From Rhodanobacter denitrificans (GTDB taxonomy: Bacteria > Pseudomonadota > Gammaproteobacteria > Xanthomonadales > Rhodanobacteraceae), in NCBI GenBank assembly GCA_017848855.1, contig JAFIHF010000004.1, forward strand, positions 170,086-234,085: a stretch of 64,000 bases of DNA, written 5' to 3'. Every line of letters begins with the position of its first letter. Position 1 is the stretch's first letter. The notes beneath the pieces were generated by a model. It made no database searches. It was not told where the DNA came from and saw only the letters and a program-made list of their open reading frames with translations. Of the stretch, positions 1 through 64,000 are shown piece by piece. Made by a program: the position numbers and the translations under genes.

Positions 1-873
1 GAGCTGCAAGCCTACCTGCAACGGATGGCGGGCTACGCGCTCACCGGCTCGACGCAGGAGCATGCGCTGTTCTTCCTGTACGGCACGGGCGCGAACGGCA
101 AGTCGGTGTTCGTCAACACGTTGGCCACGATCCTCGGCGACTACGCGACCAACGCGCCGATGGACACGTTCATGGAGACGCGCACCGACCGGCACCCGAC
201 CGACATGGCGGGCTTGCGCGGCGCGCGCTTCGTGTCTGCCATCGAAACCGAGCAAGGGCGGCGCTGGGCCGAATCGAAGGTCAAGAACCTCACCGGCGGT
301 GACAAGATCTCCGCGCGCTTCATGCGGCAGGACTTCTTCGAATTCTTCCCGCAGTTCAAGCTGGTCGTGGCGGGCAACCACAAGCCCGCCATCCGCAACA
401 TCGATGAAGCGATGAAGCGGCGGCTGCACCTGATCCCGTTCACGATCACCGTGCCGCCCGAGCGCCGCGACAAGCATCTCCAGCAGAAGCTCTTGGCCGA
501 GCGCGACGGCATCTTGGCCTGGGCGGTTCAGGGCTGTCTGGACTGGCAGCGTCTGGGTCGGCTCGATCCGCCGCAGCAGGTGCTCGAAGCGACCGAGGAG
601 TATTTCGAGGCCGAGGACGCACTGGGCCGCTGGCTCGACGAACGCTGCGTGCGCGAGGCCAACGCGAAGTCGCTGACCGCCGAACTGTTCAACGACTGGA
701 AGCAATGGGCCGATTCCGCTGGCGAGTTCATCGGCTCGCAGAAGCGGTTCTCCGATCTGCTCATCACCCGTGGCGTCGAGAAGTGGCGCAACACGGCGGG
801 CCTACGCGGCTTCCGTGGTGTCGGCCTCAAGCATCCGCCCACGGCCGCTTACACCCCTTATGCCGACAACTGA
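1..873 (+). CDS. P4-type primase/SF3 helicase, C-terminal part (5' end outside window)
   Basis: The reading frame is already open at base 1, so the first Met (base 25) is internal and only the C-terminal helicase half is visible. Seen: a Walker A loop GTGANGKS near base 82, a Walker B-like RFVSAIETE, and a sensor segment LVVAGNHKP followed by DEAMKRRLH. This order is typical of superfamily 3 (D5/P4 alpha) helicases that unwind the origin and are fused to a primase domain. It should start replication of the element. Its last bases lie just before an inverted repeat (893-992) that could be its target. The identity of the missing N-terminal primase domain is inferred from the family. Confidence 0.88.
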   Translation, partial: ELQAYLQRMAGYALTGSTQEHALFFLYGTGANGKSVFVNTLATILGDYATNAPMDTFMETRTDRHPTDMAGLRGARFVSAIETEQGRRWAESKVKNLTGGDKISARFMRQDFFEFFPQFKLVVAGNHKPAIRNIDEAMKRRLHLIPFTITVPPERRDKHLQQKLLAERDGILAWAVQGCLDWQRLGRLDPPQQVLEATEEYFEAEDALGRWLDERCVREANAKSLTAELFNDWKQWADSAGEFIGSQKRFSDLLITRGVEKWRNTAGLRGFRGVGLKHPPTAAYTPYADN

Positions 874-892
874 CCACCATGCCGACACACCC

Positions 893-992
893 GACTGACG
901 GATTTGACGGACTACGTCGTAACTCCTACGCGCGCGTGCGCGCACACGCACCTCATGGGGAGTTTCGATGTGATCCGTCCGATCCGTCAGTC
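893..992. repeat. Imperfect 21-bp inverted repeat with GACGGA iterons, possible origin or operator
   Basis: GACTGACGGAT at 893-903 is matched exactly in reverse by ATCCGTCAGTC at 982-992. Each arm carries two GACGGA hexamers spaced 9 bp apart (897 and 906; inverted at 974 and 983). About 17 of 21 positions match between arms, and the loop contains alternating GCGC sequence. It fills the gap between the helicase gene and the RuvC-like gene. Replication initiators of the P4 class act on iterons, so an origin role is plausible. An operator for the downstream genes is the alternative. Confidence 0.5.
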
Positions 993-1016
993 CGAATCGA
1001 AACAAGGACTGCAACC

Positions 1017-1493
1017 ATGACCACGACCATCCTCGCCCTCGACTTGGGCACCACCACCGGCTGGGCGCTGCGCGGCAGCGACGGCAACATCACCAGCGGC
1101 AGCGAGAGCTTCCGGCCGCAACGCTTCGAAGGCGGCGGCATGCGCTTCCTGCGCTTCAAGCGTTGGCTCACGGAACTGAAGGCCGTGACCGGCGGCATCG
1201 ACGCGCTGCACTTCGAGGAGGTGCGCCGCCACGTCTCGACCGATGCGGCGCACGCCTACGGCGGCTTCCTCGCCACGCTCACGGCGTGGTGCGAGCACCA
1301 CCAGATCCCGTACCAGGGCGTGCCGGTCGGCACGATCAAGAAGCACGCCACGGGCAAAGGCAACGCAGGCAAGGACGAGGTGATAGCGGCGATCCGCGCG
1401 CGCGGCCACGCGCCGTCCGACGACAACGAAGCCGACGCACTGGCGCTGCTGCACTGGGCCATCGCACAACACGATCTGGAACAGGAGGCATGA
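1017..1493 (+). CDS. RuvC-like Holliday junction resolvase/RNase H-fold nuclease
   Basis: A 158-residue protein beginning MTTTILALDLGTTTGWAL. The Asp in LALDLG, the Glu in LHFEEVRRH and the C-terminal EADALALLHW form the acidic set expected of RuvC-type RNase H-fold nucleases. Such phage enzymes resolve branched DNA before packaging or during recombination. The ATG at 1017 follows AAGGACTGCAACC and places the catalytic strand at the very N-terminus, as in the family. A longer upstream reading frame exists but has no family resemblance. The next gene starts 2 bp downstream, so the two are probably co-translated. Confidence 0.82.
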   Translation: MTTTILALDLGTTTGWALRGSDGNITSGSESFRPQRFEGGGMRFLRFKRWLTELKAVTGGIDALHFEEVRRHVSTDAAHAYGGFLATLTAWCEHHQIPYQGVPVGTIKKHATGKGNAGKDEVIAAIRARGHAPSDDNEADALALLHWAIAQHDLEQEA

Positions 1494-1494
1494 G

Positions 1495-1698
1495 ATGAAG
1501 ATTCCCACGCCCACCTATCGCTGCCCGCTGGGTCGCCTGCAACCCGAGACCGCCGACCTCGAAGCGGTGAAGCAACGCGGCTGGCGCGACCAGCACATCC
1601 TCGTCGTCAACGCAGCCGACGAACGCCTCGACTTCATCGAGCGCGAGTTCGTCCGGCGCATCGGCGAACGCCTCTACGGAGGGGCACGTCATGGCTGA
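1495..1698 (+). CDS. Small hypothetical phage protein
   Basis: A 67-residue protein starting MKIPTPTYRC, not recognised. It has one Cys, a basic-acidic mixed composition and no membrane segment. Support for it being real comes from spacing. It starts 2 bp after the RuvC-like stop, with AGGAGG-like sequence upstream inside that gene, and overlaps the next gene by 8 bp. It probably belongs to the replication/recombination transcript. No function can be assigned. Confidence 0.6.
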   Translation: MKIPTPTYRCPLGRLQPETADLEAVKQRGWRDQHILVVNAADERLDFIEREFVRRIGERLYGGARHG

Positions 1699-2089
1699 CC
1701 GTCGCGCTGCTTGGACAATCGAAGACGTGGCCGCGCGCTTCGAGGAGGCAGCCAGCACCGGACGACGCCTGCCGCCCGTGCGCGTGCAGGGCTACTTCAA
1801 CACCTGGCCGATCATCGTGCGCAAAGAGTGGGAAGCCTTCGCGGCCGACGAGACGGTCTATCGACCGTTCCCGCCCAGCCCGGACGCCATCGAGCGGATG
1901 CTGGAGACGATGAAGTGGGTGCAGTGGCTGGAGGTCGAGCAACGGCACCTCGTGTGGATGCGGGCCAAGCGCTACGGCTGGCGCGACATCACCATCCGCT
2001 TCGCCTGCGACCGCACGACGGCCTGGCGGCGCTGGCAGCGCGCCTTGCAGACGGTCGCCGACCAGCTCAACGGCGTCGTCACCGCGTAG
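1691..2089 (+). CDS. DUF6362 family protein
   Basis: A 132-residue protein starting MADRRAAWTIEDVAARFEEA. It contains a segment WPIIVRKEWEAF and a C-terminal helix-turn-helix-like stretch around FACDRTTAWRRWQRALQ. This pattern matches the phage family DUF6362, often found near terminase or replication genes. The HTH-like tail suggests DNA binding, perhaps transcriptional control or packaging, but the function is not established. It overlaps the preceding gene by 8 bp and is the last gene before the long intergenic stretch 2090-2456. Confidence 0.7.
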   Translation: MADRRAAWTIEDVAARFEEAASTGRRLPPVRVQGYFNTWPIIVRKEWEAFAADETVYRPFPPSPDAIERMLETMKWVQWLEVEQRHLVWMRAKRYGWRDITIRFACDRTTAWRRWQRALQTVADQLNGVVTA

Positions 2090-2307
2090 GGTTTTGGCGT
2101 GATTTGGCGCGCATGGTCGGCAATGCACGGGCATCGGCGGCAGTGAGCGGTTTTTGACCCTGCAACAGATTCGCCGATCCGGGGGTAGTATTTCAGCTAT
2201 CTTCTGGACAGCGGTGACGGCGCGGCGAGCGGCCCAAGGCAAAAGGGGTCCTTCCTTCCCGAATCGCAATGCGGAGGGCGCGAGCGCGGCGCTTTCCTAG
2301 CGTCAGA

Positions 2308-2360
2308 GTGCGAACCGAGGTTCGCACGGTTCGCAGGTTCGCACCCCGTTCAGTTCGCAC
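2308..2360. repeat. Cluster of five GTTCGCA(C) repeats, one inverted
   Basis: GTTCGCAC occurs at 2320, 2337 and 2353, with GTTCGCAG at 2329 and the inverse GTGCGAAC at 2308. The first pair forms an 8-bp perfect palindrome with a 4-nt centre (2308-2327). The cluster sits in the longest non-coding gap of the left region (2090-2456), just before a terminator-like hairpin. It could be a repressor operator array, replication iterons or part of a cos/packaging region. The sequence alone does not decide. Confidence 0.55.
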
Positions 2361-2370
2361 TTCACACTCC

Positions 2371-2411
2371 AACCCGCCCACGGCATCGTCCGTCGGCGGG
2401 TTTCGTTTTTG
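2371..2411 (+). terminator. Rho-independent terminator-like hairpin
   Basis: AACCCGCC at 2371-2378 pairs with GGCGGGTT at 2395-2402 and is followed by a T-rich run TTTCGTTTTT. It would end the transcript of the helicase to DUF6362 genes. The methyltransferase frame opens inside or just after the T-run, so the methyltransferases would need readthrough or a separate promoter. Confidence 0.6.
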
Positions 2412-2456
2412 GCTGCGCCGAAACGGCGCTGCGCTTGTTTTCTGGAACCCACACCC

Positions 2457-3854
2457 TTGAATCCTTTGAACGTCGAGTACCGCAAGGTCGAGACGCTGAT
2501 CCCCTACGCCCGCAACCCGCGCACGCACGCCGAGGCGCAGATCGCCAAGATCGCGGCCAGCATCGTCGAGTACGGCTGGACGAATCCGATCCTGGTCGAT
2601 GGCGGCAACGGCATCATCGCGGGCCACGGGCGTCTTGCCGCCGCGCACAAGCTCGGCTTGGCCGAGGTGCCGGTGATCGAACTGGCACACCTGAGCACGG
2701 CGCAAAAGCGCGCCTACGTCATCGCCGACAACCGGCTGGCGCTGGATGCGGGCTGGGACGAGGAAATGCTGGCGCTGGAACTGGCCGAGCTGTCCGAGGC
2801 CGGATACGAGCTGGCGCTCACCGGCTTCGAGGACGCCGAGCTGCGAGACCTGCTGGCAAGCGCCGAAGTCTCGGACGCGGGCGAACAACAGGACGACGCG
2901 GCGGACGACGCCGACGACGTGCCCGATGCTCCGGCCACGCCGGTGTCCCGCGTGGGCGACGTCTGGGCCATCGGCGCGCATCGCCTGATCTGCGGCGATG
3001 CCGCCGATGCCGACGTGGTCGCCACGCTGATGGCGGGCGAGCGAGCGGCGCTGTGCTTCACCTCGCCGCCCTACGGCAACCAGCGCGACTACACCACCGG
3101 CGGCATCGCCGATTGGGATGCGTTGATGCGCGGCGTGTTCGCTCAGTTGCCGATGGCGGGCGACGGCCAGGTGCTGATCAACCTCGGCCTGATCCACCGC
3201 GACAACGAGTTCGTCCCGTATTGGGAAGCGTGGATTGATTGGATGCGGACGAAGGGTTGGCGGCGCTTCGGCTGGTATGTCTGGGATCAGGGGCCGGGAA
3301 TGCCCGGCGACTGGCAGGGCCGCTTCGCGCCCAGCTTCGAGTTCGTGTTCCATTTCAATCGCGCCAGCCGCAAGCCCAACAAGATCGTGCCCTGCAAGTT
3401 CGCCGGGCAGGAAACGCACTTGCGCGCCGACGGCTCATCCACCGCGATGCGTGGCAAGGATGGCGAAGTCAACGGCTGGACGCACGCGGGCCAGCCGACG
3501 CAGGACATGCGCATTCCTGATTCGGTGATCCGCGTGATGCGCCACAAGGGCAAGATCGGCGAAGGCATCGACCATCCCGCCGTGTTCCCGGTGGCGCTGC
3601 CGCAGTTCGTCATCGAGGCGTTCAGCAACATCGGTGATCTGGTGTTCGAGCCGTTCGGCGGCAGCGGCAGCACGATGCTGGCCGCGCAGCGCACCGGGCG
3701 CGTCTGCCGCTCGGTCGAGATCGCGCCGGAGTACGTCGATGTCGCCATCCGGCGCTTCCGGCAGAACCATCCCGAAGTCGCCGTCACGCTGCTGGCCACG
3801 GGTCAGACCTTCGACGAGGTCGAGGGCGAGCGCATCGAGGAGGTTGCGGCATGA
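2457..3854 (+). CDS. ParB-domain DNA methyltransferase (SPPY type)
   Basis: This is a two-domain protein. Residues about 8-110 are a ParB/sulfiredoxin-like domain (IPYARNPRTH, IIAGHGRLAAAHKLG). The rest is a beta-class DNA methyltransferase with catalytic SPPY near residue 203 and SAM-binding FEPFGGSGS near 397. SPPY usually marks N4-cytosine methylation. No restriction endonuclease is nearby, so it is likely a phage self-modification enzyme. There is no ATG near the family start. TTG at 2457 or 2466 is chosen because the homologous region begins there, while the frame itself opens at TTG 2409. It overlaps the next methyltransferase by 4 bp. Confidence 0.85.
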   Translation: MNPLNVEYRKVETLIPYARNPRTHAEAQIAKIAASIVEYGWTNPILVDGGNGIIAGHGRLAAAHKLGLAEVPVIELAHLSTAQKRAYVIADNRLALDAGWDEEMLALELAELSEAGYELALTGFEDAELRDLLASAEVSDAGEQQDDAADDADDVPDAPATPVSRVGDVWAIGAHRLICGDAADADVVATLMAGERAALCFTSPPYGNQRDYTTGGIADWDALMRGVFAQLPMAGDGQVLINLGLIHRDNEFVPYWEAWIDWMRTKGWRRFGWYVWDQGPGMPGDWQGRFAPSFEFVFHFNRASRKPNKIVPCKFAGQETHLRADGSSTAMRGKDGEVNGWTHAGQPTQDMRIPDSVIRVMRHKGKIGEGIDHPAVFPVALPQFVIEAFSNIGDLVFEPFGGSGSTMLAAQRTGRVCRSVEIAPEYVDVAIRRFRQNHPEVAVTLLATGQTFDEVEGERIEEVAA

Positions 3855-5197
3855 CCAGCTCGTGGCTCGCCGACAAGATCGAGCAGTGGCCGACCGCCAA
3901 GCTCGTGCCCTATGCACGCAATGCGCGCACACACAGCGACGCGCAGGTGGCGCAGATCGCCGCCAGCATCGCCGAGTTCGGCTTCACCAACCCCATCCTC
4001 GCGGGCAGCGACGGCGTGATCGTCGCCGGTCATGGGCGGCTCGCTGCCGCGCAGAAACTCGGCCTCGAAATGGTGCCGGTGGTCGTGCTCGATCATCTGA
4101 CGCCGACACAGCGCCGCGCGCTGGTGATCGCGGACAACCGCATCGCCGAGAACGCCGGGTGGGACGATGAACTGCTGCGCGTCGAGCTGGAAGCCTTGCA
4201 AGACGAAGGCTTCGACCTCGACCTGACCGGCTTTGACGCCGACGCGCTGGCCGACTTGCTGACGGGCGATGAACCGGATGGCGAAGGCGAAACCGATGAC
4301 GATGCGGTGCCCGAGGTCAGCGAGACGCCGGTCTCGCGCCGGGGCGACGTCTGGCTGCTCGGCGGCCATCGACTGCTATGCGGCGACGCCACCGTGGCCG
4401 CCAGCTACCGCACCTTGCTCGACGGCGAGCCGGTGGACATGGTGTTCACCGATCCACCGTACAACGTGAACTACGCCAACAGCGCGAAGGACAAGCTGCG
4501 CGGCAAGGATCGCGCGATCTTGAACGACAACCTGGGCGATGGTTTCTACGACTTTCTGCTGGCGGCGCTGACGCCGACCATCGCCCACTGTCGTGGCGCG
4601 ATCTACGTTGCGATGTCATCCAGCGAACTGGACACGCTGCAATCGGCCTTCCGCGTGGCGGGCGGCCACTGGTCGACCTTCATCATCTGGGCGAAGAACA
4701 CCTTCACGCTCGGTCGCGCCGACTACCAGCGGCAGTACGAGCCGATCCTGTACGGATGGCCCGAGGGCGGCGAACGCCACTGGTGTGGCGACCGCGACCA
4801 GGGCGACGTGTGGCAGATCAAGAAGCCGCAGAAGAACGACCTGCACCCGACGATGAAGCCGGTGGAGCTGGTCGAGCGCGCGATCCGAAATTCGAGCCGC
4901 CCTGGCAACGTGGTGCTCGATCCCTTCGGCGGCTCAGGCACGACGCTGATCGCCGCCGAGAAATCGGGACGGCTGGCGCGGCTGATCGAGCTCGACCCGA
5001 AGTACGTCGATGTGATCGTGCGCCGCTGGCAGGACTGGACCGGACAACAAGCCACCCGCGAATCCGATGGGGTGGCGTTCGACGATCTGTCAGGACTCGG
5101 GGAAACTCGGGTAGAGGTCGCCGCTGCTGATATCGGCAACGTAAGTGACGTTGCGGAACTCGTCGGCGTGGTCGGCAAGGATGACGCCGCCGACTGA
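3851..5197 (+). CDS. ParB-domain DNA methyltransferase (DPPY type)
   Basis: A 448-residue protein with the same architecture as its neighbour. It has an N-terminal ParB-like domain (VPYARNARTH, VAGHGRLAAAQKLG) and a beta-class methyltransferase with DPPY near residue 201 and DPFGGSGTTLIAAE near 357-370. DPPY usually indicates N6-adenine methylation. The two N-terminal domains are clearly related while the catalytic motifs differ, suggesting duplication followed by domain swapping. The ATG overlaps the previous stop (ATGA). The last ~36 residues are antisense to a small minus-strand gene (5090-5296), so the natural C-terminus may differ from homologues. Confidence 0.87.
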   Translation: MTSSWLADKIEQWPTAKLVPYARNARTHSDAQVAQIAASIAEFGFTNPILAGSDGVIVAGHGRLAAAQKLGLEMVPVVVLDHLTPTQRRALVIADNRIAENAGWDDELLRVELEALQDEGFDLDLTGFDADALADLLTGDEPDGEGETDDDAVPEVSETPVSRRGDVWLLGGHRLLCGDATVAASYRTLLDGEPVDMVFTDPPYNVNYANSAKDKLRGKDRAILNDNLGDGFYDFLLAALTPTIAHCRGAIYVAMSSSELDTLQSAFRVAGGHWSTFIIWAKNTFTLGRADYQRQYEPILYGWPEGGERHWCGDRDQGDVWQIKKPQKNDLHPTMKPVELVERAIRNSSRPGNVVLDPFGGSGTTLIAAEKSGRLARLIELDPKYVDVIVRRWQDWTGQQATRESDGVAFDDLSGLGETRVEVAAADIGNVSDVAELVGVVGKDDAAD

Positions 5198-5296
5198 CTT
5201 GATTGCCACCCCGTACTTGCGGGTGAGCGCGGTCAATTCGGCGACGAACTCGTCGTAGTTGGCTTCGATGGTCAGGTTGGTGGTGACTGCGGCCAT
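5090..5296 (-). CDS. Small hypothetical phage protein
   Basis: A 68-residue protein starting MAAVTTNLTIEANYDEF. It has a good ribosome-binding site (AGGAG, 7 nt upstream) and starts 10 bp after the stop of the next upstream minus-strand gene, so the two form a pair. It contains a segment YGVAIKSVGGVILAD that would fit a small alpha/beta fold. No function is recognised. Its 3' 108 bp run antisense to the end of the second methyltransferase. Both frames look coding, which is unusual. Confidence 0.6.
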   Translation of the reverse strand: MAAVTTNLTIEANYDEFVAELTALTRKYGVAIKSVGGVILADHADEFRNVTYVADISSGDLYPSFPES

Positions 5297-5306
5297 GTCG
5301 CTCTCC

Positions 5307-5675
5307 TCAGGCGGCGAGTTCTTCTTCGACGATCTCGCAGTGAATCACGAAGCCCGTCAGGTAAGGCAGGCCGCGCGGGATGCCGTAGTCTTTGCTGGTC
5401 TGGCGTCCGATCTTCCAGCCCATCCACTGCTCGGTGGCGGCGTGGATCGCGTCCGCCAGGGCGCGACCGGCGTGCATCTGGTTCAGGACATCGTCCGCGA
5501 AGTGGCGTCCGTGCCGGCTGTCGAGGAAGGCCCGGACTGAGTCGAGGGGCTGGTGCGTGGCATCCGAGATCGCGGTCATCGCCGTCGGCCAGGCTGCGGT
5601 GGCGTTCTCGTTCATCGTGCCCCAAAAGCCCCAGGCGTCGTTGCGGGTGGCGGGGATATGGTTGGTGTTGTCCAT
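5307..5675 (-). CDS. Hypothetical phage protein, first gene of promoter-repeat unit 1
   Basis: A 122-residue protein starting MDNTNHIPATRNDAWGFWGT, not assigned to a known function. The start at 5675 is preceded by AAGGAG. The longer open frame upstream of it runs through the promoter repeat and is not coding. It has mixed helical character with a C-terminal half (WMGWKIGRQTSKDYGIPRGL) that looks conserved rather than random. It lies 37 bp downstream of the GTTACT box of repeat 1 and is followed by the 68-residue gene. Confidence 0.65.
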   Translation of the reverse strand: MDNTNHIPATRNDAWGFWGTMNENATAAWPTAMTAISDATHQPLDSVRAFLDSRHGRHFADDVLNQMHAGRALADAIHAATEQWMGWKIGRQTSKDYGIPRGLPYLTGFVIHCEIVEEELAA

Positions 5676-5711
5676 CGTGGGCTCCTTGTGGTTGATCGTT
5701 GCGACACCCGT

Positions 5712-5740
5712 AGTAACGCGCTGTTCGATTGAGAAGCCAA
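5712..5740 (-). promoter_or_regulatory. Promoter-like repeat, copy 1
   Basis: Read on the minus strand this is TTGGCT, a 17-bp spacer ending GAACAGCGC, then GTTACT. It is one of five near-identical copies (also at 6175, 6824, 7168 and 47645). The spacer length of exactly 17 bp and position 37 bp before the start codon at 5675 fit a sigma-70 promoter with weak boxes. The conserved spacer implies an additional bound protein. The 5' flank also has a GAGAAAGAAGCC stretch. Confidence 0.7.
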
Positions 5741-5772
5741 GCTGTTCTCGGCTTCTTTCTCGATCTTTTCGA

Positions 5773-6132
5773 TTACCCGAGGCGGGCCACGTAGCGGGCG
5801 TAATCGCCGCCCTCCGGGTTGACGTACAGATAGGGGCGACCCGGCGCCTTGACCTCCACGCAGAGGTAGCCGTCGCCCGCACCGCCGCCTTTGCCGCGTA
5901 GCCAATCGCGCGATACCAACAGGCTGCTGGCAAAGGCGTCGAACTCGGCCGGGGTCAGTTCCTTGGTCTCCGTGATGTAGATCTTGGTCTGCCCCTGGCC
6001 GCCGACTTCGCCAAGATCGGCAGGCTTGCGCGCGAACGGCAGGCGGATGCTCAACTCCTCGACCTCGATGGCGTTGTCGCCGATTTGGAGAGTGCGAGGG
6101 GTGCGTTCGAGGGTGATGGTCATGGTGCTCAT
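5773..6132 (-). CDS. Hypothetical phage protein, promoter-repeat unit 2
   Basis: A 119-residue protein starting MSTMTITLERTPRTLQIGDN with AAGGAG about 9 nt upstream. It is beta-rich in appearance, with a Gly-rich patch RGKGGGAGDGYL and an ending GGDYARYVARLG. No family is recognised with confidence. It is alone behind promoter repeat 2 and lies between two other repeat-driven units, so it is probably an early-expressed accessory or host-takeover protein. That role is inference from context only. Confidence 0.65.
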   Translation of the reverse strand: MSTMTITLERTPRTLQIGDNAIEVEELSIRLPFARKPADLGEVGGQGQTKIYITETKELTPAEFDAFASSLLVSRDWLRGKGGGAGDGYLCVEVKAPGRPYLYVNPEGGDYARYVARLG

Positions 6133-6174
6133 GGGCTGTTCTCCTTGGGATGCGTCGTCAATCACGACACCAGC

Positions 6175-6203
6175 ATGAACGCGCTGTTCGCCTGGGAAGC
6201 CAA
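6175..6203 (-). promoter_or_regulatory. Promoter-like repeat, copy 2
   Basis: The minus strand reads TTGGCT, 17 bp, GTTCAT, with GAACAGCGC conserved in the spacer. It lies 43 bp upstream of the start codon at 6132. The GAAC and GTTC ends around the spacer/-10 junction form a short dyad that could be an operator. Confidence 0.7.
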
Positions 6204-6269
6204 GCGTTTTCAAGGGTGGTGGCAATGGATTATTCGGGGGTGCAGGCAGTGCCCGCACCCCAGCGCTGA

Positions 6270-6788
6270 TCACGCAATCCGATACACGCGCTCGCCGCCC
6301 TCGGCCTTGTCCGAGACGATGGCGAGTCCGAGTTTTTTCTTGAAGGCCCCGGCGAAGGTGCCGCGCACCGTGTGCGCCTGCCAGCCGGTGGTCTCGCAGA
6401 TCTGGCGGATGGTCGCGCCCTCGGGGCGCTTGAGCATCCGGATGACCTCGGCCTGCTTGCTGTTCTCGCGGGTGCGCGGCGTGGCCTTGGCCTCCTGCTT
6501 CCACGTGGCTTCGGCGGCAGCGACGTCCTGCTCCAGTTCGGCATCGAACTCGGGCGTCGGCTGCTGGACGCCGGGGCGCGGCATGCCCAGCGCGTCGTAA
6601 CCCTCGGCGGCAATGCGCCAGCCCTCGCCGTCGGGCGTGATGAGGGCGCGGTTGAACATGCCTTCCAGCACCTTCTTGCGCGCGCCGCCTTTGACGTTGT
6701 CGGGGAACCACTCGATCTTGCCGTCGCTGGAGTGAATGGCCTTGGCGAGGATGGCGTGCTGGGCCGGGGTCAGTTGGATGGTGCTCAT
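6270..6788 (-). CDS. DUF3489 domain protein
   Basis: A 172-residue protein starting MSTIQLTPAQHAILAKAIHS. The N-terminal half resembles a small domain repeated in this family (LTPDGEGW/ITPDGEGWRIA). The C-terminal part EVIRMLKRPEGATIRQICET with TGWQAHTVRGTFAGAFKKKL is the DUF3489 winged-helix-like signature. DUF3489 proteins are common on proteobacterial prophages and integrative elements, and DNA binding is suspected but not proven. The start at 6788 has AGGAG upstream, and it is the only gene behind promoter repeat 3. Its gene ends 138 bp before the next unit. Confidence 0.8.
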   Translation of the reverse strand: MSTIQLTPAQHAILAKAIHSSDGKIEWFPDNVKGGARKKVLEGMFNRALITPDGEGWRIAAEGYDALGMPRPGVQQPTPEFDAELEQDVAAAEATWKQEAKATPRTRENSKQAEVIRMLKRPEGATIRQICETTGWQAHTVRGTFAGAFKKKLGLAIVSDKAEGGERVYRIA

Positions 6789-6823
6789 GGTCTGCTCCTT
6801 TGCAGTGGTTGATCGGGATCGTG

Positions 6824-6852
6824 ATGAACGCGCTGTTCGCCGGTGAAGCCAA
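6824..6852 (-). promoter_or_regulatory. Promoter-like repeat, copy 3
   Basis: The minus strand reads TTGGCT, 17 bp including GAACAGCGC, GTTCAT. It is 36 bp from the DUF3489 start codon. AGAAAGAG precedes the -35-like box, as it does in copy 4. Confidence 0.7.
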
Positions 6853-6864
6853 GCTCTTTCTGCT

Positions 6865-7131
6865 TCAACGCCTGCGCAGCGACGAGATGCCTGCTTCGGC
6901 CAGTTCAAGGGCGGCGGCATGGAACGCGGCTTCCGCGAGCCAGGGCGCGTCCCGAGCGTCATCCAGGAGTTGATCGATTACCGCCTTGGCTCGTGCGCGC
7001 ATCGAAGCGCATGCGGCTTCGAGGTCGGCATTGCTGGCGGTAGCCACCTCGTTGCGGCAGGCGCGCACCAAGACCGTCATGGCGGCTTCGGCGAGCTTGA
7101 CTGCAAGGGTGTCGAGGGATGGGTTGTTCAT
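6865..7131 (-). CDS. Small helical hypothetical phage protein
   Basis: An 88-residue, Ala-rich and almost entirely helical protein starting MNNPSLDTLAVKLAEAAMTV. It contains two Cys but no metal-binding pattern and no membrane segment. The start at 7131 has AAAGGA upstream and sits 37 bp from the GTTCAT box of promoter repeat 4. It is the first of the leftward small genes and is divergent from the terminase operon. No function is recognised. Confidence 0.62.
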   Translation of the reverse strand: MNNPSLDTLAVKLAEAAMTVLVRACRNEVATASNADLEAACASMRARAKAVIDQLLDDARDAPWLAEAAFHAAALELAEAGISSLRRR

Positions 7132-7167
7132 CGTTTGTCCTTTCGACGTGATTGATGGCGTGACGTG

Positions 7168-7196
7168 ATGAACGCGCTGTTCCCGATGGAAGCCAA
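7168..7196 (-). promoter_or_regulatory. Promoter-like repeat, copy 4
   Basis: The minus strand reads TTGGCT, 17 bp including GAACAGCGC, GTTCAT. It drives leftward and lies in the divergent gap in front of the terminase genes, so it could coordinate early leftward and late rightward expression. It is 37 bp from the start codon at 7131. Confidence 0.7.
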
Positions 7197-7238
7197 GCTC
7201 TTTCTCGACGAAGGACGAACACATGATTGAAGGTGCCG

Positions 7239-7784
7239 ATGGGAATCTCGATTCGCGCCTACGCGCGTCACCGTGGCGTTTCCGACGCGGCGGTGCGCAA
7301 GGCCATCGCCGCCGGGCGCATCACGCCAGAAGCGGACGGAACCCTTGACCCGCAGCGCGCCGACGCCGAGTGGGCGCGCAACACAGAAGCGCCACGCACC
7401 GGCACGCGCGCTCGCGCCGTTAAGGCTGCGGTGCCGCCGGAAACCGCCACCGTCGCGCCTGTGGGCGACGGTCAGGCCGCCTTGCCCACCGGCGGTGCGT
7501 CGCTGCTGCAAGCGCGCACTGTCAACGAGGTGGTCAAGGCCCAGACGAACAAGGTGCGGCTGGCCCGCCTCAAGGGCGAGCTGGTCGACCGCAACCAGGC
7601 CATCGCCCACGTCTTCAAGCTGGCGCGCGCCGAGCGCGATGCGTGGCTGAACTGGCCCGCGCGTATCTCGGCGCAGATGGCGGCGCGGCTGGCGGTCGAT
7701 CCGCACACGATGCACGTCGCGCTGGAAGCCGCCGTGCGCGAGCACTTGCAGGAATTGGGCGATCTGCGCCCGCGCGTGGACTGA
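7239..7784 (+). CDS. Phage terminase small subunit (Nu1-like)
   Basis: A 181-residue protein. The N-terminus (RAYARHRGVSDAAVRKAIAA) is a winged-helix/MerR-like DNA-binding motif, as in lambda Nu1-type subunits that recognise cos or pac. The C-terminal half is helical, with a long amphipathic stretch (QTNKVRLARLKGELVDRNQA) typical for assembly with the large subunit. ATG 7239 is chosen because AAGGTG lies 5 nt upstream; TTG 7227 or GTG 7233 are less likely. It starts the structural operon, with the large subunit 10 bp downstream. Confidence 0.85.
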   Translation: MGISIRAYARHRGVSDAAVRKAIAAGRITPEADGTLDPQRADAEWARNTEAPRTGTRARAVKAAVPPETATVAPVGDGQAALPTGGASLLQARTVNEVVKAQTNKVRLARLKGELVDRNQAIAHVFKLARAERDAWLNWPARISAQMAARLAVDPHTMHVALEAAVREHLQELGDLRPRVD

Positions 7785-7794
7785 TCGGGAACTG

Positions 7795-9756
7795 ATGGAC
7801 GTCGACTACGAAGGTGCTGCCGAAATCGAACGTGCGTGGCGCGAAGGCTTGACGCCCGATCCGCTGCTCACCGTGTCGGAATGGTCGGATCGGCACCGGA
7901 TGCTTTCCAGCAAGGCGTCCGCCGAGCCGGGCCGCTGGCGCACCAGCCGCACGCCATACCTGAAGGCCATCATGGATTGCCTGTCGCCGACCTCGCCGGT
8001 CGAGCGCGTGGTGTTCATGAAGGCCGCCCAGCTCGGCGCGACCGAAATGGGATCGAACTGGATCGGCTACGTGATTCATCACGCGCCGGGGCCGATGATG
8101 GCCGTGTGGCCGACGGTGGAGATGGCCAAGCGCAACTCCAAGCAGCGGATCGACCCGCTGATCGAGGAATCACCCGCGCTGGCCGAATTGATCGCTCCGG
8201 CACGCTCGCGTGATTCGGGCAACACGATTCTGGCGAAGGAGTTTCGCGGCGGCGTGCTGGTGATGACGGGCGCGAACAGCGCCGTGGGCCTGCGCTCGAT
8301 GCCGGTGCGGTATCTGTTCCTCGACGAGGTGGACGGCTACCCGCTGGACGTCGAGGGCGAAGGCGACGCGATTTCGCTGGCGGAGGCGCGCACACGCACC
8401 TTCGCGCGGCGCAAGATCTTCATCGTCTCGACGCCGACGATCTCGGGCGCGTCGGCCATCGAGCGTGAGTACGAAGCCAGCGACCAGCGTCGCTACTTCG
8501 TGCCGTGCCCGCATTGCTCGCACCGGCAATGGCTGCGCTTCGAACAGTTGCGCTGGGACAAGGGCGCGCCGGAGACGGCGGCCTACATCTGTGAGTCCTG
8601 CGACACCGCGATTGCCGAGCACCACAAGACGTGGATGCTCGAACACGGCGAGTGGCGCGCGATGGCCGAAGGCACGGGCAAGACCACGGGATTTCATCTC
8701 TCCTCGCTCTACAGCCCGGTCGGCTGGCGCGCGTGGTGCGACATCGCCGCCGCGTGGGAAGCCGCCGTCAGCAAGGAATCCGGCTCGGCGGCGGCGATCA
8801 AGACCTTCAAGAACACCGAACTGGGTGATACCTGGGTCGAGGAAGGCGAAGCGCCCGATTGGCAACGACTGGTCGAGCGCCGGGAGGATTACCGCGTCGG
8901 CAGCGTGCCGCTGGGCGGCCTGCTGCTGGTCGGCGGCGCGGACGTGCAGAAGGATCGCATCGAAGCATCCATCTGGGCCTTCGGTCGCGGCAAGGAAGCG
9001 TGGCTCGTCGAACATCGCGTGCTGATGGGCGATACCGCCCGCGACGCGGTGTGGAAGCGCCTCGGCGAGTTGATCGCCGAGAACTGGACGCACGCGTCGG
9101 GCGCGGCGATGCCGTTGGCCCGCTTCGCGCTGGACACGGGCTTTGCGACGCAGGAGGCCTACGCGTTCGTGCGGGCCTGCCGCGATCCGCGCGTGATGGC
9201 GGTCAAGGGCGTGCCGCGTGGCGCGGCCCTGATCGGCACACCGACGGCCATCGATGTCTCGCAGGGCGGCAAGAAGCTGCGCCGGGGCATCAAGGTGTTC
9301 ACGGTGGCGGTCGGCATCGCCAAGCTGGAGTTCTACAACAACCTGCGCAAGAGCGCGGATGTCAGCGAGGACGACGTGACCACGGTCTACCCGACGGGGT
9401 TCGTCCACTTGCCCAAGATCGACGCCGAGTTCATCCAGCAGCTCTGTGCCGAGCAACTGATCACCCGCCGCGACCGCAACGGGTTCCCTGTGCGCGAGTG
9501 GCAAAAGATGCGCGAGCGCAACGAGGCGCTCGACTGCTACGTCTACGCCCGCGCCGCCGCATCGGCGGCGGGACTGGATCGCTTCGAGGAACGCCACTGG
9601 CGGGAACTGGAGCGCCAACTCGGGATGGAGCGGCCACCGGATGAGCCGCCCCCGATTCAAACCTTCGACCCAGACGAGGCCACCCAACGCGGTGGCCTCG
9701 CTGTTTCTGCAACCCCATCACGTCGGCGGGTCATCAAGAGCCGCTGGCTGTCCTGA
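7795..9756 (+). CDS. Phage terminase large subunit (GpA family)
   Basis: A 653-residue packaging ATPase/nuclease of the lambda gpA family. The N-terminal part holds VVFMKAAQLGATEMGSNW, the Walker A-like segment of this family, and YLFLDEVDGYPLD, the Walker B. A CPHC/CESC zinc-ribbon-like set follows near residues 236-264. The nuclease acidic residues lie in the second half (GGADVQKDRIE, ALDTGF). The length is close to lambda gpA (641). Near the 3' end, 9676-9699 forms a perfect 9-bp hairpin inside the coding region. Confidence 0.95.
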   Translation: MDVDYEGAAEIERAWREGLTPDPLLTVSEWSDRHRMLSSKASAEPGRWRTSRTPYLKAIMDCLSPTSPVERVVFMKAAQLGATEMGSNWIGYVIHHAPGPMMAVWPTVEMAKRNSKQRIDPLIEESPALAELIAPARSRDSGNTILAKEFRGGVLVMTGANSAVGLRSMPVRYLFLDEVDGYPLDVEGEGDAISLAEARTRTFARRKIFIVSTPTISGASAIEREYEASDQRRYFVPCPHCSHRQWLRFEQLRWDKGAPETAAYICESCDTAIAEHHKTWMLEHGEWRAMAEGTGKTTGFHLSSLYSPVGWRAWCDIAAAWEAAVSKESGSAAAIKTFKNTELGDTWVEEGEAPDWQRLVERREDYRVGSVPLGGLLLVGGADVQKDRIEASIWAFGRGKEAWLVEHRVLMGDTARDAVWKRLGELIAENWTHASGAAMPLARFALDTGFATQEAYAFVRACRDPRVMAVKGVPRGAALIGTPTAIDVSQGGKKLRRGIKVFTVAVGIAKLEFYNNLRKSADVSEDDVTTVYPTGFVHLPKIDAEFIQQLCAEQLITRRDRNGFPVREWQKMRERNEALDCYVYARAAASAAGLDRFEERHWRELERQLGMERPPDEPPPIQTFDPDEATQRGGLAVSATPSRRRVIKSRWLS

Positions 9757-9773
9757 CACATCGAGGAGTTTTC

Positions 9774-10265
9774 ATGAGTCTTGCCACACGCATCGAGAGC
9801 CTGGTCATCCGGGTCGCCCAGGAGTTCAACGACGTCCGCGCGACCGCAGGCAACCTGGCCAGCCTGTCCACCACCGACAAATCGAGTCTGGTCGCGGCGA
9901 TCAACGAGTTGAAGGCGGCGGTGCTGTCCGCGACGGCCATCGACGACAACCAGATCGCCACCTCCACCACTTACTCGTCGAACAAGATCGTGTCGCTGCT
10001 CGATGCGCTCAAGGCCGACATCTTGGGTGGAGCGGACGCCGCCTACGACACCCTGGTCGAGATCCAACAGTTGCTGCAGAACGGCACCAGCGGTCTGGAT
10101 GCGCTCCTGGCCGCAGTCAACCTGCGCGTGCGCTTCGACGCGGCGCAGACCCTGACGGTGGCCGAGCAGCTGCAGGCCCGCACCAACATCGGTGCGGTTG
10201 CTGCTGCCGATGTCGGCAACACCGACGCCGACTTCGTCGTCATCTTCGATGGGGCGCTGGCCTGA
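9774..10265 (+). CDS. Fibre-like phage structural protein
   Basis: A 163-residue protein starting MSLATRIESLVIRVAQEFND. It has an N-terminal coiled-coil-like region and the phage-fibre motif FDAAQTLTVAEQLQARTNIG, which is common in trimeric tail and head fibres. It ends AADVGNTDADFVVIFDGALA. The location between terminase and gpW/portal is a head-gene position, so a capsid (head) fibre is more likely than a tail fibre. AGGAG lies upstream of ATG 9774. The stop overlaps the next ATG (TGATG). Confidence 0.65.
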   Translation: MSLATRIESLVIRVAQEFNDVRATAGNLASLSTTDKSSLVAAINELKAAVLSATAIDDNQIATSTTYSSNKIVSLLDALKADILGGADAAYDTLVEIQQLLQNGTSGLDALLAAVNLRVRFDAAQTLTVAEQLQARTNIGAVAAADVGNTDADFVVIFDGALA

Positions 10266-10657
10266 TGAGTCTCGCGTCCAGCATCGCCGCGCTGGCGGCG
10301 CGCATCGGCTTCGAGGTGAAAACCAAGATCGACGCCACGCATCCCGGCATCGCCCGGGTGTGGGTCAGCTTCGGCTACGTCAACGGTCAGGTCGTGATCG
10401 CCAGCGCGCACAACGTCGCCAGTGTCGTGCGCACGGCGGCGGGCCGCTACCGGGTGCGTTTCGCCGTGGCGATGCCGGATGCGAACTACTGCTGGACGGC
10501 GCTCGCCCGCAGCAGCACCAACAGCGGCATGCAACGCGTGGCCATCGTGCGTGCCAGCTCCGATCTGAAGACCACGCAGTACGTCGACATCTCCTGCGCG
10601 ACGACCGCTGCGTCGTTCGACGACTCCTCCGAAATCAACCTCGTGGTGTACCGCTGA
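10265..10657 (+). CDS. Beta-rich phage structural protein, fibre-tip-like
   Basis: A 130-residue protein starting MSLASSIAALAARIGFEVKT. It consists mainly of beta-strands and has the segment RFAVAMPDANYCWTALARSS that recurs in distal domains of phage fibres. It shares its first residues (MSLA..I..L) with the protein before it and overlaps both neighbours by one to two bases. The pair may form a two-part fibre on the capsid surface, a shaft followed by a tip. This reading is inference, since no close characterised relative is recognised. Confidence 0.55.
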   Translation: MSLASSIAALAARIGFEVKTKIDATHPGIARVWVSFGYVNGQVVIASAHNVASVVRTAAGRYRVRFAVAMPDANYCWTALARSSTNSGMQRVAIVRASSDLKTTQYVDISCATTAASFDDSSEINLVVYR

Positions 10658-10878
10658 TGGCCTACACAGAAGTCCAACTCCAGGCGCTGGAAGCCGCGCT
10701 CGCCAAGGGCGAGAAGCGCGTGAGCTTCGGCGACAAGACCGTGGAGTACCGCTCGGTCGAGGAACTGAAAGACGCGATCCGCGAGGTCAAGCGCGGTCTG
10801 CTGGAACAGGCCGCCGCCAGCGGACTGTGGCCGGGTGCGCCGCGTCAGATCCGCGTCACCACGGGCAAGGGGTTCTGA
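10657..10878 (+). CDS. gpW-like head-tail joining protein
   Basis: A 73-residue protein starting MAYTEVQLQALEAALAKGEK with VSFGDKTVEYRSVEELKDAI, matching the lambda gpW/phage head-tail-joining family in length (68-75) and pattern. gpW plugs the portal after packaging and prepares tail attachment. It sits directly before the portal gene, as W does in lambda, and overlaps the upstream stop. Confidence 0.85.
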   Translation: MAYTEVQLQALEAALAKGEKRVSFGDKTVEYRSVEELKDAIREVKRGLLEQAAASGLWPGAPRQIRVTTGKGF

Positions 10879-10879
10879 C

Positions 10880-12394
10880 ATGGCGTGGTTCGCCCAAACC
10901 GTGCGACGCCTGTTCGGCCAGTCGCCGGTTCACGAAGCCGCAGGCCGGGGCCGACGCTCGCTGGCGTGGATGCCCGGCAATCCCGGCGCTGTCGCCGCGA
11001 TGCTGGCGACCCACACCGACCTGCGCATCAAGAGCCGCGACCTCGTGCGTCGCAATGCGTGGGCGCAGGCCGCGCTCGACGCCTTCGTCGCCAACGCCGT
11101 CGGTACCGGCATCAAACCGCAGAGCCTGTCGGGCGACGAACGGTTCAAGGCCGACGTGCAGGCGCTGTGGCGCGACTGGACGGAGGAAGCCGACGCGGCG
11201 GGCCAGACCGATTTCTACGGCCTGCAAGCCTTGGCATGCCGCTCGATGCTCGAAGGCGGCGAATGCCTGATCCGGCTGCGCCCGCGCCGTGTCGAGGACG
11301 GCTTGGCCGTGCCCTTGCAGCTTCAACTGCTGGAGTCGGAGCACCTGCCGATCCACCTCAATACCGATCTGCCGTCGGGGAACGCGGTGCGCTCGGGCAT
11401 CGAGTTCGATGCGCTGGGTCGGCGCGTCGCCTACCACCTGTACCGCTCGCATCCGGAGGACGGTCGGCTCGCGCCGATGTCGGGCCAGGGCGGAATGGAG
11501 ACCGTGCGCGTGGATGCGCGCGAGGTCATCCACCTCTACCGCGTGCTGCGCCCCGGCCAGATTCGCGGCGAGCCGTGGCTGTCGCGTGCGCTGGTCAAGC
11601 TCAACGAACTCGACCAGTACGACGACGCCGAGCTGGTGCGCAAGAAGACTGCCGCGATGTTCGCGGGCTTCGTCACGCGCCAGAACCCCGAGGACAGCCT
11701 GATGGGCGAAGGCGCTGCCAACGGCGACGGCATCGCGCTCGCCGGACTGGAACCGGGCACGCTGCAGATTCTGGAACCGGGTGAGGACATCAAATTCTCC
11801 GATCCCGCCGACGTGGGCAGTTCGTATTCCGAGTTCCTGCGCACGCAGTTCCGCGCGGTCGCCGCCGCCATCGGTATCACCTACGAGCAACTGACCGGCG
11901 ACCTGACGGGCGTGAACTACTCGTCCATCCGCGCTGGGCTGCTGGAGTTCCGCCGCCGCTGCGAAATGGTGCAGCACGGCGTCCTGGTGCATCAGATGTG
12001 TCGTCCGGTGTGGGCCGCGTGGATGAAGCAGGCCGTGCTCTCGGGCGCTCTCGATGCACCGGGTTTCGCGCGCGGCGGGCCCACGCGCCGCCGCCAGTAC
12101 CTCGCGGTGAAGTGGATTCCGCAAGGCTGGCAGTGGGTCGATCCGGAGAAGGAATACAAGGCCATGCTGATGGCGATCCGCGCGGGCCTGATGAGCCGCT
12201 CGGAAGCCATCTCGGCCAACGGCTACGACGCCGAAGACGTCGACCGCGAGATCGCCGCCGACAACCAGCGCGCCGACGACCTCGGCCTGATCTTCGATTC
12301 CGACCCTCGCTACACGTCAAAGGACGGAGGCAGCGCGGAACCCAACCGCAACGCCGTCACGCCCGACACCACCGGCAGCGATTCCATCGCCTGA
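10880..12394 (+). CDS. Phage portal protein (lambda family)
   Basis: A 504-residue portal of the lambda gpB family. Conserved stretches include RIKSRDLVRRNAWAQAALDA in the N-terminal wing, HLYRVLRPGQIRGEPWLSRA, and GITYEQLTGDLTGVNYSSIR. The length matches gpB (533) well. It forms the dodecameric channel at the capsid vertex through which DNA is packaged. It starts 1 bp after the gpW-like stop and precedes the S49 protease, the normal lambda B-C order. Confidence 0.95.
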   Translation: MAWFAQTVRRLFGQSPVHEAAGRGRRSLAWMPGNPGAVAAMLATHTDLRIKSRDLVRRNAWAQAALDAFVANAVGTGIKPQSLSGDERFKADVQALWRDWTEEADAAGQTDFYGLQALACRSMLEGGECLIRLRPRRVEDGLAVPLQLQLLESEHLPIHLNTDLPSGNAVRSGIEFDALGRRVAYHLYRSHPEDGRLAPMSGQGGMETVRVDAREVIHLYRVLRPGQIRGEPWLSRALVKLNELDQYDDAELVRKKTAAMFAGFVTRQNPEDSLMGEGAANGDGIALAGLEPGTLQILEPGEDIKFSDPADVGSSYSEFLRTQFRAVAAAIGITYEQLTGDLTGVNYSSIRAGLLEFRRRCEMVQHGVLVHQMCRPVWAAWMKQAVLSGALDAPGFARGGPTRRRQYLAVKWIPQGWQWVDPEKEYKAMLMAIRAGLMSRSEAISANGYDAEDVDREIAADNQRADDLGLIFDSDPRYTSKDGGSAEPNRNAVTPDTTGSDSIA

Positions 12395-12416
12395 CCGTTC
12401 TTCCAGAAGGATTCCC

Positions 12417-13649
12417 ATGACCGTGCTGCCTCATCTGGCGGCGCGCCTGTTTGGCGTGCCGCTGGCGATCCATCGCCCGAAACTCGACGTCATCCTCTCC
12501 GTGCTCGGCGCGCGCATCGGCCTCACCGATCTCGCCGCACCCGTGGGCTACACGCCGATGACGCGCGCGCCGACGCCCGCCAGCGGCAAGGTCGCCGTCA
12601 TCCCGATCCACGGCACGCTGGTGCGCCGCACCTCTGGTCTCGAGGCCGAATCAGGCCTCGCCAGCTATACCGGCATCGCCGCGCAACTGGACGCCGCGCT
12701 CGCCAGCCCCGAGGTCGCGGCCATCCTGCTCGACGTCGATTCGCCCGGCGGTGAATCAGGTGGCGTGTTTGATCTGGCCGACCGCATCCGGGCGGCGGCG
12801 CAGGCGAAGCCGGTCTGGGCCGTGGCCAACGACATGGCGTTCTCGGCGGCCTACGCGCTGGCGTCCGCCGCCACACGCGTGTTCGTCGCGCGTACCGGCG
12901 GCGTCGGCTCTATTGGCGTCATCGCCATGCACGTCGATCAGTCGGCGAAGGACGCGAAGGACGGCGTTCGCTACACCGCCGTGTTCGCGGGCGAACGCAA
13001 GAACGACCTCAACCCGCACGAGCCGATCTCCGACGCCGCGCACGCGGTGCTCAAGGCCGAGGTGGATCGCGTCTACGAGCTGTTCGTCGAGACCGTCGCG
13101 CGCCATCGCGGCCTCGACGCGGACGTCGTGCGCGCCACCGAAGCCGGCCTGTTCTTCGGCCCGAATGCCGTCGCCACCGGACTGGCCGATGCCGTCGGCG
13201 GTTTCGACGACGCGCTCGCCCAGCTCACGCAATCGCTTTCCCCACTCCCGACTCAGGTGGCTCCGGCCAGCCAAGCGGGCTTTCTTCGCAACCACCAGAT
13301 GGAGTCTTCCATGAATGAACGATCCGACCCCGCTGCTCTTGATCGGCCTCTTGCTGATCCTGCTGGCAGTCCTCCTCAACCGTCCGCCGCCACCACGTTG
13401 AGTGTGGCCGACGCCATCGAGATCGCGCAGACCTGCACGCTCGCCGGTCGCGCCGACCTGATCGCGGGCTTCCTCGAAACCAACACTGCACCTGCCACGG
13501 TACGCGGCCGACTGCTCGCGGCGCAGGCCGAGGCCAGCCCCGAAATCGTCAGCCGCATTGCGCCCGACGCCGCGCGCCCTGCGGCCAGCAATCCGCTGAT
13601 CGACGCGGCCAAGCAGCTCGCGGCGCAGTCCACCAAGAAGGAGATCTGA
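12417..13649 (+). CDS. S49 family head maturation protease with C-terminal scaffold region (lambda C-like)
   Basis: A 410-residue protein. The protease domain (about residues 60-280) has VIPIHGTLV, DVDSPGGESGG and the SppA/S49 segments NDMAFSAAYALASAA (serine) and GGVGSIGVIAMHVD. Residues after about 298 form a low-complexity, Pro/Ala-rich scaffold-like tail. As in lambda C/Nu3, an internal in-frame start (13311) with its own ribosome-binding site would make the scaffold separately. The start ATG 12417 has AAGGA upstream. It cleaves the prohead scaffold or portal during assembly. Confidence 0.92.
   Translation: MTVLPHLAARLFGVPLAIHRPKLDVILSVLGARIGLTDLAAPVGYTPMTRAPTPASGKVAVIPIHGTLVRRTSGLEAESGLASYTGIAAQLDAALASPEVAAILLDVDSPGGESGGVFDLADRIRAAAQAKPVWAVANDMAFSAAYALASAATRVFVARTGGVGSIGVIAMHVDQSAKDAKDGVRYTAVFAGERKNDLNPHEPISDAAHAVLKAEVDRVYELFVETVARHRGLDADVVRATEAGLFFGPNAVATGLADAVGGFDDALAQLTQSLSPLPTQVAPASQAGFLRNHQMESSMNERSDPAALDRPLADPAGSPPQPSAATTLSVADAIEIAQTCTLAGRADLIAGFLETNTAPATVRGRLLAAQAEASPEIVSRIAPDAARPAASNPLIDAAKQLAAQSTKKEI
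13311..13649 (+). CDS. Nested capsid scaffold protein (Nu3-like), in-frame internal start
   Basis: ATG 13311 (MNERSDPAALDRP) lies in frame inside the S49 gene and is preceded by GGAG with 6-nt spacing. The product, 112 residues, is the helical C-terminal tail of the protease. Lambda Nu3 is made the same way from gene C. The arrangement is seen in sequence; expression as a separate protein is inferred from the family. Confidence 0.6.
   Translation: MNERSDPAALDRPLADPAGSPPQPSAATTLSVADAIEIAQTCTLAGRADLIAGFLETNTAPATVRGRLLAAQAEASPEIVSRIAPDAARPAASNPLIDAAKQLAAQSTKKEI
13315..13401 (+). CDS. Possible out-of-frame 28-residue membrane peptide
   Basis: An overlapping frame inside the protease/scaffold gene reads MNDPTPLLLIGLLLILLAVL followed by LNRPPPPR and a stop. 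It is a near-ideal single transmembrane helix with a short polar start and a Pro/Arg tail. It starts 4 bp after the scaffold ATG and could share the same GGAG. Chance cannot be excluded, because Leu-rich alternative frames occur in GC-rich Ala/Pro/Asp coding DNA. A pinholin- or regulator-like peptide would be the functional alternative. Confidence 0.25.
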   Translation: MNDPTPLLLIGLLLILLAVLLNRPPPPR

Positions 13650-13650
13650 A

Positions 13651-14028
13651 ATGTCCGTTCTCGCCGAACCGCTGAATCTGGGCGACCTGCTCAAGTACGA
13701 AGCGCCGAACCTCTACTCGCGCGACCGCGTCACGGTCGCTTCCGGTCAGAACCTGCCGCTGGGCACCGTCGTCGGCATCGTCACCGCCACCGGCAAGTAC
13801 AAGCAGCTCGATCCGTCCGCCGAGGACGGCACGCAGGTCGCCGCAGGCGTGCTGCTGCAAGCCTGCGACGCGGCATTGATCGACCGTGATGACGGCCTCG
13901 TCGTCGCGCGCCACGCCATCATCGCCAACCACGCACTCGCGTGGCCCGACGCCATCACCACTGCCGAACAACTCACCGCCATTGCGCAGCTCAAGGCGCT
14001 GGGCGTGCTCGTCCGTCAAGGAGCCTGA
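13651..14028 (+). CDS. Head decoration protein (gpD family)
   Basis: A 125-residue protein starting MSVLAEPLNLGDLLKYEAPN, with the decoration-protein segments VTVASGQNLPLGTVVGIVTA and GVLLQACDA. The length and position (after protease/scaffold and before the major capsid protein) match lambda gpD, which trims the expanded capsid at three-fold sites. It begins 1 bp after the upstream stop. Confidence 0.9.
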   Translation: MSVLAEPLNLGDLLKYEAPNLYSRDRVTVASGQNLPLGTVVGIVTATGKYKQLDPSAEDGTQVAAGVLLQACDAALIDRDDGLVVARHAIIANHALAWPDAITTAEQLTAIAQLKALGVLVRQGA

Positions 14029-14030
14029 CC

Positions 14031-15035
14031 ATGAACAACCCCTTCAGCAATCCCGCGTTCTCGATGGCCGCGCTGACCGCTGCCATCAACATCCTGCCCA
14101 ACCGCTACGGGCGTCTGGAAGAACTGAACCTGATGCCGCCCAAGCCGGTGCGTCAGCGCCAGATCGTCGTCGAGGAAATGAACGGCGTGCTCAACCTGCT
14201 GCCCACGCTGCCGCCGGGTTCGCCCGGCACGGTCGGCGTGCGTGGCAAGCGCAAGCTGCGCTCCTTCGTCGTGCCGCACATCCCGCACGACGACGTGGTG
14301 CTGCCCGAGGAAGTGCAAGGCATCCGCGCCTTCGGTTCGGAAACTGAAACCGAGACGGTCGCGGGCGTGGTCGCGCGCCATTTGGAGACGATGCGCAACA
14401 AGCATGCGATCACGCTGGAGCACCTGCGTGTCGGCGCGCTCAAGGGCGTGATCCTCGATGCGGACGGCTCGGTGCTCTACGACCTATTCGACGCCTTCGA
14501 GATCGCGCAGCAGACGGTGCCCTTCGAGCTGGGCACGGCGGGCACCAACGTCAAGGCCAAGTGCAGCACCGTGCTGGCGACCATCGAGGAGAACCTCAAG
14601 GGCGAGTTCATGAACGGCGTCCATTGTCTGTGCTCGCCGGAGTTCTTCGCCGCGCTCACCGGCCACGCCAAGGTCGAGAAGGCCTTCGAGAACTGGCAGA
14701 ACGGCGCCATCCTCATCAACGACGTGCGACGCGGCTTCACCTACGGCGGCATCACCTTCGAGGAGTACCGGGGTCAGGCTACCGATGCCAACGGCACCGC
14801 GCGCCGCTTCATCGCCGCTGGTGAGGCCCATGCCTTCCCGCTGGGCACCATCGATACCTTTGGCACCTACTTCGCGCCGGCGGACTTCAACGAGACCGTC
14901 AACACGGTCGGCCAGCCGCTGTACGCCAAGCAGGAGCCGCGCAAGTTCGACCGGGGTACCGATCTGCACACGCAGTCCAACCCGCTGCCGATGTGCCACC
15001 GCCCCGGCGTGCTGGTGAAGTTGACGGTGGCGTGA
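14031..15035 (+). CDS. Major capsid protein (lambda gpE family)
   Basis: A 334-residue protein close to lambda gpE (341). Family segments include LTAAINILPNRYGRLEELNL near the N-terminus and LCSPEFFAALTGHAKVEKAF in the middle. The C-terminus has YAKQEPRKFDRGTDLHTQSN and LPMCHRPGVLVKLTVA. It assembles the icosahedral shell. ATG 14031 has GGAG upstream (CAAGGAGCCTGACC). The stop overlaps the next start. Confidence 0.95.
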   Translation: MNNPFSNPAFSMAALTAAINILPNRYGRLEELNLMPPKPVRQRQIVVEEMNGVLNLLPTLPPGSPGTVGVRGKRKLRSFVVPHIPHDDVVLPEEVQGIRAFGSETETETVAGVVARHLETMRNKHAITLEHLRVGALKGVILDADGSVLYDLFDAFEIAQQTVPFELGTAGTNVKAKCSTVLATIEENLKGEFMNGVHCLCSPEFFAALTGHAKVEKAFENWQNGAILINDVRRGFTYGGITFEEYRGQATDANGTARRFIAAGEAHAFPLGTIDTFGTYFAPADFNETVNTVGQPLYAKQEPRKFDRGTDLHTQSNPLPMCHRPGVLVKLTVA

Positions 15036-15337
15036 TGGGCATCGTCGAGCAGATCTACGCGTCGGCCGCCAACGCCGGGCTCCTGAAGGACTGCCAGTGG
15101 CGTCCTTCGGACGGCTCGCCGCCGCAGAGCCACCCGGTCGGCTTCGCCGCGCCGGACGACACGGTGCTCGACGGACTGACGCTGAGCACCGAGTACGTGA
15201 TGACCTATCCCGCGTCCATCTTCGTTGGGCTCGCACAGCGTGAGCCGGTCGTGATCGATGGCGTGACCTTCCTGGTGCGTGACATCCGGGCCGTGGGCGA
15301 CGGCACCGAGATGCGCGCCCATCTCACCCGGATGTAG
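15035..15337 (+). CDS. Head-tail joining protein (FII-like)
   Basis: A 100-residue beta-rich protein starting MGIVEQIYASAANAGLLKDC. It contains STEYVMTYPASIFVGLAQRE and a C-terminal DGTEMRAHLTRM, resembling the ATPase-II/FII-type joining proteins that follow capsid genes in lambda-like heads. The start overlaps the capsid stop (TGATG). The exact family is not certain, but position and size fit a neck or stopper protein. Confidence 0.65.
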   Translation: MGIVEQIYASAANAGLLKDCQWRPSDGSPPQSHPVGFAAPDDTVLDGLTLSTEYVMTYPASIFVGLAQREPVVIDGVTFLVRDIRAVGDGTEMRAHLTRM

Positions 15338-15341
15338 CGCG

Positions 15342-15788
15342 ATGGCCGGCAACTCGATCCGCGAACAGATCCTGCTCGCGGCGCTGGCGGCTGTCCGTCC
15401 GCACGCGGAATCTCTCGGGGCAACGCTGCACCGCTCGCCCACGGTGGCCATCAGCCGGGAGCAGTGCCCGGCGCTGGCGCTGTTCCCCGAGTCGGAGTCC
15501 ATCACCGAACGCGCCAACGACCGCGTCACCCGCGAACTCACCGTCCGCGTCGTGGCGCTGGCCCGCGCCGTTCCGCCCGCCGTCCCGGAAACCGAAGCCG
15601 ACCGGCTGCTCACCGCTGCCCACGCCGCCTTGATGGCGGACGGGAATCTCGGCGGCTTGGCGCTCGGCATCCGCGAGCAGGAATGCGAGTGGGACGTCGA
15701 GGACGCCGATGCGGTGGCCGCTGCGATCCCGGCGCGCTACGCGATCACTTACCGGACGCTCGACACCGACCTTTCAACCAAGGGATGA
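15342..15788 (+). CDS. Tail terminator/minor tail protein U-like
   Basis: A 148-residue protein starting MAGNSIREQILLAALAAVRP. It has the layout of gpU-type tail terminators: an N-terminal helix, a central strand region (RELTVRVVALARAVP) and EADRLLTAAHAALMADGNLG toward the C-terminus. It starts 4 bp after the joining gene and precedes the tail tube, as expected for a terminator. ATG 15342 is chosen by spacing, since the upstream open frame overlaps coding sequence. Confidence 0.65.
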   Translation: MAGNSIREQILLAALAAVRPHAESLGATLHRSPTVAISREQCPALALFPESESITERANDRVTRELTVRVVALARAVPPAVPETEADRLLTAAHAALMADGNLGGLALGIREQECEWDVEDADAVAAAIPARYAITYRTLDTDLSTKG

Positions 15789-15793
15789 CATCC

Positions 15794-16006
15794 ATGACTT
15801 CCATCGTTCTGACTCACCCGCACACCCACGCGGGCCAGGCCCACAAGGCGGGCGAACGGCTCGATGTGGATGGCAGCACTGCCGACTGGCTCATCGCCAA
15901 CGGCATCGCCCGCCACGACCGCCAGGCCGCTCCCGTACCGCAGCCGGAAAGCGACGGCACGCCCCTCGAACCCAAAACCACCCAACGCAAGGAATCCAAA
16001 TCATGA
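15794..16006 (+). CDS. DUF7210-like small phage protein
   Basis: A 70-residue protein starting MTSIVLTHPHTHAGQAHKAG. It includes GERLDVDGSTADWLIANGIA, the DUF7210-type pattern also seen in phage 'phi' head-completion proteins. It ends in a Lys/Thr-rich tail. ATG 15794 has AAGGG 9 nt upstream and is preferred to ATG 15785. It overlaps the tail-tube start by 4 bp. It is likely structural or an assembly aid, but the role is unproven. Confidence 0.65.
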   Translation: MTSIVLTHPHTHAGQAHKAGERLDVDGSTADWLIANGIARHDRQAAPVPQPESDGTPLEPKTTQRKESKS

Positions 16007-16755
16007 GCACCTATGCCAGTTTTCAGGGCCGCGTCTTCCTCGGCAAGCGCGACGAATCCGGCCTGCCCATCGAAGTGCGCTCGCCCGGCAACGTTGCCGA
16101 GCTGAAGCTCTCGCTCAAGACCGACGTGCTGGAGCACTACGAGAGCCAGACCGGGCAGCGCTCGCTCGACCACCGGATGGTCAAGCAGAAATCGGCCACC
16201 GTGAATCTCACCATCGAGGAGTTCACCAAGGAAAACCTCGCGCTGGCGCTGTACGGCAACCACGTCACCGGCAGCACAGGCACTGTGACCGCCGAAACCA
16301 TCGGCGGCGCTGCTCCGGTGGTCGGCGACCGATACTTCTTCGCCCATCCCAAGGTGTCGGCGCTGGTGGTGACCGACTCGGCGGGCACGCCCGCAACGCT
16401 GACCGCAGGCACGCACTACACCGCCGACACCGATTTCGGTGCCCTCCAGTTTCTGGATATCACCGGCTTTACCGCACCGTTCAAGGCCGCCTACAGCTAC
16501 GGCGTCGCCACCGAGATCGGCATCTTCACGCAGGCGCTGCCCGAGCGCTACCTGCGCCTGGAAGGCATCAACACCGCGCAGGGAAACGCCAAGGTGCTGG
16601 TCGAGCTGTACCGCGTGGCCTTCGATCCCTTGAAGGAAATCTCCTTCATCTCGGACGAGTACAACAAGTTCGAACTGGAAGGATCGCTCCTGGCCGACAC
16701 CACCAAGCCCTATGACGCGGTGCTTGGCCAGTTCGGCCGCATCGTGCAACTGTGA
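16003..16755 (+). CDS. Major tail tube protein
   Basis: A 250-residue protein starting MSTYASFQGRVFLGKRDESG. It has strand-rich segments (NVAELKLSLKTDVLEHYESQ, ALPERYLRLEGINTAQGNAK) and the ending YDAVLGQFGRIVQL, typical of siphophage tube proteins in this gene position. Residues about 90-160 look like an inserted Ig-like domain. It polymerises around the tape measure. AAGGA lies upstream of ATG 16003. Confidence 0.85.
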   Translation: MSTYASFQGRVFLGKRDESGLPIEVRSPGNVAELKLSLKTDVLEHYESQTGQRSLDHRMVKQKSATVNLTIEEFTKENLALALYGNHVTGSTGTVTAETIGGAAPVVGDRYFFAHPKVSALVVTDSAGTPATLTAGTHYTADTDFGALQFLDITGFTAPFKAAYSYGVATEIGIFTQALPERYLRLEGINTAQGNAKVLVELYRVAFDPLKEISFISDEYNKFELEGSLLADTTKPYDAVLGQFGRIVQL

Positions 16756-16766
16756 TGGGGACTGCC

Positions 16767-17165
16767 ATGAGCGATCTGGAAACTCTCATCCCACAAGCAG
16801 TGGAGCTGGTCATCGACGGGGAGCCGTTGGCCATCAAGCCACTCAAGGTCGGCCAGATGCCCGCCTTCCTGCGCGCGATCACGCCGGTGATGCAGCAGAT
16901 CGGCGGCGATGGTATCGACTGGCTGGCACTGTTCGGCGAGTGCGGCGACGACCTGCTGACGGCAGTGTCCATCGCCGTCGGCAAGCCCCGCGCGTGGGTC
17001 GACGCACTCGATGCCGACCAGGCCATCCTGTTGGCGGCCAAGGTGCTTGAGGTTAACGCCGATTTTTTTACCCGGACGGTGATGCCTCGGCTCGACGGGT
17101 TGATCGCGCAGACGAGCGCGGCGGTGGCAGTGACCACGGCTGGTTCGACACCGTCCAGCACCTGA
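16767..17165 (+). CDS. Tail assembly chaperone (G-like)
   Basis: A 132-residue protein starting MSDLETLIPQAVELVIDGEP, with LKVGQMPAFLRAITPVMQQI, as in lambda G-type chaperones that coat the tape measure during tail assembly. ATG 16767 has GGGGA 6 nt upstream; the frame also has GTG 16752 and ATG 16755 that overlap the tube gene. A T7 run at 17063-17069 lies within it. A -1 slip there fuses its first 101 residues to the downstream T-like frame. Confidence 0.85.
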   Translation: MSDLETLIPQAVELVIDGEPLAIKPLKVGQMPAFLRAITPVMQQIGGDGIDWLALFGECGDDLLTAVSIAVGKPRAWVDALDADQAILLAAKVLEVNADFFTRTVMPRLDGLIAQTSAAVAVTTAGSTPSST

Positions 17166-17371
17166 TCGCCCACGGCCACCGGTTGCCGGACATCCTCGAC
17201 TACACCCTGGCGCAGGTGCGCGGCTTCGCCGCCGCCACCGCGCGAGAGGACGCGGCGCGCGATGCCCGGCTGCTCTCGCTGATCGCCATGGGCGCACGCG
17301 GCGATTCGCGTCACCTCGACCAGACCCTCGACAGGCTCCAAGACCATGCGCATCTCGGTTCGCATCGATAG
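16767..17371 (+). CDS. Tail assembly chaperone, -1 frameshift fusion (GT-like)
   Basis: A -1 slip at the T run (0-frame codons GAT TTT TTT ACC) continues in a frame that is open without a stop from the slip to 17371. It reads through WFDTVQHLIAHGHRLPDIL and YTLAQVRGFAAATAREDAAR. The fusion would be about 201 residues. This is the lambda G/GT arrangement, in which the fused form recruits the tube protein and the plain form coats the tape measure. The coordinate span covers both frames. Confidence 0.8.
17063..17069 (+). promoter_or_regulatory. Programmed -1 frameshift slippery site (T7)
   Basis: The run of seven T's follows GA and is in register T TTT TTT with the chaperone codons. It fits the X XXY YYZ rule with both tRNAs able to re-pair. 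The -1 frame is open on both sides of the run. The conserved position in siphophage tail operons supports function. Confidence 0.8.
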
Positions 17372-17990
17372 CAAGGCCGCGCAGGCGCAGTTGCGCCGCT
17401 GGGGCGGCGAGTTCCGCGACAAGGTCAAGCAGGCAGTCGCGCTCGGCATCGCCAGCGAGGCCGCCGAGCTCAAGCAGGACGTGCGCAGCCACGTCGCTGG
17501 CCAGATGACGGTGGTCAAGAAGTCCTTCGTCAAAGGCTTCACCGCCAAGGTGCTCGACAAGGATAAGAACCGGCTGCCCGCGCTCTACGTCGGCTCGCGT
17601 ATCCCGTGGTCGGGCATCCACGAGCGTGGCGGCGTCATTGGAGGCCGGATGCTGATCCCGCTGCACGGGCGTGTCGGCCGCAAACGCTTCAAGGCCCAGA
17701 TCGCCGAGCTGATGCGCGGCGGCAACGCCTATTTCATCAAGAACGCCAAAGGGAACATCGTGCTGATGGCCGAGAACATCAAGGAACACGACCGGCCGCT
17801 GGCGGGCTTCAAGCGCCGCTATCGCAAGGCCGAAGGCATCAAGAAGTTGAAGCGCGGCGCGGACGTGCCCATCGCGGTGCTGGTGCCGCGCGTGCAGCTC
17901 AAGAAGCGCCTGAACGTCGAGCGCATCGTCGCGGGTAGTATTCCGCGACTGACGGCGGCCATCGAAAAACAGCTTCGCGTGGTGGACTGA
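17346..17990 (+). CDS. Minor tail/tail completion protein (DUF6441-like)
   Basis: A 214-residue basic protein starting MRISVRIDSKAAQAQLRRWG. It has SRIPWSGIHERGGVIGGRML and a Lys-rich middle, features of phage proteins of the DUF6441/minor tail Z type. It begins inside the end of the GT frame (26-bp overlap) and ends 1 bp before the tape measure gene. It is likely needed for tail tip or head-tail completion. The family assignment is by pattern only. Confidence 0.65.
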   Translation: MRISVRIDSKAAQAQLRRWGGEFRDKVKQAVALGIASEAAELKQDVRSHVAGQMTVVKKSFVKGFTAKVLDKDKNRLPALYVGSRIPWSGIHERGGVIGGRMLIPLHGRVGRKRFKAQIAELMRGGNAYFIKNAKGNIVLMAENIKEHDRPLAGFKRRYRKAEGIKKLKRGADVPIAVLVPRVQLKKRLNVERIVAGSIPRLTAAIEKQLRVVD

Positions 17991-17991
17991 G

Positions 17992-20900
17992 ATGGCGAAC
18001 CGGATTTCCGTCCTCGTCGCGCTGGAAGGCGCGGACGAAGGACTCAAGCGCGCCATCACCAGCGCCGAGCGCAGTCTGGGCGAGCTGTCGTCCAGCGCCA
18101 AGACCGCAGGCGACAAGGCCGCCGCCGGGATGGCCGAGGTCAAGGCCGGAATGAACGCCTTTGGCGATCAGGTCGCCAAGGCCAAGACGCAGTTGCTGGC
18201 CTTCCTCACCATCAACTGGGCGGCGGGCAAGGTGCAGGAGATCGTCCAGATCGCCGACGCCTGGAACATGATGTCCGCGCGGCTCAAGCTCGCCACCGCA
18301 GGCAGCCGCGAATACACGGTCGCGCAGAAGGAACTGTTCGCCATCGCGCAGCGCATCGGCGTGCCGATCCAGGAGACCGCCATGCTCTACGGCAAGCTCC
18401 AACAGGCGGTGCGGATGCTGGGCGGCGAGCAGCAGGATGCACTCTCGCTCACCGAAAGCATCTCGCAGGCGCTGCGCATCTCCGGCGCATCGGCCACCGA
18501 GGCGCAGTCGTCCCTGCTGCAGTTCGGTCAGGCGTTGGCCTCGGGCGTGCTGCGCGGCGAGGAATTCAACTCGGTCGTCGAGAACAGCCCGCGTCTGGCC
18601 AAGGCGCTGGCCGACGGTCTGAACGTGCCCATCGGACGGCTGCGCAAGCTCGCCGAGGAAGGCCGTCTGACCGCCGACGTGGTGGTCAACGCGCTGATGA
18701 GCCAGAAGGACAAGCTGGCCGCCGAGTACGCGCAACTGCCGATGACCGTCAGCCAGGCCTTCACCCGCCTGTCGAACGCCTTCGGGCAGTGGATCAGCCG
18801 CCTGGACGAATCGACCGGCTTCACCAAGAAACTCGCCGAGGCCCTGACGTGGCTGTCGGAGAACCTGGACACAGTGATGAAGTGGCTGGGGCGCATCGCC
18901 GAGGTCGGCCTCGCGGTGCTGGTCTACCGCCTGATCCCGGCGCTGATCATCGCGTGGCAGACGGCAGGCGCGGCGGCGGTGACGGCGGCCAGCACCACGG
19001 CGGCGGCGTGGGCAACGGCCAACCTGTCGGTGTCGAACGCCATCGCCACGGTGGGCAAGCTGCGCGTGGCTTTCGGGGTGCTCGGCGCGGCCATCATCGG
19101 CTGGGAGATCGGCACGTGGCTGTCCGAGAAATTCGAGATCGTCCGCAAGGCGGGCATCTTCATGGTCGAGGTGCTGATGAAGGGCATCGAGCACCTGCGC
19201 TTCCAGTGGGAGGTGTTCGCCGCCATCTTCACCTCCGACACCATCGCTGAAGCCACCAAGCGCCACGAACAGAGGCTCGCGGAGATGAATCGCATCTTCG
19301 CCGAGATGTACGCCGACGCCGCCGAAGGCGCGAACGCAGCCAAAGGCGCGATGAACACCGCCGCGACCGCTGCCGAGGAGATCGCCAAGCGGCTCGAAGC
19401 CGTGCGCCAGGGCACGCAGGAAGCGGTCGGGCGCGGCATCGAGGCCGTGCACGCCGCGCTGGAAAAACTCAAGTCCCGGCTGGGCGAGGTCGAACAGGTC
19501 GTCGGCAAGGCCCAAGGTGTGGTCAACGACGCCACCGCCAAGATGGCCGAAGCCTACAAGGGGCTGACCACCATCGTCGAGGCGAGCCTCGCGCAGCAGG
19601 TGCAAGCGGTGAAGAACCGCTACGACCAGGAGAAGGCGGAACTGGAGCGTACCCAGCAGTCCGAAACCGCCAAGATCACCAAGTCCACGCAGCTGCTTAC
19701 CGAGGCGCTGACACAGCAGGCGACCCTGCGCCGTCAGGCCACGACCGAGACGCTCGGTCTGATCGATCAGGAAACGCAGGCGCGCAAGCAGGCCGCCGCC
19801 CGGCAAGGCCAGACCGAGGAGGAGCGCCGTGCCAACGTGCAGCGTGTCGAGAACGACATTCTCGCCACCAAGCGCCAGACCCTGGGGCAGGCGCTCACGG
19901 AGTACCGCCAGCACATCGACGCTCTCAATGCTGAAGCCAACCGGCATCTGGCGGAAGTGCAGCGCATCGAGGAAGCCAAGCGCCAGTTGTCGATGTCCAC
20001 GGAGGAGCGCATCCGCGACATCCGCCGTCAGGGTATGACGGAGTACGAGGCCACCGAGGATCGCAAGCGCCAGATCGCCGAGATGCAGGAACAGGCGCGT
20101 CGCGCGCTGGCCAACGGCGAGTTGGAGCTTGCTCGCCAGCTCGCGCAGAAGGCGATGGACATGGCCGCGCAGGTTGCCACCAGCCAGACCAACGAGGCCA
20201 AGCGTGGCGAGGAAGCGCGCAAACAGTCCGAGCAAGCGGTGTCTCAGGTCACGCAGCTGGAAGCACAGTCGCGCGAGGCATACCGCAGGCAGGAGTACCA
20301 GCAGGCCACCGATTTGATGCGGCAAGCCGATCAGTTGCGCGCGGAACTGGCGCAGAAGGCCAAGGATGCCGACGTGCAGGCCGCGCAGGGCAAACAGGGC
20401 GTGCGCGATGCCATCGACCGTATTCGCCAGTCCGAGGAGATTCTCAACCAGACGCTGGATGCCGAAGCGAAGGCGCACCAGACGGCGGCACGCTCGGCAA
20501 TCACGGCGCGCGATGAGATTCAGCGGACGCTGACCGAGACCACGCGCCAGATCGACGACATCACGGCCAAGCTCAAGGACGGGCTGAAGGTCACGCTCGA
20601 CGCCGACACCACGCGCTTCGACAAGGCCATCGCTGATCTGGACAAGGCGCTGGCCGAAAAGGAATACCTGCTCCAGATCCAGGCTGATCTGCAGGAAGCG
20701 GAGAAGAAGCTCAAGGAATACGAGCAGTTGCTCAAGGAAGGCAAGACGCTGCCGGTCGATGCCGATGTGTCCAAGGCTAAGGAGGCACTGGATAAGCTCA
20801 AGACCTACGCCGACCAAAACGCGCAGTTCGAGCTGAAGGTGGCGACCGAGAAGGCGCAGGCGGCTATCACCAATGTCGAGGGGATGATCAAGGCGCTGGA

Positions 20901-22029
20901 TCGCATCCAGACCGAGTCGCAGCATCAGGTGGCCAGCAACGTCGGTGCGGTACGCGCGGAAATCGACAGCCTCAACGGGCGCAACACTTCCAGCACCCAC
21001 ACCATCTACGTGACCAAGGTGGAAACCAATGCCACTGGCGGTCTGGTGGGTGGCGTGCGGCGGTTTGCCGACGGCGGTGCGGTGGCTCCGGCCTTTCCCC
21101 GGATGAGCGGTGGCTCGGTGCCCGGCTCCGGCCACCACGACACCGTGCCGCGCACCCTGGATGCCGGGGCCTTCGTGATCCGCAAGGCGGCGGTGCAGAA
21201 GTACGGCAGCGGCGCGCTCTCGCGTCTGGCCAATGGCGTCGCCCACTTCGCGGTCGGTGGGCGCGTTGCCTCGTTGGGCGGTACCGGCTCCACAGGCTCC
21301 GATCCCAACGACAAGCCGAGCAGGCCCAAGAAGAACCGCGAAGCGTTCGAGGCGCTCAAGATGATCGACCTGGGCCTGCAGGGGATGAACGAGTACACGA
21401 GCTGGCTGCAGTGGAACTACGGCGCATCGGTCAGTCTGGATATGCGCAGCAAGACGATGGACAACTACGGCAAGCAGGCGCAGCAGGATCGCCGCACGCT
21501 GGAAGACTTCATCGGCCGCAAGACGCTGACCGGCAACGAGCGCCAGAACCTCGAACGCATCAAGCAGACGTGGCGGCAGGCGATGGCCCAGCCGCTGCTC
21601 TGGGGTAAAGACCTGGAGCGCGAGCTGATCGACTACATGGAGCAAAACCAGGGCGAGTTTTACCGGCGCGGTGGCTTGGCGAAATCCGACACCGTCCCGG
21701 CGATGCTCACCCCGGGCGAGTTCGTCGTGAACCGGCAGGCAGTCGCCCGCTACGGCGCTGGCTTCTTCGAAGCCATCAACAACCTGAGCGCTCCGGCGCA
21801 GGCACTGGCCGGGCGTGCGCTGGCGGGCATTCAGGGCTTTGCCTCGGGTGGTCTGGTGCAGCCCGCAAGCCGCAGCCTGCCACGTCCCTCGTTGCCCGAA
21901 GGTACGCCCACCCGCACCGTGCGCGTGGAACTGTCCTCGGGGCAACAGAAGGTCAACGCCACCGTCGATGCGCGCGACGAAGCGCGACTGCTGCAACTGC
22001 TGGACGCCGCCCGCGCCCGCACGGCCTGA
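17992..22029 (+). CDS. Tail length tape measure protein
   Basis: A 1345-residue protein. The first ~260 residues match the classic tape-measure domain (MMSARLKLATAGSREYTVAQ, ALRISGASATEAQSSLLQFG, LASGVLRGEEFNSVVENSPR). A hydrophobic pair of segments follows at about 300-350. Residues about 440-1000 are long coiled-coil heptads rich in Lys, Glu and Gln. The C-terminus carries two GGLxxxDTVPAMLTPGEFVV-like tail-tip repeats. Length implies a tail of roughly 200 nm by the usual 1.5 Å per residue rule. It sits between the chaperone and tail-tip genes. Confidence 0.95.
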   Translation: MANRISVLVALEGADEGLKRAITSAERSLGELSSSAKTAGDKAAAGMAEVKAGMNAFGDQVAKAKTQLLAFLTINWAAGKVQEIVQIADAWNMMSARLKLATAGSREYTVAQKELFAIAQRIGVPIQETAMLYGKLQQAVRMLGGEQQDALSLTESISQALRISGASATEAQSSLLQFGQALASGVLRGEEFNSVVENSPRLAKALADGLNVPIGRLRKLAEEGRLTADVVVNALMSQKDKLAAEYAQLPMTVSQAFTRLSNAFGQWISRLDESTGFTKKLAEALTWLSENLDTVMKWLGRIAEVGLAVLVYRLIPALIIAWQTAGAAAVTAASTTAAAWATANLSVSNAIATVGKLRVAFGVLGAAIIGWEIGTWLSEKFEIVRKAGIFMVEVLMKGIEHLRFQWEVFAAIFTSDTIAEATKRHEQRLAEMNRIFAEMYADAAEGANAAKGAMNTAATAAEEIAKRLEAVRQGTQEAVGRGIEAVHAALEKLKSRLGEVEQVVGKAQGVVNDATAKMAEAYKGLTTIVEASLAQQVQAVKNRYDQEKAELERTQQSETAKITKSTQLLTEALTQQATLRRQATTETLGLIDQETQARKQAAARQGQTEEERRANVQRVENDILATKRQTLGQALTEYRQHIDALNAEANRHLAEVQRIEEAKRQLSMSTEERIRDIRRQGMTEYEATEDRKRQIAEMQEQARRALANGELELARQLAQKAMDMAAQVATSQTNEAKRGEEARKQSEQAVSQVTQLEAQSREAYRRQEYQQATDLMRQADQLRAELAQKAKDADVQAAQGKQGVRDAIDRIRQSEEILNQTLDAEAKAHQTAARSAITARDEIQRTLTETTRQIDDITAKLKDGLKVTLDADTTRFDKAIADLDKALAEKEYLLQIQADLQEAEKKLKEYEQLLKEGKTLPVDADVSKAKEALDKLKTYADQNAQFELKVATEKAQAAITNVEGMIKALDRIQTESQHQVASNVGAVRAEIDSLNGRNTSSTHTIYVTKVETNATGGLVGGVRRFADGGAVAPAFPRMSGGSVPGSGHHDTVPRTLDAGAFVIRKAAVQKYGSGALSRLANGVAHFAVGGRVASLGGTGSTGSDPNDKPSRPKKNREAFEALKMIDLGLQGMNEYTSWLQWNYGASVSLDMRSKTMDNYGKQAQQDRRTLEDFIGRKTLTGNERQNLERIKQTWRQAMAQPLLWGKDLERELIDYMEQNQGEFYRRGGLAKSDTVPAMLTPGEFVVNRQAVARYGAGFFEAINNLSAPAQALAGRALAGIQGFASGGLVQPASRSLPRPSLPEGTPTRTVRVELSSGQQKVNATVDARDEARLLQLLDAARARTA

Positions 22030-22065
22030 CCGTGCGCTCCTGTTTCTCTGCCTGAGGGTTTCCCG

Positions 22066-22476
22066 ATGCAACTGAAGAACCTCGACACCGGGGTGGCTCT
22101 GCCATTGCCGGACGACTTGCTCTGGAGCGACGAGCACGCGTGGTCGCCTGCGGTCGCCAATGCGTCCTACCTGATCACCGGGGCCTTGCTGATCCAGTCG
22201 GCCACCCGGCAGGCAGGTCGGCCGATCACCCTGGTGGGAGCACCCGATATGGCCTGGGTGACGCGTGCTGCCGTCGAGCAGTTGCGCGCGTGGGCGGCGA
22301 TTCCGGTGGGCGGCAGCACAGGCCGCTTCGAACTGACTTTCGCCGATGGCCGGGTCTTCACGGTCGCTTTTCGCCACCAGGAGGTCGCCATCGAGGCCGA
22401 GCCCGTGCTGGGCATCCCGGCGCGATCCGGCAACGACTTCTACCGCCTGACCCTTCGATTTTTGGAGATTGCCTGA
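22066..22476 (+). CDS. Minor tail protein after tape measure
   Basis: A 136-residue protein starting MQLKNLDTGVALPLPDDLLW. It has strand-rich segments TRQAGRPITLVGAPDMAWVT and RVFTVAFRHQEVAIEAEPVL, like phage distal tail proteins that follow tape measures. It starts 37 bp after the tape measure stop and its stop overlaps the next ATG. It probably forms part of the tail-tip ring, in the position of lambda M. Confidence 0.65.
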   Translation: MQLKNLDTGVALPLPDDLLWSDEHAWSPAVANASYLITGALLIQSATRQAGRPITLVGAPDMAWVTRAAVEQLRAWAAIPVGGSTGRFELTFADGRVFTVAFRHQEVAIEAEPVLGIPARSGNDFYRLTLRFLEIA

Positions 22477-25400
22477 TGCCAATTCAATCTGGCGACGTGA
22501 AGCTGCTCAAGTCCGCCGTGATGGCGGACGTGCCCGAAGGCGGCGGCGCGCCCACGGGCCTCGTGATTGCCGATGGCGTATCGAATGCCATCTTCCCGGA
22601 CATCTCCGAGCTGGATCGCGCCGGAGGCCGTGTCAACCTGCGCAAGAGCTTCGTGCAAGTGGCCACGGATGACACCGACACCTACTTCGGGGCCAACGTC
22701 ATCGTGGCCGAGCCGCCGCAGGACGAGCGCGTCAGCGTCACGCTGTTTTCCACCCGCAAGACCTTCGACACCCGTGAGCAGGCGCAGACCCGCATCGAGG
22801 CCTACCTCAATAAAGGGCCGGAGTGGGCGGGCTACCTGTTCGAGAACCACATTGCGGGCCAGCGGGTCATCCAGCTCTTCCAGCGCCCCAGCGACGCCGT
22901 GCCAAACGTCGGCCAGACCCTCGTCCTGATCGAGAACGAAGGACTGCCCACGCAGAAGGAGCAGTACATCCGCGCAACCGCCGTGTCGGTGGTCGAGCGC
23001 AGCTTCACCTACAACACCGACCAGGACTACAAGGCGGCGGTCGTCACCGTCGCCATCAGCGACGCGCTGCGCTTTGACTTCACCGGCTCACCTGCGACGC
23101 GCACCTTCACGCGCGCCAACAACAGCACCAAGGTACGCGACACGGTGGTGGCCGACGCGGGCACCTACGTCGGCGTTGTGCCGCTGACGCAGGCTGCCAA
23201 TGTGGGCGACTTCACCATCAAGGGCGCGTCCATCTACACGCAGCTCGTGCCCAGCGCCCAGACCGAGACGCCGATCTCCTTCGTGCCACCCTATGCCGCA
23301 GCGGGGTTGCCGGTGCCGGGCGCAGCACCCGTGAGTTACACGGCCAGCCACGCCTGGAACACGACCCTCAAGTTCAACCTGCCGGGTGGCTGCCTGCCTG
23401 GGTCGCTGTCCATCGTCACCGATGGCATCACGATCTTCGACGATGCGGGCCTGCTCAAGACCGCCAGCGGCACGCTGGGCACCATCGACTACGCCAACGG
23501 CATCCTGAGCCTGAATTCCGGCTCGATGTCCAACAGCAAGGCCATCACCTACACGCCTGCTGCGCAACTGCAGCGCGCGCCGCAAAGCGCGGAGATCGCG
23601 GTCACGCCGGAATCGCGCAGCCAGTCCTACGTCGGCACCGTGAACCCGGTGCCGCAACCCGGCACGCTTGCCATCAGCTACATGGCGCAGGGCCGCTGGT
23701 ACGTGCTGTCGGATGGCGGCAATGGCTCCCTCAAAGGGCTGGACGCCAGCTACGGCGCGGGCACCTTCAACAAAAACACCGGGGCCTTCGTCGTGACCTT
23801 GGGGGCGCTGCCCGACGTGGGTTCGTCACTGATCCTGACGTGGAATGTGCCGACCCAGGAAACGCAGCAGCCGACAGCCACCCTGAAGGCATCGCAGGCC
23901 TTGCAGCTCGCCCCGCCCGAAGGCAAGAGCGTGCAGCCGGGCACGCTCACCATCACCTGGCCACACGAGAGTGGCACGGGCACGCGCACGGCGTCCGCCG
24001 CCACGTCTGGCGAGCTCAGTGGAGCCGCCACCGGCAATCTGAACGTCGCGCAAAACCTCGTGAGCTTCGCACCGAATGTCCTGCCGCCAGTCGGCGCGCT
24101 GCTGACGGTGGACTACGTTGCGGGCCCCAAGCAAGAAGACAGCTTCGCGCACCCCTCGCGCGATGGTCAGGGCAAAGTGCCGGTGACTGCGACACTGGGC
24201 TCCATCGAACCGGGTTCGCTGGAGATCGAGTGGAACACCCTGACCGACACGGCTGTACTGGGTGTCTACACGCAGCAGCAGATCCAGGCGATGGGGCTGG
24301 GGCTGTGGAATCTCGTCGATCCCACGCAGTACGCCCGCGACGATGGTGCGGGCAACGTGCTGCGCGCAGGCCAAGTCATCGGCAGCGTCAACTACGCCAC
24401 GGGCGCGGTGCAGTTTCAGCCCGACGTCACCCTCAAGATTCCGCGCCCCGTCTATGGCGCGCAGCGCCTCGGCTGGGCCTCGGGCGTGGGTCAGATGTTC
24501 CGCCTCAACTACGGCGGCATCAGTTACGTGGACGCGCCGTCGATGTATCCCAACGACGAGTCCGGCTACGTCAAGCTGCGCTACAACAGCGCGGGCTCGA
24601 CCAGCAACCACAGCGAGACGTTCGCGTTCAGCCCATCGTTCCGGCTCGTGCCCGGCGTCAACGCGCAGGTGGTGACCGGCACGGTGCTGCTGGCCATCGC
24701 AGGCAGCCAGCCCTGGGGCGACAACGGTCAGGGCACGCTGCGCGAATTCACGCCCAGCGGCTGGGTCACGCGCGGCAGCATCAACTACCTCTCGGGCGCA
24801 GTGACGCTCACCTCGTGGTCGGCGGGCGCGGCCAACAGCATCACACGCGCCAGTTGCGTGACGACAGTGGGCGAGAACATCTCCAGCGAGTACGTGTTTC
24901 GCACCGGTGCCGCGCCGCTGCGCCCGGGATCGCTCTCCATCCAATTCGCCCGTGCGGTGGGTGGAACCCAAACCGTGACGGCAGGCATCGACGGCACGAT
25001 CACCGCGTCTGGCGTCAGCGGCAATGTCGACTACGACACCGGCCTCGTGCGGGTGCGGTTTGGCACCGTGGTCACGGCGGCGGGCAATGAGAGCGAACCG
25101 TGGTTCGACGCCGAGAACGTGCGCGGCGATGGCACGATCTTCCGGCCGGAGCCGGTGGCGGCATCCAGCCTGCGCTACAGCGCCGTGGCCTACAGCTATC
25201 TGCCCCTGGATGCGGCGCTGCTGGGCATCGATCCGGTGCGCCTGCCCAGCGACGGGCGTGTGCCGATCTTCCGTCCGGGAGGCTTCGCCGTCGTTGGCCA
25301 CACCGGTCGCATCACCGCGTCGGTCAGCAACGGCCAGACCATCGATGCAGGCCGCGTGCGTCTGTCGCGCGTGCGCGTGGTCGGCCACGACGGCGTGGTG

Positions 25401-26084
25401 ATCCACACCGGCTACATCACCGATCTGGAAGCAGGCACCGTCACCTTCACGAACGTGACCGGCTACAGCCAGCCCGTGACCATCGAGCACCGCATCGAGG
25501 ACATGGCCGTGGTGCGCGACGTGCAGATCAACGGCGAGATCAGCTTCACGCGCCCGCTGACCCACGTCTATCCGCTGGCCAGTCCCGGCGATCCCGTCTC
25601 CGGCAGTTTCGTCTCCAGCGCGCTGGTGGCCGGTGATCTGTTCGCCCGAGTGAACCTCGTGTTCGATCAGAGCACCTGGAATGGCAGCTGGTCGGATGAA
25701 ATCATCGGCAGCGCCGCGACCGCCACCTTCAACCACACGCAATACCCGATCACGGTCACCAATCGCGGGGCGCTCACCGAGCGCTGGGTGGTGCGCATGA
25801 CCAACAGCACCTCGTTCGAGGTCATCGGCGAGAACGTCGGCGTGATCGCCACCGGCAACACCAGCGCCGACTGCGCCCCCAACAACCCCGCGACCGGCGT
25901 GCCGTACTTCCGTCTGCCCGCGCTCGGCTGGGGCAACGGCTGGGCCACCGGCAACGTGCTGCGCTTCAACACCATCGGCAGTCAGTTCCCGGTCTGGGTG
26001 GTGCGCACCGTCCAGCAGGGGCCGGAGTCCGTGCCCGACGACCACTTCACGCTGCTGATTCGCGGGGATGTCGACACGCCCTGA
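22476..26084 (+). CDS. Large repetitive tail-tip/tail-fibre protein
   Basis: A 1202-residue protein starting MPIQSGDVKLLKSAVMADVP. After an N-terminal ~200-residue domain it is built from a recurring module. Each copy has a PGxLxI strand, then a Gly-rich turn, then a G-x-I/V-D/N-Y-x-x-G motif (LGTIDYANGILSL, IGSVNYATGAVQF, RGSINYLSGAVTL, SGNVDYDTGLVRV). At least five copies are visible. This resembles stacked immunoglobulin-like or beta-helix modules of phage tips. No lambda L, K, I or J counterpart is present, so this protein may replace the central tip. Function is inferred from position. Confidence 0.6.
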   Translation: MPIQSGDVKLLKSAVMADVPEGGGAPTGLVIADGVSNAIFPDISELDRAGGRVNLRKSFVQVATDDTDTYFGANVIVAEPPQDERVSVTLFSTRKTFDTREQAQTRIEAYLNKGPEWAGYLFENHIAGQRVIQLFQRPSDAVPNVGQTLVLIENEGLPTQKEQYIRATAVSVVERSFTYNTDQDYKAAVVTVAISDALRFDFTGSPATRTFTRANNSTKVRDTVVADAGTYVGVVPLTQAANVGDFTIKGASIYTQLVPSAQTETPISFVPPYAAAGLPVPGAAPVSYTASHAWNTTLKFNLPGGCLPGSLSIVTDGITIFDDAGLLKTASGTLGTIDYANGILSLNSGSMSNSKAITYTPAAQLQRAPQSAEIAVTPESRSQSYVGTVNPVPQPGTLAISYMAQGRWYVLSDGGNGSLKGLDASYGAGTFNKNTGAFVVTLGALPDVGSSLILTWNVPTQETQQPTATLKASQALQLAPPEGKSVQPGTLTITWPHESGTGTRTASAATSGELSGAATGNLNVAQNLVSFAPNVLPPVGALLTVDYVAGPKQEDSFAHPSRDGQGKVPVTATLGSIEPGSLEIEWNTLTDTAVLGVYTQQQIQAMGLGLWNLVDPTQYARDDGAGNVLRAGQVIGSVNYATGAVQFQPDVTLKIPRPVYGAQRLGWASGVGQMFRLNYGGISYVDAPSMYPNDESGYVKLRYNSAGSTSNHSETFAFSPSFRLVPGVNAQVVTGTVLLAIAGSQPWGDNGQGTLREFTPSGWVTRGSINYLSGAVTLTSWSAGAANSITRASCVTTVGENISSEYVFRTGAAPLRPGSLSIQFARAVGGTQTVTAGIDGTITASGVSGNVDYDTGLVRVRFGTVVTAAGNESEPWFDAENVRGDGTIFRPEPVAASSLRYSAVAYSYLPLDAALLGIDPVRLPSDGRVPIFRPGGFAVVGHTGRITASVSNGQTIDAGRVRLSRVRVVGHDGVVIHTGYITDLEAGTVTFTNVTGYSQPVTIEHRIEDMAVVRDVQINGEISFTRPLTHVYPLASPGDPVSGSFVSSALVAGDLFARVNLVFDQSTWNGSWSDEIIGSAATATFNHTQYPITVTNRGALTERWVVRMTNSTSFEVIGENVGVIATGNTSADCAPNNPATGVPYFRLPALGWGNGWATGNVLRFNTIGSQFPVWVVRTVQQGPESVPDDHFTLLIRGDVDTP

Positions 26085-26136
26085 CGGCGTGGGTGGACAC
26101 CGCTTGATCTCTGAAACCTTTCTCGCAGGAATTCCT

Positions 26137-27402
26137 ATGACCGACCTGACCGTCAAATACTTCAGCAGCGGCATGACGGGTGCACCGCAGATCGCCAACA
26201 ACTGGGGCGATCTGGTGACGATGCTCGATGCCTGTCTCGTCAACGGCTTCGCGCTGAAAGCCATCGATACGCTGACCTTCGCCGATGGCGTGGCCACGGC
26301 CACCATTTCCTCGGGGCATGCCTATCGGCCTTTTCAGGTGATCGAAATCGCTGGCGCTGAGCAGCCCGAGTACAACGGGCAGTTCCGCGTGCTGACGGCG
26401 ACGATGACCACGTTCACCTACGCGGTGACCGGCACGCCCGTATCGCCCGCCACGACTGCGACGAGTCTCTCGGCCAAGGTCGCCCCGCTGGGATGGGAGA
26501 AGCCGTTCTCGTCGACTCACAAGGCCGCCTACCGCAGCACGAACCCGCAGTCACCGCAAAACCTGCTGCTGATCGACAACAGCCTCAAGACACCCAACTA
26601 CACGACAGGCTGGGCCAAATGGGCCAACGTCGGGATCGTCGAAGACCTGTCGGACATCGACACCATCGTCGGCGCGCAGGCCCCCTATGACCCGAACAAT
26701 CCGACCCAGAACTGGAAGCAGGTCACCGCCAGCCAGTGGGGTTGGTACAAGTGGTTCCACGCCCGAAGCAATCAGTACGAAAGCAATGGCGACAGCGGCG
26801 GCGGTGGGCGCAACTGGGTGCTCATTGGGGATGACCGGCTGTTCTTCCTCTTCTGCACCAATGCAGCGGGCTACGGCTGGTACGGCCGCAACTGCTATTG
26901 CTTCGGCGACCTCATCAGCTTCAAGCCGGGTGACAACTACGCCACGGTGCTGGCTGCCGACGACAACTACTCGGGGATGAGCAACTACTGGAGCTATCCG
27001 GGGCAGTTCAGCGGGTACGGGCTGGTGTCGTCCCTGGACTTCACGGGCAAGGTACTGCTGCGCAATCACACCCAGCTCGGCAACCCCGTTCGTTTCGGGC
27101 TCACATCCCTTAACACGAACAACGGCCAGCAGATCTGCGGCCGGGGCCCGACGCCGTTCCCGAATGGAGCCGACTACAGCCTGTGGCTGCTGCCGACCTA
27201 CGTGCGGCAGGAGGACGGCCACATGCGCGGCCTGATGCCCGGGATGCTATGGATGCCGCAGGATCGCCCGTACAGCGACCAGACCATCGTCGACAACGTG
27301 GTCGGTCAGGCGGGCAAGCGCTTCCTGCTGGTCAGGACGCAGTACAGCTCGGAAACCGAAGGCGCTCAGATTGCGTTCGACATCACCGGCCCGTGGAGGT
27401 AA
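26137..27402 (+). CDS. Tail-associated protein, unassigned
   Basis: A 421-residue protein starting MTDLTVKYFSSGMTGAPQIA. Its N-terminal region (GHAYRPFQVIEIAGAEQPEY) looks like a small beta domain that could bind the tail. The rest is rich in Trp, Tyr, Asn and Gly (NWKQVTASQWGWYKWFHARS), as in receptor-contact or fibre proteins. AGGA lies upstream of ATG 26137. No catalytic motif is seen. It lies between the large repetitive protein and another tip protein with 3-bp spacing. Confidence 0.6.
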   Translation: MTDLTVKYFSSGMTGAPQIANNWGDLVTMLDACLVNGFALKAIDTLTFADGVATATISSGHAYRPFQVIEIAGAEQPEYNGQFRVLTATMTTFTYAVTGTPVSPATTATSLSAKVAPLGWEKPFSSTHKAAYRSTNPQSPQNLLLIDNSLKTPNYTTGWAKWANVGIVEDLSDIDTIVGAQAPYDPNNPTQNWKQVTASQWGWYKWFHARSNQYESNGDSGGGGRNWVLIGDDRLFFLFCTNAAGYGWYGRNCYCFGDLISFKPGDNYATVLAADDNYSGMSNYWSYPGQFSGYGLVSSLDFTGKVLLRNHTQLGNPVRFGLTSLNTNNGQQICGRGPTPFPNGADYSLWLLPTYVRQEDGHMRGLMPGMLWMPQDRPYSDQTIVDNVVGQAGKRFLLVRTQYSSETEGAQIAFDITGPWR

Positions 27403-27405
27403 GCC

Positions 27406-28491
27406 ATGAGCTACCCGCTGAGCGAGTCCTTCGCTGTCGAGCCTTCCACCGGCTACACCGCAGTCCTGGGCGGAATGTCCGCGACGCACAACAGCGCGCA
27501 GCAGTCCATCGACATCTCGGCCCCCAACAGCCAGTCCATCCTGCGCTTCAACGAAGCCGCCCACGGCGATTTCTGGTTCGAGGCCGACGTCGAGTTGCTG
27601 ACCGACCCGAGCGCCCGTAAGCACATCGGGCTGTGGATGACGACCGGCAACGGAGCCGAAGGCTACCGGTTCGCCCATCTCGATGGCGCGTGGAGCGTGT
27701 CGCGCTGGAACAGCGGCTTTGGCGATGGGGCGGGCGTGACGGGCGGTATCAACGACGGCGCGAAGCCCATCGCCGGGCTGCCCGACGTGGCCCCGACGTT
27801 CAATGTCGGCCAGCGATTGATCTTGCGCTGCGAGGTGATCACCGGAGCCTTCGACGCCAACGGCGTGCCCTGGGCGCGGCTGATCCAGTTCAAGGCCGGC
27901 GGCGTTCTGCTGTTCCAGGTCGGGGATGCTGCCTATCGGGGCAAGCTGATCCCGGGCGTGTTTCTGTACGGCGCCACGGCACGCGTCCACGCCATCGCAG
28001 GCGACACCCCGTCTGGTTTGCCCGACTTTCCGACGACGGTGGGCGTCAACGCCGACGACGATCTGCTGCCACTGGCCGGTGGCTCGACCTCGGTGCCGCC
28101 CGATCCCGCCGCGAACATCGGCGTCAATGCCCAGGTCGACCTGTCGCGTCTCAACAGCCCGTCGAGCAATCTGTGGAACCGAGGAGGTGGCTACGACTGG
28201 CACTTCCGCCCGCTTCCGAACGCTCGCAAGGACATCCACTTCAGCGGCCACGGCTTCATCGCCGGAACCGTCAAGGAGAAAGGGCAGCCCGACCAACCGC
28301 TGGTGCGGCGGGTGCAGCTCATCAGCGAGAACACCCGTGTCCTGGTCGCCGAGACCTGGTCTGACAGCGGCGGCAACTATCGATTCGAACTGCTGGACCC
28401 GGCGCAGCGATACACCGTGGTCAGCTACGACCACAAGCAGATGTACCGCGCCGTGATCGCGGACAACCTACGCGCGGAGATGATGCCGTGA
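27406..28491 (+). CDS. Tail-tip protein with carboxypeptidase-regulatory-like C-terminus
   Basis: A 361-residue protein starting MSYPLSESFAVEPSTGYTAV. The N-terminal ~180 residues look like a jelly-roll or lectin-type sheet (HGDFWFEADVELLTDPSARK). The last ~80 residues (FIAGTVKEKGQPDQPLVRRV, SDSGGNYRFELLDPAQRYTV) resemble a carboxypeptidase-regulatory beta-sandwich. Such domains occur in phage adhesins. It overlaps the next gene by 4 bp (GTGA). Confidence 0.55.
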   Translation: MSYPLSESFAVEPSTGYTAVLGGMSATHNSAQQSIDISAPNSQSILRFNEAAHGDFWFEADVELLTDPSARKHIGLWMTTGNGAEGYRFAHLDGAWSVSRWNSGFGDGAGVTGGINDGAKPIAGLPDVAPTFNVGQRLILRCEVITGAFDANGVPWARLIQFKAGGVLLFQVGDAAYRGKLIPGVFLYGATARVHAIAGDTPSGLPDFPTTVGVNADDDLLPLAGGSTSVPPDPAANIGVNAQVDLSRLNSPSSNLWNRGGGYDWHFRPLPNARKDIHFSGHGFIAGTVKEKGQPDQPLVRRVQLISENTRVLVAETWSDSGGNYRFELLDPAQRYTVVSYDHKQMYRAVIADNLRAEMMP

Positions 28492-28883
28492 CCGTTGCCA
28501 TCACTGTCGAACACAACGAGGCGCGGCTGGCAGGTACTTTGGCCTTCCTCGATGCAGGGACAAACCCGTCGCGCCTGCGCATTTACGGAGGTACGCGACC
28601 CGCCACCCCGGCGACAACGCCTGCAAGCGCGATGTTGGTGGAGATCAGACTCACCAAGCCTGCAGGCACGATTGCAGGCGGGCTCCTCACCCTGACGCAA
28701 CAGGAGGACGGGCTGATCACGGCCACCGGCGTCGCCACGTGGGCGCGGCTTGTCAACGGCAACGAAGTCACGGCCCTGGATCTGGACTGCAGCGGCACCG
28801 ACGGCAGCGGTGACGTGAAGCTGGCCAGCACCAATCTCTATCTGGGTGGCGATGCCCGGATGGTGTCTGCGATCCTGGGGTAG
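28488..28883 (+). CDS. Small beta-rich tail protein
   Basis: A 131-residue protein with a GTG start overlapping the previous stop. It begins MTVAITVEHNEARLAGTLAF and is mostly strands (LTKPAGTIAGGLLTLTQQED, GDVKLASTNLYLGGDARMVS). It is not recognised beyond a phage tail-protein look. The 3-bp gap to the next gene supports its place in the tip module. Confidence 0.55.
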   Translation: MTVAITVEHNEARLAGTLAFLDAGTNPSRLRIYGGTRPATPATTPASAMLVEIRLTKPAGTIAGGLLTLTQQEDGLITATGVATWARLVNGNEVTALDLDCSGTDGSGDVKLASTNLYLGGDARMVSAILG

Positions 28884-28886
28884 GCC

Positions 28887-30914
28887 GTGCCTGCCGTTCT
28901 CAACGAGGTGACCCTGGTCGCCGCGTTGCCAGCGCCCACCGCCAGCGTGGCGGTCGGGCCACCGCTGGTCGATCTGCTGTTCGACCAACCGGCTGCCACC
29001 GACGCCCACTTGGTGTTCGGGGCCAACTACATCGCGCCGCGCGACGATGTGACGGTGCGGGCCACGCTGCCGTTGCCGGTTGTCACGATCAAGTTCATCC
29101 CACCGGCACGGGCAGAGTTGTTGGCCGAGCTGCCGGGCCTGACGGTGCAGTCGCTGGTCTTGCGCCCGAGCGTGCCCTTGAACGTGGGGGCAGGCGCTGG
29201 CGCAAGCCTGCCCGGCGTTGTGTTCACTGGCGAGGTCAGGTACGCGTCGCACACGCAGCGCCCCACGGTGGGTCGGACTTCGCACCACTGGCAGGTGGCG
29301 CAGCAGACGGAGGAAGGCGCGAATCAGGGCCAGCAGGATGCGGCCGCGACGCCCGCAGGCTGGGAGACGTTCTGGCGGCGAACGATTGCCTCGCCACAAG
29401 GCATTGCGCATCGGCTACCCCCGGTCTTGGCCTCGCTGCCTGCGCAGCGTCGCACGGGCCAGCAACAGGCCCGGCGCTTCCACGACCTGACGTGGTTCGG
29501 GCATCAGGATGGCACGTATCTCGAACTGGCTCGCCTGGGTCTGTTCCAGAACGCGGTCCGCCTGCGGGATGCGACGCGGTTTCGTCATCAGGACGGCGAC
29601 CGCACCAAGGGCGCGGGGCGGGTGAGCTTTTGGCAAACGGCGCGGCAGCTCACCCAGCGTCAAGCGAGTGATTTTCAGCGTGCGAGCCCGTCAATCAAGG
29701 GATGGCGTGGCCGGTATCAGGATGCCGTGCCGCCACCGCCGGGGATCAGCGTTTGGGTGGTTCCCGTGCCGCCCGCGCCGCAGCCTTGCTACACGCCGAG
29801 CGCCCACCTGCTGTTCGCTGCGCTGGCACCGGCGGACGGCCACTTGCTGTTCGTTTGTGAAAACCACATCGACCCGCCGCCTCCCGATGGGGAGCCGGTG
29901 GTCGTCCCCGTTCGGAGGGTGTATTTCGTGATCAACAACGTGACGCTGCACCGGCTGCCCGATGGCCTACCGGTGCCGGTGTTCAACCTCTCACTGTCGC
30001 TCGATGCCGCCTCCTGGACGTGGGGTTTCGATGCGCTGCTTCCTGCCGCCGCAGAAGCCCTTGTCGCCCCCGGCAGCAACGGCGGCCCGGTCGAACTGGT
30101 GGCCAGCGTCAATGGGACGCCGTTTCGCGTGCTGGCAGAGAGCATCAGCCGCGAGCGGGTGTTTGGAGACGCGAGCATCCGCATCTCGGGACGAGGGCGC
30201 AACGCCGTGCTGGCCGCGCCCTATGCGCCGGTGATGAACTTCCAGCAGCCGCAGGCGCGCACGGCGCAGCAGTTGATGGACGACGTGCTCACGCTCAATG
30301 GCATTCCGTTGGGTTGGAACATCGATTGGGGCCTGACGGACTGGAACGTTCCGGCCGGGGTGTTCACCCGGCAGGGCACGTGGATGGAAGCACTGGTTGC
30401 CATTGCCAGCGCGGCCGGGGGTTACCTGATCCCGCACCCATCCGACCAGAGCATCCGCGTGCACCACCGGTATCCGGTCGCGCCTTGGGAGTGGAACACC
30501 GTCACGCCGGACTTCGTGCTGCCCGTCGATGCGGTGGCCCGCGAGTCGTTGCGCTGGGTGGAGAAGCCCGGCTACAACCGTGTGTTCGTGTCCGGCCAGG
30601 ATATCGGTGTTCTGGGTCAGGTCACTCGCGCAGGCACGGCGGGCGATGTGCTGGCCCCGATGGTGGTCGACGCGCTGATCACCGAGGCCACTGCGGCGCG
30701 CCAGCGAGGCGTCGCCGTACTGGCCGATACCGGGCAACAGATCGAAGTGAGCCTGCGCCTGCCGGTGCTCGCCGAGACCGGGATCATCGAGCCGGGTGCA
30801 TTCGTCGAGTACCAGGACGGCAGCTTCACCCGCCTGGGACTGGTGCGCTCGACGCAGATCGAGGCGGGAATGCCCGAGGTCTGGCAGACGCTGGGGGTGC
30901 AGGGCTATGCATAA
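28887..30914 (+). CDS. Baseplate/tail-tip hub-like protein
   Basis: A 675-residue protein with a GTG start. Residues ~1-110 and ~300-330 hold a duplicated DAHLVFGANYI/DGHLLFVCENHI segment. Residues ~130-290 carry HQDG-containing repeats rich in Arg and Gln. The second half (INNVTLHRLPDGLPVPVFNL, ARTAQQLMDDVLTLNGIPLG) matches the layout of tail hub proteins of the gpD/gp27 class. The hub joins the tape measure end to the tip. No clear lysin domain is visible, and the hub assignment is inference. Confidence 0.6.
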   Translation: MPAVLNEVTLVAALPAPTASVAVGPPLVDLLFDQPAATDAHLVFGANYIAPRDDVTVRATLPLPVVTIKFIPPARAELLAELPGLTVQSLVLRPSVPLNVGAGAGASLPGVVFTGEVRYASHTQRPTVGRTSHHWQVAQQTEEGANQGQQDAAATPAGWETFWRRTIASPQGIAHRLPPVLASLPAQRRTGQQQARRFHDLTWFGHQDGTYLELARLGLFQNAVRLRDATRFRHQDGDRTKGAGRVSFWQTARQLTQRQASDFQRASPSIKGWRGRYQDAVPPPPGISVWVVPVPPAPQPCYTPSAHLLFAALAPADGHLLFVCENHIDPPPPDGEPVVVPVRRVYFVINNVTLHRLPDGLPVPVFNLSLSLDAASWTWGFDALLPAAAEALVAPGSNGGPVELVASVNGTPFRVLAESISRERVFGDASIRISGRGRNAVLAAPYAPVMNFQQPQARTAQQLMDDVLTLNGIPLGWNIDWGLTDWNVPAGVFTRQGTWMEALVAIASAAGGYLIPHPSDQSIRVHHRYPVAPWEWNTVTPDFVLPVDAVARESLRWVEKPGYNRVFVSGQDIGVLGQVTRAGTAGDVLAPMVVDALITEATAARQRGVAVLADTGQQIEVSLRLPVLAETGIIEPGAFVEYQDGSFTRLGLVRSTQIEAGMPEVWQTLGVQGYA

Positions 30915-31128
30915 CCTCTACGAGCAGTTCCGCCAGCTGATCCCCGACCCGCCGCTGCAGGCGGGCACCGTGATCGACGTCGGCTCCGGCGTGGTCACCG
31001 TCGCATTGCCCGGTGGCGGCCTGATCCGGGCCCGTGGCAATACGGCCGTCGGCCAGAAGGTGTTCGTCCGCGATGACGTCGTCGAAGGCATCGCGCCGAG
31101 TCTGACCCTGGAGATCATCGAAATCTAA
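30907..31128 (+). CDS. Small OB-fold-like tail-tip protein
   Basis: A 73-residue protein starting MHNLYEQFRQLIPDPPLQAG. It has strands IDVGSGVVTVALPGGGLIRA and VGQKVFVRDDVVEGIA, an OB-like barrel typical of small hub caps or spike bases. It overlaps the hub gene by 8 bp and is the last structural gene before a terminator. The role is inferred. Confidence 0.6.
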   Translation: MHNLYEQFRQLIPDPPLQAGTVIDVGSGVVTVALPGGGLIRARGNTAVGQKVFVRDDVVEGIAPSLTLEIIEI

Positions 31129-31158
31129 AGCACCGCCGTTTCACCGATCACCCCTGAG

Positions 31159-31194
31159 ACCCGCCTCGATGCCGACGCATCAGGCGGGTTTCGC
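31159..31194 (+). terminator. Terminator hairpin after tail genes
   Basis: ACCCGCCT near 31159 and AGGCGGGT near 31184 form the outer stem. GATGC and GCATC form an inner stem, and TTTCGC follows. It lies between the last tail gene and the lysis cassette. The T-run is short, so it may be partial and allow readthrough into lysis genes. Confidence 0.6.
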
Positions 31195-31211
31195 ATTTCT
31201 GGAGAAAGCAA

Positions 31212-31517
31212 ATGACCGAACCCGAACAACAACAGCCCGCGCTCGTCGAGAACATGCTGCTCTTGCGCCGCGACGACTTCGACGAGCTGCTCGACCGCGC
31301 CGCCCAACGCGGAGCCGAGCGTTGCCTCGCCCATCTCGGCTTGGAGAACGGCAGTGCCGCCCGCGACATCCGCGAACTGCGTGATCTGCTGGATGCGTGG
31401 CGCGACGCGCGGCGCACCGCGTGGCAGACCACCATCAAGGTCGTCACGACCGGCATCCTGGCCGCGCTGCTGGTGGGTGCTGCCATCAAGCTCAAGCTGA
31501 TGGGAGGCTCGCAATGA
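31212..31517 (+). CDS. DUF6127-like membrane protein, probable lysis accessory
   Basis: A 101-residue protein starting MTEPEQQQPALVENMLLLRR. It has an acidic helical front part and a single hydrophobic segment near the C-terminus (TTIKVVTTGILAALLVGAAI). This matches the DUF6127 family next to phage holins. It overlaps the holin gene by 4 bp (ATGA), so it is likely an antiholin or a lysis timing factor. GGAGAAA lies upstream of the start. Confidence 0.65.
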   Translation: MTEPEQQQPALVENMLLLRRDDFDELLDRAAQRGAERCLAHLGLENGSAARDIRELRDLLDAWRDARRTAWQTTIKVVTTGILAALLVGAAIKLKLMGGSQ

Positions 31518-31990
31518 TCGAGACCTTGCTCGGTGGCCTCCTCGGCGGGGCCTTCCGTCTCGCGCCGGAAATCCTGAAATGGCTCGACCGCAAGGGCGAG
31601 CGCGGCCACGAGCTGGCGATGCAGGACAAGGCGCTGGAGTTCGAGAAGCTGCGCGGCGCGCAGCGGATGGCCGAGATCGGCGCGAGCGCGGATGCGGCGT
31701 GGAACGTCGGTGCCATCGAGACGCTGCGCGAAGCCGTCCGCACGCAAGGCGAGAAGACCGGCGTGCGTTGGGCCGATGCGCTGTCCAGCAGCGTGCGGCC
31801 CGTCATCACCTACTGGTTCATGGCGTTGTACTGCGCGGCCAAGACGGCGGCGTTCGCGGCCGCCGTGACGGCCGGCGCGAGCTGGGGCGTGGCCGTCCTG
31901 CACGCCTGGACGGAGGCCGATCAGGCGCTGTGGGCCGGGGTGCTGAACTTCTGGTTCCTCGGCCGCGTGTTCGACCGGGTGCGGCCGTGA
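31514..31990 (+). CDS. Holin (3-TM type)
   Basis: A 158-residue protein starting MIETLLGGLLGGAFRLAPEI, with an amphipathic N-terminal region and two clear hydrophobic segments near the C-terminus (YWFMALYCAAKTAAFAAAVT, AGVLNFWFLGRVF). This is the layout of the 'holin of 3TMs' type found beside phage endolysins. It permits endolysin access to the periplasm. It overlaps both neighbours by 4 bp. Confidence 0.75.
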   Translation: MIETLLGGLLGGAFRLAPEILKWLDRKGERGHELAMQDKALEFEKLRGAQRMAEIGASADAAWNVGAIETLREAVRTQGEKTGVRWADALSSSVRPVITYWFMALYCAAKTAAFAAAVTAGASWGVAVLHAWTEADQALWAGVLNFWFLGRVFDRVRP

Positions 31991-32451
31991 TCGAGATGCC
32001 GCACACGGCCATCGACCTGGCCAAGCGCTTTGAGGGCTTCCACCGCGTGCCGAAAACCGATCCGAGCCGTGCGCACCCGTACATCTGCCCCGCAGGGTTC
32101 TGGACGATTGGCTACGGCCATCTCTGTGATCCGAAGCATCCGCCGATCACCGAGGGGGAAGCGGAAGCCTATTTGGCCCGTGACCTGAACGCGGCGCTGG
32201 CCGCCACGCTGCGCCACTGCCCGGTGTTGATTGCCGAACCCGAGGGGCGGCTGGCGGCCATCGTGGACTTCACGTTCAACCTTGGCGGCGGGCGCTTGCA
32301 GACGTCGACGCTGCGGCGGCGAGTAAACCAGCGCGACTGGGCCGCCGCCGCGATGGAGCTGCGGCGATGGGTCTATGGCGGCGGCAAGGTGCTTCCCGGA
32401 CTTGTCACACGGCGAGAAGCCGAAGCGTCTTGGCTGCTTCGCAACGCCTGA
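31987..32451 (+). CDS. Endolysin, T4-type lysozyme (GH24)
   Basis: A 154-residue protein with a GTG start overlapping the holin stop. RFEGF near residue 16 supplies the catalytic Glu, and FWTIGYGHLCD follows with the Thr and the family GYGH. TRREAEASWLL ends the domain. It would hydrolyse peptidoglycan. No signal peptide or SAR segment is seen, so release depends on the holin. No Rz/Rz1 spanin is visible after it. Confidence 0.92.
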   Translation: MIEMPHTAIDLAKRFEGFHRVPKTDPSRAHPYICPAGFWTIGYGHLCDPKHPPITEGEAEAYLARDLNAALAATLRHCPVLIAEPEGRLAAIVDFTFNLGGGRLQTSTLRRRVNQRDWAAAAMELRRWVYGGGKVLPGLVTRREAEASWLLRNA

Positions 32452-32539
32452 CCTCATCAAATCAAGAACCGCTTCCCGCGCCAGCAAGAGACGCGGACTG
32501 GAGTGATGCGCCCGTCACCACGCCTTCACAGCCCGCGGA

Positions 32540-32612
32540 AAGTGTGAGAAAATACTGATAGTCCGCTTTATGCGTTTTAAAAATCTATATAAATCACGGT
32601 GTTAGGTTCGTT
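32540..32612 (+). promoter_or_regulatory. AT-rich promoter region before the IetA-like gene
   Basis: The short gap after the lysozyme changes from GC-rich to AT-rich. It holds CTTTATG, TTTTAAAAATC and a TATATAA box just before the ATPase ATG at 32613. This marks the left edge of the defence cargo and gives it its own promoter, independent of late phage transcription. The exact boxes cannot be fixed by eye. Confidence 0.45.
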
Positions 32613-33770
32613 ATGGGCGAGTTGAGCGGTTTAAAGGCAGATTTAGCCCAGGTTGTTCGGTTGGCGCTGGCCGAGCAGACAGAGGACGTGCGCCTGTTCG
32701 CCGCGAGGCTGGTCAGGAAGTACCGGGGCAGCGAACCTGATTTGGCAGAACAGGTAGATCTGTTTCTTCGTGCCAAGCCGCATCGGGCAGGCGCGCCGCT
32801 GCGCAAGGCGGCCGCGCCGTCACTGCCGGAGCAGGTGCTGCCCGTGGATGACGAATCGCGTCTGTCGTTACTGAAGGTTTTCAAGGATTCTCCAGATCGG
32901 GAGGCACCGTTGTTGTCTGCCGAGTTGGGAGAGTCCCTCGGACAATTGATCCATGAACGCAAGCAGACGGCACGTCTTGCCGCACTGGGCTTGACCCCGA
33001 CGCGCTCGGCCATCTTTGTCGGTCAACCGGGCGTGGGCAAAACGCTGACGGCGCGCTGGTTGGCCGCCCAGCTTGGTGCGCCGTTGTACGTGCTTGATCT
33101 GACAGCCGTGATGAGTAGTCTGCTGGGACGCAGCGGCAGCAATCTCCGTGCAGCGTTGGATTTCGCCAAACGCAGCCCCTGCGTCTTGCTGCTCGATGAG
33201 ATCGATGCAATCGCTAAGCGCCGCAGCGATGACAGTGACGTAGGCGAACTTAAACGACTGGTGACAGTGATCTTGCAGGAGGTCGATGAATGGCCTGCGA
33301 CGGGATTGCTACTGGCTGCCACCAATCACCCCGAGCTGATCGACCCGGCACTGTGGCGACGATTCGATCTGGTCGCGGAATTCAAGGTGCCAGAGGCAGC
33401 GTCGGTCAAGGAAGCCGTCAAGCGGTTCCTGGGACCGGATTTCGCGCTGTTCGGTCGCTGGATCGAGATTCTGACCTTCGCATTTCACGGCCAATCCTTC
33501 AGCGACATCGAGCGTGAGATACAGCGCTTTCGGCGTGCCGTGGCGTTGGGAACGACGCCAGATGCCGACTTGATCGAGGAATTCATCAAGGCACGTGCCC
33601 TGTCGTTGGATCGGCAGGGCCGCATCGACATGGCAGTGTTGCTGGCAAAGCAGACGCGCCTGTCCCAGCACAGCATCTCGGACATCACCGGAGTGAGCCG
33701 GGACACCATTCGCAAATACACAACCGACGGATCGACCGTCGTTCCCAAAAAGCGGAGGCGTGAGGCATGA
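32613..33770 (+). CDS. ietA: AAA ATPase of an IetAS-like defence pair
   Basis: A 385-residue protein with an N-terminal helical domain and an AAA core. Walker A GQPGVGKT is near residue 137 and Walker B VLLLDEIDAI is near 191. ATNHPELIDPALWRRFDLV follows, with the arginine-finger region. The last ~40 residues include SQHSISDITGVSRDTIRKY, an HTH-like stretch. The next gene is a subtilisin and overlaps by 4 bp. That pairing matches the IetAS anti-phage system (ATPase plus subtilisin). The identification is by gene pair and motifs, not by database search. Confidence 0.82.
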   Translation: MGELSGLKADLAQVVRLALAEQTEDVRLFAARLVRKYRGSEPDLAEQVDLFLRAKPHRAGAPLRKAAAPSLPEQVLPVDDESRLSLLKVFKDSPDREAPLLSAELGESLGQLIHERKQTARLAALGLTPTRSAIFVGQPGVGKTLTARWLAAQLGAPLYVLDLTAVMSSLLGRSGSNLRAALDFAKRSPCVLLLDEIDAIAKRRSDDSDVGELKRLVTVILQEVDEWPATGLLLAATNHPELIDPALWRRFDLVAEFKVPEAASVKEAVKRFLGPDFALFGRWIEILTFAFHGQSFSDIEREIQRFRRAVALGTTPDADLIEEFIKARALSLDRQGRIDMAVLLAKQTRLSQHSISDITGVSRDTIRKYTTDGSTVVPKKRRREA

Positions 33771-35989
33771 GCCAGACCAACTTTCTGATCGGACGTGGCG
33801 AGCTGCTGACCCACGAAATCAAGGGTCCCAAGCGCGGCATGGACAAGGCCGAGGTTTACACGCTGCAGCAGGCGAGGAGTCGGTTGACGCCGCAGTTCGT
33901 CGAAGTGGCGACGAGCCTCGATAACTTGCCCGACAACGCCTGTCCGGGGGATTTGGGCGTAGCGCGCCTTACACTCAATCCCAGCTACATCGCGCGCTCC
34001 TTCTTCCCGGTGGCCATGCTGCGCAGCGCGGGCCTTGAATCGGTCGGCAGCAGGGCCGTCAAACTCACTCCGGATGCCTGGTCCAAGAAGGGACCACCAC
34101 GCGAGTCGGCCACCACGGAGCTTTTCGTGGTCGGTAGGCGCCAAGCATTCCGCCAGTTGAAGGACTGGGCGGGACGACTGGAAGAGGGATCGAACGAAGC
34201 GAAGGACCTGTCGCATATCGAGCGGTTTTCCGCCTTCGAACCGAAGGACCGCATCGTCTCCCTGGGCAAGGATAAGGATCGCTTCTTCGAAGTCGGCATC
34301 CATCTGCTTCCCGGTGACAACGACCAGTTCGTGCAACGCGCGTTCGCCAAGTATGCGGCCCATGTCGGCGTGACGATCCATGCCGACCTGGCCTTCAATG
34401 CAGGCAACCTGTGGTTTCTCCCGGCCGAAGGCAAGCACGACAACGTCAAGCGCTTGGCCGAGTTCTCCTTTGTGCGCGTGATTCGTCCCATGCCGAAACT
34501 GCGTGGCATGCGCCCCGTGCAACGCTCGGCGGGCGTGACGGTGGCATGCAGCCTGCCGACGGAACAACCACTGTCGTCCGAACCCAAGGTGGCCATCCTT
34601 GACGGCGGCCTGCCCAAGCAGCACAGCATCGCACCGTGGGTGCGGACCTATCGGGTGCTGGATGAAAAGGCGGCGGATGATCCGGGCGGCTTGGAGCACG
34701 GCCTCGGCGTAACTTCGGCATTCCTATTCGGCCCCATCGCTCCAAATGGCACGGCGGCACGCCCTTACTCCTATGTCGATCACTTGCGTGTTCTGGATCG
34801 CGAGACCGAATCGGAAGATCCCCTGGAGCTGTACCGCACACTGGGACTTATCGAAGAAGTTCTGCTCTCACGCCAGTACCAATTCATCAATCTCAGTCTG
34901 GGGCCGGACCTTCCGATTGAGGACACGGACGTGCATGCCTGGACTTCTGTGGTCGACGATCTGCTCAGCGATGGCGATACGTTGATGACCGTGGCCGTTG
35001 GCAACAACGGCGAAATGGATCGGTCGGCGGGCAATGCCCGTGTGCAGGTACCTGCGGACTGCGTCAATGCGCTATCCGTGGGCGCTGCCAACAACATCGA
35101 TGGGACGTGGTCACGCGCCGCCTACAGTGCCATTGGGCCTGGGCGCAGTCCCGGCGTGGTGAAGCCGGACCTCATGGCCTTCGGTGGGGACGCCGCCAGC
35201 TCCAAGTATTTCCATGTGCTGGCAGCAGGCGCGAAGCCGACGCTGGTGCCGCAGTTGGGCACCAGCTTTGCGTCGCCATATCTGTTGCGCAATGCGGTCG
35301 GCGTCCGGGCGATCCTCGGCGCGGATTTGACTCCACTGGCCATCAAGGCCTTGCTCGTTCATGCCGCTGACCCGTCCACCCACGACAAGCTCGAAGTGGG
35401 TTGGGGCAAAGTGCCGGAAGATTTAATGGATGTCATCACTTGCCCGACCGGCGTGGCAAGGGTGGTCTATCAGGGCGAGTTGAAGCCGGGCAAGTTCCTG
35501 CGTGCAACGCTCCCCCTGCCTGCTGGTGGCCTGCAAGGCAACATTCGTTTGAAGGCAACCTTCTGCTATGCCTCGCCGACAGACCCGCAAGATGCTGTCG
35601 CCTACACGCGCGCTGGCCTGGAAGTCGTATTCCGACCCAGCGACAAGAAGGTCAAGGAAGGCAAGACCAACGCTGACACAAAGGGCTTCTTCAGCATGAA
35701 GAAGTACGCTACGGAGGAAGAACGTCGTTCCGATCTGGGCAAGTGGGAGACGGTTCTGCACGGCAACAAGTCCATGCGGGGCAGTAGCCTCGACAACCCT
35801 GTGTTCGACATCCACTACAACGCCCGAGAGGCCGGCGGGCCGACGACCAATGCCGAGAAGATTCGCTATGCCCTGATCATTACGGTTGAAGCGCCCAAGC
35901 ACGTGGATCTCTACAACGAGATCCTGCGTGCTTACGCGAAGACGCTGGTGCCGATCCAACCGAAGATCACGTTGCCGGTTCGCGTGTAG
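33767..35989 (+). CDS. ietS: Subtilisin-like S8 protease of an IetAS-like defence pair
   Basis: A 740-residue protein. It has a ~260-residue N-terminal regulatory region followed by an S8 peptidase domain: Asp279 in AILDGGL, His311 in LEHGLGV, and Ser500 in GTSFASPY. A ~170-residue C-terminal beta-rich region follows. There is no signal peptide, so it acts in the cytoplasm, as expected for a phage-triggered protease. All three catalytic residues are intact. It shares a start/stop overlap with the ATPase, and the ATPase is thought to gate the protease. The gap to the convergent helicase is 59 bp. Confidence 0.82.
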   Translation: MSQTNFLIGRGELLTHEIKGPKRGMDKAEVYTLQQARSRLTPQFVEVATSLDNLPDNACPGDLGVARLTLNPSYIARSFFPVAMLRSAGLESVGSRAVKLTPDAWSKKGPPRESATTELFVVGRRQAFRQLKDWAGRLEEGSNEAKDLSHIERFSAFEPKDRIVSLGKDKDRFFEVGIHLLPGDNDQFVQRAFAKYAAHVGVTIHADLAFNAGNLWFLPAEGKHDNVKRLAEFSFVRVIRPMPKLRGMRPVQRSAGVTVACSLPTEQPLSSEPKVAILDGGLPKQHSIAPWVRTYRVLDEKAADDPGGLEHGLGVTSAFLFGPIAPNGTAARPYSYVDHLRVLDRETESEDPLELYRTLGLIEEVLLSRQYQFINLSLGPDLPIEDTDVHAWTSVVDDLLSDGDTLMTVAVGNNGEMDRSAGNARVQVPADCVNALSVGAANNIDGTWSRAAYSAIGPGRSPGVVKPDLMAFGGDAASSKYFHVLAAGAKPTLVPQLGTSFASPYLLRNAVGVRAILGADLTPLAIKALLVHAADPSTHDKLEVGWGKVPEDLMDVITCPTGVARVVYQGELKPGKFLRATLPLPAGGLQGNIRLKATFCYASPTDPQDAVAYTRAGLEVVFRPSDKKVKEGKTNADTKGFFSMKKYATEEERRSDLGKWETVLHGNKSMRGSSLDNPVFDIHYNAREAGGPTTNAEKIRYALIITVEAPKHVDLYNEILRAYAKTLVPIQPKITLPVRV

Positions 35990-36048
35990 AAGCGAATGCC
36001 AAGGTAGCGTGGCTGTACAGGTTCACCAACAGCAGCTGGTGGGGCCCG

Positions 36049-38802
36049 TTAACCCCACGCCGCGCTCATCAGCGTGGCGAGATCCCGTCGCGAGAGCACT
36101 TCTGTAAATTCGCGCCAGTCCTTCTCCGGCGGCATCATCGTGCCGGTGTATCGCAGGTCGAAGCCCGTGGCGGTCTTCTGCGCGTTGATGTACTCATCCA
36201 ATCTCTCGCCGAGCGTCTCGATGTCATCGATCCACTCGTCCTTGATGGTGTCCGGCAGCGAGCCGAAGAGGTCGTAGCGGTTCTTCATGCGCTCGGACAG
36301 GCGCTCGTAGATTTTCTCGTCCACGGTCTGCTCGAACACGAGGTTCAGCATGTCCACGGTTTCACGACGCTGCCCAAAGCGCTTGATGCGGCCGATGCGT
36401 TGTTCAAGTCGCGTAGGGTTCCACGGCAGATCAACGTTGATCAGTGTGCCGAGGGATTGCAGGTTCAAGCCCTCGCACGCGGCATCTGTGGCCACCATAA
36501 CGCGAATCTGGTGCTCGGCCACCATGCGCTTGAGCGTCTCGCGTTCGACGGTCACGCTGTCGCTGCGCTGATACAGGCGGCTGCGGCCCGCGCCTGCGTA
36601 TAAGCCGACGGCCTCTTCCGGATAGCGGGCCGCCAGCGAATCGGCCAGCCACTTCGCCGTGTCGTAGTACTGGCTGAAGATGATGACGCCCAAGCCCAGC
36701 CACTTCTCCCTGTCGAGGAAGTGAACGACAGCCTCCATCTTCGGGTCGGCATCCAGCCGCTCCAACCGGGCGATCAGGCGTTGCAGCACCTCGCGCTCCT
36801 CGCCCGTCTCGACCTTGAGGTCGGCTTCTTGCTCTTCGTCCTCTTCATGCACTGCCTCGCCTTGCAGCAAGCGCCGTGCGGTTGCCAAGCCCGCATGGAT
36901 GCTGGAGCAGATGCGCTGCTCCATCAGGTTCTTCATGAAGCCGCTGCCCTTGCCGCGCTTGGCCAGCGCCTTGCCGAAAGCGCGGGCCTCGCCATAAGCC
37001 TGGCGGAAGTCCTCCGACGTGCGCAACGCCTTGCCTTCGAACAACACGTCGAAGGCGCGCTGCTCCGTGACCTGCTCGCGTTCGGGATGAACATCCACAC
37101 CCACGGGGGTCAACAGAGGCTTGCCGTCCTTGTCTTTCGTTTCCTCGAGCTGCTGGCGCTTGCGCAGCACGACATGGCGCACCAGAGGGTTCTCACGCTG
37201 GAAAAGGGTGGCTCCGGCGATGCGGCGTTCCAGCTCCTCTTCCAGAATCTCCCGCGTTTCCTCCGTCAAGTCGGCGAGCGAACGGTTGGTCTGCCACTCG
37301 CCGTTCTGCAAGCCCAAGTCTTGCCGGATGGCGGAGAACAAGCGCCGGGCGCGAGGTTCAGTGGTCGACTCCGTGCGCGGCAGCGGCGAGCGCAGCAGCT
37401 CCCAAGCATGGGCGAGAGTCTCCACCTCCACGCGGCCCGCGAGAACGTCAAGCACGTCGTCGGGACGATGCCAGGCGGCGAGGTCATGACCCAGCACGAA
37501 GCGTCCCGGGCCTTGATGCAAGATGCCCAGCAAATCCCACAGATCGGCGGGATTGGTCTGAATCGGCGTGGCCGTTCCCAACAGCACATGGTCTGCGCGC
37601 GCAGCGATCTCGCGCATGAAAGCCAGCAGCTCGTTCGGCGTGCCGGCCTCCTTGCCGAAGCCCTGGCGCGTTCTGGCTTTGTGCGCTTCATCCAGAATGA
37701 CGACGCCGAAGTGCATACCCAGCAGGTGCTGCTTTTCCAGCGAATCACGCATCATCAGCCCGGTGGAGACGATGCCGATCCGCAGCGGGCAATGGGCGAT
37801 CTGCTCGCGCCCCGCAGGGGAAATAACTCGCTCCTCCGCGTCCAGCCAGACCTTGCCCACGGTATCCCAACGTGCGGTCGGGATACCGAGCTTGTCCAGC
37901 ATCTCGGTCTGCCATTGCTCGGTCAGCGTGGCAGGGGCGAGGATCACCACCGGACGGCGCGGGCCATTTTCCTTGTCAGACAGCAGGCACAGCGTCAGCG
38001 CGGCGGTGGCCAGAGAGAGCGTCTTGCCTAAGCCCACCTCGTCGGCCAGCAGCAGGCGTACCGTGCCGTATAGGCGTTGGTGCCGCAGGCACTCGGTCAG
38101 GAAGCCCTGCTGCCACGGCTGGAGCTGCTGCCCCTCGCGGTACAGCGGCGACTCGATCAGTGCCGCAGGCGCAAGGTTCTCATCGTCCTCAATCTCGGTG
38201 AACTCAATTTCGCGCCGATAGCCGCGCCGATGCACCTCGCGGATGACGGCCTGCGGCAGTGGCTTGGCGGCGTTCCAGAGGAAGTCGAATTCCTCCTCGA
38301 TCCACGCTACGCCTTCCTGCGACTCGTCTTCCCACAGGATTTCGTAGTGGCGCTGCCAGCCGCTGCGTGTCTCGTTCATCGAGCCGATAAAACCCAGCCT
38401 GCGGCCATCGGCCAGCGTGATCACGCCTGCCTTGCCATGCACGAAGCCGCAGATGTCGTCGGGCGCGACGCGCACCGCTGGCCCGTGCTTCTGGAGGAAG
38501 GAATCCAGACACCGGTAGCGTTCGCGGTTCAGCAGCGCCTCAGCTTCCAGGCCGCGCTCGTTCCAACGGCCCAGCATCTTGCTCTCGCGCAGTTGCGCCA
38601 CCTTCAAGTCTTCTGGGTGGATGTCCACATTGCAGACGATCTTGACCTCCGGAATGTGCTCCAAGGCTTCGCCTGCTACCTCGAACAGAGAACTGGTGAA
38701 GTAGCCCGCAATGCGCTTGTAGCTCTTCGCGCCAATCAGATGCTGCATCAGGAAGCTCGCATCCAGCCGGTGAGTACGCGAAGAAAAGCGCCGGATGCTC
38801 AT
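36049..38802 (-). CDS. PLD-domain SNF2/DEAH helicase (anti-phage-associated)
   Basis: A 917-residue protein with a PLD-like N-terminus (GFVHGKAGVITL, GFIGSMNET). The helicase motifs are LLADEVGLGKTLS, VVILDEAHKAR, LGTATPIQTNPADLWDLL and the C-terminal QRIGRIKRFGQ. It is the last gene of the seven-gene operon, 11 bp after the DUF1156 methyltransferase. Homologues are associated with DUF499/DUF1156/DUF3780 genes in defence islands. It may be the effector nuclease-translocase that attacks unmodified DNA. Only one HxK-type PLD motif is clear, so nuclease activity is inference. Confidence 0.85.
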   Translation of the reverse strand: MSIRRFSSRTHRLDASFLMQHLIGAKSYKRIAGYFTSSLFEVAGEALEHIPEVKIVCNVDIHPEDLKVAQLRESKMLGRWNERGLEAEALLNRERYRCLDSFLQKHGPAVRVAPDDICGFVHGKAGVITLADGRRLGFIGSMNETRSGWQRHYEILWEDESQEGVAWIEEEFDFLWNAAKPLPQAVIREVHRRGYRREIEFTEIEDDENLAPAALIESPLYREGQQLQPWQQGFLTECLRHQRLYGTVRLLLADEVGLGKTLSLATAALTLCLLSDKENGPRRPVVILAPATLTEQWQTEMLDKLGIPTARWDTVGKVWLDAEERVISPAGREQIAHCPLRIGIVSTGLMMRDSLEKQHLLGMHFGVVILDEAHKARTRQGFGKEAGTPNELLAFMREIAARADHVLLGTATPIQTNPADLWDLLGILHQGPGRFVLGHDLAAWHRPDDVLDVLAGRVEVETLAHAWELLRSPLPRTESTTEPRARRLFSAIRQDLGLQNGEWQTNRSLADLTEETREILEEELERRIAGATLFQRENPLVRHVVLRKRQQLEETKDKDGKPLLTPVGVDVHPEREQVTEQRAFDVLFEGKALRTSEDFRQAYGEARAFGKALAKRGKGSGFMKNLMEQRICSSIHAGLATARRLLQGEAVHEEDEEQEADLKVETGEEREVLQRLIARLERLDADPKMEAVVHFLDREKWLGLGVIIFSQYYDTAKWLADSLAARYPEEAVGLYAGAGRSRLYQRSDSVTVERETLKRMVAEHQIRVMVATDAACEGLNLQSLGTLINVDLPWNPTRLEQRIGRIKRFGQRRETVDMLNLVFEQTVDEKIYERLSERMKNRYDLFGSLPDTIKDEWIDDIETLGERLDEYINAQKTATGFDLRYTGTMMPPEKDWREFTEVLSRRDLATLMSAAWG

Positions 38803-38813
38803 GCTTCAGGCCC

Positions 38814-41768
38814 TCAGTCGCCGAAGCGCAGGTTCTTCAAGCGCGCGCCCAGCACCTCGGCGGCGTTGCGAACCTCCGGCTCCGACGATTTGCGCTCGAT
38901 GAAGGTCAGCACATCCACCAGCAAGGGCCGGATTTCGAGGAAGTCCGCCATCTCGCTGCGAATCTGATCGACGATGACCTGCGGCTCGGCGTCCTTCAGC
39001 AGTTGCTGCAAGGCGATGATCAGCCGCCCCAGCCGGGTGGCACCGATCTCGGTGGCGTCGGTCAGCTCGCGCGAGGCGTACTCGCTCATGCGCTTCAGGC
39101 GCGCGTGGTTGGGCCGCATGTCGCCCATCACGCGGGCGTAGTCCTCGACGTGGAAGGCTTTGGCGAAGTTCTGGTAGTTGTCCAGCTTGGCCGAGCCGGT
39201 GGTCTCCATGTCCAGCATCCGCAGCACGAAGCGCTCGATGCCCGTGAGCTTGGCCCACGCATCCGCCGTCAATCCTTCGGGCACCAGCAGACTGGACGCG
39301 GTTTCCGCCGCCTGCTGCACGATCTCATCCACCACGGTGACTTCCCCCCGCGCGCGCGGGCGCAGCGCGAAGCTGGTGACATCCTCGCCGCCGATGTGGG
39401 TGTAGGCGGTCAGCACCTTCAGCGCCGCCGCGTATCCTGCCATCTGCAAGTCAGAGTCGTTGAACACCGGCTCGCCGTGATGCGCCTTCACTGTGTCGTT
39501 CAGGTGCATCATGCTTTCGATCTGACGGGCCACCTCCTGCCGCACGGCGGGCAGCAGGCGCTGCTTGAAGCCGGTGCGCTCGCCAGCGGCGCGCTTCTTG
39601 AGCATCAGGATCACCGTGCCCTGGACGTAGCCCCCCTTCTTGAGCTCGGAGGTCGTCTCGGTGGCGATGTACCAGGCGGCCACGACTTGTAGGCCCGCCG
39701 CCCAGAAGATGCCGATGAGGTCGCTCCAGACGCCGGTGTCCTGGTGGGTGAACATCACGCATTGCAGGCCGTTGTCGGGCATGTGCTCGGCCATGGCCTG
39801 GTAGGCGGCCACCATGCCGCGCCGGAAGTCTTCACCCGCGCCTTTGATCGCGAGTGCCCGCCGCGAGTCCCAGACCCATTCGTCGAACGGCTTGGGCGGA
39901 TTCTTGCGCAGCCAGGCGATGAAGAACTCGGTGATCTCGTGGTAGTTGACCGCGTCGGCGTAGGGGGGGTCGGTGATCCAGAACTCGCAGCGCTGCCGGG
40001 GTTGGTCGGCCGATGAAGACACAATAATGCGATCGACATCAGGCATCGCTGCCCTGCTCAATTCAAAAAAGTCCGGGCTAAACCTGATATATCCGCGACA
40101 CGCATAGTTGTAAAAAACATTCAGCGCTTGGTTATAAAAAACATGCTTCGGACCTCCTTCACCCTGTGTAGGCAGCCATTGACATAACTTTGCGTAAAAG
40201 TTGAGCATCTTTGCGATGTTCAACCAACCCATTGGCGCTTCAGGCGTCTTTTTCCAAGCGCCAATTGTCAAAGCCATGTTCAGCAACTGCCGCGCATTGA
40301 ACAAATGATGCCAATGCGTCCAGCCGCGCTCGCGGAATAAGCGCGTGGTCTCGTCCCCCGGCTCGATGGCCATGTCCGGCACCAGGCCTTCGTCCTGCCA
40401 GCGGGCAAGGTTGGCGGCGACGATCGCTTCCACCTGGCGCTCGCGTTCCAGGTCCGCTTCGGTGGGCGCAGCAAACCAGGTCTCTTGGCGGCCGGCCTCG
40501 ATCGTTTCCTTCTTGATCCATTGGACGCAGTACAGCCGCTCCTGGAAGATGTCATCGGGTCTCGGCCGGAACTCGTCCTTGTCCCACCGGCGCAAACGGT
40601 TGCCCGTCGTGCCGTCGGGTAGCCGATAGTCGCCACGCAAGGTCTTGATCGGGGTGCGGTAGGTCTTGCCATCGAGCTGATAGACCATGTCGCCGTCTTG
40701 CACCGTGCCGGTCTCGGCTGCTGCAATCGCCTTCGCCGAGGCACCGGTGACGACCTCGATGTCAAAGCGCTTCAGGGCAGGGTTCGGCACCAGCTTGGCA
40801 ATGGCGCCTTGCTTGGGCGAGATCACCCAACTGGGGGCGAGCGGCACCCTCCAGCCGGTTTCCGGGCAGCGCGCCTCCAGGCAGTAGAGGTAGGCCTTGG
40901 CGCGGTTGCCGTGTTCGTCGTGCTCGACGCCTAACCGCGTGATCTCGGCATCCACCTCGGCAAACACCCGCTGCTGCGCGGACTTCAGGGCGGCGCGCCG
41001 GTCGGCCGGGGCACCGATGACATTGAGCGCGCCCCAGGTGAGCATGCAGGCGATGGGGTTGAGATCAGAGGCATAGGCATCGCACCCGATGCGTGCTGCT
41101 TCGAACGGGATGGATCCGCCACCGCTGAAGGTGTCGCCCACGCGCGGGCGGTGGCCATAGCGCAGGATGCCGAATTGCTCAACCAGTTCCGGCAGCGACC
41201 GCACGTTCACGCCCAAGTGCGCGTAGTGGCGATTGACCTCAGCCCACACCGGGGCGTAGAGCCAATCCTGATCCACTTCTTCCGGGCGTTTGCCCAGACT
41301 GGCCCTTTCTTCGTAGCTCGACAGCGTGGCCAGCGCGCGCCGGTACAGGACGAGCTTTTCGTCGTCGGTGATTTCGCGCCGCCAACCACGTCCGCTGAAG
41401 TAGCGTTCCGGGTCGGAAATCGGGATGATCTCGTGCAGTGTCGTGGCCGAGTAGGCATTGGCAGCCAGCGCGCGGCGCGCCAGACCTTCATCGTCGAAGG
41501 CCATCAGCTTCTCGAAAATGGCGAGGTCTGCTTCCGCGTCGTCGGTGGGGGGTAACAAGCTGCCCAGCACGATGGCCCGCACGAGAATCAGCGGCTTGCG
41601 GCCTTTCCAGTACGAGCCCAAGCCGGTCAAGGTCTGCGCCGCGACCGCCTTGCGTTCACTTTGCGCCTCGAACGAAACCTTCTGTGCGGGAAAAACCGAT
41701 TGAATCAGCGCGGGCGCATCTTTCAGGGCCAGGGGCGTGAGCGTTGTCGTTATTGTCTTTGCATGCAT
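38814..41768 (-). CDS. DUF1156 adenine-specific DNA methyltransferase
   Basis: A 984-residue protein. GDTFSGGGSIPFEAA near residue 210 is the SAM-binding motif. DPPY near 600 (ITDPPYADAV) is the catalytic motif of N6-adenine methylases. The DUF1156 N-terminal segment is visible at residues ~20-130. Between about 40,050 and 40,290 the DNA becomes AT-richer than the rest of the gene (residues ~493-573), pointing to an exchanged segment just ahead of the catalytic motif. It lies 13 bp downstream of DarG. It likely marks self DNA in the DUF499 system. Confidence 0.88.
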   Translation of the reverse strand: MHAKTITTTLTPLALKDAPALIQSVFPAQKVSFEAQSERKAVAAQTLTGLGSYWKGRKPLILVRAIVLGSLLPPTDDAEADLAIFEKLMAFDDEGLARRALAANAYSATTLHEIIPISDPERYFSGRGWRREITDDEKLVLYRRALATLSSYEERASLGKRPEEVDQDWLYAPVWAEVNRHYAHLGVNVRSLPELVEQFGILRYGHRPRVGDTFSGGGSIPFEAARIGCDAYASDLNPIACMLTWGALNVIGAPADRRAALKSAQQRVFAEVDAEITRLGVEHDEHGNRAKAYLYCLEARCPETGWRVPLAPSWVISPKQGAIAKLVPNPALKRFDIEVVTGASAKAIAAAETGTVQDGDMVYQLDGKTYRTPIKTLRGDYRLPDGTTGNRLRRWDKDEFRPRPDDIFQERLYCVQWIKKETIEAGRQETWFAAPTEADLERERQVEAIVAANLARWQDEGLVPDMAIEPGDETTRLFRERGWTHWHHLFNARQLLNMALTIGAWKKTPEAPMGWLNIAKMLNFYAKLCQWLPTQGEGGPKHVFYNQALNVFYNYACRGYIRFSPDFFELSRAAMPDVDRIIVSSSADQPRQRCEFWITDPPYADAVNYHEITEFFIAWLRKNPPKPFDEWVWDSRRALAIKGAGEDFRRGMVAAYQAMAEHMPDNGLQCVMFTHQDTGVWSDLIGIFWAAGLQVVAAWYIATETTSELKKGGYVQGTVILMLKKRAAGERTGFKQRLLPAVRQEVARQIESMMHLNDTVKAHHGEPVFNDSDLQMAGYAAALKVLTAYTHIGGEDVTSFALRPRARGEVTVVDEIVQQAAETASSLLVPEGLTADAWAKLTGIERFVLRMLDMETTGSAKLDNYQNFAKAFHVEDYARVMGDMRPNHARLKRMSEYASRELTDATEIGATRLGRLIIALQQLLKDAEPQVIVDQIRSEMADFLEIRPLLVDVLTFIERKSSEPEVRNAAEVLGARLKNLRFGD

Positions 41769-41781
41769 CGCGTGTTCTTCT

Positions 41782-42840
41782 TCAATGGGTCGCCACGGCT
41801 TCGGGCGACAGCCAGCCCTGCGATTTCAGTCGTTCTTCCGCGATGGCGAGCTGGCGGGGCGTGAACTGCTGCTTGCGGGCGTTCCAGTCGTAGACCCGAC
41901 GCGCCACGCTGTCGTGTTGGGTCGCGCCTTCGCGGCTCATCACCCAATGGACGGTGGCCAGCAACTCCAGGCCGTAGGGCGATTCGAAACCTTCGACCAG
42001 GCGCGTGACGCGCTCGAAGCGGGCACGGCTGCTTTCGTGCTGGTCGAGGTAGTCCTTGGCTTCCTCCGCTGCGCCCGGCACGAGACTCAAGGGCTTATCG
42101 GGCGCGTCGCCGCCGTCGGCGTAACCCGCGATCAGGTGACCTTCGACCGCGCGCAGCACATGGCGCAGGTTTTCCGCGTAGGGGCCGTAATGATGCTTTA
42201 CGTAGTTGAGCCGCAACGGCTCACCGGCCTCCTGCATAAAGTACATGAGCTTGTGGACTTCCAGCAGGGTGACAAAGGGGTCGAGCAAGCCGCCGAGGTA
42301 ACGTTGAATGAGCTCAACCAAAGCAGCCCGGCCCGCCGTCATCTTGGGCACTTCCCGAACGTGGGACATTTTGTCGCTGGCAGGGGCGCCGTTAGGTTCG
42401 AACACGAGCACCTGCACATCGGCAAGGTCCGTCAGGGCCCGCTCGATGCGGGGGCGCACCTCGTTCCAGTCCAGCCCACCCAGGCCACTGCCCAGCGGGG
42501 GGATGGCAATGGAGCGAATGCCTTTGTCGCGGATGACCTTGACGAGATCGGCAAGGCCCGACTCGATGTCCTCGATGCGGCTCTTGCCGCGCCAGTGGCG
42601 CTTAGTGGGAAAGTTGATGATGAAGCGCGGCGGCGTGAGCTGGCCCGTCTCGTAGACGAACATGCGGCCCGGCTGTACGGCTTCGCGCTTGCAGGCAGCC
42701 TCGTAAGCCTTGAAGTTTTCGGGGTAGACGTTCTTGAACTGCAAGGCGATGCCGCGCCCCATCACACCAACGCAGTTGACGGTGTTGACCAGCGCGTCGG
42801 CCTCACATTTGAGGATGTCGCCCGAGGTGTACTCGATCAT
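41782..42840 (-). CDS. darG: DarG-like macrodomain antitoxin
   Basis: A 352-residue protein starting MIEYTSGDILKCEADALVNT. The macrodomain occupies residues ~1-155 (VNCVGVMGRGIALQFK, PLGSGLGGL). It should remove ADP-ribose from DNA thymidine. The second half (VHKLMYFMQEAGEPLRLNYV) has the DarG C-terminal/SocA-Panacea-like look that binds and blocks DarT. The gene starts 18 bp after DarT. Key macrodomain residues are present, so the antitoxin looks intact. Confidence 0.93.
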   Translation of the reverse strand: MIEYTSGDILKCEADALVNTVNCVGVMGRGIALQFKNVYPENFKAYEAACKREAVQPGRMFVYETGQLTPPRFIINFPTKRHWRGKSRIEDIESGLADLVKVIRDKGIRSIAIPPLGSGLGGLDWNEVRPRIERALTDLADVQVLVFEPNGAPASDKMSHVREVPKMTAGRAALVELIQRYLGGLLDPFVTLLEVHKLMYFMQEAGEPLRLNYVKHHYGPYAENLRHVLRAVEGHLIAGYADGGDAPDKPLSLVPGAAEEAKDYLDQHESSRARFERVTRLVEGFESPYGLELLATVHWVMSREGATQHDSVARRVYDWNARKQQFTPRQLAIAEERLKSQGWLSPEAVATH

Positions 42841-42858
42841 GGCTGTGCTCCTCTCATT

Positions 42859-43506
42859 TCAGTAATACCAGTCCGCGCGGACTTCGACCGTGGGCCGATG
42901 CCCGTGCGCGGGAAGGGCGTTGACCACTTGGCCGTAGACGGCGGCCGAGTGAACACCGATACGTTCGATCAGGTGCCAAGGGAAGCGGTGCTCCAGCAGA
43001 AACTCCGCTTGCTTGCCTTCCTTGTGCGCCCGCCAGTCACGGGCCTGCACGGCAGTCCAATTGATCTCGCCCAGATGCGCAAGATCGCTGCGGTCCTCGA
43101 AAAAATATGAGCCTGCATTCGAGAGCGTGAAAGCCCAGCGCGCGGGCTGCGCGTTGGCCCATGCAACGACGGCGTGCAGGTCGGCCTCGAAGTGCAGGAT
43201 CGGCCCTTGCCCGCCACGATAGGCCAACTCCTGATGGTTACCCTGGTAAATCAGGTAGAGCATCACGGAGCGCGGGCAGAAATAGAACGGCACACAGTCG
43301 CCGACGTGCAGGTCGGCGTAGCTGCCCAAGGGCAGCGTCAGCCGCCGCTGCTTGATGCTGCTCATGCCGATGGTCGTGCCCGCAGGCCCGCGCCTGATGA
43401 CCTCCGCATCGCACCACAGGAAACCGTCAGCCACGATGGAGGGCAGACGATCTACATGGGCGATGTGGTAGATCTTTGGCTGCGGCGGCACGAGCACGGC
43501 GTTCAT
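42859..43506 (-). CDS. darT: DarT DNA ADP-ribosyltransferase toxin (DUF4433)
   Basis: A 215-residue protein. His14 in KIYHIAH and Arg54/55 in the IKQRRLTLP region fit the NAD+-binding positions. GKQAEFLLE supplies the catalytic Glu (near residue 168), the DarT hallmark. It ADP-ribosylates thymidine in single-stranded DNA and stops replication. The gene overlaps DUF3780 by 4 bp and precedes DarG, so toxin and antitoxin sit inside a larger defence operon. All expected catalytic residues are visible, so it is probably active unless held by DarG. Confidence 0.92.
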   Translation of the reverse strand: MNAVLVPPQPKIYHIAHVDRLPSIVADGFLWCDAEVIRRGPAGTTIGMSSIKQRRLTLPLGSYADLHVGDCVPFYFCPRSVMLYLIYQGNHQELAYRGGQGPILHFEADLHAVVAWANAQPARWAFTLSNAGSYFFEDRSDLAHLGEINWTAVQARDWRAHKEGKQAEFLLEHRFPWHLIERIGVHSAAVYGQVVNALPAHGHRPTVEVRADWYY

Positions 43507-44129
43507 GACGTCTCGTCCCCGAACAGGTCAAGCGAGGGGCGGATGTCGTCCTTGCCACGGCTGCTGCGGCGTGCGCGCGGGGCGAGCAAGTCGCTTTGCG
43601 CCACGTCGCCCAAGGCATGTTTCAGGGCGGCGCGCCAGCCCTTGCCCGCGTCCATAAGGCCGCCCGTGCTCATCGCGGTCATACCGAAGAGCCACCAACG
43701 TTCTTCCGGGCGCAGCGCCAGCCAGTTGCGGACGGCGACCGGAATCTTCTCCGTATCCATCTGCTCGACGGCCCACGCCAGCACGCACAGTTCCTTGCCG
43801 AGCAGGCGGTCCACCGGGTTGTCGCCGACCTTCCACGCACCGGGCCTCAAGCCGTGCGCGGACAAGCGCGCGTTGAAGGCTCGTTGCACCTCGGCGCGGA
43901 TCGCCGTCCAGCGCGGGCGATCCAGCAGGACGCGGTCGATGACCGCGCTGTCGGCGCTGGCGGCCTGCAAGCCGAGGTGTTCGCTGATCTGGACCTTGCC
44001 GGTGCTGCTCTTGGGGATGACGACCTTGAAGTGATGCGGGTCGGAGGTCGCAGGCACACCGAAGCCCAGCGTGTGCGGCACTTGCGCGCGCGCCTTGGGT
44101 GATTCGGTGTTTGCTGCGGCCTTGGCCAT
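43503..44129 (-). CDS. DUF3780 protein (anti-phage-associated)
   Basis: A 208-residue protein starting MAKAAANTESPKARAQVPHT. It has VPHTLGFGVPATSDPHHFKV and PEERWWLFGMTAMSTGGLMD, matching DUF3780. That family is found with DUF499 and DUF1156 genes; its biochemical role is unknown. ATG 44129 is preferred because AGGAGG lies 7 nt upstream; an in-frame TTG at 44135 is possible. It begins 2 bp after the DUF499 stop and overlaps DarT by 4 bp. Confidence 0.83.
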   Translation of the reverse strand: MAKAAANTESPKARAQVPHTLGFGVPATSDPHHFKVVIPKSSTGKVQISEHLGLQAASADSAVIDRVLLDRPRWTAIRAEVQRAFNARLSAHGLRPGAWKVGDNPVDRLLGKELCVLAWAVEQMDTEKIPVAVRNWLALRPEERWWLFGMTAMSTGGLMDAGKGWRAALKHALGDVAQSDLLAPRARRSSRGKDDIRPSLDLFGDETS

Positions 44130-44131
44130 CG

Positions 44132-47100
44132 TCAATCCTCCTGACTCACTTCGCCTGGTTTCAACTCAATCCCGGCGAGCTTGGCAAACTCCTTCAGCGC
44201 GAAGCCGGTATCGAAGTGAACGCCGTCGGCAATGGCAATGTTGAGCGGTGCGTCGGGCTCTTTGAGCACCTCGCGCAGGCTGTTGACGACCCCTTCGATG
44301 ATGGCCGCCGTGACCTCGCGCTCCTGAAAGCGAACGGTCACGGTGTTCTCGCCTTCGCCGATTTCGACGCGCACGCCCTTGAAGCGCGTGCCCGGTTGAT
44401 CGCGGAAACGGTTGATGACGCCGAAGACGCGGTCGGTCGTGTCGAGAGCGACGCGCTTGCTTTGCAGACGCGCGGGCTTGCTGTCGACGATCTGAACCGT
44501 CTTGTCCCCACTAGCGGGAATCTGAAAGTCCGCCGTCTTGTTGGCTTCGCCCGCACGAGCGAACACCAGCAGTCGGTAGCTCGCGGCACCGATCTCGAAC
44601 GGCCCCTCGTAGCGGGTTCCGTCCTTGGGATTGGAACCGTCCAGGGTGTAGAAGAGGTCGGCGCGCGGCGTAGCGGCTAGGACGACACGGCGCTTGTCGG
44701 CGGCAGGCTCGACCTGATGGCGAATCTTTAAGTCGGCGAGCCAGCGCGTGGCAGGGCCGCTCTCGTAGCGACCTGTCGGCTCCTTCACCATGAAGTAGAC
44801 CGTGCCCTCGCCTGTGGCAAAGTTCTCTAGATCCTCGATCTTGTGATCCTTGTCCGACACGTCGGGCTTGGTCGACCAATAAACGACGGGGCTTTCGCCC
44901 GCGTGGCGCGGCGTGAGGCTGAGAACCGTTTCGCCCGTGTCCGGCTTGACGTTGACGACGGAGACGTTGACGGTGGCCTTGTCTTTGGGGAACGGCCCCT
45001 TCTCGATGTAGCCGTCCTCGCCCAAGCGCCAGCGGCCTTGCTTCAGGGCTTCGGTCTTGAGGGCGTCCAGTCCGCTCGAGCCCGGCATCCACGGCCAGAT
45101 GGGCGAGCACTTGGCCCGGGTGGCTACGTCCTTCCACGGTGTGCGGCGGTTGTCCTTGCCAGACGGCCACAGATATTCCTCGGCCTGCGCGAAGTATTCG
45201 TCGAGGTTGTCCTTGCCGAGTTCGGCCACGAGCTTGTAGTCGGCGCGCGGACTGGACAGCAGTTTCTCGATCTGCGTCTCAGCGGACTGGTCGCCTTGGC
45301 CGAGCTTTAACCCCTGGTCAATGCTTACCTTGCCGAGGACATCACGCCCGTCGGAGGCGTCATTCGTGGGGATGTAAAGGCAGTTGTAGGCCGCCGACAG
45401 CGCCTTGCCGAACCGATCCTCGGCCTCCTCGAGGCGGTCGCGGGCCTCCTCGAACAAGGTATCGCCGGGCTTGAGCCGCTTGTGAATCTGCTCGATGGCG
45501 TACAGCTCGCGCAACCGTTCCTCCACCGCGTCGGCCAGCAGGCTGTCCTGGCCCGTCAGCACCAGAAGGTTGTTCTTCTCCTGCTGATAGTCGAAGAAGT
45601 TCTGCAATTCGCTGGGCGGCACCTTGCCATCAGGCTTAATGACGATCAGCGTGCGCGGGCCGCCGAGCTTGAGTTCGTCCAGCTTGGGCAGCACCTGCAC
45701 GTCCTGATAGGCGATCTTGCGGACTGGATCGAGGATGCCCGCGAGGCGGTTGATGAGCGCCTGATCGACCTTGGGCTGCGGAACCTCCTTGGCGTTGCGC
45801 TCGATCTGGCGCGACAGGTTCTCGGTTTCCTTGATGAAGAAGCGTTGCTCTTCGCGGTGGAGATACCACGCCGATTCACGCAGCCGCTGCAATGCCTGAA
45901 GGAACTCGTCTGGCTTCCGCTGCGGTGCGGCAAGGAACTCGATCAGCTCGCTTTCGGACAGGCCGATGCGCCCGCCGACGGCGCGCGACAAGCTGGAAGC
46001 CAGCAGCAAGGTCATGACCTGCTGCGCGGAATCGCCAGCCAGCTCGACATCGATGTGTTCGGCGATGGCGTTGCTCTTGTCGGCGATGTCCCGCGTCACC
46101 GCAGGCATCAGCTTCGGCGCGATACGCTCGATCTCGTCTTTGACCTGTTCGTCGTTGAGGTTGAGGTGCTGTGTGCCGACCAGAAAGACATCGTCGGCTT
46201 CGCGCTCGTCCACGCTCTTGAGCAGGCGTGCGGTGAACTGCATCAGGCCACGGGTCTGGCGGAAACCTTCGTTCTCCTTGAACAGCGCGACGAGGTGCTT
46301 GAAGGACGGATGGAAGGGGTAGGTTTCCCTGACCTGCTCGGCGATCTGCTCGATGCTGCTGGCCACGATGTAACCGCCGTCCTCGGCCTTCTTGACTTGC
46401 TGCGCGTATTCCTCCGCGATGTCGGAGACGACGCGCTCGTCCGGCAGTTCGTCGATAAGGCGCTTCTTGAGGATTTCGTAGATTTCGTTGCCCGCCAGTT
46501 GCACCGGCGTGATGGTCATCGCCTGACGGCGGGTTTCCTGCTGCAAGTTGGAAATGGCATCGGCGAGCGCCTTGGTCTGGGCCTTGTAACTGCCCGAGAG
46601 GTTGGCGACCACGATGGCGCAATTCGGCAGCTCCAGCGCGGCGCTCATCAGGCTGGAGAGGCTGTAGACCACCATGTTGGCCAGCGTGCCCTGACCGAAC
46701 ACTTGCGTGCTGGCGTTGTCGAGGTAAGGCGGAAGCTCGTCCAAAAGGATCAGCGTCGGCTTGTCGCCGATGATTTCCTTCCAAACGCGCTGATCGACCG
46801 CCTTCGGCCCGTTGGCCCAGTACGGCTTGATGGCTTCGGCGGCGCCGAGTTGGGTGGCGATTTCGCCCCAGATGTAGTTGTCAGGACTGTTGCGGCCGTT
46901 GAACGCGGCAATGCGCGCATTGCCGAATTCGATGCGCGAAGCCAAGTCAGCGGGCAAGACGTCCTTGCGCAGATGTGGATGCCGCGCGAGCAGGCCAAGC
47001 GCGATCATCATGTGCGTCTTACCGCCGCCCATTGCCTGCGTCAGTTCGAAGACGGCTTGGTCGGACTTGCCGGACAGGCGCAGCAGACCCTCACGGAAAA

Positions 47101-47257
47101 GCTGATCCATGCCGTGGGTGACATAGTTGCGCGAGAAGAACTCGCGGCCGTCCCCCGCGTCATTGATGAGCTCTGCGAGGTTCTCGATCCCCTGGCTCAT
47201 CCGGTAGTCGCGGATGATGGGATTGAACCGGCAGGCTTGCTTGACCGTCTTGATCAT
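44132..47257 (-). CDS. DUF499 AAA-type ATPase (anti-phage-associated)
   Basis: A 1041-residue protein. Walker A AMGGGKTHMM lies at residues 75-84 and Walker B TLILLDELPPYL around 170. Conserved DUF499 segments HPSFKHLVALFKENEGFRQT and RGLMQFTARLL follow. The C-terminal ~250 residues look beta-rich with sugar-binding-like repeats (RVVLAATPRADLFYTLDGSN). ATG 47257 has GGAG 7 nt upstream and overlaps the RHH stop by 4 bp. The longer open frame to 47617 runs across the RHH gene and is not the true start. It is probably the motor that controls DNA scanning. Confidence 0.88.
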   Translation of the reverse strand: MIKTVKQACRFNPIIRDYRMSQGIENLAELINDAGDGREFFSRNYVTHGMDQLFREGLLRLSGKSDQAVFELTQAMGGGKTHMMIALGLLARHPHLRKDVLPADLASRIEFGNARIAAFNGRNSPDNYIWGEIATQLGAAEAIKPYWANGPKAVDQRVWKEIIGDKPTLILLDELPPYLDNASTQVFGQGTLANMVVYSLSSLMSAALELPNCAIVVANLSGSYKAQTKALADAISNLQQETRRQAMTITPVQLAGNEIYEILKKRLIDELPDERVVSDIAEEYAQQVKKAEDGGYIVASSIEQIAEQVRETYPFHPSFKHLVALFKENEGFRQTRGLMQFTARLLKSVDEREADDVFLVGTQHLNLNDEQVKDEIERIAPKLMPAVTRDIADKSNAIAEHIDVELAGDSAQQVMTLLLASSLSRAVGGRIGLSESELIEFLAAPQRKPDEFLQALQRLRESAWYLHREEQRFFIKETENLSRQIERNAKEVPQPKVDQALINRLAGILDPVRKIAYQDVQVLPKLDELKLGGPRTLIVIKPDGKVPPSELQNFFDYQQEKNNLLVLTGQDSLLADAVEERLRELYAIEQIHKRLKPGDTLFEEARDRLEEAEDRFGKALSAAYNCLYIPTNDASDGRDVLGKVSIDQGLKLGQGDQSAETQIEKLLSSPRADYKLVAELGKDNLDEYFAQAEEYLWPSGKDNRRTPWKDVATRAKCSPIWPWMPGSSGLDALKTEALKQGRWRLGEDGYIEKGPFPKDKATVNVSVVNVKPDTGETVLSLTPRHAGESPVVYWSTKPDVSDKDHKIEDLENFATGEGTVYFMVKEPTGRYESGPATRWLADLKIRHQVEPAADKRRVVLAATPRADLFYTLDGSNPKDGTRYEGPFEIGAASYRLLVFARAGEANKTADFQIPASGDKTVQIVDSKPARLQSKRVALDTTDRVFGVINRFRDQPGTRFKGVRVEIGEGENTVTVRFQEREVTAAIIEGVVNSLREVLKEPDAPLNIAIADGVHFDTGFALKEFAKLAGIELKPGEVSQED

Positions 47258-47451
47258 GAGCGCACTCCGTGGTTGTTCTTGGTTTCCTCGGAGGACGGAA
47301 TTGCAATGCCGCGCTGCTCGCAGTAGTCCCGAATCAGAACCTCGACCATGTTCGCTATGGATCGGTGTTCCTGATCCGCTGCGATGCGAAGGGCCTCCTT
47401 CAACCCGGGGTCGATGCGAAAAGTCAGCGTGGCAGTCTTGATGTTGGCCAT
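47254..47451 (-). CDS. Ribbon-helix-helix regulator heading the DUF499 operon
   Basis: A 65-residue protein starting MANIKTATLTFRIDPGLKEA, with ALRIAADQEHRSIANMVEVL, the Arc/MetJ/CopG-type ribbon-helix-helix pattern. The first strand (TATLTFRIDP) would contact DNA. GGAGAGG precedes ATG 47451. The stop overlaps the DUF499 start (ATGA). A palindrome 27 bp upstream of its ATG is a likely operator. It probably represses the whole toxin-containing operon, which would keep DarT and the nuclease quiet until needed. Confidence 0.85.
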   Translation of the reverse strand: MANIKTATLTFRIDPGLKEALRIAADQEHRSIANMVEVLIRDYCEQRGIAIPSSEETKNNHGVRS

Positions 47452-47617
47452 AGCCTCTCCAGAAACCACTGCAAATGTACTGCACTTTACAGTATCGCAG
47501 CGTTTCCCGCAATGCGGAGTGGCTCCGGCCTGCGCGCCCATCCGCCAGGGTGACCAGTCCGGGCCGGAGCGGCGCGCGGGGCACTTGGCGGGAGTCGTCG
47601 GAGGCGGGAAGCATCAT
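47452..47617 (-). pseudogene. Truncated small ORF behind promoter repeat 5, cut by cargo insertion
   Basis: The start ATG at 47617 (MMLPASDDSRQVPRAPLRPG) lies 28 bp from the -10-like box of repeat copy 5. The frame continues without stop into the defence operon instead of ending after ~100 residues like the other repeat-driven genes. The first ~40 residues may be the remnant of a small phage gene split by arrival of the defence cargo. The rest of this 330-bp gap holds only the operator and promoter of the RHH operon and the repeat. Identity of the original gene is unknown. Confidence 0.4.
47478..47494 (-). promoter_or_regulatory. Palindromic operator before the RHH-DUF499 operon
   Basis: TACTG, seven bases (CACTTTA), CAGTA forms an inverted repeat in an AT-richer stretch directly upstream of the RHH gene. 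Dyads of this length and placement are typical RHH dimer sites. CTGCA repeats flank it. It is the natural place for autorepression. Confidence 0.5.
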
Positions 47618-47644
47618 GGTGGCTGGTCGTTGGCAGGTGCGCGT

Positions 47645-47673
47645 ATGAACGCGCTATTCCGTCGAAGAGCCAA
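47645..47673 (-). promoter_or_regulatory. Promoter-like repeat, copy 5
   Basis: The minus strand reads TTGGCT, 17 bp ending GAATAGCGC, GTTCAT, matching the four copies at 5.7-7.2 kb. It is 38 kb away on the other side of the structural genes, on the phage side of the cargo junction. This shows that the 32.5-47.5 kb cargo sits inside one continuous phage genome. Confidence 0.65.
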
Positions 47674-47782
47674 GTAATGGGTCGAACCGCTGGGCGAAAA
47701 GAGCGAAATCAGAGAAATGAGAAGCCCGACAAGCACTTGCGGGCGATTCGATGCGGCGAAACGAGCGAAATGAGCTTCACCG

Positions 47783-49147
47783 CTACGCGGGCCGGTACAC
47801 CCGCGTTGGCGTGCCCGGCGCGTCGGCTGGCCGCTCGACCCACTGCACGCTGATTTTGGGCGGCGTGCTGCCCAACAGGTGCTCCAGGCTGGCGTCGATC
47901 CGCGCCTTGGACACCTTGCCCCGGAAGCACTCCGCGCTGATCTGGCTTCGCGTGGCCTGACCGCGCTCGCGCAGGAACGCCAGCACGCGGTTCGACAGCT
48001 CCAGCACCTGCGCCAGCTTCGCCTCCTCGGCGGCGCTGACGAACACGAAGCGCACGGATGCCGTGGCGTGGCGAATCCATGCCGTCGCCGCGTCAATGTG
48101 TTCGGCATCGATGCGGGTTTGCAGATCGGTCAGCGCCATCAGCATCGCCAGCCGTAGCAGCATCGGGGCGCGGCGCTCCAGCAACGCTCCGACTGCTCCG
48201 TCGCCGAAATCGTCGTTCAGTTCGCCCCGGTAGAGCTGGGCGTAGCGCCATTGCGCCTGCGGCGAGAGCTCCATCCGCAGGTGGTCGCGCTGGTCGTGCC
48301 GATTGGCACGAACGAAGGCCAACACCTCGAGCGTCCTGCGCGCCAGATGCTCCACCACCGCCTGCGGCGTCTCCTTCGGGAACGGCAGCATCCGCGTGCG
48401 TTCGGCCCAGATCATCAGGAAGCGATTGGCGAAACCGTTGGTGAGTTCGCGGGCGCTCATCAGGCCGGTCAGTTCGCCGGGCGAGATCGCACCGCTCAGG
48501 CAGAGGTGCGGCTGGCTGGCGTAGAGCCGGTTCGACTTGGTGGCGGGTTTGAGATCGACGCCATCCCAACAGTCGCGCAGCGCCGCCGACAGCGTGTTGC
48601 CGTCGCGCCGTCCCTGATGCAGCACGTTGGCGAACTCGGATTCGATCACCCACAGCCGCTTGTCCTCGATGGCGGGAACCTCCTGTCGGCCTTGCCGGTA
48701 GCCGTCGTGCATCAGCGCCACCAGTCCTTCGCGGCTGGACAGGCCGCCGCGATGAATCTGCGGCGCGAAGGCCTCGTCCATCGCGCGCAGCGCCTGATCG
48801 ATGCGCAGCACCAGCGACACCGCGTCGCCCTTGCGGCCACGGCCCGAGCGCCCGACATGCAAGCAGAACAGCCGCGCGTGGTGGCGGGTGTTGCCGACAG
48901 GCAGGTACACGCCGCGCCCGACCGCGCAGGACAGATAGGCCATGAAGTTGGCGGCGATGGCGACTGCGTTGGTTTCCGTGCCTTCGCTGCCGGCATGGGC
49001 CACGTCGCCGGTCAGGCCATGCATGCACGCCGGATCGGCCACGGGCGCGTTGCGATGCGCGACCATCGCCGCCTCTCCGCCGTCATCGGCATCGTCCGGC
49101 GGTGATGTGGCGTGCGGTCGGTGAATGGCATCGCCGATCCGTCGCAT
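47783..49147 (-). CDS. DUF3987 family protein (YfjI-like), phage/plasmid helicase-like
   Basis: A 454-residue protein. It has an altered P-loop-like GRSGRGRKGDAVSLVLRI and FANVLHQGRRDGNTLSAAL, plus PHLCLSGAISPGELTGLMSA and later RFLMIWAERTRMLPFP, all typical of DUF3987 proteins on mobile elements. It is thought to act in replication. It starts directly after the RepB2 stop (TGA then ATG), so it is the last gene of a four-gene coupled operon with the recombinase and the two RepB proteins. There is no promoter repeat in front of it. Confidence 0.75.
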   Translation of the reverse strand: MRRIGDAIHRPHATSPPDDADDGGEAAMVAHRNAPVADPACMHGLTGDVAHAGSEGTETNAVAIAANFMAYLSCAVGRGVYLPVGNTRHHARLFCLHVGRSGRGRKGDAVSLVLRIDQALRAMDEAFAPQIHRGGLSSREGLVALMHDGYRQGRQEVPAIEDKRLWVIESEFANVLHQGRRDGNTLSAALRDCWDGVDLKPATKSNRLYASQPHLCLSGAISPGELTGLMSARELTNGFANRFLMIWAERTRMLPFPKETPQAVVEHLARRTLEVLAFVRANRHDQRDHLRMELSPQAQWRYAQLYRGELNDDFGDGAVGALLERRAPMLLRLAMLMALTDLQTRIDAEHIDAATAWIRHATASVRFVFVSAAEEAKLAQVLELSNRVLAFLRERGQATRSQISAECFRGKVSKARIDASLEHLLGSTPPKISVQWVERPADAPGTPTRVYRPA

Positions 49148-50032
49148 TCACTTTCCGTCCAGCGCCACGGTCTGGATGATGTTTTCGAACTCGGCCAGCA
49201 CGTCGGGCTGGCGCTGCGACAGGAAGCGGAACACCGCCTTGTTGTCGATCAGCTTGCCGAGATAACCGCGCGCCAGCACGAGCAGCAGCACGTCCTGACC
49301 GTAGGATTTTTCGACCAGCTTCAGTTGCCCTTGGATGTTTCCCATCTCGCGCTCCATCTTCACCATCTGTTCCGCCGTGACGCCGGATATCTTCCGGGGC
49401 CGCTTCTCGCTGACCAGCAGGTGCGGCGGCGTGGCTGCGAGAAGGGCTTCGGCGTAGGCGACCGTCATGTTGTTGGCAGTGAGCATCAATTCCACGCACT
49501 CGACCTGCCGGGTCGGTTTGAGTTTGCGCAGCACCGAACCGAGGTTGGCAGAGAAGTGCTGATCCTTCAGCATCTCGACCGCCTCCGGGCAGATGCCTTC
49601 GAGCAGGCTCACCTTCTTGTGGATCTGGCTGATGTCCACGTTCAGCGCCTTGGCCAGCCGCTCGGGCGAAACGCCACGCTCGACCGCTCGCCGAAGCATG
49701 TGGTGCTCCTGAATGGACGAGATGCGGTTGATCCGGTTGTTGTAGGTGTAGCTTTCGTCGTCGGTAGCGATCAGGCAAGGTGCGTCGACGTAGCCGAGCT
49801 GTCGCAGCGCCAGCAGGCGCATGTGCCCGTCGAGCAGGATGTGCTGGCCGGTGGCCTTATCGGCCTTGCCCACGCTCAAGGGTTCGATCAGTCCGATTGC
49901 TTCCATCGAGGCCATGATCTGCTTGAACTTTCGCGAAGTATTCAAGCCCTCCGGCGTCTTGCGCGACGGCAGAATCCGATCCAGCGCAAGCGTGATCGGC
50001 TCTGGGATGAACCCAAGCGGCGGGCGGCTCAT
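49148..50032 (-). CDS. ParB/RepB-like protein 2
   Basis: A 294-residue protein starting MSRPPLGFIPEPITLALDRI. It has ParB-type HILLDGHMRLLALRQLG and the RepB-type C-terminal helical half (QHFSANLGSVLRKLKPTRQV), matching plasmid partition RepB proteins. There is no ParA gene near it. It overlaps the preceding RepB1 gene by 4 bp. In this context it may help recombinase function or element segregation rather than classic partition. Confidence 0.78.
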   Translation of the reverse strand: MSRPPLGFIPEPITLALDRILPSRKTPEGLNTSRKFKQIMASMEAIGLIEPLSVGKADKATGQHILLDGHMRLLALRQLGYVDAPCLIATDDESYTYNNRINRISSIQEHHMLRRAVERGVSPERLAKALNVDISQIHKKVSLLEGICPEAVEMLKDQHFSANLGSVLRKLKPTRQVECVELMLTANNMTVAYAEALLAATPPHLLVSEKRPRKISGVTAEQMVKMEREMGNIQGQLKLVEKSYGQDVLLLVLARGYLGKLIDNKAVFRFLSQRQPDVLAEFENIIQTVALDGK

Positions 50033-50928
50033 GCAACGTGGCCTCCAGCCCAGACGCGCTCGGCCAGTTGCTTGGGCAAGGTGTCCAGGCCTTCGGCGCG
50101 AAGTAGGTTGGAGAAGTGCTCGTCGGCCAGCAACTGACGCAGCGCCTCGATCACGAACAGCAGGCGCTGCTGGGTGAATTCGGCCTTCTTGACCATCAGC
50201 TTCTGCCGCTCAACCTCGTGCTGGTAGTTGCGCACCAGGCTGGAGGTGGTGACGGACGCTCCCTTGCGCGCGGGCCGGTGGGCCAGGGTCTTGCCCAAGG
50301 TGCTGCGCCGCTGGAGCACGCGCCGCGCCTGCATCAGTTGCCCGCCGCGCAGTTGGCCGCTTTCGTAGGCGTCTTGCAACGCGGCCTGCACCGCTTCTTC
50401 GTCACTCGAGCCCGCGATGGTGATGGCGACGTTGAGTGGAACCCTTCCGGCCTCGACGGCGGCCAGCAGACGTTCCTCGCTCTTTTCGAAGAGGAGCAGG
50501 ATGCCTTTGATGTAGTCGAGGCTCAGGCCGGTTTTCTGGGCGATGACGCGCTTGTCGTAGCCCTGCTGGCTCAACTGCTCGATGCTCATCAGCAGTTCCA
50601 GCGCACTGTATTTCCTGCGGGCGATGTTCTCGGTCAGGCTCATGATGAAGGCGTCTTCGTCGTTGACCCGCACCACCAGTGCCGGAATCTCTTTCTCGCC
50701 GAGCGACTTGAACGCCTTGAGCCTGCCTTCGCCGCAGATCAGCAGGTAGCGTTTGCCGTCCTCCAGGTCGTCGCGCGGCGTGACCGTGACCGGCTTCTTC
50801 AGGCCGAGGCTCTTGATGTTGCCGACGATCTCCTCGAACACGCGGCCATTGCGGTCACGCGGGTTGAGTACCGCGATCTGATCGACCGGGATCATTTGCA
50901 GCTCGGAAGCGTGGTGCATTTTGCTCAT
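50029..50928 (-). CDS. ParB/RepB-like protein 1
   Basis: A 299-residue protein. The N-terminus has the ParB box (YLLICGEGRLKAFKSLGEKE) and TENIARRKYSALELL. An HTH (VIAQKTGLSLDYIKGILLLF) follows, with a helical C-terminus. It is a second, divergent RepB/ParB. It overlaps the recombinase stop by 4 bp (ATGA), so it is translated with it. Two ParB-like proteins behind one serine recombinase form a recognisable module; the division of labour is unknown. Confidence 0.8.
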   Translation of the reverse strand: MSKMHHASELQMIPVDQIAVLNPRDRNGRVFEEIVGNIKSLGLKKPVTVTPRDDLEDGKRYLLICGEGRLKAFKSLGEKEIPALVVRVNDEDAFIMSLTENIARRKYSALELLMSIEQLSQQGYDKRVIAQKTGLSLDYIKGILLLFEKSEERLLAAVEAGRVPLNVAITIAGSSDEEAVQAALQDAYESGQLRGGQLMQARRVLQRRSTLGKTLAHRPARKGASVTTSSLVRNYQHEVERQKLMVKKAEFTQQRLLFVIEALRQLLADEHFSNLLRAEGLDTLPKQLAERVWAGGHVA

Positions 50929-52484
50929 GCGACTCTCCTCAGGCGGCTGCGCTCGGCCATGCCGTAGAGGTAGTCCAGGCTGTCGAAGCGGTAGCTCTCG
51001 AATTCGAGGCCGTTGTGATCGGCCAGGTGGATGCGCGGCTGGCCGAAGTCCAGACGCGGCAGCAGGTAGTAATCCAATGCCGCCTGATTGCTGTCATCCA
51101 GACGCACGGCGACCGTGATGTCCGGTGTGAGGCTGGTGTCGAAGCGCACCTTCCAGCGGCGGCGACCGTTGTCGAGCAGTTGGCAGCGTGACAGCACCAG
51201 CGAGACGGTGAACTCGCGGTTGACCGTGAGCAGGTCGGTCGCCGGATCGCGCACGACCGCGCCGCCGACCTCCGCGATCATCCGCTCGGTTTGGCCGACG
51301 ATCTCCGGGTGGAGGCGGCGCAGGAACTGGTTGACCTCCAGATACTGGTAGTCCCGATCCGGCGTGAAGCCTACCGTCTGGTAGGCGCGGATCAGGCTGC
51401 CGAAGCGGTGCGCGTAGGCTGCCGCCGAGGGCATCCCCTCGGTCTCGTCGATGATCAGGCCGGAGAGGTAGCCGTGCTGCTGGAAGAGCCGCCGCAGCTT
51501 CTCGATCAGTTCCTCGTCGCTGAAGCGGTGGGCGCGTTCGCGCAGGATGCCTTGCGCCGTGTAGAACAGGTTGGGTGGCACGATGCCCTCGAACGCGCCT
51601 TCCTTCTTGATCCACATCTCCGGGCGGTTCACCACGCGCACCTTCTTGAGCTTGAAGGAGCGCCGGTTGTAGACGTTGTTGCCGATGTATTTCTCATTGG
51701 ACAACACCTCGCGCACCGTGGCCCGCGTCCAGTCGCGCCCGAGGTCGGTCTGGATGCCACGGGTGTTGAGCCGGTCGGCGATTTCGGATTCGAACAGGCC
51801 GTCCTCGACGAACCAGCGGTAGATCTGGTTCACGACCGCCACTTCCTCGTCCGGGCCAGGCTGCAGGATCACGCGGTCGGTTTGCAGGCTCTTGTGCTCA
51901 CCACGGGAAAGCTGCCCCTTCACCGAGCCGGACTGGTCGATCAGCACGCGTCGCAGACCGTAGCCCGCTGGCCCGCCTTGGCGGAATCCGAGTTCGATCA
52001 GGCGGCACTGCCCGGCGAACACCTTCGCCGACAGCTCGCGGCTGTATTCGCCTGCCATCGCGCGCTTGACGCCCTTGACGATGGTGGACACCGGCGAGCC
52101 GTCGTTCTCGAACTGCTCGGCGCAGTAGGCGACCTGGATGCCGGCGCGGCGGCAGATGTATTCGTAGTAGGCGCTTTCGTCGGCGTCCTGGAACCGGCCC
52201 CAGCGGCTCACGTCGTAGACGAGGATGATCTGGAAGTCGGCCTTGCCCGCCTGAACGTCGCCGATCAGTTGCTGGAGCGCCTGCCGACCGTCGATGCGCA
52301 GACCGCTCTTGCCCTCGTCGGCGTAGGTGCGGACGATGTCGATGTTGCGCCGGGTGGCGTACTCGCGGATTTTGTCGGCCTGGTTCTCCGTCGAGTATTG
52401 CTGGTGCTCGGTGGACATGCGCACGTACTGCGCGGCGCGGAACACCGGCCCCGGCGGGCTTATAGGCGATTCGTTCGATTGCAT
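50925..52484 (-). CDS. Large serine recombinase (site-specific integrase)
   Basis: A ~519-residue protein. It has AAQYVRMSTEHQQYSTENQA with the nucleophilic Ser near residue 24, IILVYDVSRWGRFQDADESA, and the recombinase domain segment NTRGIQTDLGRDWTRATVR, as in large serine integrases. ATG 52484 is preferred, with GGAG upstream; a GTG at 52496 is in frame. It is the only integrase-like gene seen and likely mobilises the element. No tyrosine recombinase is present in the window. Confidence 0.92.
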   Translation of the reverse strand: MQSNESPISPPGPVFRAAQYVRMSTEHQQYSTENQADKIREYATRRNIDIVRTYADEGKSGLRIDGRQALQQLIGDVQAGKADFQIILVYDVSRWGRFQDADESAYYEYICRRAGIQVAYCAEQFENDGSPVSTIVKGVKRAMAGEYSRELSAKVFAGQCRLIELGFRQGGPAGYGLRRVLIDQSGSVKGQLSRGEHKSLQTDRVILQPGPDEEVAVVNQIYRWFVEDGLFESEIADRLNTRGIQTDLGRDWTRATVREVLSNEKYIGNNVYNRRSFKLKKVRVVNRPEMWIKKEGAFEGIVPPNLFYTAQGILRERAHRFSDEELIEKLRRLFQQHGYLSGLIIDETEGMPSAAAYAHRFGSLIRAYQTVGFTPDRDYQYLEVNQFLRRLHPEIVGQTERMIAEVGGAVVRDPATDLLTVNREFTVSLVLSRCQLLDNGRRRWKVRFDTSLTPDITVAVRLDDSNQAALDYYLLPRLDFGQPRIHLADHNGLEFESYRFDSLDYLYGMAERSRLRRVA

Positions 52485-52622
52485 AGACCCGGTCACTCCG
52501 TGATTGGCGATCTCGGGTCTGCCGCCCCTTCAATGGACGCGCCGCCGCCGCACGGCGGCAACGCACACGGTTGGAATCGTTGCCATGCAGGATGTTCGAG
52601 AGAACCCGTTTTGGAAGCAAAG

Positions 52623-53090
52623 TTACGGGCGAATCGACGAGGCGTCGATCACGTCCTCTCTTGACACGTCCATCTTGCACGGACACGTCACGCAGACCGG
52701 CGTGATCTCGACGACCCACGAGTCGCCGTTTTCCCTCGGCAATGCCGGATGCCGCGTGATGCGGTACAGGCCGCTCGGCAGGTCGCACACGTCCATCTTT
52801 GCAAGTTCGACGTTTCGGCCCAGATCCCGCGACCGCTGCTGCTCGCGGTTGCGCTGCACGTACTCTGACCGGGCGTCGCGGTAGTTGCGCCAGTAGTCCT
52901 GGTTGCGCTGCGACCACGCCTGCTGGGCGGCACGCTGGTTGATCCGGTAGTCGGGATCGGACTGGAGCTTGGCCCGCTGCCACTGTCGCTTGCGGGCGCG
53001 CTGGCAATCGGGCGCGGAACAGAAGGCTTGATCGGGAACTTGTGGGCGCGGGTCGAAGGGCTTGTCGCAGCAGGCGCAGCGTTGGGTCAT
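52623..53090 (-). CDS. Cys-rich hypothetical protein next to the recombinase
   Basis: A ~155-residue protein starting MTQRCACCDKPFDPRPQVPD. An N-terminal zinc-ribbon-like set (CACC, CSAPDC) is followed by a highly charged helical linker and a C-terminal beta segment (WVVEITPVCVTCPCKMDVSR) with a second Cys cluster. ATG 53090 has GGAG 8 nt upstream; an earlier ATG at 53105 is less likely. It is read in the same direction as the recombinase operon 139 bp away. It may be an accessory factor, but the function is unknown. Confidence 0.65.
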   Translation of the reverse strand: MTQRCACCDKPFDPRPQVPDQAFCSAPDCQRARKRQWQRAKLQSDPDYRINQRAAQQAWSQRNQDYWRNYRDARSEYVQRNREQQRSRDLGRNVELAKMDVCDLPSGLYRITRHPALPRENGDSWVVEITPVCVTCPCKMDVSREDVIDASSIRP

Positions 53091-53233
53091 CGTCGGTGTC
53101 TCCATGCAAAAAAGCCGCTGGAAACCGCGACGGCACTGCTGCCGCCCTCACGGGTGGGGGTACGCTGGGCCTCAATCCCTCAGTGGGGCGTTCTCATCGT
53201 CTGGGATGTGCGTCCAGTGGCGCGGTTCCTATT

Positions 53234-53275
53234 CATCGGTTGTTATTGACATCTACCGATGTTATGGAACAATAT
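53234..53275 (+). promoter_or_regulatory. Promoter and operator of abiE
   Basis: TTGACA at 53246-53251 is followed 18 bp later by CAATAT, in front of abiEi. CATCGGT at 53234-53240 pairs with ACCGATG at 53255-53261, a perfect 7-bp repeat spanning the -35 box. A second dyad, TGACATC TACC GATGTTA (53247-53264), overlaps it. AbiEi antitoxins are known to autorepress by binding inverted repeats in their promoter. Confidence 0.65.
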
Positions 53276-53283
53276 GCCGGATC

Positions 53284-53883
53284 ATGGACACGACCGCTGA
53301 CAAGCTGCTGGAGCTGGTGCGCACGCAGGGACTGCTGCGCCCACACGATCTGGCCCCGCTGGGCATCCCACGGGTGGCCCTGACGCGGGCGGTGCGGCGC
53401 GGGCAACTGGAACGCGTCGGGCGCGGCCTGTACGGCCTCATGGCGCGTCCGGTGTCGGCCCACGGCACGCTGGCCGAGGTCGCGCGGCGCGTACCTAAGG
53501 GCGTGGTATGCCTGCTGTCGGCGCTGCGTTTCCACGACCTGACCACGCAGGCCCCGTTCGAGGTGTGGCTGGCCATCGACAACAAGGCGGCGACGCCGAA
53601 GCTGGACTACCCACCGCTGCGCCTCGTGCGCTTCTCCGGCGCGGCGCTGACCGAAGGCGTCGAGGAGCACGTCGTCGATGGCGTCACCGTCCGTGTCACC
53701 AGCGTTGCCAAGACGGTCGCCGACTGCTTCAAGTACCGCAACAAGATCGGTCTCGACGTGGCGCTGGAGGCGCTGCGCGAGGCATGGGCTGCCCGCCGCA
53801 TGACCAGCGACGAGATCTGGCACTACGCCAAGATCGACCGCGTGGCCAACGTGATGCGCCCCTATCTGGAGAGCCTGGCATGA
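53284..53883 (+). CDS. abiEi: AbiEi antitoxin (type IV toxin-antitoxin)
   Basis: A 199-residue protein starting MDTTADKLLELVRTQGLLRP. The N-terminal winged helix (LRPHDLAPLGIPRVALTRAV, VGRGLYGL) binds DNA. The C-terminal part (VTSVAKTVADCFKYRNKIGL) is the antitoxin domain of this family. It overlaps abiEii by 4 bp, so antitoxin and toxin are co-translated. It represses its own promoter and counteracts AbiEii. Confidence 0.9.
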   Translation: MDTTADKLLELVRTQGLLRPHDLAPLGIPRVALTRAVRRGQLERVGRGLYGLMARPVSAHGTLAEVARRVPKGVVCLLSALRFHDLTTQAPFEVWLAIDNKAATPKLDYPPLRLVRFSGAALTEGVEEHVVDGVTVRVTSVAKTVADCFKYRNKIGLDVALEALREAWAARRMTSDEIWHYAKIDRVANVMRPYLESLA

Positions 53884-54788
53884 ACCAGCGCAACATCGCC
53901 GCATCGGTTCGTGCCCGGCTGCTCAACAAGGCTCGTGCCGAAAAGCTCGACTTCAATTTGCTGCTGACCCGCTATGCGCTGGAGCGGATGCTGTACCGCC
54001 TGAGTGTCTCGGAGCAGCGCGGGCAGTTCCTGTTGAAAGGCGCACTGCTGTTCGATCTCTGGTTCGACGTGCCGCATCGCCCGACGCACGATGCCGACCT
54101 GCTGGGCTTCGGCTCTGCCGAGCTGCCGCATCTGGAGAACCTGTTCCGCGAAATCAGTCAGATCACCAGCGACGACGGCATCGTGTTTCAGGCTGACAGC
54201 GTGAAGGCCGCTGAAATCCGTAAGGAGGCCAACTACGCGGGCGTCCGCGTCACGCTGCTGGGGCTGCTGGACAACGCGCGCTGTCCGGTGCAGATCGACA
54301 TCGGCTTCGGCGACGCCGTCACGCCCGCGCCGGAAAACGTGCAATACCCGGTCATCCTTGACGGCATGCCGCAGCCGCAACTGCGGATATATCCCCGCTA
54401 CACGGTCGTCGCCGAAAAGCTCGAAGCGATGGTCAAGCTCGGCATCCTCAACAGCCGGATGAAGGACTACTTCGACCTGTGGGTTCTGGCCCGGCATTCC
54501 GATTTCGATGGCGCGGTGCTGGCGCAGGCGATTCGTGCCACCTTCGAGCGCCGGGGCACGGGTATCCCGTCCGGCGCGCCGTTGGGCCTGACCGACGAGT
54601 TCGGTCTGGACGAGCAAAAGACCAAGCAGTGGCAGGCGTTCCTGCGCAAGAACACCTTGGAGCCGATGCCGCTGATCACGGTGATCGAGACGTTGCTCGA
54701 AATCCTGCTGCCGGTGCTGACGGCGCTCTCGGCGGGCAGCGGCTTCGACCAGCAGTGGCGGGCAGGCGCGGGATGGGATGCGACCTGA
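53880..54788 (+). CDS. abiEii: AbiEii nucleotidyltransferase toxin
   Basis: A 302-residue protein. LKGALLFDLWF followed by RPTHDADLLG shows the nucleotidyltransferase active site with the DxD pair. VQIDIGFGDAV and YTVVAEKLEAMVKLG match the AbiEii core. It nucleotidylates tRNA or a similar target and halts growth after phage infection. ATG 53880 overlaps the abiEi stop. The catalytic residues look intact. Confidence 0.92.
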   Translation: MNQRNIAASVRARLLNKARAEKLDFNLLLTRYALERMLYRLSVSEQRGQFLLKGALLFDLWFDVPHRPTHDADLLGFGSAELPHLENLFREISQITSDDGIVFQADSVKAAEIRKEANYAGVRVTLLGLLDNARCPVQIDIGFGDAVTPAPENVQYPVILDGMPQPQLRIYPRYTVVAEKLEAMVKLGILNSRMKDYFDLWVLARHSDFDGAVLAQAIRATFERRGTGIPSGAPLGLTDEFGLDEQKTKQWQAFLRKNTLEPMPLITVIETLLEILLPVLTALSAGSGFDQQWRAGAGWDAT

Positions 54789-54807
54789 CGTCAGACCAGC
54801 GCGCCAG

Positions 54808-54830
54808 TTCGATTCCGTTTGGGAATCGAA
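54808..54830. repeat. Perfect 9-bp hairpin downstream of abiEii
   Basis: TTCGATTCC, five bases, GGAATCGAA. It lies 20 bp after the toxin stop and lacks a T-run, so it is a weak terminator or a protein site. The sequence resembles a tRNA T-arm, but no acceptor or anticodon arms flank it. Confidence 0.45.
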
Positions 54831-54857
54831 CCGCAGACCATCGAAGGGCGAGGCGGC

Positions 54858-54905
54858 TGTTCCGTTTCTTCGTCCAACGCTATGATTCGCCGATGAAACG
54901 GAACA
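54858..54905. repeat. 11-bp perfect inverted repeat, 26-nt centre
   Basis: TGTTCCGTTTC at 54858-54868 and GAAACGGAACA at 54895-54905. It lies in the 254-bp gap between abiEii and the minus-strand HTH gene, next to the hairpin at 54808. It could be a recombination or regulatory site near the element's right end. No other features were seen in this gap. Confidence 0.5.
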
Positions 54906-55042
54906 TGGCTGGCCGGCTACGTGGCGGCTGGCCTGCGCCATTTCAACACCCACTTACACCCATTCCCCGGTGTCGGGCTGCACCCAGCGGTGCGTCGGCG
55001 ACCACCCATCCGGCCCGGAGTAGATCGGCGCGGATGCTGCGG

Positions 55043-55516
55043 TCAGGCGGGCAACGATGCCAAGGCGTGCAGCAGCGATCTGCTCTGGCTCGCGGGGGCG
55101 GCTTTCACATCGATGCCCTGATCTTGGGCGTCTTGCACCCATCGCTTGGCCCACGCCATGACCTCGTCGCGGTCGAACCGGACGAGTTTCTGGACTCGAC
55201 GATGCGGGATGCCCAACGCCTCGCGCATCTGCTTCTGCGTGAAGATGTAGAGGGGCAGCCCGGTCACATACGAAATCTCGCGTGGGTCCATCAACGTCGA
55301 GCCGCTCGGAAGAACGACGTCGGATGCTTGCTCCCAAGTCGATGCCCGGAGGGCCTTGGATTCGAAGTCGAAGACTTCGTCGATGGGGTACACGACGCGC
55401 TTGGACATCTTCATGAACCGAGGCCCGCGTCCCTCGCTGCGCCAGCGTTGAAGGGTCTTGGGACTGATGTTCCAGCGCGTGGCCAGCTCGTTTTCGTTCA
55501 TCATCATCTTCTGCAT
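55043..55516 (-). CDS. Two-HTH DNA-binding protein, excisionase/regulator-like
   Basis: A 157-residue protein starting MQKMMMNENELATRWNISPK. The N-terminal MerR/AlpA-like HTH (ELATRWNISPKTLQRWRSEG) and a second similar motif (TQKQMREALGIPHRRVQKLV) are visible. GGAG precedes ATG 55516. It is the outermost gene of the phage side. Its small size and HTH content fit an excisionase or element regulator. Upstream of it lies a weak relative of the promoter repeats (GAAGCCAAG and AACGC). Confidence 0.65.
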   Translation of the reverse strand: MQKMMMNENELATRWNISPKTLQRWRSEGRGPRFMKMSKRVVYPIDEVFDFESKALRASTWEQASDVVLPSGSTLMDPREISYVTGLPLYIFTQKQMREALGIPHRRVQKLVRFDRDEVMAWAKRWVQDAQDQGIDVKAAPASQSRSLLHALASLPA

Positions 55517-56082
55517 GGTTGACTCCGTCAGTGGTTGAAGGCAACGCATTCAGGCGTGGCATCGGCCGCGAAGCCAAGTCCTCGGTATGGCCTCATGCAG
55601 TTTCAGCGCAACGAGAGCGTGAGCGGGTTTTACATATGTCCCTGCCCATTCCGCCAATACCCGCCGCTATGGGGACGTCTCGGCATGGGTGGAGATATCC
55701 GGTTCCATTTGCTGTTAAAATCCACCACCATTTTCACGCACAAAACCCGCTCACCCGAGCGGGCTTTGTTTTTGTGTCATCGCTCTGGCACTGCTCGCCA
55801 TTCCTGATTCTTGGCGAAAACCGCACACGCATGTAGCGCAAAAGCGCCATGTCATCATGACCTCGCAACCATCAAGCATCATGGAAGCCTCCAGGCGTTG
55901 GCTTCGCGCACTCAAGCTTCGCACCCGTATCCGGTTGTAGCAGTCGCTTCAGCTGATCACGGAGCTGACCACCGGGATCGGCTTTCCCCAAAGCCAACGA
56001 ATTCACGGAGCCAGCCATGCTTTTCGCCTGCGCTTCATTTCCCTGATCGATTCGCCCCGTCGGGCCAGGCGCAGCGAGCCGA
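55517..56082. other. Non-coding stretch at the right element boundary
   Basis: No convincing gene is visible. It contains a partial promoter-repeat relative near 55543-55580, a 13-bp inverted repeat (55619-55631 and 55742-55754), and a terminator. To its right the sequence changes to chromosomal-type genes. The right attachment site may lie here, but no target gene or direct repeat can be assigned without the left end. Confidence 0.5.
55741..55773 (+). terminator. Strong Rho-independent terminator
   Basis: CCCGCTC, ACCC, GAGCGGG forms a 7-bp stem with CTTTGTTTTT after it. The left arm also pairs with 55619-55631. It would end transcription coming from the element side. Confidence 0.75.
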
Positions 56083-56424
56083 TCAGGCCGTGGCGTGCCT
56101 TGGCTTGGGCTTGGCGGTCAGCGTGATATGCAGATCGCAGCCCACCGCGTCGGCGTAGCGGCGCAGCGTGGCGACGGGCGGCACATGTTTGTGGCTGCCG
56201 GCGCTCGACTCCAGCCGCGCGACGGTGGCCTGCGCCACGCCCATGCTGTCGGCCACGTCAGCTTGCGTCATGCCCGCGGCTTGCCGCGCGCGCAGCAGTT
56301 CGCCCAGCACCGCGAATTCATCCGCCAGCACGTTGTACGCCTCGGCAAAGCCAGGCCGCTTCATCCAGCGTTTATGCGCGGCGTCCACGTTGAAGGGAAC
56401 CGGGCTACAGCGCCCGGCCTTCAT
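56083..56424 (-). CDS. HigA-like XRE antitoxin/regulator
   Basis: A 113-residue protein. The HTH (GMTQADVADSMGVAQATVAR) and ending TLRRYADAVGCDLHITL are the XRE/HigA antitoxin layout. The ATG overlaps the stop of the preceding antitoxin (ATGA), so both are read together. It is the second antitoxin of a three-gene unit whose toxin is broken. It may now serve only as a transcriptional regulator. Confidence 0.75.
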   Translation of the reverse strand: MKAGRCSPVPFNVDAAHKRWMKRPGFAEAYNVLADEFAVLGELLRARQAAGMTQADVADSMGVAQATVARLESSAGSHKHVPPVATLRRYADAVGCDLHITLTAKPKPRHATA

Positions 56425-56789
56425 GCCGCGTGCGCCGCATGTGAAGCGCGACGCGGTTTCGGTTTCGGTTTCGGTTTCGCCGTTGCCGGTGCCACGGTCA
56501 GGCGCAGGTCGAAGGCGGACAAGATCGCCGCCAGCGTGTCCAGGCGCGGATTGCCCTTGTCCGAAAGCGTGCGGTACAGCGATTCGCGGCTCAGGCCGGT
56601 GCGCCGTGCCAGCTCGGTCATGCCCAGCACATCGGCGGCGGTGCGCAGCGCCAGCGGCAATGCACGCGTGTCGCCGTCGCGCATGACCTCGGCGAGAAAA
56701 CCGGGCAGGTCATCCGGCGCCAGCAGGCTTGCCGCGTCGAAAGCGACGCTAGCGGCGTGCTTGATAGTCTTTCCAGTAGTCGTGGGCAC
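56421..56789 (-). CDS. Addiction-module antidote protein (TIGR02684-like)
   Basis: A 122-residue protein. LRTAADVLGMTELARRTGLS then RESLYRTLSDKGNPRLDTLA is the family HTH region, and it ends in a Lys/Pro repeat tail. GTG 56789 is chosen because AAGGA lies 9 nt upstream; a TTG 6 bp upstream is also in frame. The start lies inside the 3' end of the broken toxin gene, as in intact modules of this family. It appears intact and could still bind its promoter. Confidence 0.75.
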   Translation of the reverse strand: MPTTTGKTIKHAASVAFDAASLLAPDDLPGFLAEVMRDGDTRALPLALRTAADVLGMTELARRTGLSRESLYRTLSDKGNPRLDTLAAILSAFDLRLTVAPATAKPKPKPKPRRASHAAHAA

Positions 56790-57074
56790 GTTCAATGTCC
56801 TTTGCTTGGGTGCGCTTGTCGCCTGCGCACAACAGCAACACCAGCGTTGCGCCATCCTGCCCGCAGTACACGCGGTTCCAGGGCCGGCATCTATCCGCAA
56901 CTCGAATACGCCGGCACCTACCGGCCTCCAGTCGCCCCGGTTGCCTGCCTACATCCGCAGCACGCGCGCCGCGATGGCCTGAATGGCGCGGCGGTCGCGC
57001 AATGCGGCCAGCCACTCGGCAAACGGAACGTGTCCGTCTGCGGTCTGGTACTGCTGAACCTCTATGTTCGGCAT
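56749..57074 (-). pseudogene. RelE/HigB-type killer toxin (TIGR02683-like), inactivated
   Basis: The start ATG at 57074 (MPNIEVQQYQTADGHVPFAE) opens a typical toxin, but a TAG stop replaces codon 42 (56949-56951). The frame then reads AGNRGDWRPVGAGVFELRID, and a one-base deletion near 56876-56879 shifts it. The last ~40 residues (RVYCGQDGATLVLLLCAGDK, DIERAHDYWKDYQARR) are found in another frame. Two independent lesions show decay. The antitoxins downstream remain open. Confidence 0.8.
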
Positions 57075-57113
57075 AGTAGCTTAAAAACTACACTTGAGGA
57101 TGAACACGCACCA

Positions 57114-57206
57114 TCACTTTGCACGCTGGCGCTTGAGCATGGTCACGGTGCACGGCTTGGCGGTCAGCGGGTGGTGCGGCGTCTTCAGTTCACCCGCATC
57201 TTGCAT
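57114..57206 (-). CDS. Possible 30-residue peptide
   Basis: An ORF reading MQDAGELKTPHHPLTAKPCT then VTMLKRQRAK, with GGAG 7 nt before the ATG. The sequence looks non-random but matches nothing known to me. It lies in the otherwise unassigned gap between the toxin remnant and the secreted protein. It may be a gene fragment. Confidence 0.25.
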   Translation of the reverse strand: MQDAGELKTPHHPLTAKPCTVTMLKRQRAK

Positions 57207-57358
57207 TGCGATGCTCCGCGCAGAAAGACGATCAGGAGCACTTCGGGCAATGCGGTCGCGGCGCACGCAGACTGCCAACTGGAGCCGGTTTTGCCTTGTT
57301 GGTCGGTGGTAGCTTCCGGCACGGGCAGCCGCCCTCCACACCAGACAAGGGGACCACC

Positions 57359-57820
57359 ATGCGCATGTTGACTCGTGCAATCTTTGCGGCGTCGCTCGCC
57401 ATCGCCACCGGGGCCGCCTTTGCGGCCACGCCTGCCACCGGCCTTGGCCAGTCCTGGCCGAATGCCCGGGACGTGAGCACGAACCCGAACTTCCATGTGT
57501 ACGTGTTCGCCCTGGGCGGCGTCAATTACATCCAGGTCAACGATTACAACGGCAACGTACTCGGCAGCATCGGCACCGCGGGCGGCCAGTTCATCACGCT
57601 GCCGATCGGCCGGTTCGCCCAGCAGGTCGCCACGCCCGACCAGCCGGCCAGCGCGTCCACGACTGCCACGCCGGTCGCATCGTCCACCATGGTCTACAAC
57701 GACGGCACCACGGCGGTGACGGCCACTCCATTGAGCGATGGCACCATGCGCCTCAATGCTGCAGCGGCCACAGGTATCTGCAACGACCCGGTCGACTGCA
57801 GCATGAAGGGCATCCACTGA
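57359..57820 (+). CDS. Secreted small protein, unknown function
   Basis: A 153-residue protein. MRMLTRAIFAASLAIATGAA with FAATPA is a clear Sec signal peptide with an Ala-x-Ala cut site. The mature part (YVFALGGVNYIQVNDYNGNV, GTAGGQFITLPIGRFAQQVA) is beta-rich and ends with two Cys (ICNDPVDC). AGGGGACC precedes the start. It is likely periplasmic or secreted and of the kind seen in Xanthomonadales. An earlier in-frame Met at 57206 lacks a signal and is not chosen. Confidence 0.7.
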   Translation: MRMLTRAIFAASLAIATGAAFAATPATGLGQSWPNARDVSTNPNFHVYVFALGGVNYIQVNDYNGNVLGSIGTAGGQFITLPIGRFAQQVATPDQPASASTTATPVASSTMVYNDGTTAVTATPLSDGTMRLNAAAATGICNDPVDCSMKGIH

Positions 57821-57839
57821 CGCTTGCAGCCACCCCACG

Positions 57840-59435
57840 TCAGGTACGGGGGTGGTTCGGCTCCAGGAACGAAACCATCACCCGCCTGCCATCGGGCAGG
57901 GCGCGTTCACGCAACCGGCCGCCATAGGTGGCGGCCCGGTCCTCGATGGCCTCGCGTCCCAGGCCGGTGGCGCTGACGCGCAGGCGCTGCCGCAAGGTCA
58001 CCCAGTCCACGTGCGGCGATCGCTCCGGATTCCAGCGGATGTCGATCATCACGACCGCCCATGCCCGCCCCTCGACACCGCAGCGGACCTTCACCAGCAC
58101 CTCCGCGGGCTCGTGCGTCAGGCAGGCCTCCGCGATGGCCTCGCACACCACGCGGTAGACGGCCAGGCTCATGTCACGCGGGAAGGCAGCCACCGGTCCG
58201 CGCAGGTCGCACCAATATCTGATCCCGGCCTCGTGCAGGGCACGGGCCAAAGCCCCCTGGTTCAGGGCTCCGGACAGGCCATGCTCGCGCAGCACGGCTG
58301 GATTCAGGCTGTCGGTCAACAGGAACAGCTGTTCCTGGGCGCGCTCGACATGCCGGCGATAACCGGCGTCGTCCGTCGCCGGCTGCAGGTGATGCAAGCG
58401 CCCGAGCATCAGCTTGAAGGCGCCCTGGACCGACTGGCCGAGCTGATCCAGCGCCTGCGCCGTGACCCGCAACTGGGCTTCGCCCAAGGCCGCATTGCGA
58501 TGCGCCAAGGCCATCGCCAGGCGCGAATCGACACGCTCCTGCTCCACCCGCTGCGTCAGCGCCGTCATGCGGGCGCCCACCAGCAACATGGTGGAAATGG
58601 CCATGGCCACCAGGGTTTCGGCTTGCATGGTGGCGGGGTCGTTGATAACGGGCATCAGCGTCACGATGCCGAAGCTGGCCAGGGTGCCGGCCACCGCTGC
58701 GCCCTGCCAACCGTACCGGAAAGCCATGAGGATGACCGGCAGGAACATCGCCATCTGCACCATGGCACGCATCTCGGGGGTGCGACTACCCAGCCAGACC
58801 AGGAACGCAATCACCGGGAACACCCCCAGCGCACCTTCGACCAGGAAGCGGCTTTCCGGCAGCACCCGCAACCAGCGGCGCCACTGGAAATCCGCAGCCG
58901 CGAAACTCTGGTAGACCACCAACGTGACCGGCGCCACCGTAAGCACGCCCATGAAATTGCCCAGCACCATGCGCGCCGTCACCTCACCGTAATGGATGAC
59001 ATAGCCGGGTGGGAGCGTCGCCAACTGCACTTGCCCAATCGTCTGGGCCGTCGAGATGATGGCGATGACCAAGGCGCACAGCACAAAGATCGGCATGTTG
59101 ATCGTCTGCCGGGTCGGAAACAGCCGCAAGCGCTCCCGGAACCACCACACTATGGGGGCCTCATAGGCGATCGAAGGGATCGTGTTGACGGTGGCCCAAA
59201 GCAGGCCGTACTGATCGACACGACTGAAGCTGATGTAGGCCAACAGAGCCGTATCACCGATGAAGAGCGCCGGCCAGTAGCGGTACGGCGCAAGCATCAG
59301 CACCACAACGTGGAGCCCGGTCAGGATGAACCAGTGCCGGATGGACACCGCGCGAAACAGGAACAGCACGGCCAGATAGACACCGGCCACCAAGACCTGC
59401 CGCAACGCGGACCCTACCCATGATCGAACGCGCAT
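57840..59435 (-). CDS. MASE1-like membrane sensor with degenerate histidine-kinase C-terminus
   Basis: A 531-residue protein. About eight hydrophobic segments fill the first ~310 residues (VLVAGVYLAVLFLFRAVSI, FVLCALVIAIISTAQTIG), as in MASE1-type sensors. A dimerisation helix (QALDQLGQSVQGAFKLMLGR) follows. The ATPase part shows a degenerate N-box (YRVVCEAIAEAC) and a loose TGLGREAIEDRAATYGGRL. GGGGGAG precedes ATG 59435; the open frame continues upstream, but with no signal for an earlier start. No response regulator is adjacent. Kinase activity is doubtful without a clear His box. Confidence 0.7.
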   Translation of the reverse strand: MRVRSWVGSALRQVLVAGVYLAVLFLFRAVSIRHWFILTGLHVVVLMLAPYRYWPALFIGDTALLAYISFSRVDQYGLLWATVNTIPSIAYEAPIVWWFRERLRLFPTRQTINMPIFVLCALVIAIISTAQTIGQVQLATLPPGYVIHYGEVTARMVLGNFMGVLTVAPVTLVVYQSFAAADFQWRRWLRVLPESRFLVEGALGVFPVIAFLVWLGSRTPEMRAMVQMAMFLPVILMAFRYGWQGAAVAGTLASFGIVTLMPVINDPATMQAETLVAMAISTMLLVGARMTALTQRVEQERVDSRLAMALAHRNAALGEAQLRVTAQALDQLGQSVQGAFKLMLGRLHHLQPATDDAGYRRHVERAQEQLFLLTDSLNPAVLREHGLSGALNQGALARALHEAGIRYWCDLRGPVAAFPRDMSLAVYRVVCEAIAEACLTHEPAEVLVKVRCGVEGRAWAVVMIDIRWNPERSPHVDWVTLRQRLRVSATGLGREAIEDRAATYGGRLRERALPDGRRVMVSFLEPNHPRT

Positions 59436-59830
59436 CGCGCTCCCCCTAGATTCAATCCCTGACCGCAGACCCAAGACTGGATCACCCACCCCACTGAAAA
59501 GCCGCACAAACCGACTGTCAGGCATCCGTACCGCGCGAAGCATAGAGCCGGATCGCGGACCTCGCCAGTCCCGGAACGCCCCGGGCATGGCACCGAACCA
59601 GGCGTCGCGCCCCTCCCCCGGGAAAAGGCTGTTCGAGCGCGCAACGCCGCGCCTGTTCACGCCTATGACCAGCCATATGGCAAGCAATGGACATGCCACC
59701 CCCAGGGCCAGCCGGGCCGCACGACGGGGCTTCACGGCGTCCGCCCTGTCACCGCGCCGCCACCGGCAGATCATCAACGAGCCATGCGCGCAGACCAGAC
59801 TGCCCGCATCGCCTCGCAAGGATCGTGGTC
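59436..59830. other. Intergenic region, no recognisable gene
   Basis: GC-rich 395-bp gap between the sensor gene and a small plus-strand gene. The minus-strand frame of the sensor stays open through it, with a hydrophobic patch, but lacks a ribosome-binding site and family resemblance. No hairpin or repeat of note was seen. Confidence 0.5.
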
Positions 59831-60088
59831 ATGCCGGCGCAGTACGTCGCTCCCTCGAAATTCGGCCTGTTCCGCATCGTGCGGCACGGGCGACGCTGGC
59901 GCAGCCTGCTGGAAGGCTGCGAACTGGCGCGGCACGACGACGCGAGCGCGGCGCTGGCCTACCTGCAGGCGAGCTGCCCGCGTGCGCGGCTGCCGACGAC
60001 GCTGGCGGATTGGCGCTACCTCGCCGAACCGCCGGCGCGGCTGGCGCAGGCCAGCGTCAACGACGGGGACTGGCTGCTGGCCGGTTGA
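59831..60088 (+). CDS. Small conserved hypothetical protein
   Basis: An 85-residue protein starting MPAQYVAPSKFGLFRIVRHG. It is rich in Arg and Ala, with a Trp-Arg core (RRWRSLLEGCELARHDDASA) and an acidic end (ASVNDGDWLLAG). It is not recognised. The start is supported by codon pattern rather than a strong ribosome-binding site. It is convergent to the antiporter gene, with 11 bp between stops. Confidence 0.5.
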   Translation: MPAQYVAPSKFGLFRIVRHGRRWRSLLEGCELARHDDASAALAYLQASCPRARLPTTLADWRYLAEPPARLAQASVNDGDWLLAG

Positions 60089-60099
60089 GCCACCATCAA

Positions 60100-61794
60100 T
60101 CAGGCGGCCGTGGCCGGCGCGGCGCCATCCGCGGCGAGCTGTTCGAGCATGCCGCGCGCCATTTCGCGCTCGCCCGACACCACCAGGTCGATGCCCTGCT
60201 CGCGCAAATGCGCCACGGCGGCGCCGGAGCCGGCGCAGGCATGGATCGGCAGGCGCGGGTTGATCCGGCGCGCCACGCGCACGATCTCGCCGGCCTCGAA
60301 CGCATCCGGCGCGGTCACCAGCAGCGCCTTGGCGGCGCCGAGGTTGGCCGCGGCCAGCGCCTCGTCGCGCGCGGCGTGGCCGGAGATCGTGCGGATGCCC
60401 TGCGCGCGCAGCGCCTCGATCCGTTCGGGCTCCATTTCCATCACCAGCAGCGGCCAGCCGCGGCGGCGCAGCTCGTCGCAGATCAGCCGCCCCACCCGGC
60501 CATAGCCCACCACCACCACGTGGCCGGCAAGGTCGCCGGCCTGCTCCGGCACCGGCTCGTCGCTGGCGACGGGCGCGGCTTCCATCGCCGCCTGCGCCGC
60601 CTCGCGCGCATCCAGCCACGGCTTGGCACGGTCGAACAGCTTGAACAGCAGCGGGTTGAGCAGGATCGACATGATCGCCGCGGCCAGCAGCACGTCCTGC
60701 GCCTCCTTCGACACCATCTGCTGGGTTACGCCCACGCCGATCAGGATGAAGGAGAACTCGCCGATCTGCGCCAGGCTCACCGCGATGGTGAGCGCGGTGC
60801 GCAGCGGCCGCCGCGACGCCAGCACGATGGCGAACGCCGCCAGCGACTTGCCCAGCACGATGATCGCCAGCGCCGCCAGCACCACCAGCGGCTCGGCGAA
60901 CACCACGCGGTAGTTGAACAGCATGCCGATCGAGACGAAGAACAGCACCGCGAACGCGTCGCGCAGCGGCAGCGTTTCCTCCGCCGCGTCGTGCGCCAGC
61001 TTCGACTCGCCCATCATCATGCCGGCGAAGAACGCGCCCAGCTCGAACGACACGCCGAACGCCCCGGCCACGCCGAACGCCACGCCCAGCGCGATCGCCA
61101 GCACCGCGAGGCGGAACAGCTCGCGCGAGCCGCTGATCGCCACCCGCGCGAGGATCCACGGGATCAGCCGCTTGCCCACCACCAGCATCAGCGCCACGAA
61201 CAGCGTCACCTTGCCGATCGCCAGCCCCACCGTGCCGGCCAGCGCGACGAACGAGACGCCCTGCCCCACGGCCAGCGCGCCACCCACCGCGGGCAGCAGC
61301 ACCAGCGCCAGCACCATCGCCAGGTCCTCAACGATCAGCCAGCCCACCGCGATGCGGCCGCGCTCGGTTTCCATCAGCCGGCGCTCCTCCATCGCGCGCA
61401 GCAGCACCACGGTGCTGGCCGCCGACAGCGCGAGGCCGAACACGAAACCCTGCGCGAACGGCCAGCCCAGCGCCCGGCCCAGCAGCAGGCCCAGCATCGT
61501 GGCCACCGCCATCTGCCCCAGCGCGCCGGGGATCGCAATGGACTTCACCGCGAGCAGGTCCTTCAGCGAGAAGTGCAGGCCCACGCCGAACATCAAGAGC
61601 ACCACGCCGACCTCGGCCAGCTCGTGCGCGATGTGGCCATCCGCCACGTAGCCCGGCGTGAACGGCCCCACCACCACGCCGGCCAGGAGGTAACCGGCCA
61701 GCACGGGCAGTTTCAGCCGGTGCGCCAGCGCAGCGAACGCGAAGGCCAGCACGATGCCACTGACGAGGGTGGCGATGAGCGGCGCTCCATGCAT
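60100..61794 (-). CDS. YbaL-type K+/H+ antiporter (CPA2) with NAD-binding domain
   Basis: A 564-residue protein. About twelve hydrophobic segments form the transporter (LPVLAGYLLAGVVVGPFTPG, GLALSAASTVVLLRAMEERR). The cytoplasmic TrkA-N/RCK domain (VVVGYGRVGRLICDELRRRG) follows at ~residue 415. It exchanges K+ or Na+ for protons across the inner membrane. ATG 61794 fits the family N-terminus; the longer open frame into the RecQ gene is a GC artefact. It is 77 bp from RecQ on the same strand and likely independent. Confidence 0.9.
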   Translation of the reverse strand: MHGAPLIATLVSGIVLAFAFAALAHRLKLPVLAGYLLAGVVVGPFTPGYVADGHIAHELAEVGVVLLMFGVGLHFSLKDLLAVKSIAIPGALGQMAVATMLGLLLGRALGWPFAQGFVFGLALSAASTVVLLRAMEERRLMETERGRIAVGWLIVEDLAMVLALVLLPAVGGALAVGQGVSFVALAGTVGLAIGKVTLFVALMLVVGKRLIPWILARVAISGSRELFRLAVLAIALGVAFGVAGAFGVSFELGAFFAGMMMGESKLAHDAAEETLPLRDAFAVLFFVSIGMLFNYRVVFAEPLVVLAALAIIVLGKSLAAFAIVLASRRPLRTALTIAVSLAQIGEFSFILIGVGVTQQMVSKEAQDVLLAAAIMSILLNPLLFKLFDRAKPWLDAREAAQAAMEAAPVASDEPVPEQAGDLAGHVVVVGYGRVGRLICDELRRRGWPLLVMEMEPERIEALRAQGIRTISGHAARDEALAAANLGAAKALLVTAPDAFEAGEIVRVARRINPRLPIHACAGSGAAVAHLREQGIDLVVSGEREMARGMLEQLAADGAAPATAA

Positions 61795-61871
61795 GGCGAG
61801 TCCTTGGTGGGCGCAACGGCTCCCGTTGTAAGGACATCCGGTGACCGGCACAAGCGCGCCGTGGCAGCGCC

Positions 61872-63686
61872 TCACTCGGCCGTGTTGATCACCGCGAGGA
61901 AATCGCGTCCGTAACGCTTGAGCTTGGCCTCGCCCACGCCGCTGACCTGGGCCAGCTCGTCCTCGTTCGCCGGCATCGCACGCAGCATCGCCAGCAGCGT
62001 GGCGTCGTGGAACACCACGTAGGGCGGCACGCCCTGCTGGCGCGCGAGCTGGGTGCGCAGCGCGCGCAGCGCATCCCACAGCGGCTGCTCGTAGGCCTCG
62101 ATGCCGAGGTTGGCGCCGGTGACGAGCTGGCTGTCGCGGCGGCGACGCGTGGAACGAACGGGTTTCGCGTCCTCGCGCAGCAGCACGCGCTGGCCGCCGC
62201 TGAGCACGGCGCGGCTGGAAGCGGTGAGCCGCAGCGTGCCGTAACCCTCCGCGTCGGTGGCGAGCAGGCCGGCGGCGAGCAGCTGGCGGAACACCGAGCG
62301 CCAGCCCTTCTCGTCCAGTTCCGCGCCGATGCCGAAGGTGCTGAGCTTGTCGTGGCCGAGCTGAGCCATGCGCTCGTTGTCCACGCCGCGCAGGATGTCG
62401 ATCACATGCCCCGCGCCGAAGCGCTGACCGCTGCGGTACACCGCCGACAGCGCCTTCTGCGCGGGCACGGTGGCGTCCCAGGTCTTCGGCGGCTCCACGC
62501 AGTTGTCGCAGCGTCCGCAGGGGCCGTGGTAGTCCTCGCCGAACGCGCCCAAGAGCAGCTCGCGCCGGCAGCGCGTGGCCTCGGCGTAGGCGAGCAGCGA
62601 TTCCAGCTTCTGCCGCTCGATGCGCTTGCGCTCGTCCGCCGACTCGGACTGCGCGATCATCTGGCTCATCGTCACCACGTCGGCGAGGCCGTAGATCATC
62701 CACGCCTCGGCGGGCAGGCCGTCGCGGCCGGCGCGGCCGGTTTCCTGGTAATAGCCTTCCATCGAGCGCGGCAGGTCCAGGTGCGCCACGAAGCGCACGT
62801 CGGGCTTGTCGATGCCCATGCCGAACGCGACCGTGGCCACCATCACCACGCCGTCCTCGCGCAGGAAACGCTGCTGGTTCTTCGCGCGCGTGGCCGCGTC
62901 GAGGCCGGCGTGGTACGGCAGCGCCTCGATGCCCGCCTCGGCCAGCCACGCGGCGGTGTCGTCCACCTTCTTGCGGCTGAGCGCATACACGATGCCGGCC
63001 TCGCCGCGATGGCCGTCGAGGAACTGCATCAACTGCGTGCGCGGGTTGTGCTTCAGCATCACCCGATAGCGAATGTTCGGCCGGTCGAAGCTGGAGACGA
63101 ACTGGCGCGCGTTGCCCAGCGCCAGCCGCTCCACGATCTCCTCGCGCGTGCGCGGGTCGGCGGTGGCGGTGAGCGCGATGCGCGGCACCTGCGGGAAGCG
63201 CTCGTGCAGCACGGTGAGTTCGCGATACTCGGGGCGGAAATCGTGCCCCCACTGCGACACGCAGTGCGCCTCGTCGATCGCGAACAGCGCCACCTCGGTC
63301 TGCTCCAGCAGGCCGAGGAAACGCCCGGTGAGCAAGCGCTCCGGCGCCACGTAGAGCAGGTTCAACTCGCCCGCCATCAACTGGCGCTCCACCTCGCGCT
63401 GCTCGCCCGCCGCGAGGCTGGAATTGAGATACGCCGCCGCCACGCCCGCCGCGCGCAGCGCCTCCACCTGATCCTGCATCAGCGCGATCAGCGGCGACAC
63501 CACGACCGCGGTGCCCTGCCGCAGCAGCGCGGGAACCTGGTAACACAGCGACTTGCCGCCGCCGGTAGGCATCAGCACCAGCGCATCGCCCCCCTCGGCC
63601 ACATGCTCGACGATGGCCTGCTGCTGGCCGCGGAACGCGGGGTAACCGAAAACGCTGTGGAGGATATCGAGGGGCGTGGGGGGCAT
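61872..63686 (-). CDS. recQ: ATP-dependent DNA helicase RecQ
   Basis: A 604-residue protein. [16 protein letters not shown] is motif [18 protein letters not shown] the DEAH motif II, and RAGRDG the C-terminal helicase motif. CGRCDNC supplies the RQC zinc site, and the end ([13 protein letters not shown]-like, seen as [16 protein letters not shown]) is the HRDC domain. It unwinds branched DNA in recombination and repair. ATG 63686 gives the usual family length; the open frame further upstream is not conserved. Confidence 0.95.
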
Positions 63687-63772
63687 TCGGGGAATGCTAG
63701 CAAATGGGGGTGGCGTGGTTGGCGTCCCACGCGTGGGGATGAGGCGGTTTCGGCCGCCTGACCTCCCATCGC

Positions 63773-63809
63773 CCCTCTCCCCCAACAGCTTTGCCGTTGG
63801 GGGAGAGGG
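63773..63809. repeat. 14-bp stem hairpin, intergenic repeat-like element
   Basis: CCCTCTCCCCCAAC, nine bases, GTTGGGGGAGAGGG. Hairpins of this type recur many times in Xanthomonadales chromosomes, so it supports the host assignment. It lies upstream of recQ. Confidence 0.6.
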
Positions 63810-63877
63810 TTGGGGTGAGGGGGACTTCTGCCTCATCGCAAGATTCAAAGCGGTTTCGTGCCGCTGCCGCGGCCCGA

Positions 63878-63923
63878 GTGACTTTCTCTTTGCTTGTCCA
63901 AAGAGAAAGTCACCAAAGAGAAA
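63878..63923. repeat. 15-bp perfect inverted repeat followed by direct repeat
   Basis: GTGACTTTCTCTTTG, six bases, CAAAGAGAAAGTCAC. The CAAAGAGAAA part is repeated again immediately after (63914-63923). It is an intergenic palindromic element of unknown role. The remaining bases to 64000 hold no recognisable gene. Confidence 0.6.
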
Positions 63924-64000
63924 CGACACCCCGATGGCGCGCCCTCCGCCCATCCATGGGCTCCGGGTGCGCGGGCGGGTTCCGGGGTTTTTCGACGGGA

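What the first reader, a model, noticed from the sequence alone, without database searches (positions are those of the whole stretch)
36049..47451. Seven-gene defence operon: RHH regulator, DUF499, DUF3780, DarT, DarG, DUF1156 methyltransferase, PLD-helicase
The genes are on one strand. Junctions range from 4-bp overlaps to 18-bp gaps, so it is one transcript. The DUF499/DUF1156/DUF3780/PLD-helicase set is known from defence islands but its mechanism is poorly described. Here a full DarTG pair is inserted in the middle, and an RHH gene heads the operon. DarT's catalytic residues and DarG's macrodomain look intact. One reading is that DarTG is a built-in tripwire: if the methyltransferase/ATPase part is attacked or lost, DarT is released.
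Basis: partly seen in the sequence, partly recalled or inferred. Interest (0 to 1): 0.87.

Follow-up and report, generated by a model that had tools for sequence, protein, structure and literature searches.

The report
Defence operon carrying an embedded toxin–antitoxin
A bacterial anti-virus operon related to BREX carries a DNA-modifying toxin and its antidote in its middle, and this arrangement recurs in many related loci together with a conserved small regulator and its DNA site, although the toxin does not seem to be a tripwire for loss of its host operon.

Summary
Observation confirmed. Window 36049-47451 (minus strand) is a tight seven-gene operon: RHH regulator, DUF499 ATPase, DUF3780, DarT, DarG, DUF1156 methyltransferase, PLD(HKD)-Snf2 helicase. 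The core is the "Type-2 BREX-related" system of PMC12839542 (2026), whose main text has no hit for DarT. DarTG is not a one-off insertion: 24 of the 80 nearest genome loci have it between DUF3780 and the methyltransferase and 3 more keep DarG remnants; the 25 of these 27 that could be placed lie in one core clade. DarT and DarG keep catalytic residues and purifying selection. RHH belongs to the core (58 of 101 loci, half outside the DarTG clade) and follows a conserved operator-like element. The junctions on both sides of the methyltransferase hold other defence genes in relatives. The tripwire is disfavoured: L019 and L021 keep intact DarTG after losing methyltransferase and helicase; four loci lost or broke DarT while core genes persist as far as their contigs reach. 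Closest precedent: EPEC RptR-TypeI-RM-DarTG2 (PMC12255303). Most likely DarTG is a co-regulated, self-contained second effector layer. New variant of a known kind.

The parts
47468..47494 (-). Conserved operator-like element TACTGTAAAGTGCAGTACATTTGCAGT upstream of the RHH start; the 17-base core is 47468-47484
   Evidence: 57 of 59 rows with RHH (window included) have the 17-base core within 4 mismatches in the 150 bases upstream of the start, 53 of these 57 at -33 or -34; high column information against low flanks, also in the 28 distinct rows outside the DarTG clade; one match, up to 1 mismatch, in the own genome as held
47254..47451 (-). RHH (ribbon-helix-helix) regulator, 65 aa, first gene
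   Evidence: Pfam RHH_5 E=1.3e-6, cut-off passed; homologue directly upstream of DUF499 in 58 of 101 loci tested
44132..47257 (-). DUF499 AAA+ ATPase, 1041 aa
   Evidence: NCBIfam NF042962 E=0, over cut-off; PADLOC DUF499 E=0; Fn3_assoc and CHB_HEX_C_1 matches towards the C-terminus
43503..44135 (-). DUF3780 protein, 210 aa
   Evidence: Pfam DUF3780 E=1.3e-76; NF042961 over cut-off; AlphaFold model pLDDT 81.5 with no PDB fold match at E<=0.001
42859..43506 (-). DarT, ssDNA ADP-ribosyltransferase toxin, 215 aa
   Evidence: Pfam DarT E=2.7e-60; nearest solved structure 7omv; R55 in 38 of 38, R54 in 37 of 38 and E168 in 37 of 38 DarT rows
41782..42840 (-). DarG, macrodomain antitoxin with C-terminal domain, 352 aa
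   Evidence: NF048014 E=4.5e-148; macrodomain like 5m3i, C-terminal part like 7yk3_B; K80 in 39 of 41 rows, the other 2 do not cover it
38814..41768 (-). DUF1156 N6-adenine-type DNA methyltransferase, 984 aa, with hypervariable segment about aa 481-600 (likely target recognition)
   Evidence: NF042963 over cut-off; DPPY at aa 600 and FSGGG at aa 214; identity 0.54-0.29 in aa 481-600, 0.76-0.95 after it and 0.63-0.94 before it
36049..38802 (-). PLD(HKD)-Snf2 helicase, predicted restriction effector, 917 aa
   Evidence: NF042964 over cut-off; PLDc_2, SNF2 and Helicase_C domains; H122, K124 and N143 in 67 of 67 rows

Best explanation
This is a methylation-based BREX-related (Type-2 BR) restriction operon, probably under its own small RHH repressor, with a complete DarTG pair (DarTG2-like by nearest structure) built in as a second, self-contained effector layer. 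Inferred steps: the RHH protein binds repeated TGCAGT-type half-sites upstream of itself and keeps the operon low; the DUF1156 enzyme marks host DNA at a motif set by its hypervariable segment; DUF499, DUF3780 and the HKD-helicase attack unmarked invading DNA; DarT is made together with the core but held and reversed by its own DarG, independently of the core. When infection proceeds (derepression, host shut-off, loss of labile DarG, or failure of restriction), DarT ADP-ribosylates thymidines in single-stranded, replicating DNA and stops phage replication or the cell. Shown here: anatomy, kept catalytic residues, purifying selection, one clade of cores that carry DarTG with embedded DarT and DarG grouping apart from others, conserved RHH and upstream element, intact DarTG where the core is lost. 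Not shown: repression, methylation, toxicity, base specificity, phage protection.
For: Core family membership. DarT and DarG at the same junction in 24 of 80 genome loci, DarG remnants in 3 more, and DarTG in 3 of the 30 viral contigs found with DUF3780. On a tree of 82 core rows the bearers that could be placed form one clade of 30 rows (SH-aLRT 100), and 2 changes suffice. Embedded DarT (29 rows, 84/96) and DarG (98/95) group apart from six other pairs; over 26 loci DarG divergence follows core divergence (Spearman 0.71), DarT less so (0.45). Median dN/dS 0.105 for DarT and 0.088 for DarG in 18 loci. RHH and upstream element conserved. Intact DarTG without MTase or helicase in L019 and L021. 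The junctions beside the MTase hold other defence genes in relatives. Precedent: DarTG2 inside a repressor-controlled Type I RM operon that protects E. coli from phage (PMC12255303: abstract, 12 of 16 found passages, discussion); DarTG behind hsdS also in my sample.
Against: No experiment. Joint inheritance would look the same if DarTG only stabilised the locus. None of the scorable loci seen outside the clade carries DarTG, so the core does not need it. RHH was not found in 43 of 101 loci, among them L071 of the DarTG clade and all 11 plasmid loci, some of which have an unmatched small ORF there. The operator role rests on conservation alone, and no sigma-70-like promoter was found. DarT follows the core tree only loosely and few branches of its tree are strong. 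The helicase PLD motif lacks the aspartate expected five residues after the lysine (D in 7 of 67), so its nuclease activity is not assured.
Confidence: 0.6

Rival explanations
1. Tripwire or guard: the core proteins or their methylation keep DarT silent, and loss or inhibition of the core by a phage releases DarT and kills the cell.
For: DarT start overlaps the DUF3780 stop, fixed position and one clade; PrrC inside a Type I RM operon works this way (recalled, not read here).
Against: L019 and L021 lost MTase and helicase but keep intact DarTG, with no other MTase of this kind or PLD-helicase found in those genomes (DUF499 was not searched there). L020, L022, L024 and L029 lost or broke DarT with core genes kept as far as their contigs reach. 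Related DarTG pairs occur with no BR core nearby. Caveats: in L019 the break in DUF499 may also silence DarTG; L021 has only one late stop in DUF499 between promoter and DarTG but is a MAG of 1.8 Mb; L020, L022, L024 and L029 are MAGs and assembly errors cannot be ruled out.
Confidence: 0.12
2. Addiction or stabiliser: DarTG rides in the operon mainly to punish loss of the mobile island; its defence value is incidental.
For: The operon sits in different surroundings: the window's serine recombinase-ParB flank was seen in 4 of 31 related loci, several of which have short flanks; where the pair decays DarT goes first or together with DarG; DarTG is kept after core decay in L019 and L021.
Against: A stabiliser could sit anywhere, yet position and order are the same in all bearers seen; the same junctions are filled in relatives by genes that are not all toxin-antitoxin pairs; DarTG systems can protect E. 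coli from phage (stated in PMC12255303; LeRoux 2022 seen only as a reference).
Confidence: 0.2
3. Direct biochemical coupling: the helicase complex opens unmarked phage DNA and supplies the single-stranded DNA that DarT modifies, so both act on the same molecule.
For: DarT acts mainly on single-stranded DNA (PMC12255303) and the core holds a predicted helicase and ATPase; fixed co-occurrence in one clade.
Against: No interaction evidence; DarTG of the same family occurs without any BR core; scorable cores outside the clade lack it.
Confidence: 0.08

Closest known systems
Type-2 BREX-related (BR) system, DUF499/DUF3780/DUF1156 MTase/HKD-helicase (PMC12839542; NCBIfam NF042961-64)
   Same: All four core proteins; Fn3-like match in DUF499; auxiliary effectors embedded in core loci are a described theme (nucleases)
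   Different: DarT, DarG, ADP-ribos, RHH and ribbon-helix-helix have no hit in that paper's main text; its supplements could not be read
EPEC RRDM island: RptR - Type I RM - DarTG2 - M48 (PMC12255303)
   Same: Small regulator gene first, repeated sites in front of it, modification and restriction genes, DarTG embedded in the middle
   Different: Core is Type I RM, slot is hsdS|hsdR; RptR is an all-helical 79-aa protein that binds TAGCTA, here a 65-aa RHH protein with a TGCAGT-type element; repression and protection shown there, not here
DarTG toxin-antitoxin system (7omv, 5m3i, 7yk3)
   Same: DarT arginines and glutamate, DarG macrodomain lysine and C-terminal domain
   Different: Not standalone; arranged in one operon with a restriction core
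Hma / Type-1 BR system
   Same: ATPase, MTase and helicase are distant relatives (HmaC E=7e-47)
   Different: By PMC12839542 Type-1 BR has no DUF3780 and no N-terminal HKD domain; models for the Type-2 set score far higher

Membership tests
Type-2 BREX-related system | DUF499 ATPase, DUF1156 N6-MTase and Snf2 helicase encoded together | tested here: met
   NCBIfam equivalogs over cut-offs, PADLOC E=0 for each
Type-2 BREX-related system | Standalone DUF3780 gene in the locus | tested here: met
   Pfam E=1.3e-76
Type-2 BREX-related system | N-terminal HKD (PLD) domain on the helicase | tested here: met
   PLDc_2 E=1.8e-9 at aa 48-176; H, K and N invariant in 67 of 67 rows, the aspartate not
Type-2 BREX-related system | Loss of the helicase TUDOR domain, RRM at the DUF499 C-terminus | not tested
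   No structure of these two proteins was predicted
Type-2 BREX-related system | Self-DNA protected by adenine methylation | not testable with these tools
   DPPY motif and hypervariable segment only
DarTG toxin-antitoxin | DarT fold with catalytic Glu and NAD-binding Arg | tested here: met
   Pfam, 7omv match and residue counts; which residue does what is recalled
DarTG toxin-antitoxin | DarG macrodomain hydrolase with essential lysine, adjacent to DarT | tested here: met
   the lysine's role is recalled
DarTG toxin-antitoxin | Thymidine specificity (DarTG2) and DarG-neutralised toxicity | not testable with these tools
   needs biochemistry; DarTG2 rests on the nearest structure and a recalled assignment
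RptR-controlled defence island | TAGCTA sites in the promoter | tested here: not met
   no TAGCTA in the 110 bases upstream of RHH as read
RptR-controlled defence island | RptR homologue as first gene | tested here: inconclusive
   the first gene matches Pfam RHH_5, while the paper describes RptR as all-helical and of no known class; the two sequences were not compared
Hma / Type-1 BR | Best match to HmaA, HmaB and HmaC | tested here: not met
   HmaA 7.9e-37, HmaB 1.2e-19, HmaC 7e-47 against E=0 for the Type-2 models

The most novel reading that the evidence does not exclude
DarTG is functionally wired to the BREX-related core: phage inhibitors that block the core (not mere absence of the core) or DNA opened by its helicase switch DarT on, giving a restriction system with a DNA-ADP-ribosylating second strike under one RHH switch, parallel to but evolved separately from DarTG2 in Type I restriction operons.
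Probability: 0.15. Interest if true: 0.82.

Novelty: new variant of a known kind. Interest (0 to 1): 0.55.

Why it matters
It extends the pattern of a DNA-modification defence with an embedded DarTG from Type I restriction to the BREX-related systems, and shows that there it is a shared trait of a clade and not a single accident. It gives part of the Type-2 BR systems a candidate regulator and a defined DNA element that the main text describing the system does not mention, so their control becomes directly testable. The two swap sites around the methyltransferase are a practical place to look for new defence effectors.

Tried and rejected
Random insertion of DarTG in one locus: rejected by 24 of 80 genome loci with DarTG and the clade structure. 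RHH as part of DarTG: rejected, 29 of 58 RHH loci lie outside the DarTG clade. Strict tripwire on core loss: disfavoured by L019 and L021. DUF3780 function by fold: no PDB match at E<=0.001 by fold, and only one sequence match at E=0.99. DUF499 and MTase against PDB sequences: no match at E<=0.01. A sigma-70 promoter for the operon: none found by the consensus scan.

Counts left open: 5 of 80 genome loci and 8 viral loci could not be scored at the DUF3780|MTase junction, and viral L133 gave no DUF3780 match in my re-search. Of 20 plasmid records with DUF3780 11 were opened. Duplicate contigs (L104-L106, L108) were dropped from trees and junction counts, but L104-L106 are still among the 38 DarT and 41 DarG rows, as are six DarTG pairs outside BR loci. 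Rows that could not be scored were dropped before counting changes on the tree. The 'other insert' class is any gap of 250 bp or more; in L083, for one, I found no plus-strand ORF of 60 aa in it. Of 290 background windows 3 had a close match to the upstream element; whether they overlap the true site was not checked. L019 and L035 have too little DUF499 for the core tree.
Full report
WHAT IS THERE. The operon lies at 36049-47451 on the minus strand. Genes in order of transcription: RHH 47254-47451, DUF499 44132-47257, DUF3780 43503-44135, DarT 42859-43506, DarG 41782-42840, DUF1156 methyltransferase 38814-41768, PLD-Snf2 helicase 36049-38802. The first three junctions are 4-bp overlaps; the others are gaps of 18, 13 and 11 bp. 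Pfam, PADLOC and NCBIfam agree on every gene except RHH, which only Pfam recognises. Upstream are a 454-aa ORF without a Pfam match, two ParB/RepB genes and a serine recombinase. Downstream, convergent and 59 bp away, is an IetA/IetS-like pair, and beyond it a prophage.

THE CORE IS KNOWN. PMC12839542 (I saw its abstract, found passages and part 1 of 2 of the auxiliary-effector section) defines Type-2 BR systems by DUF499, an N6-MTase with DUF1156, HKD-helicase and DUF3780, in 1120 taxa. Its main text has no hit for DarT, DarG, ADP-ribos, RHH or ribbon-helix-helix. Its supplements could not be read. Of the 8 library papers holding DUF499, DUF1156 or DUF3780 only this one holds two or more of them. 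Gao 2020 (Science), which I recall as the source of related candidate systems, is not held.

DARTG IS A TRAIT OF ONE CLADE. At the DUF3780|MTase junction 24 of 80 have DarT and DarG, 3 have DarG remnants only, 21 have another gap of 250 bp or more, 27 are empty and 5 cannot be scored. Of 30 viral contigs found with DUF3780, 3 carry DarTG. Of 11 plasmid loci opened, none does. On a tree of 82 DUF499+DUF3780 rows (quick method, SH-aLRT only, two long branches flagged) the bearers form one clade of 30 rows, SH-aLRT 100: 26 with DarT and DarG, 3 with remnants, and L042, where the place is taken by a Ppl-type and a Schlafen-type gene. L019 and L035 bear DarTG but have too little DUF499 to be placed. 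Two changes explain DarTG on the scorable rows; seven are needed for the three-gene PDC-M28-like module at the MTase|helicase junction. In trees of 35 rows the 29 embedded DarTs (84/96) and DarGs (98/95) group apart from six other DarTG pairs, four of whose long branches make their own places unsure.

THE PAIR LOOKS FUNCTIONAL. R55 of DarT is present in 38 of 38 rows and E168 in 37 of 38; the exception is the frame-broken L024. DarG lysine 80 is present in 39 of 41 rows, and the other 2 do not cover it. These rows include three duplicate contigs and six pairs outside BR loci. Median pairwise dN/dS in 18 rows is 0.105 (DarT) and 0.088 (DarG), against 0.044 to 0.139 for the core genes (17 rows for the helicase; pairs with dS outside 0.05-1.5 dropped). 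In 32 loci of the clade, DarT without DarG was seen in none (L035 runs off its contig inside DarG), while DarT lost or broken with DarG or a remnant kept was seen in 4. That is the expected polarity of a real toxin and antidote.

TEST OF THE TRIPWIRE. In L019 (Acidithiobacillus ferrianus) the match to DUF499 ends after 222 residues, near a frame that I read as transposase-like without a search; 69 residues of the MTase remain with two stops, and the helicase is absent; DUF3780, DarT and DarG are complete. A search of that genome found no other MTase of this kind and no PLD-helicase, only distant helicases. L021, in a MAG of 1.8 Mb, also lacks MTase and helicase and has one late stop in DUF499, with DarTG complete. 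Core loss therefore does not by itself doom the cell. Expression of DarTG in L019 and L021 is unknown. In the other direction L020, L022, L024 and L029, all MAGs, lost or broke DarT while core genes persist as far as the contigs reach; only L022 shows all four core genes. Inhibition of an intact core is a different trigger and stays open.

THE REGULATOR BELONGS TO THE CORE. A homologue of the 65-aa RHH protein lies directly before DUF499 in 58 of 101 loci tested, 29 at loci of the DarTG clade (L019 counted with it) and 29 outside. It was not found in 43, among them L071 and all 11 plasmid loci. In front of it lies TACTGTAAAGTGCAGTACATTTGCAGT: 57 of 59 rows carry the 17-base core within 4 mismatches, 53 of these at -33 or -34, while of 290 random 150-base windows from the same loci 287 had at least 5 mismatches. 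Columns on either side carry little information apart from a short T-rich stretch about 28 bases upstream and the ribosome-binding region. The core element occurs once in the window's own genome as held. Binding by RHH is inferred.

TWO SLOTS. In relatives the DUF3780|MTase and MTase|helicase junctions hold different genes. Tested by profile on single representatives: Schlafen-HATPase (L051, L042, L073), Ppl (L042), GmrSD (L084), PDC-M28ABC (L031), a UvrD-type helicase (L098), a DUF3368 protein (L092), an HTH antitoxin-like protein (L095). From plasmid annotation: VapC-type genes in L004 and L008. Named only by my reading of the sequences: MNT-HEPN-like pair, RelE-like genes, transposases. At the MTase|helicase junction 15 of the 64 scorable genome loci have a gap of 350 bp or more. 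The MTase between the slots has a hypervariable stretch at about aa 481-600, as expected of an exchanged target-recognition part.

COMPARISON. PMC12255303 (abstract, 12 of 16 found passages, discussion) describes DarTG2 inside a Type I RM operon headed by a small repressor, RptR, which binds three repeats and controls an island active against phage. pSYSG of Synechocystis and a Meiothermus plasmid also have DarTG between hsdS and hsdR. The present operon is the BREX-related counterpart, with a regulator matching another family and another insertion site.

VERDICT. Real and recurrent as a design; mechanism inferred. The most likely role is a co-regulated second effector (0.6), then stabiliser (0.2), tripwire (0.12), direct coupling (0.08).

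Noticed in passing
window 32613-35989 (+): IetA/IetS-like pair (AAA ATPase and subtilase) ends 59 bp from the operon, convergent; PADLOC matches 2e-76 and 1.1e-50 but below the NCBIfam cut-offs, so a divergent IetAS.
   Followed up: partly
window 7795-32451 (+): Prophage genes (gpA terminase, S49 peptidase, tape measure, lysozyme) beside the defence genes.
   Followed up: partly
window 47783-52496 (-): 454-aa ORF without Pfam match, two ParB/RepB genes and a serine recombinase; the recombinase-ParB flank was seen in 4 of 31 related loci (L023, L028, L039, L101; the 454-aa ORF only in L023 and L039), so the operon changes surroundings.
   Followed up: partly
L025, L031, L038, L051, L071, L074, L081, L097 (MTase|helicase junction): Three-gene module of about 3.1-3.3 kb, PDC-M28ABC by PADLOC on L031, the others by blastp clustering; at least seven changes on the core tree; the term PDC-M28 was in 0 papers of the library.
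   Followed up: partly
L162, L163, L166, L169, L172, L015, L017: DarTG directly or closely behind hsdS of Type I restriction operons; in L015 a nucleotidyltransferase gene and a zeta-toxin-family gene sit between hsdS and DarTG.
   Followed up: partly
window 39969-40328 (MTase aa 481-600): Sharp hypervariable segment up to the DPPY motif, likely the exchanged target-recognition part.
   Followed up: partly
window 36049-38802, helicase aa 122-133: The PLD motif keeps H, K and N in 67 of 67 rows but not an aspartate five residues after the lysine (7 of 67); D132, eight residues after it, is present in 64 of 67.
   Followed up: no
window 43503-44135: DUF3780 has invariant residues in a PEERWWL motif (EERWWL invariant) and a model, confident apart from its ends, with no fold match in the PDB.
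   Followed up: yes
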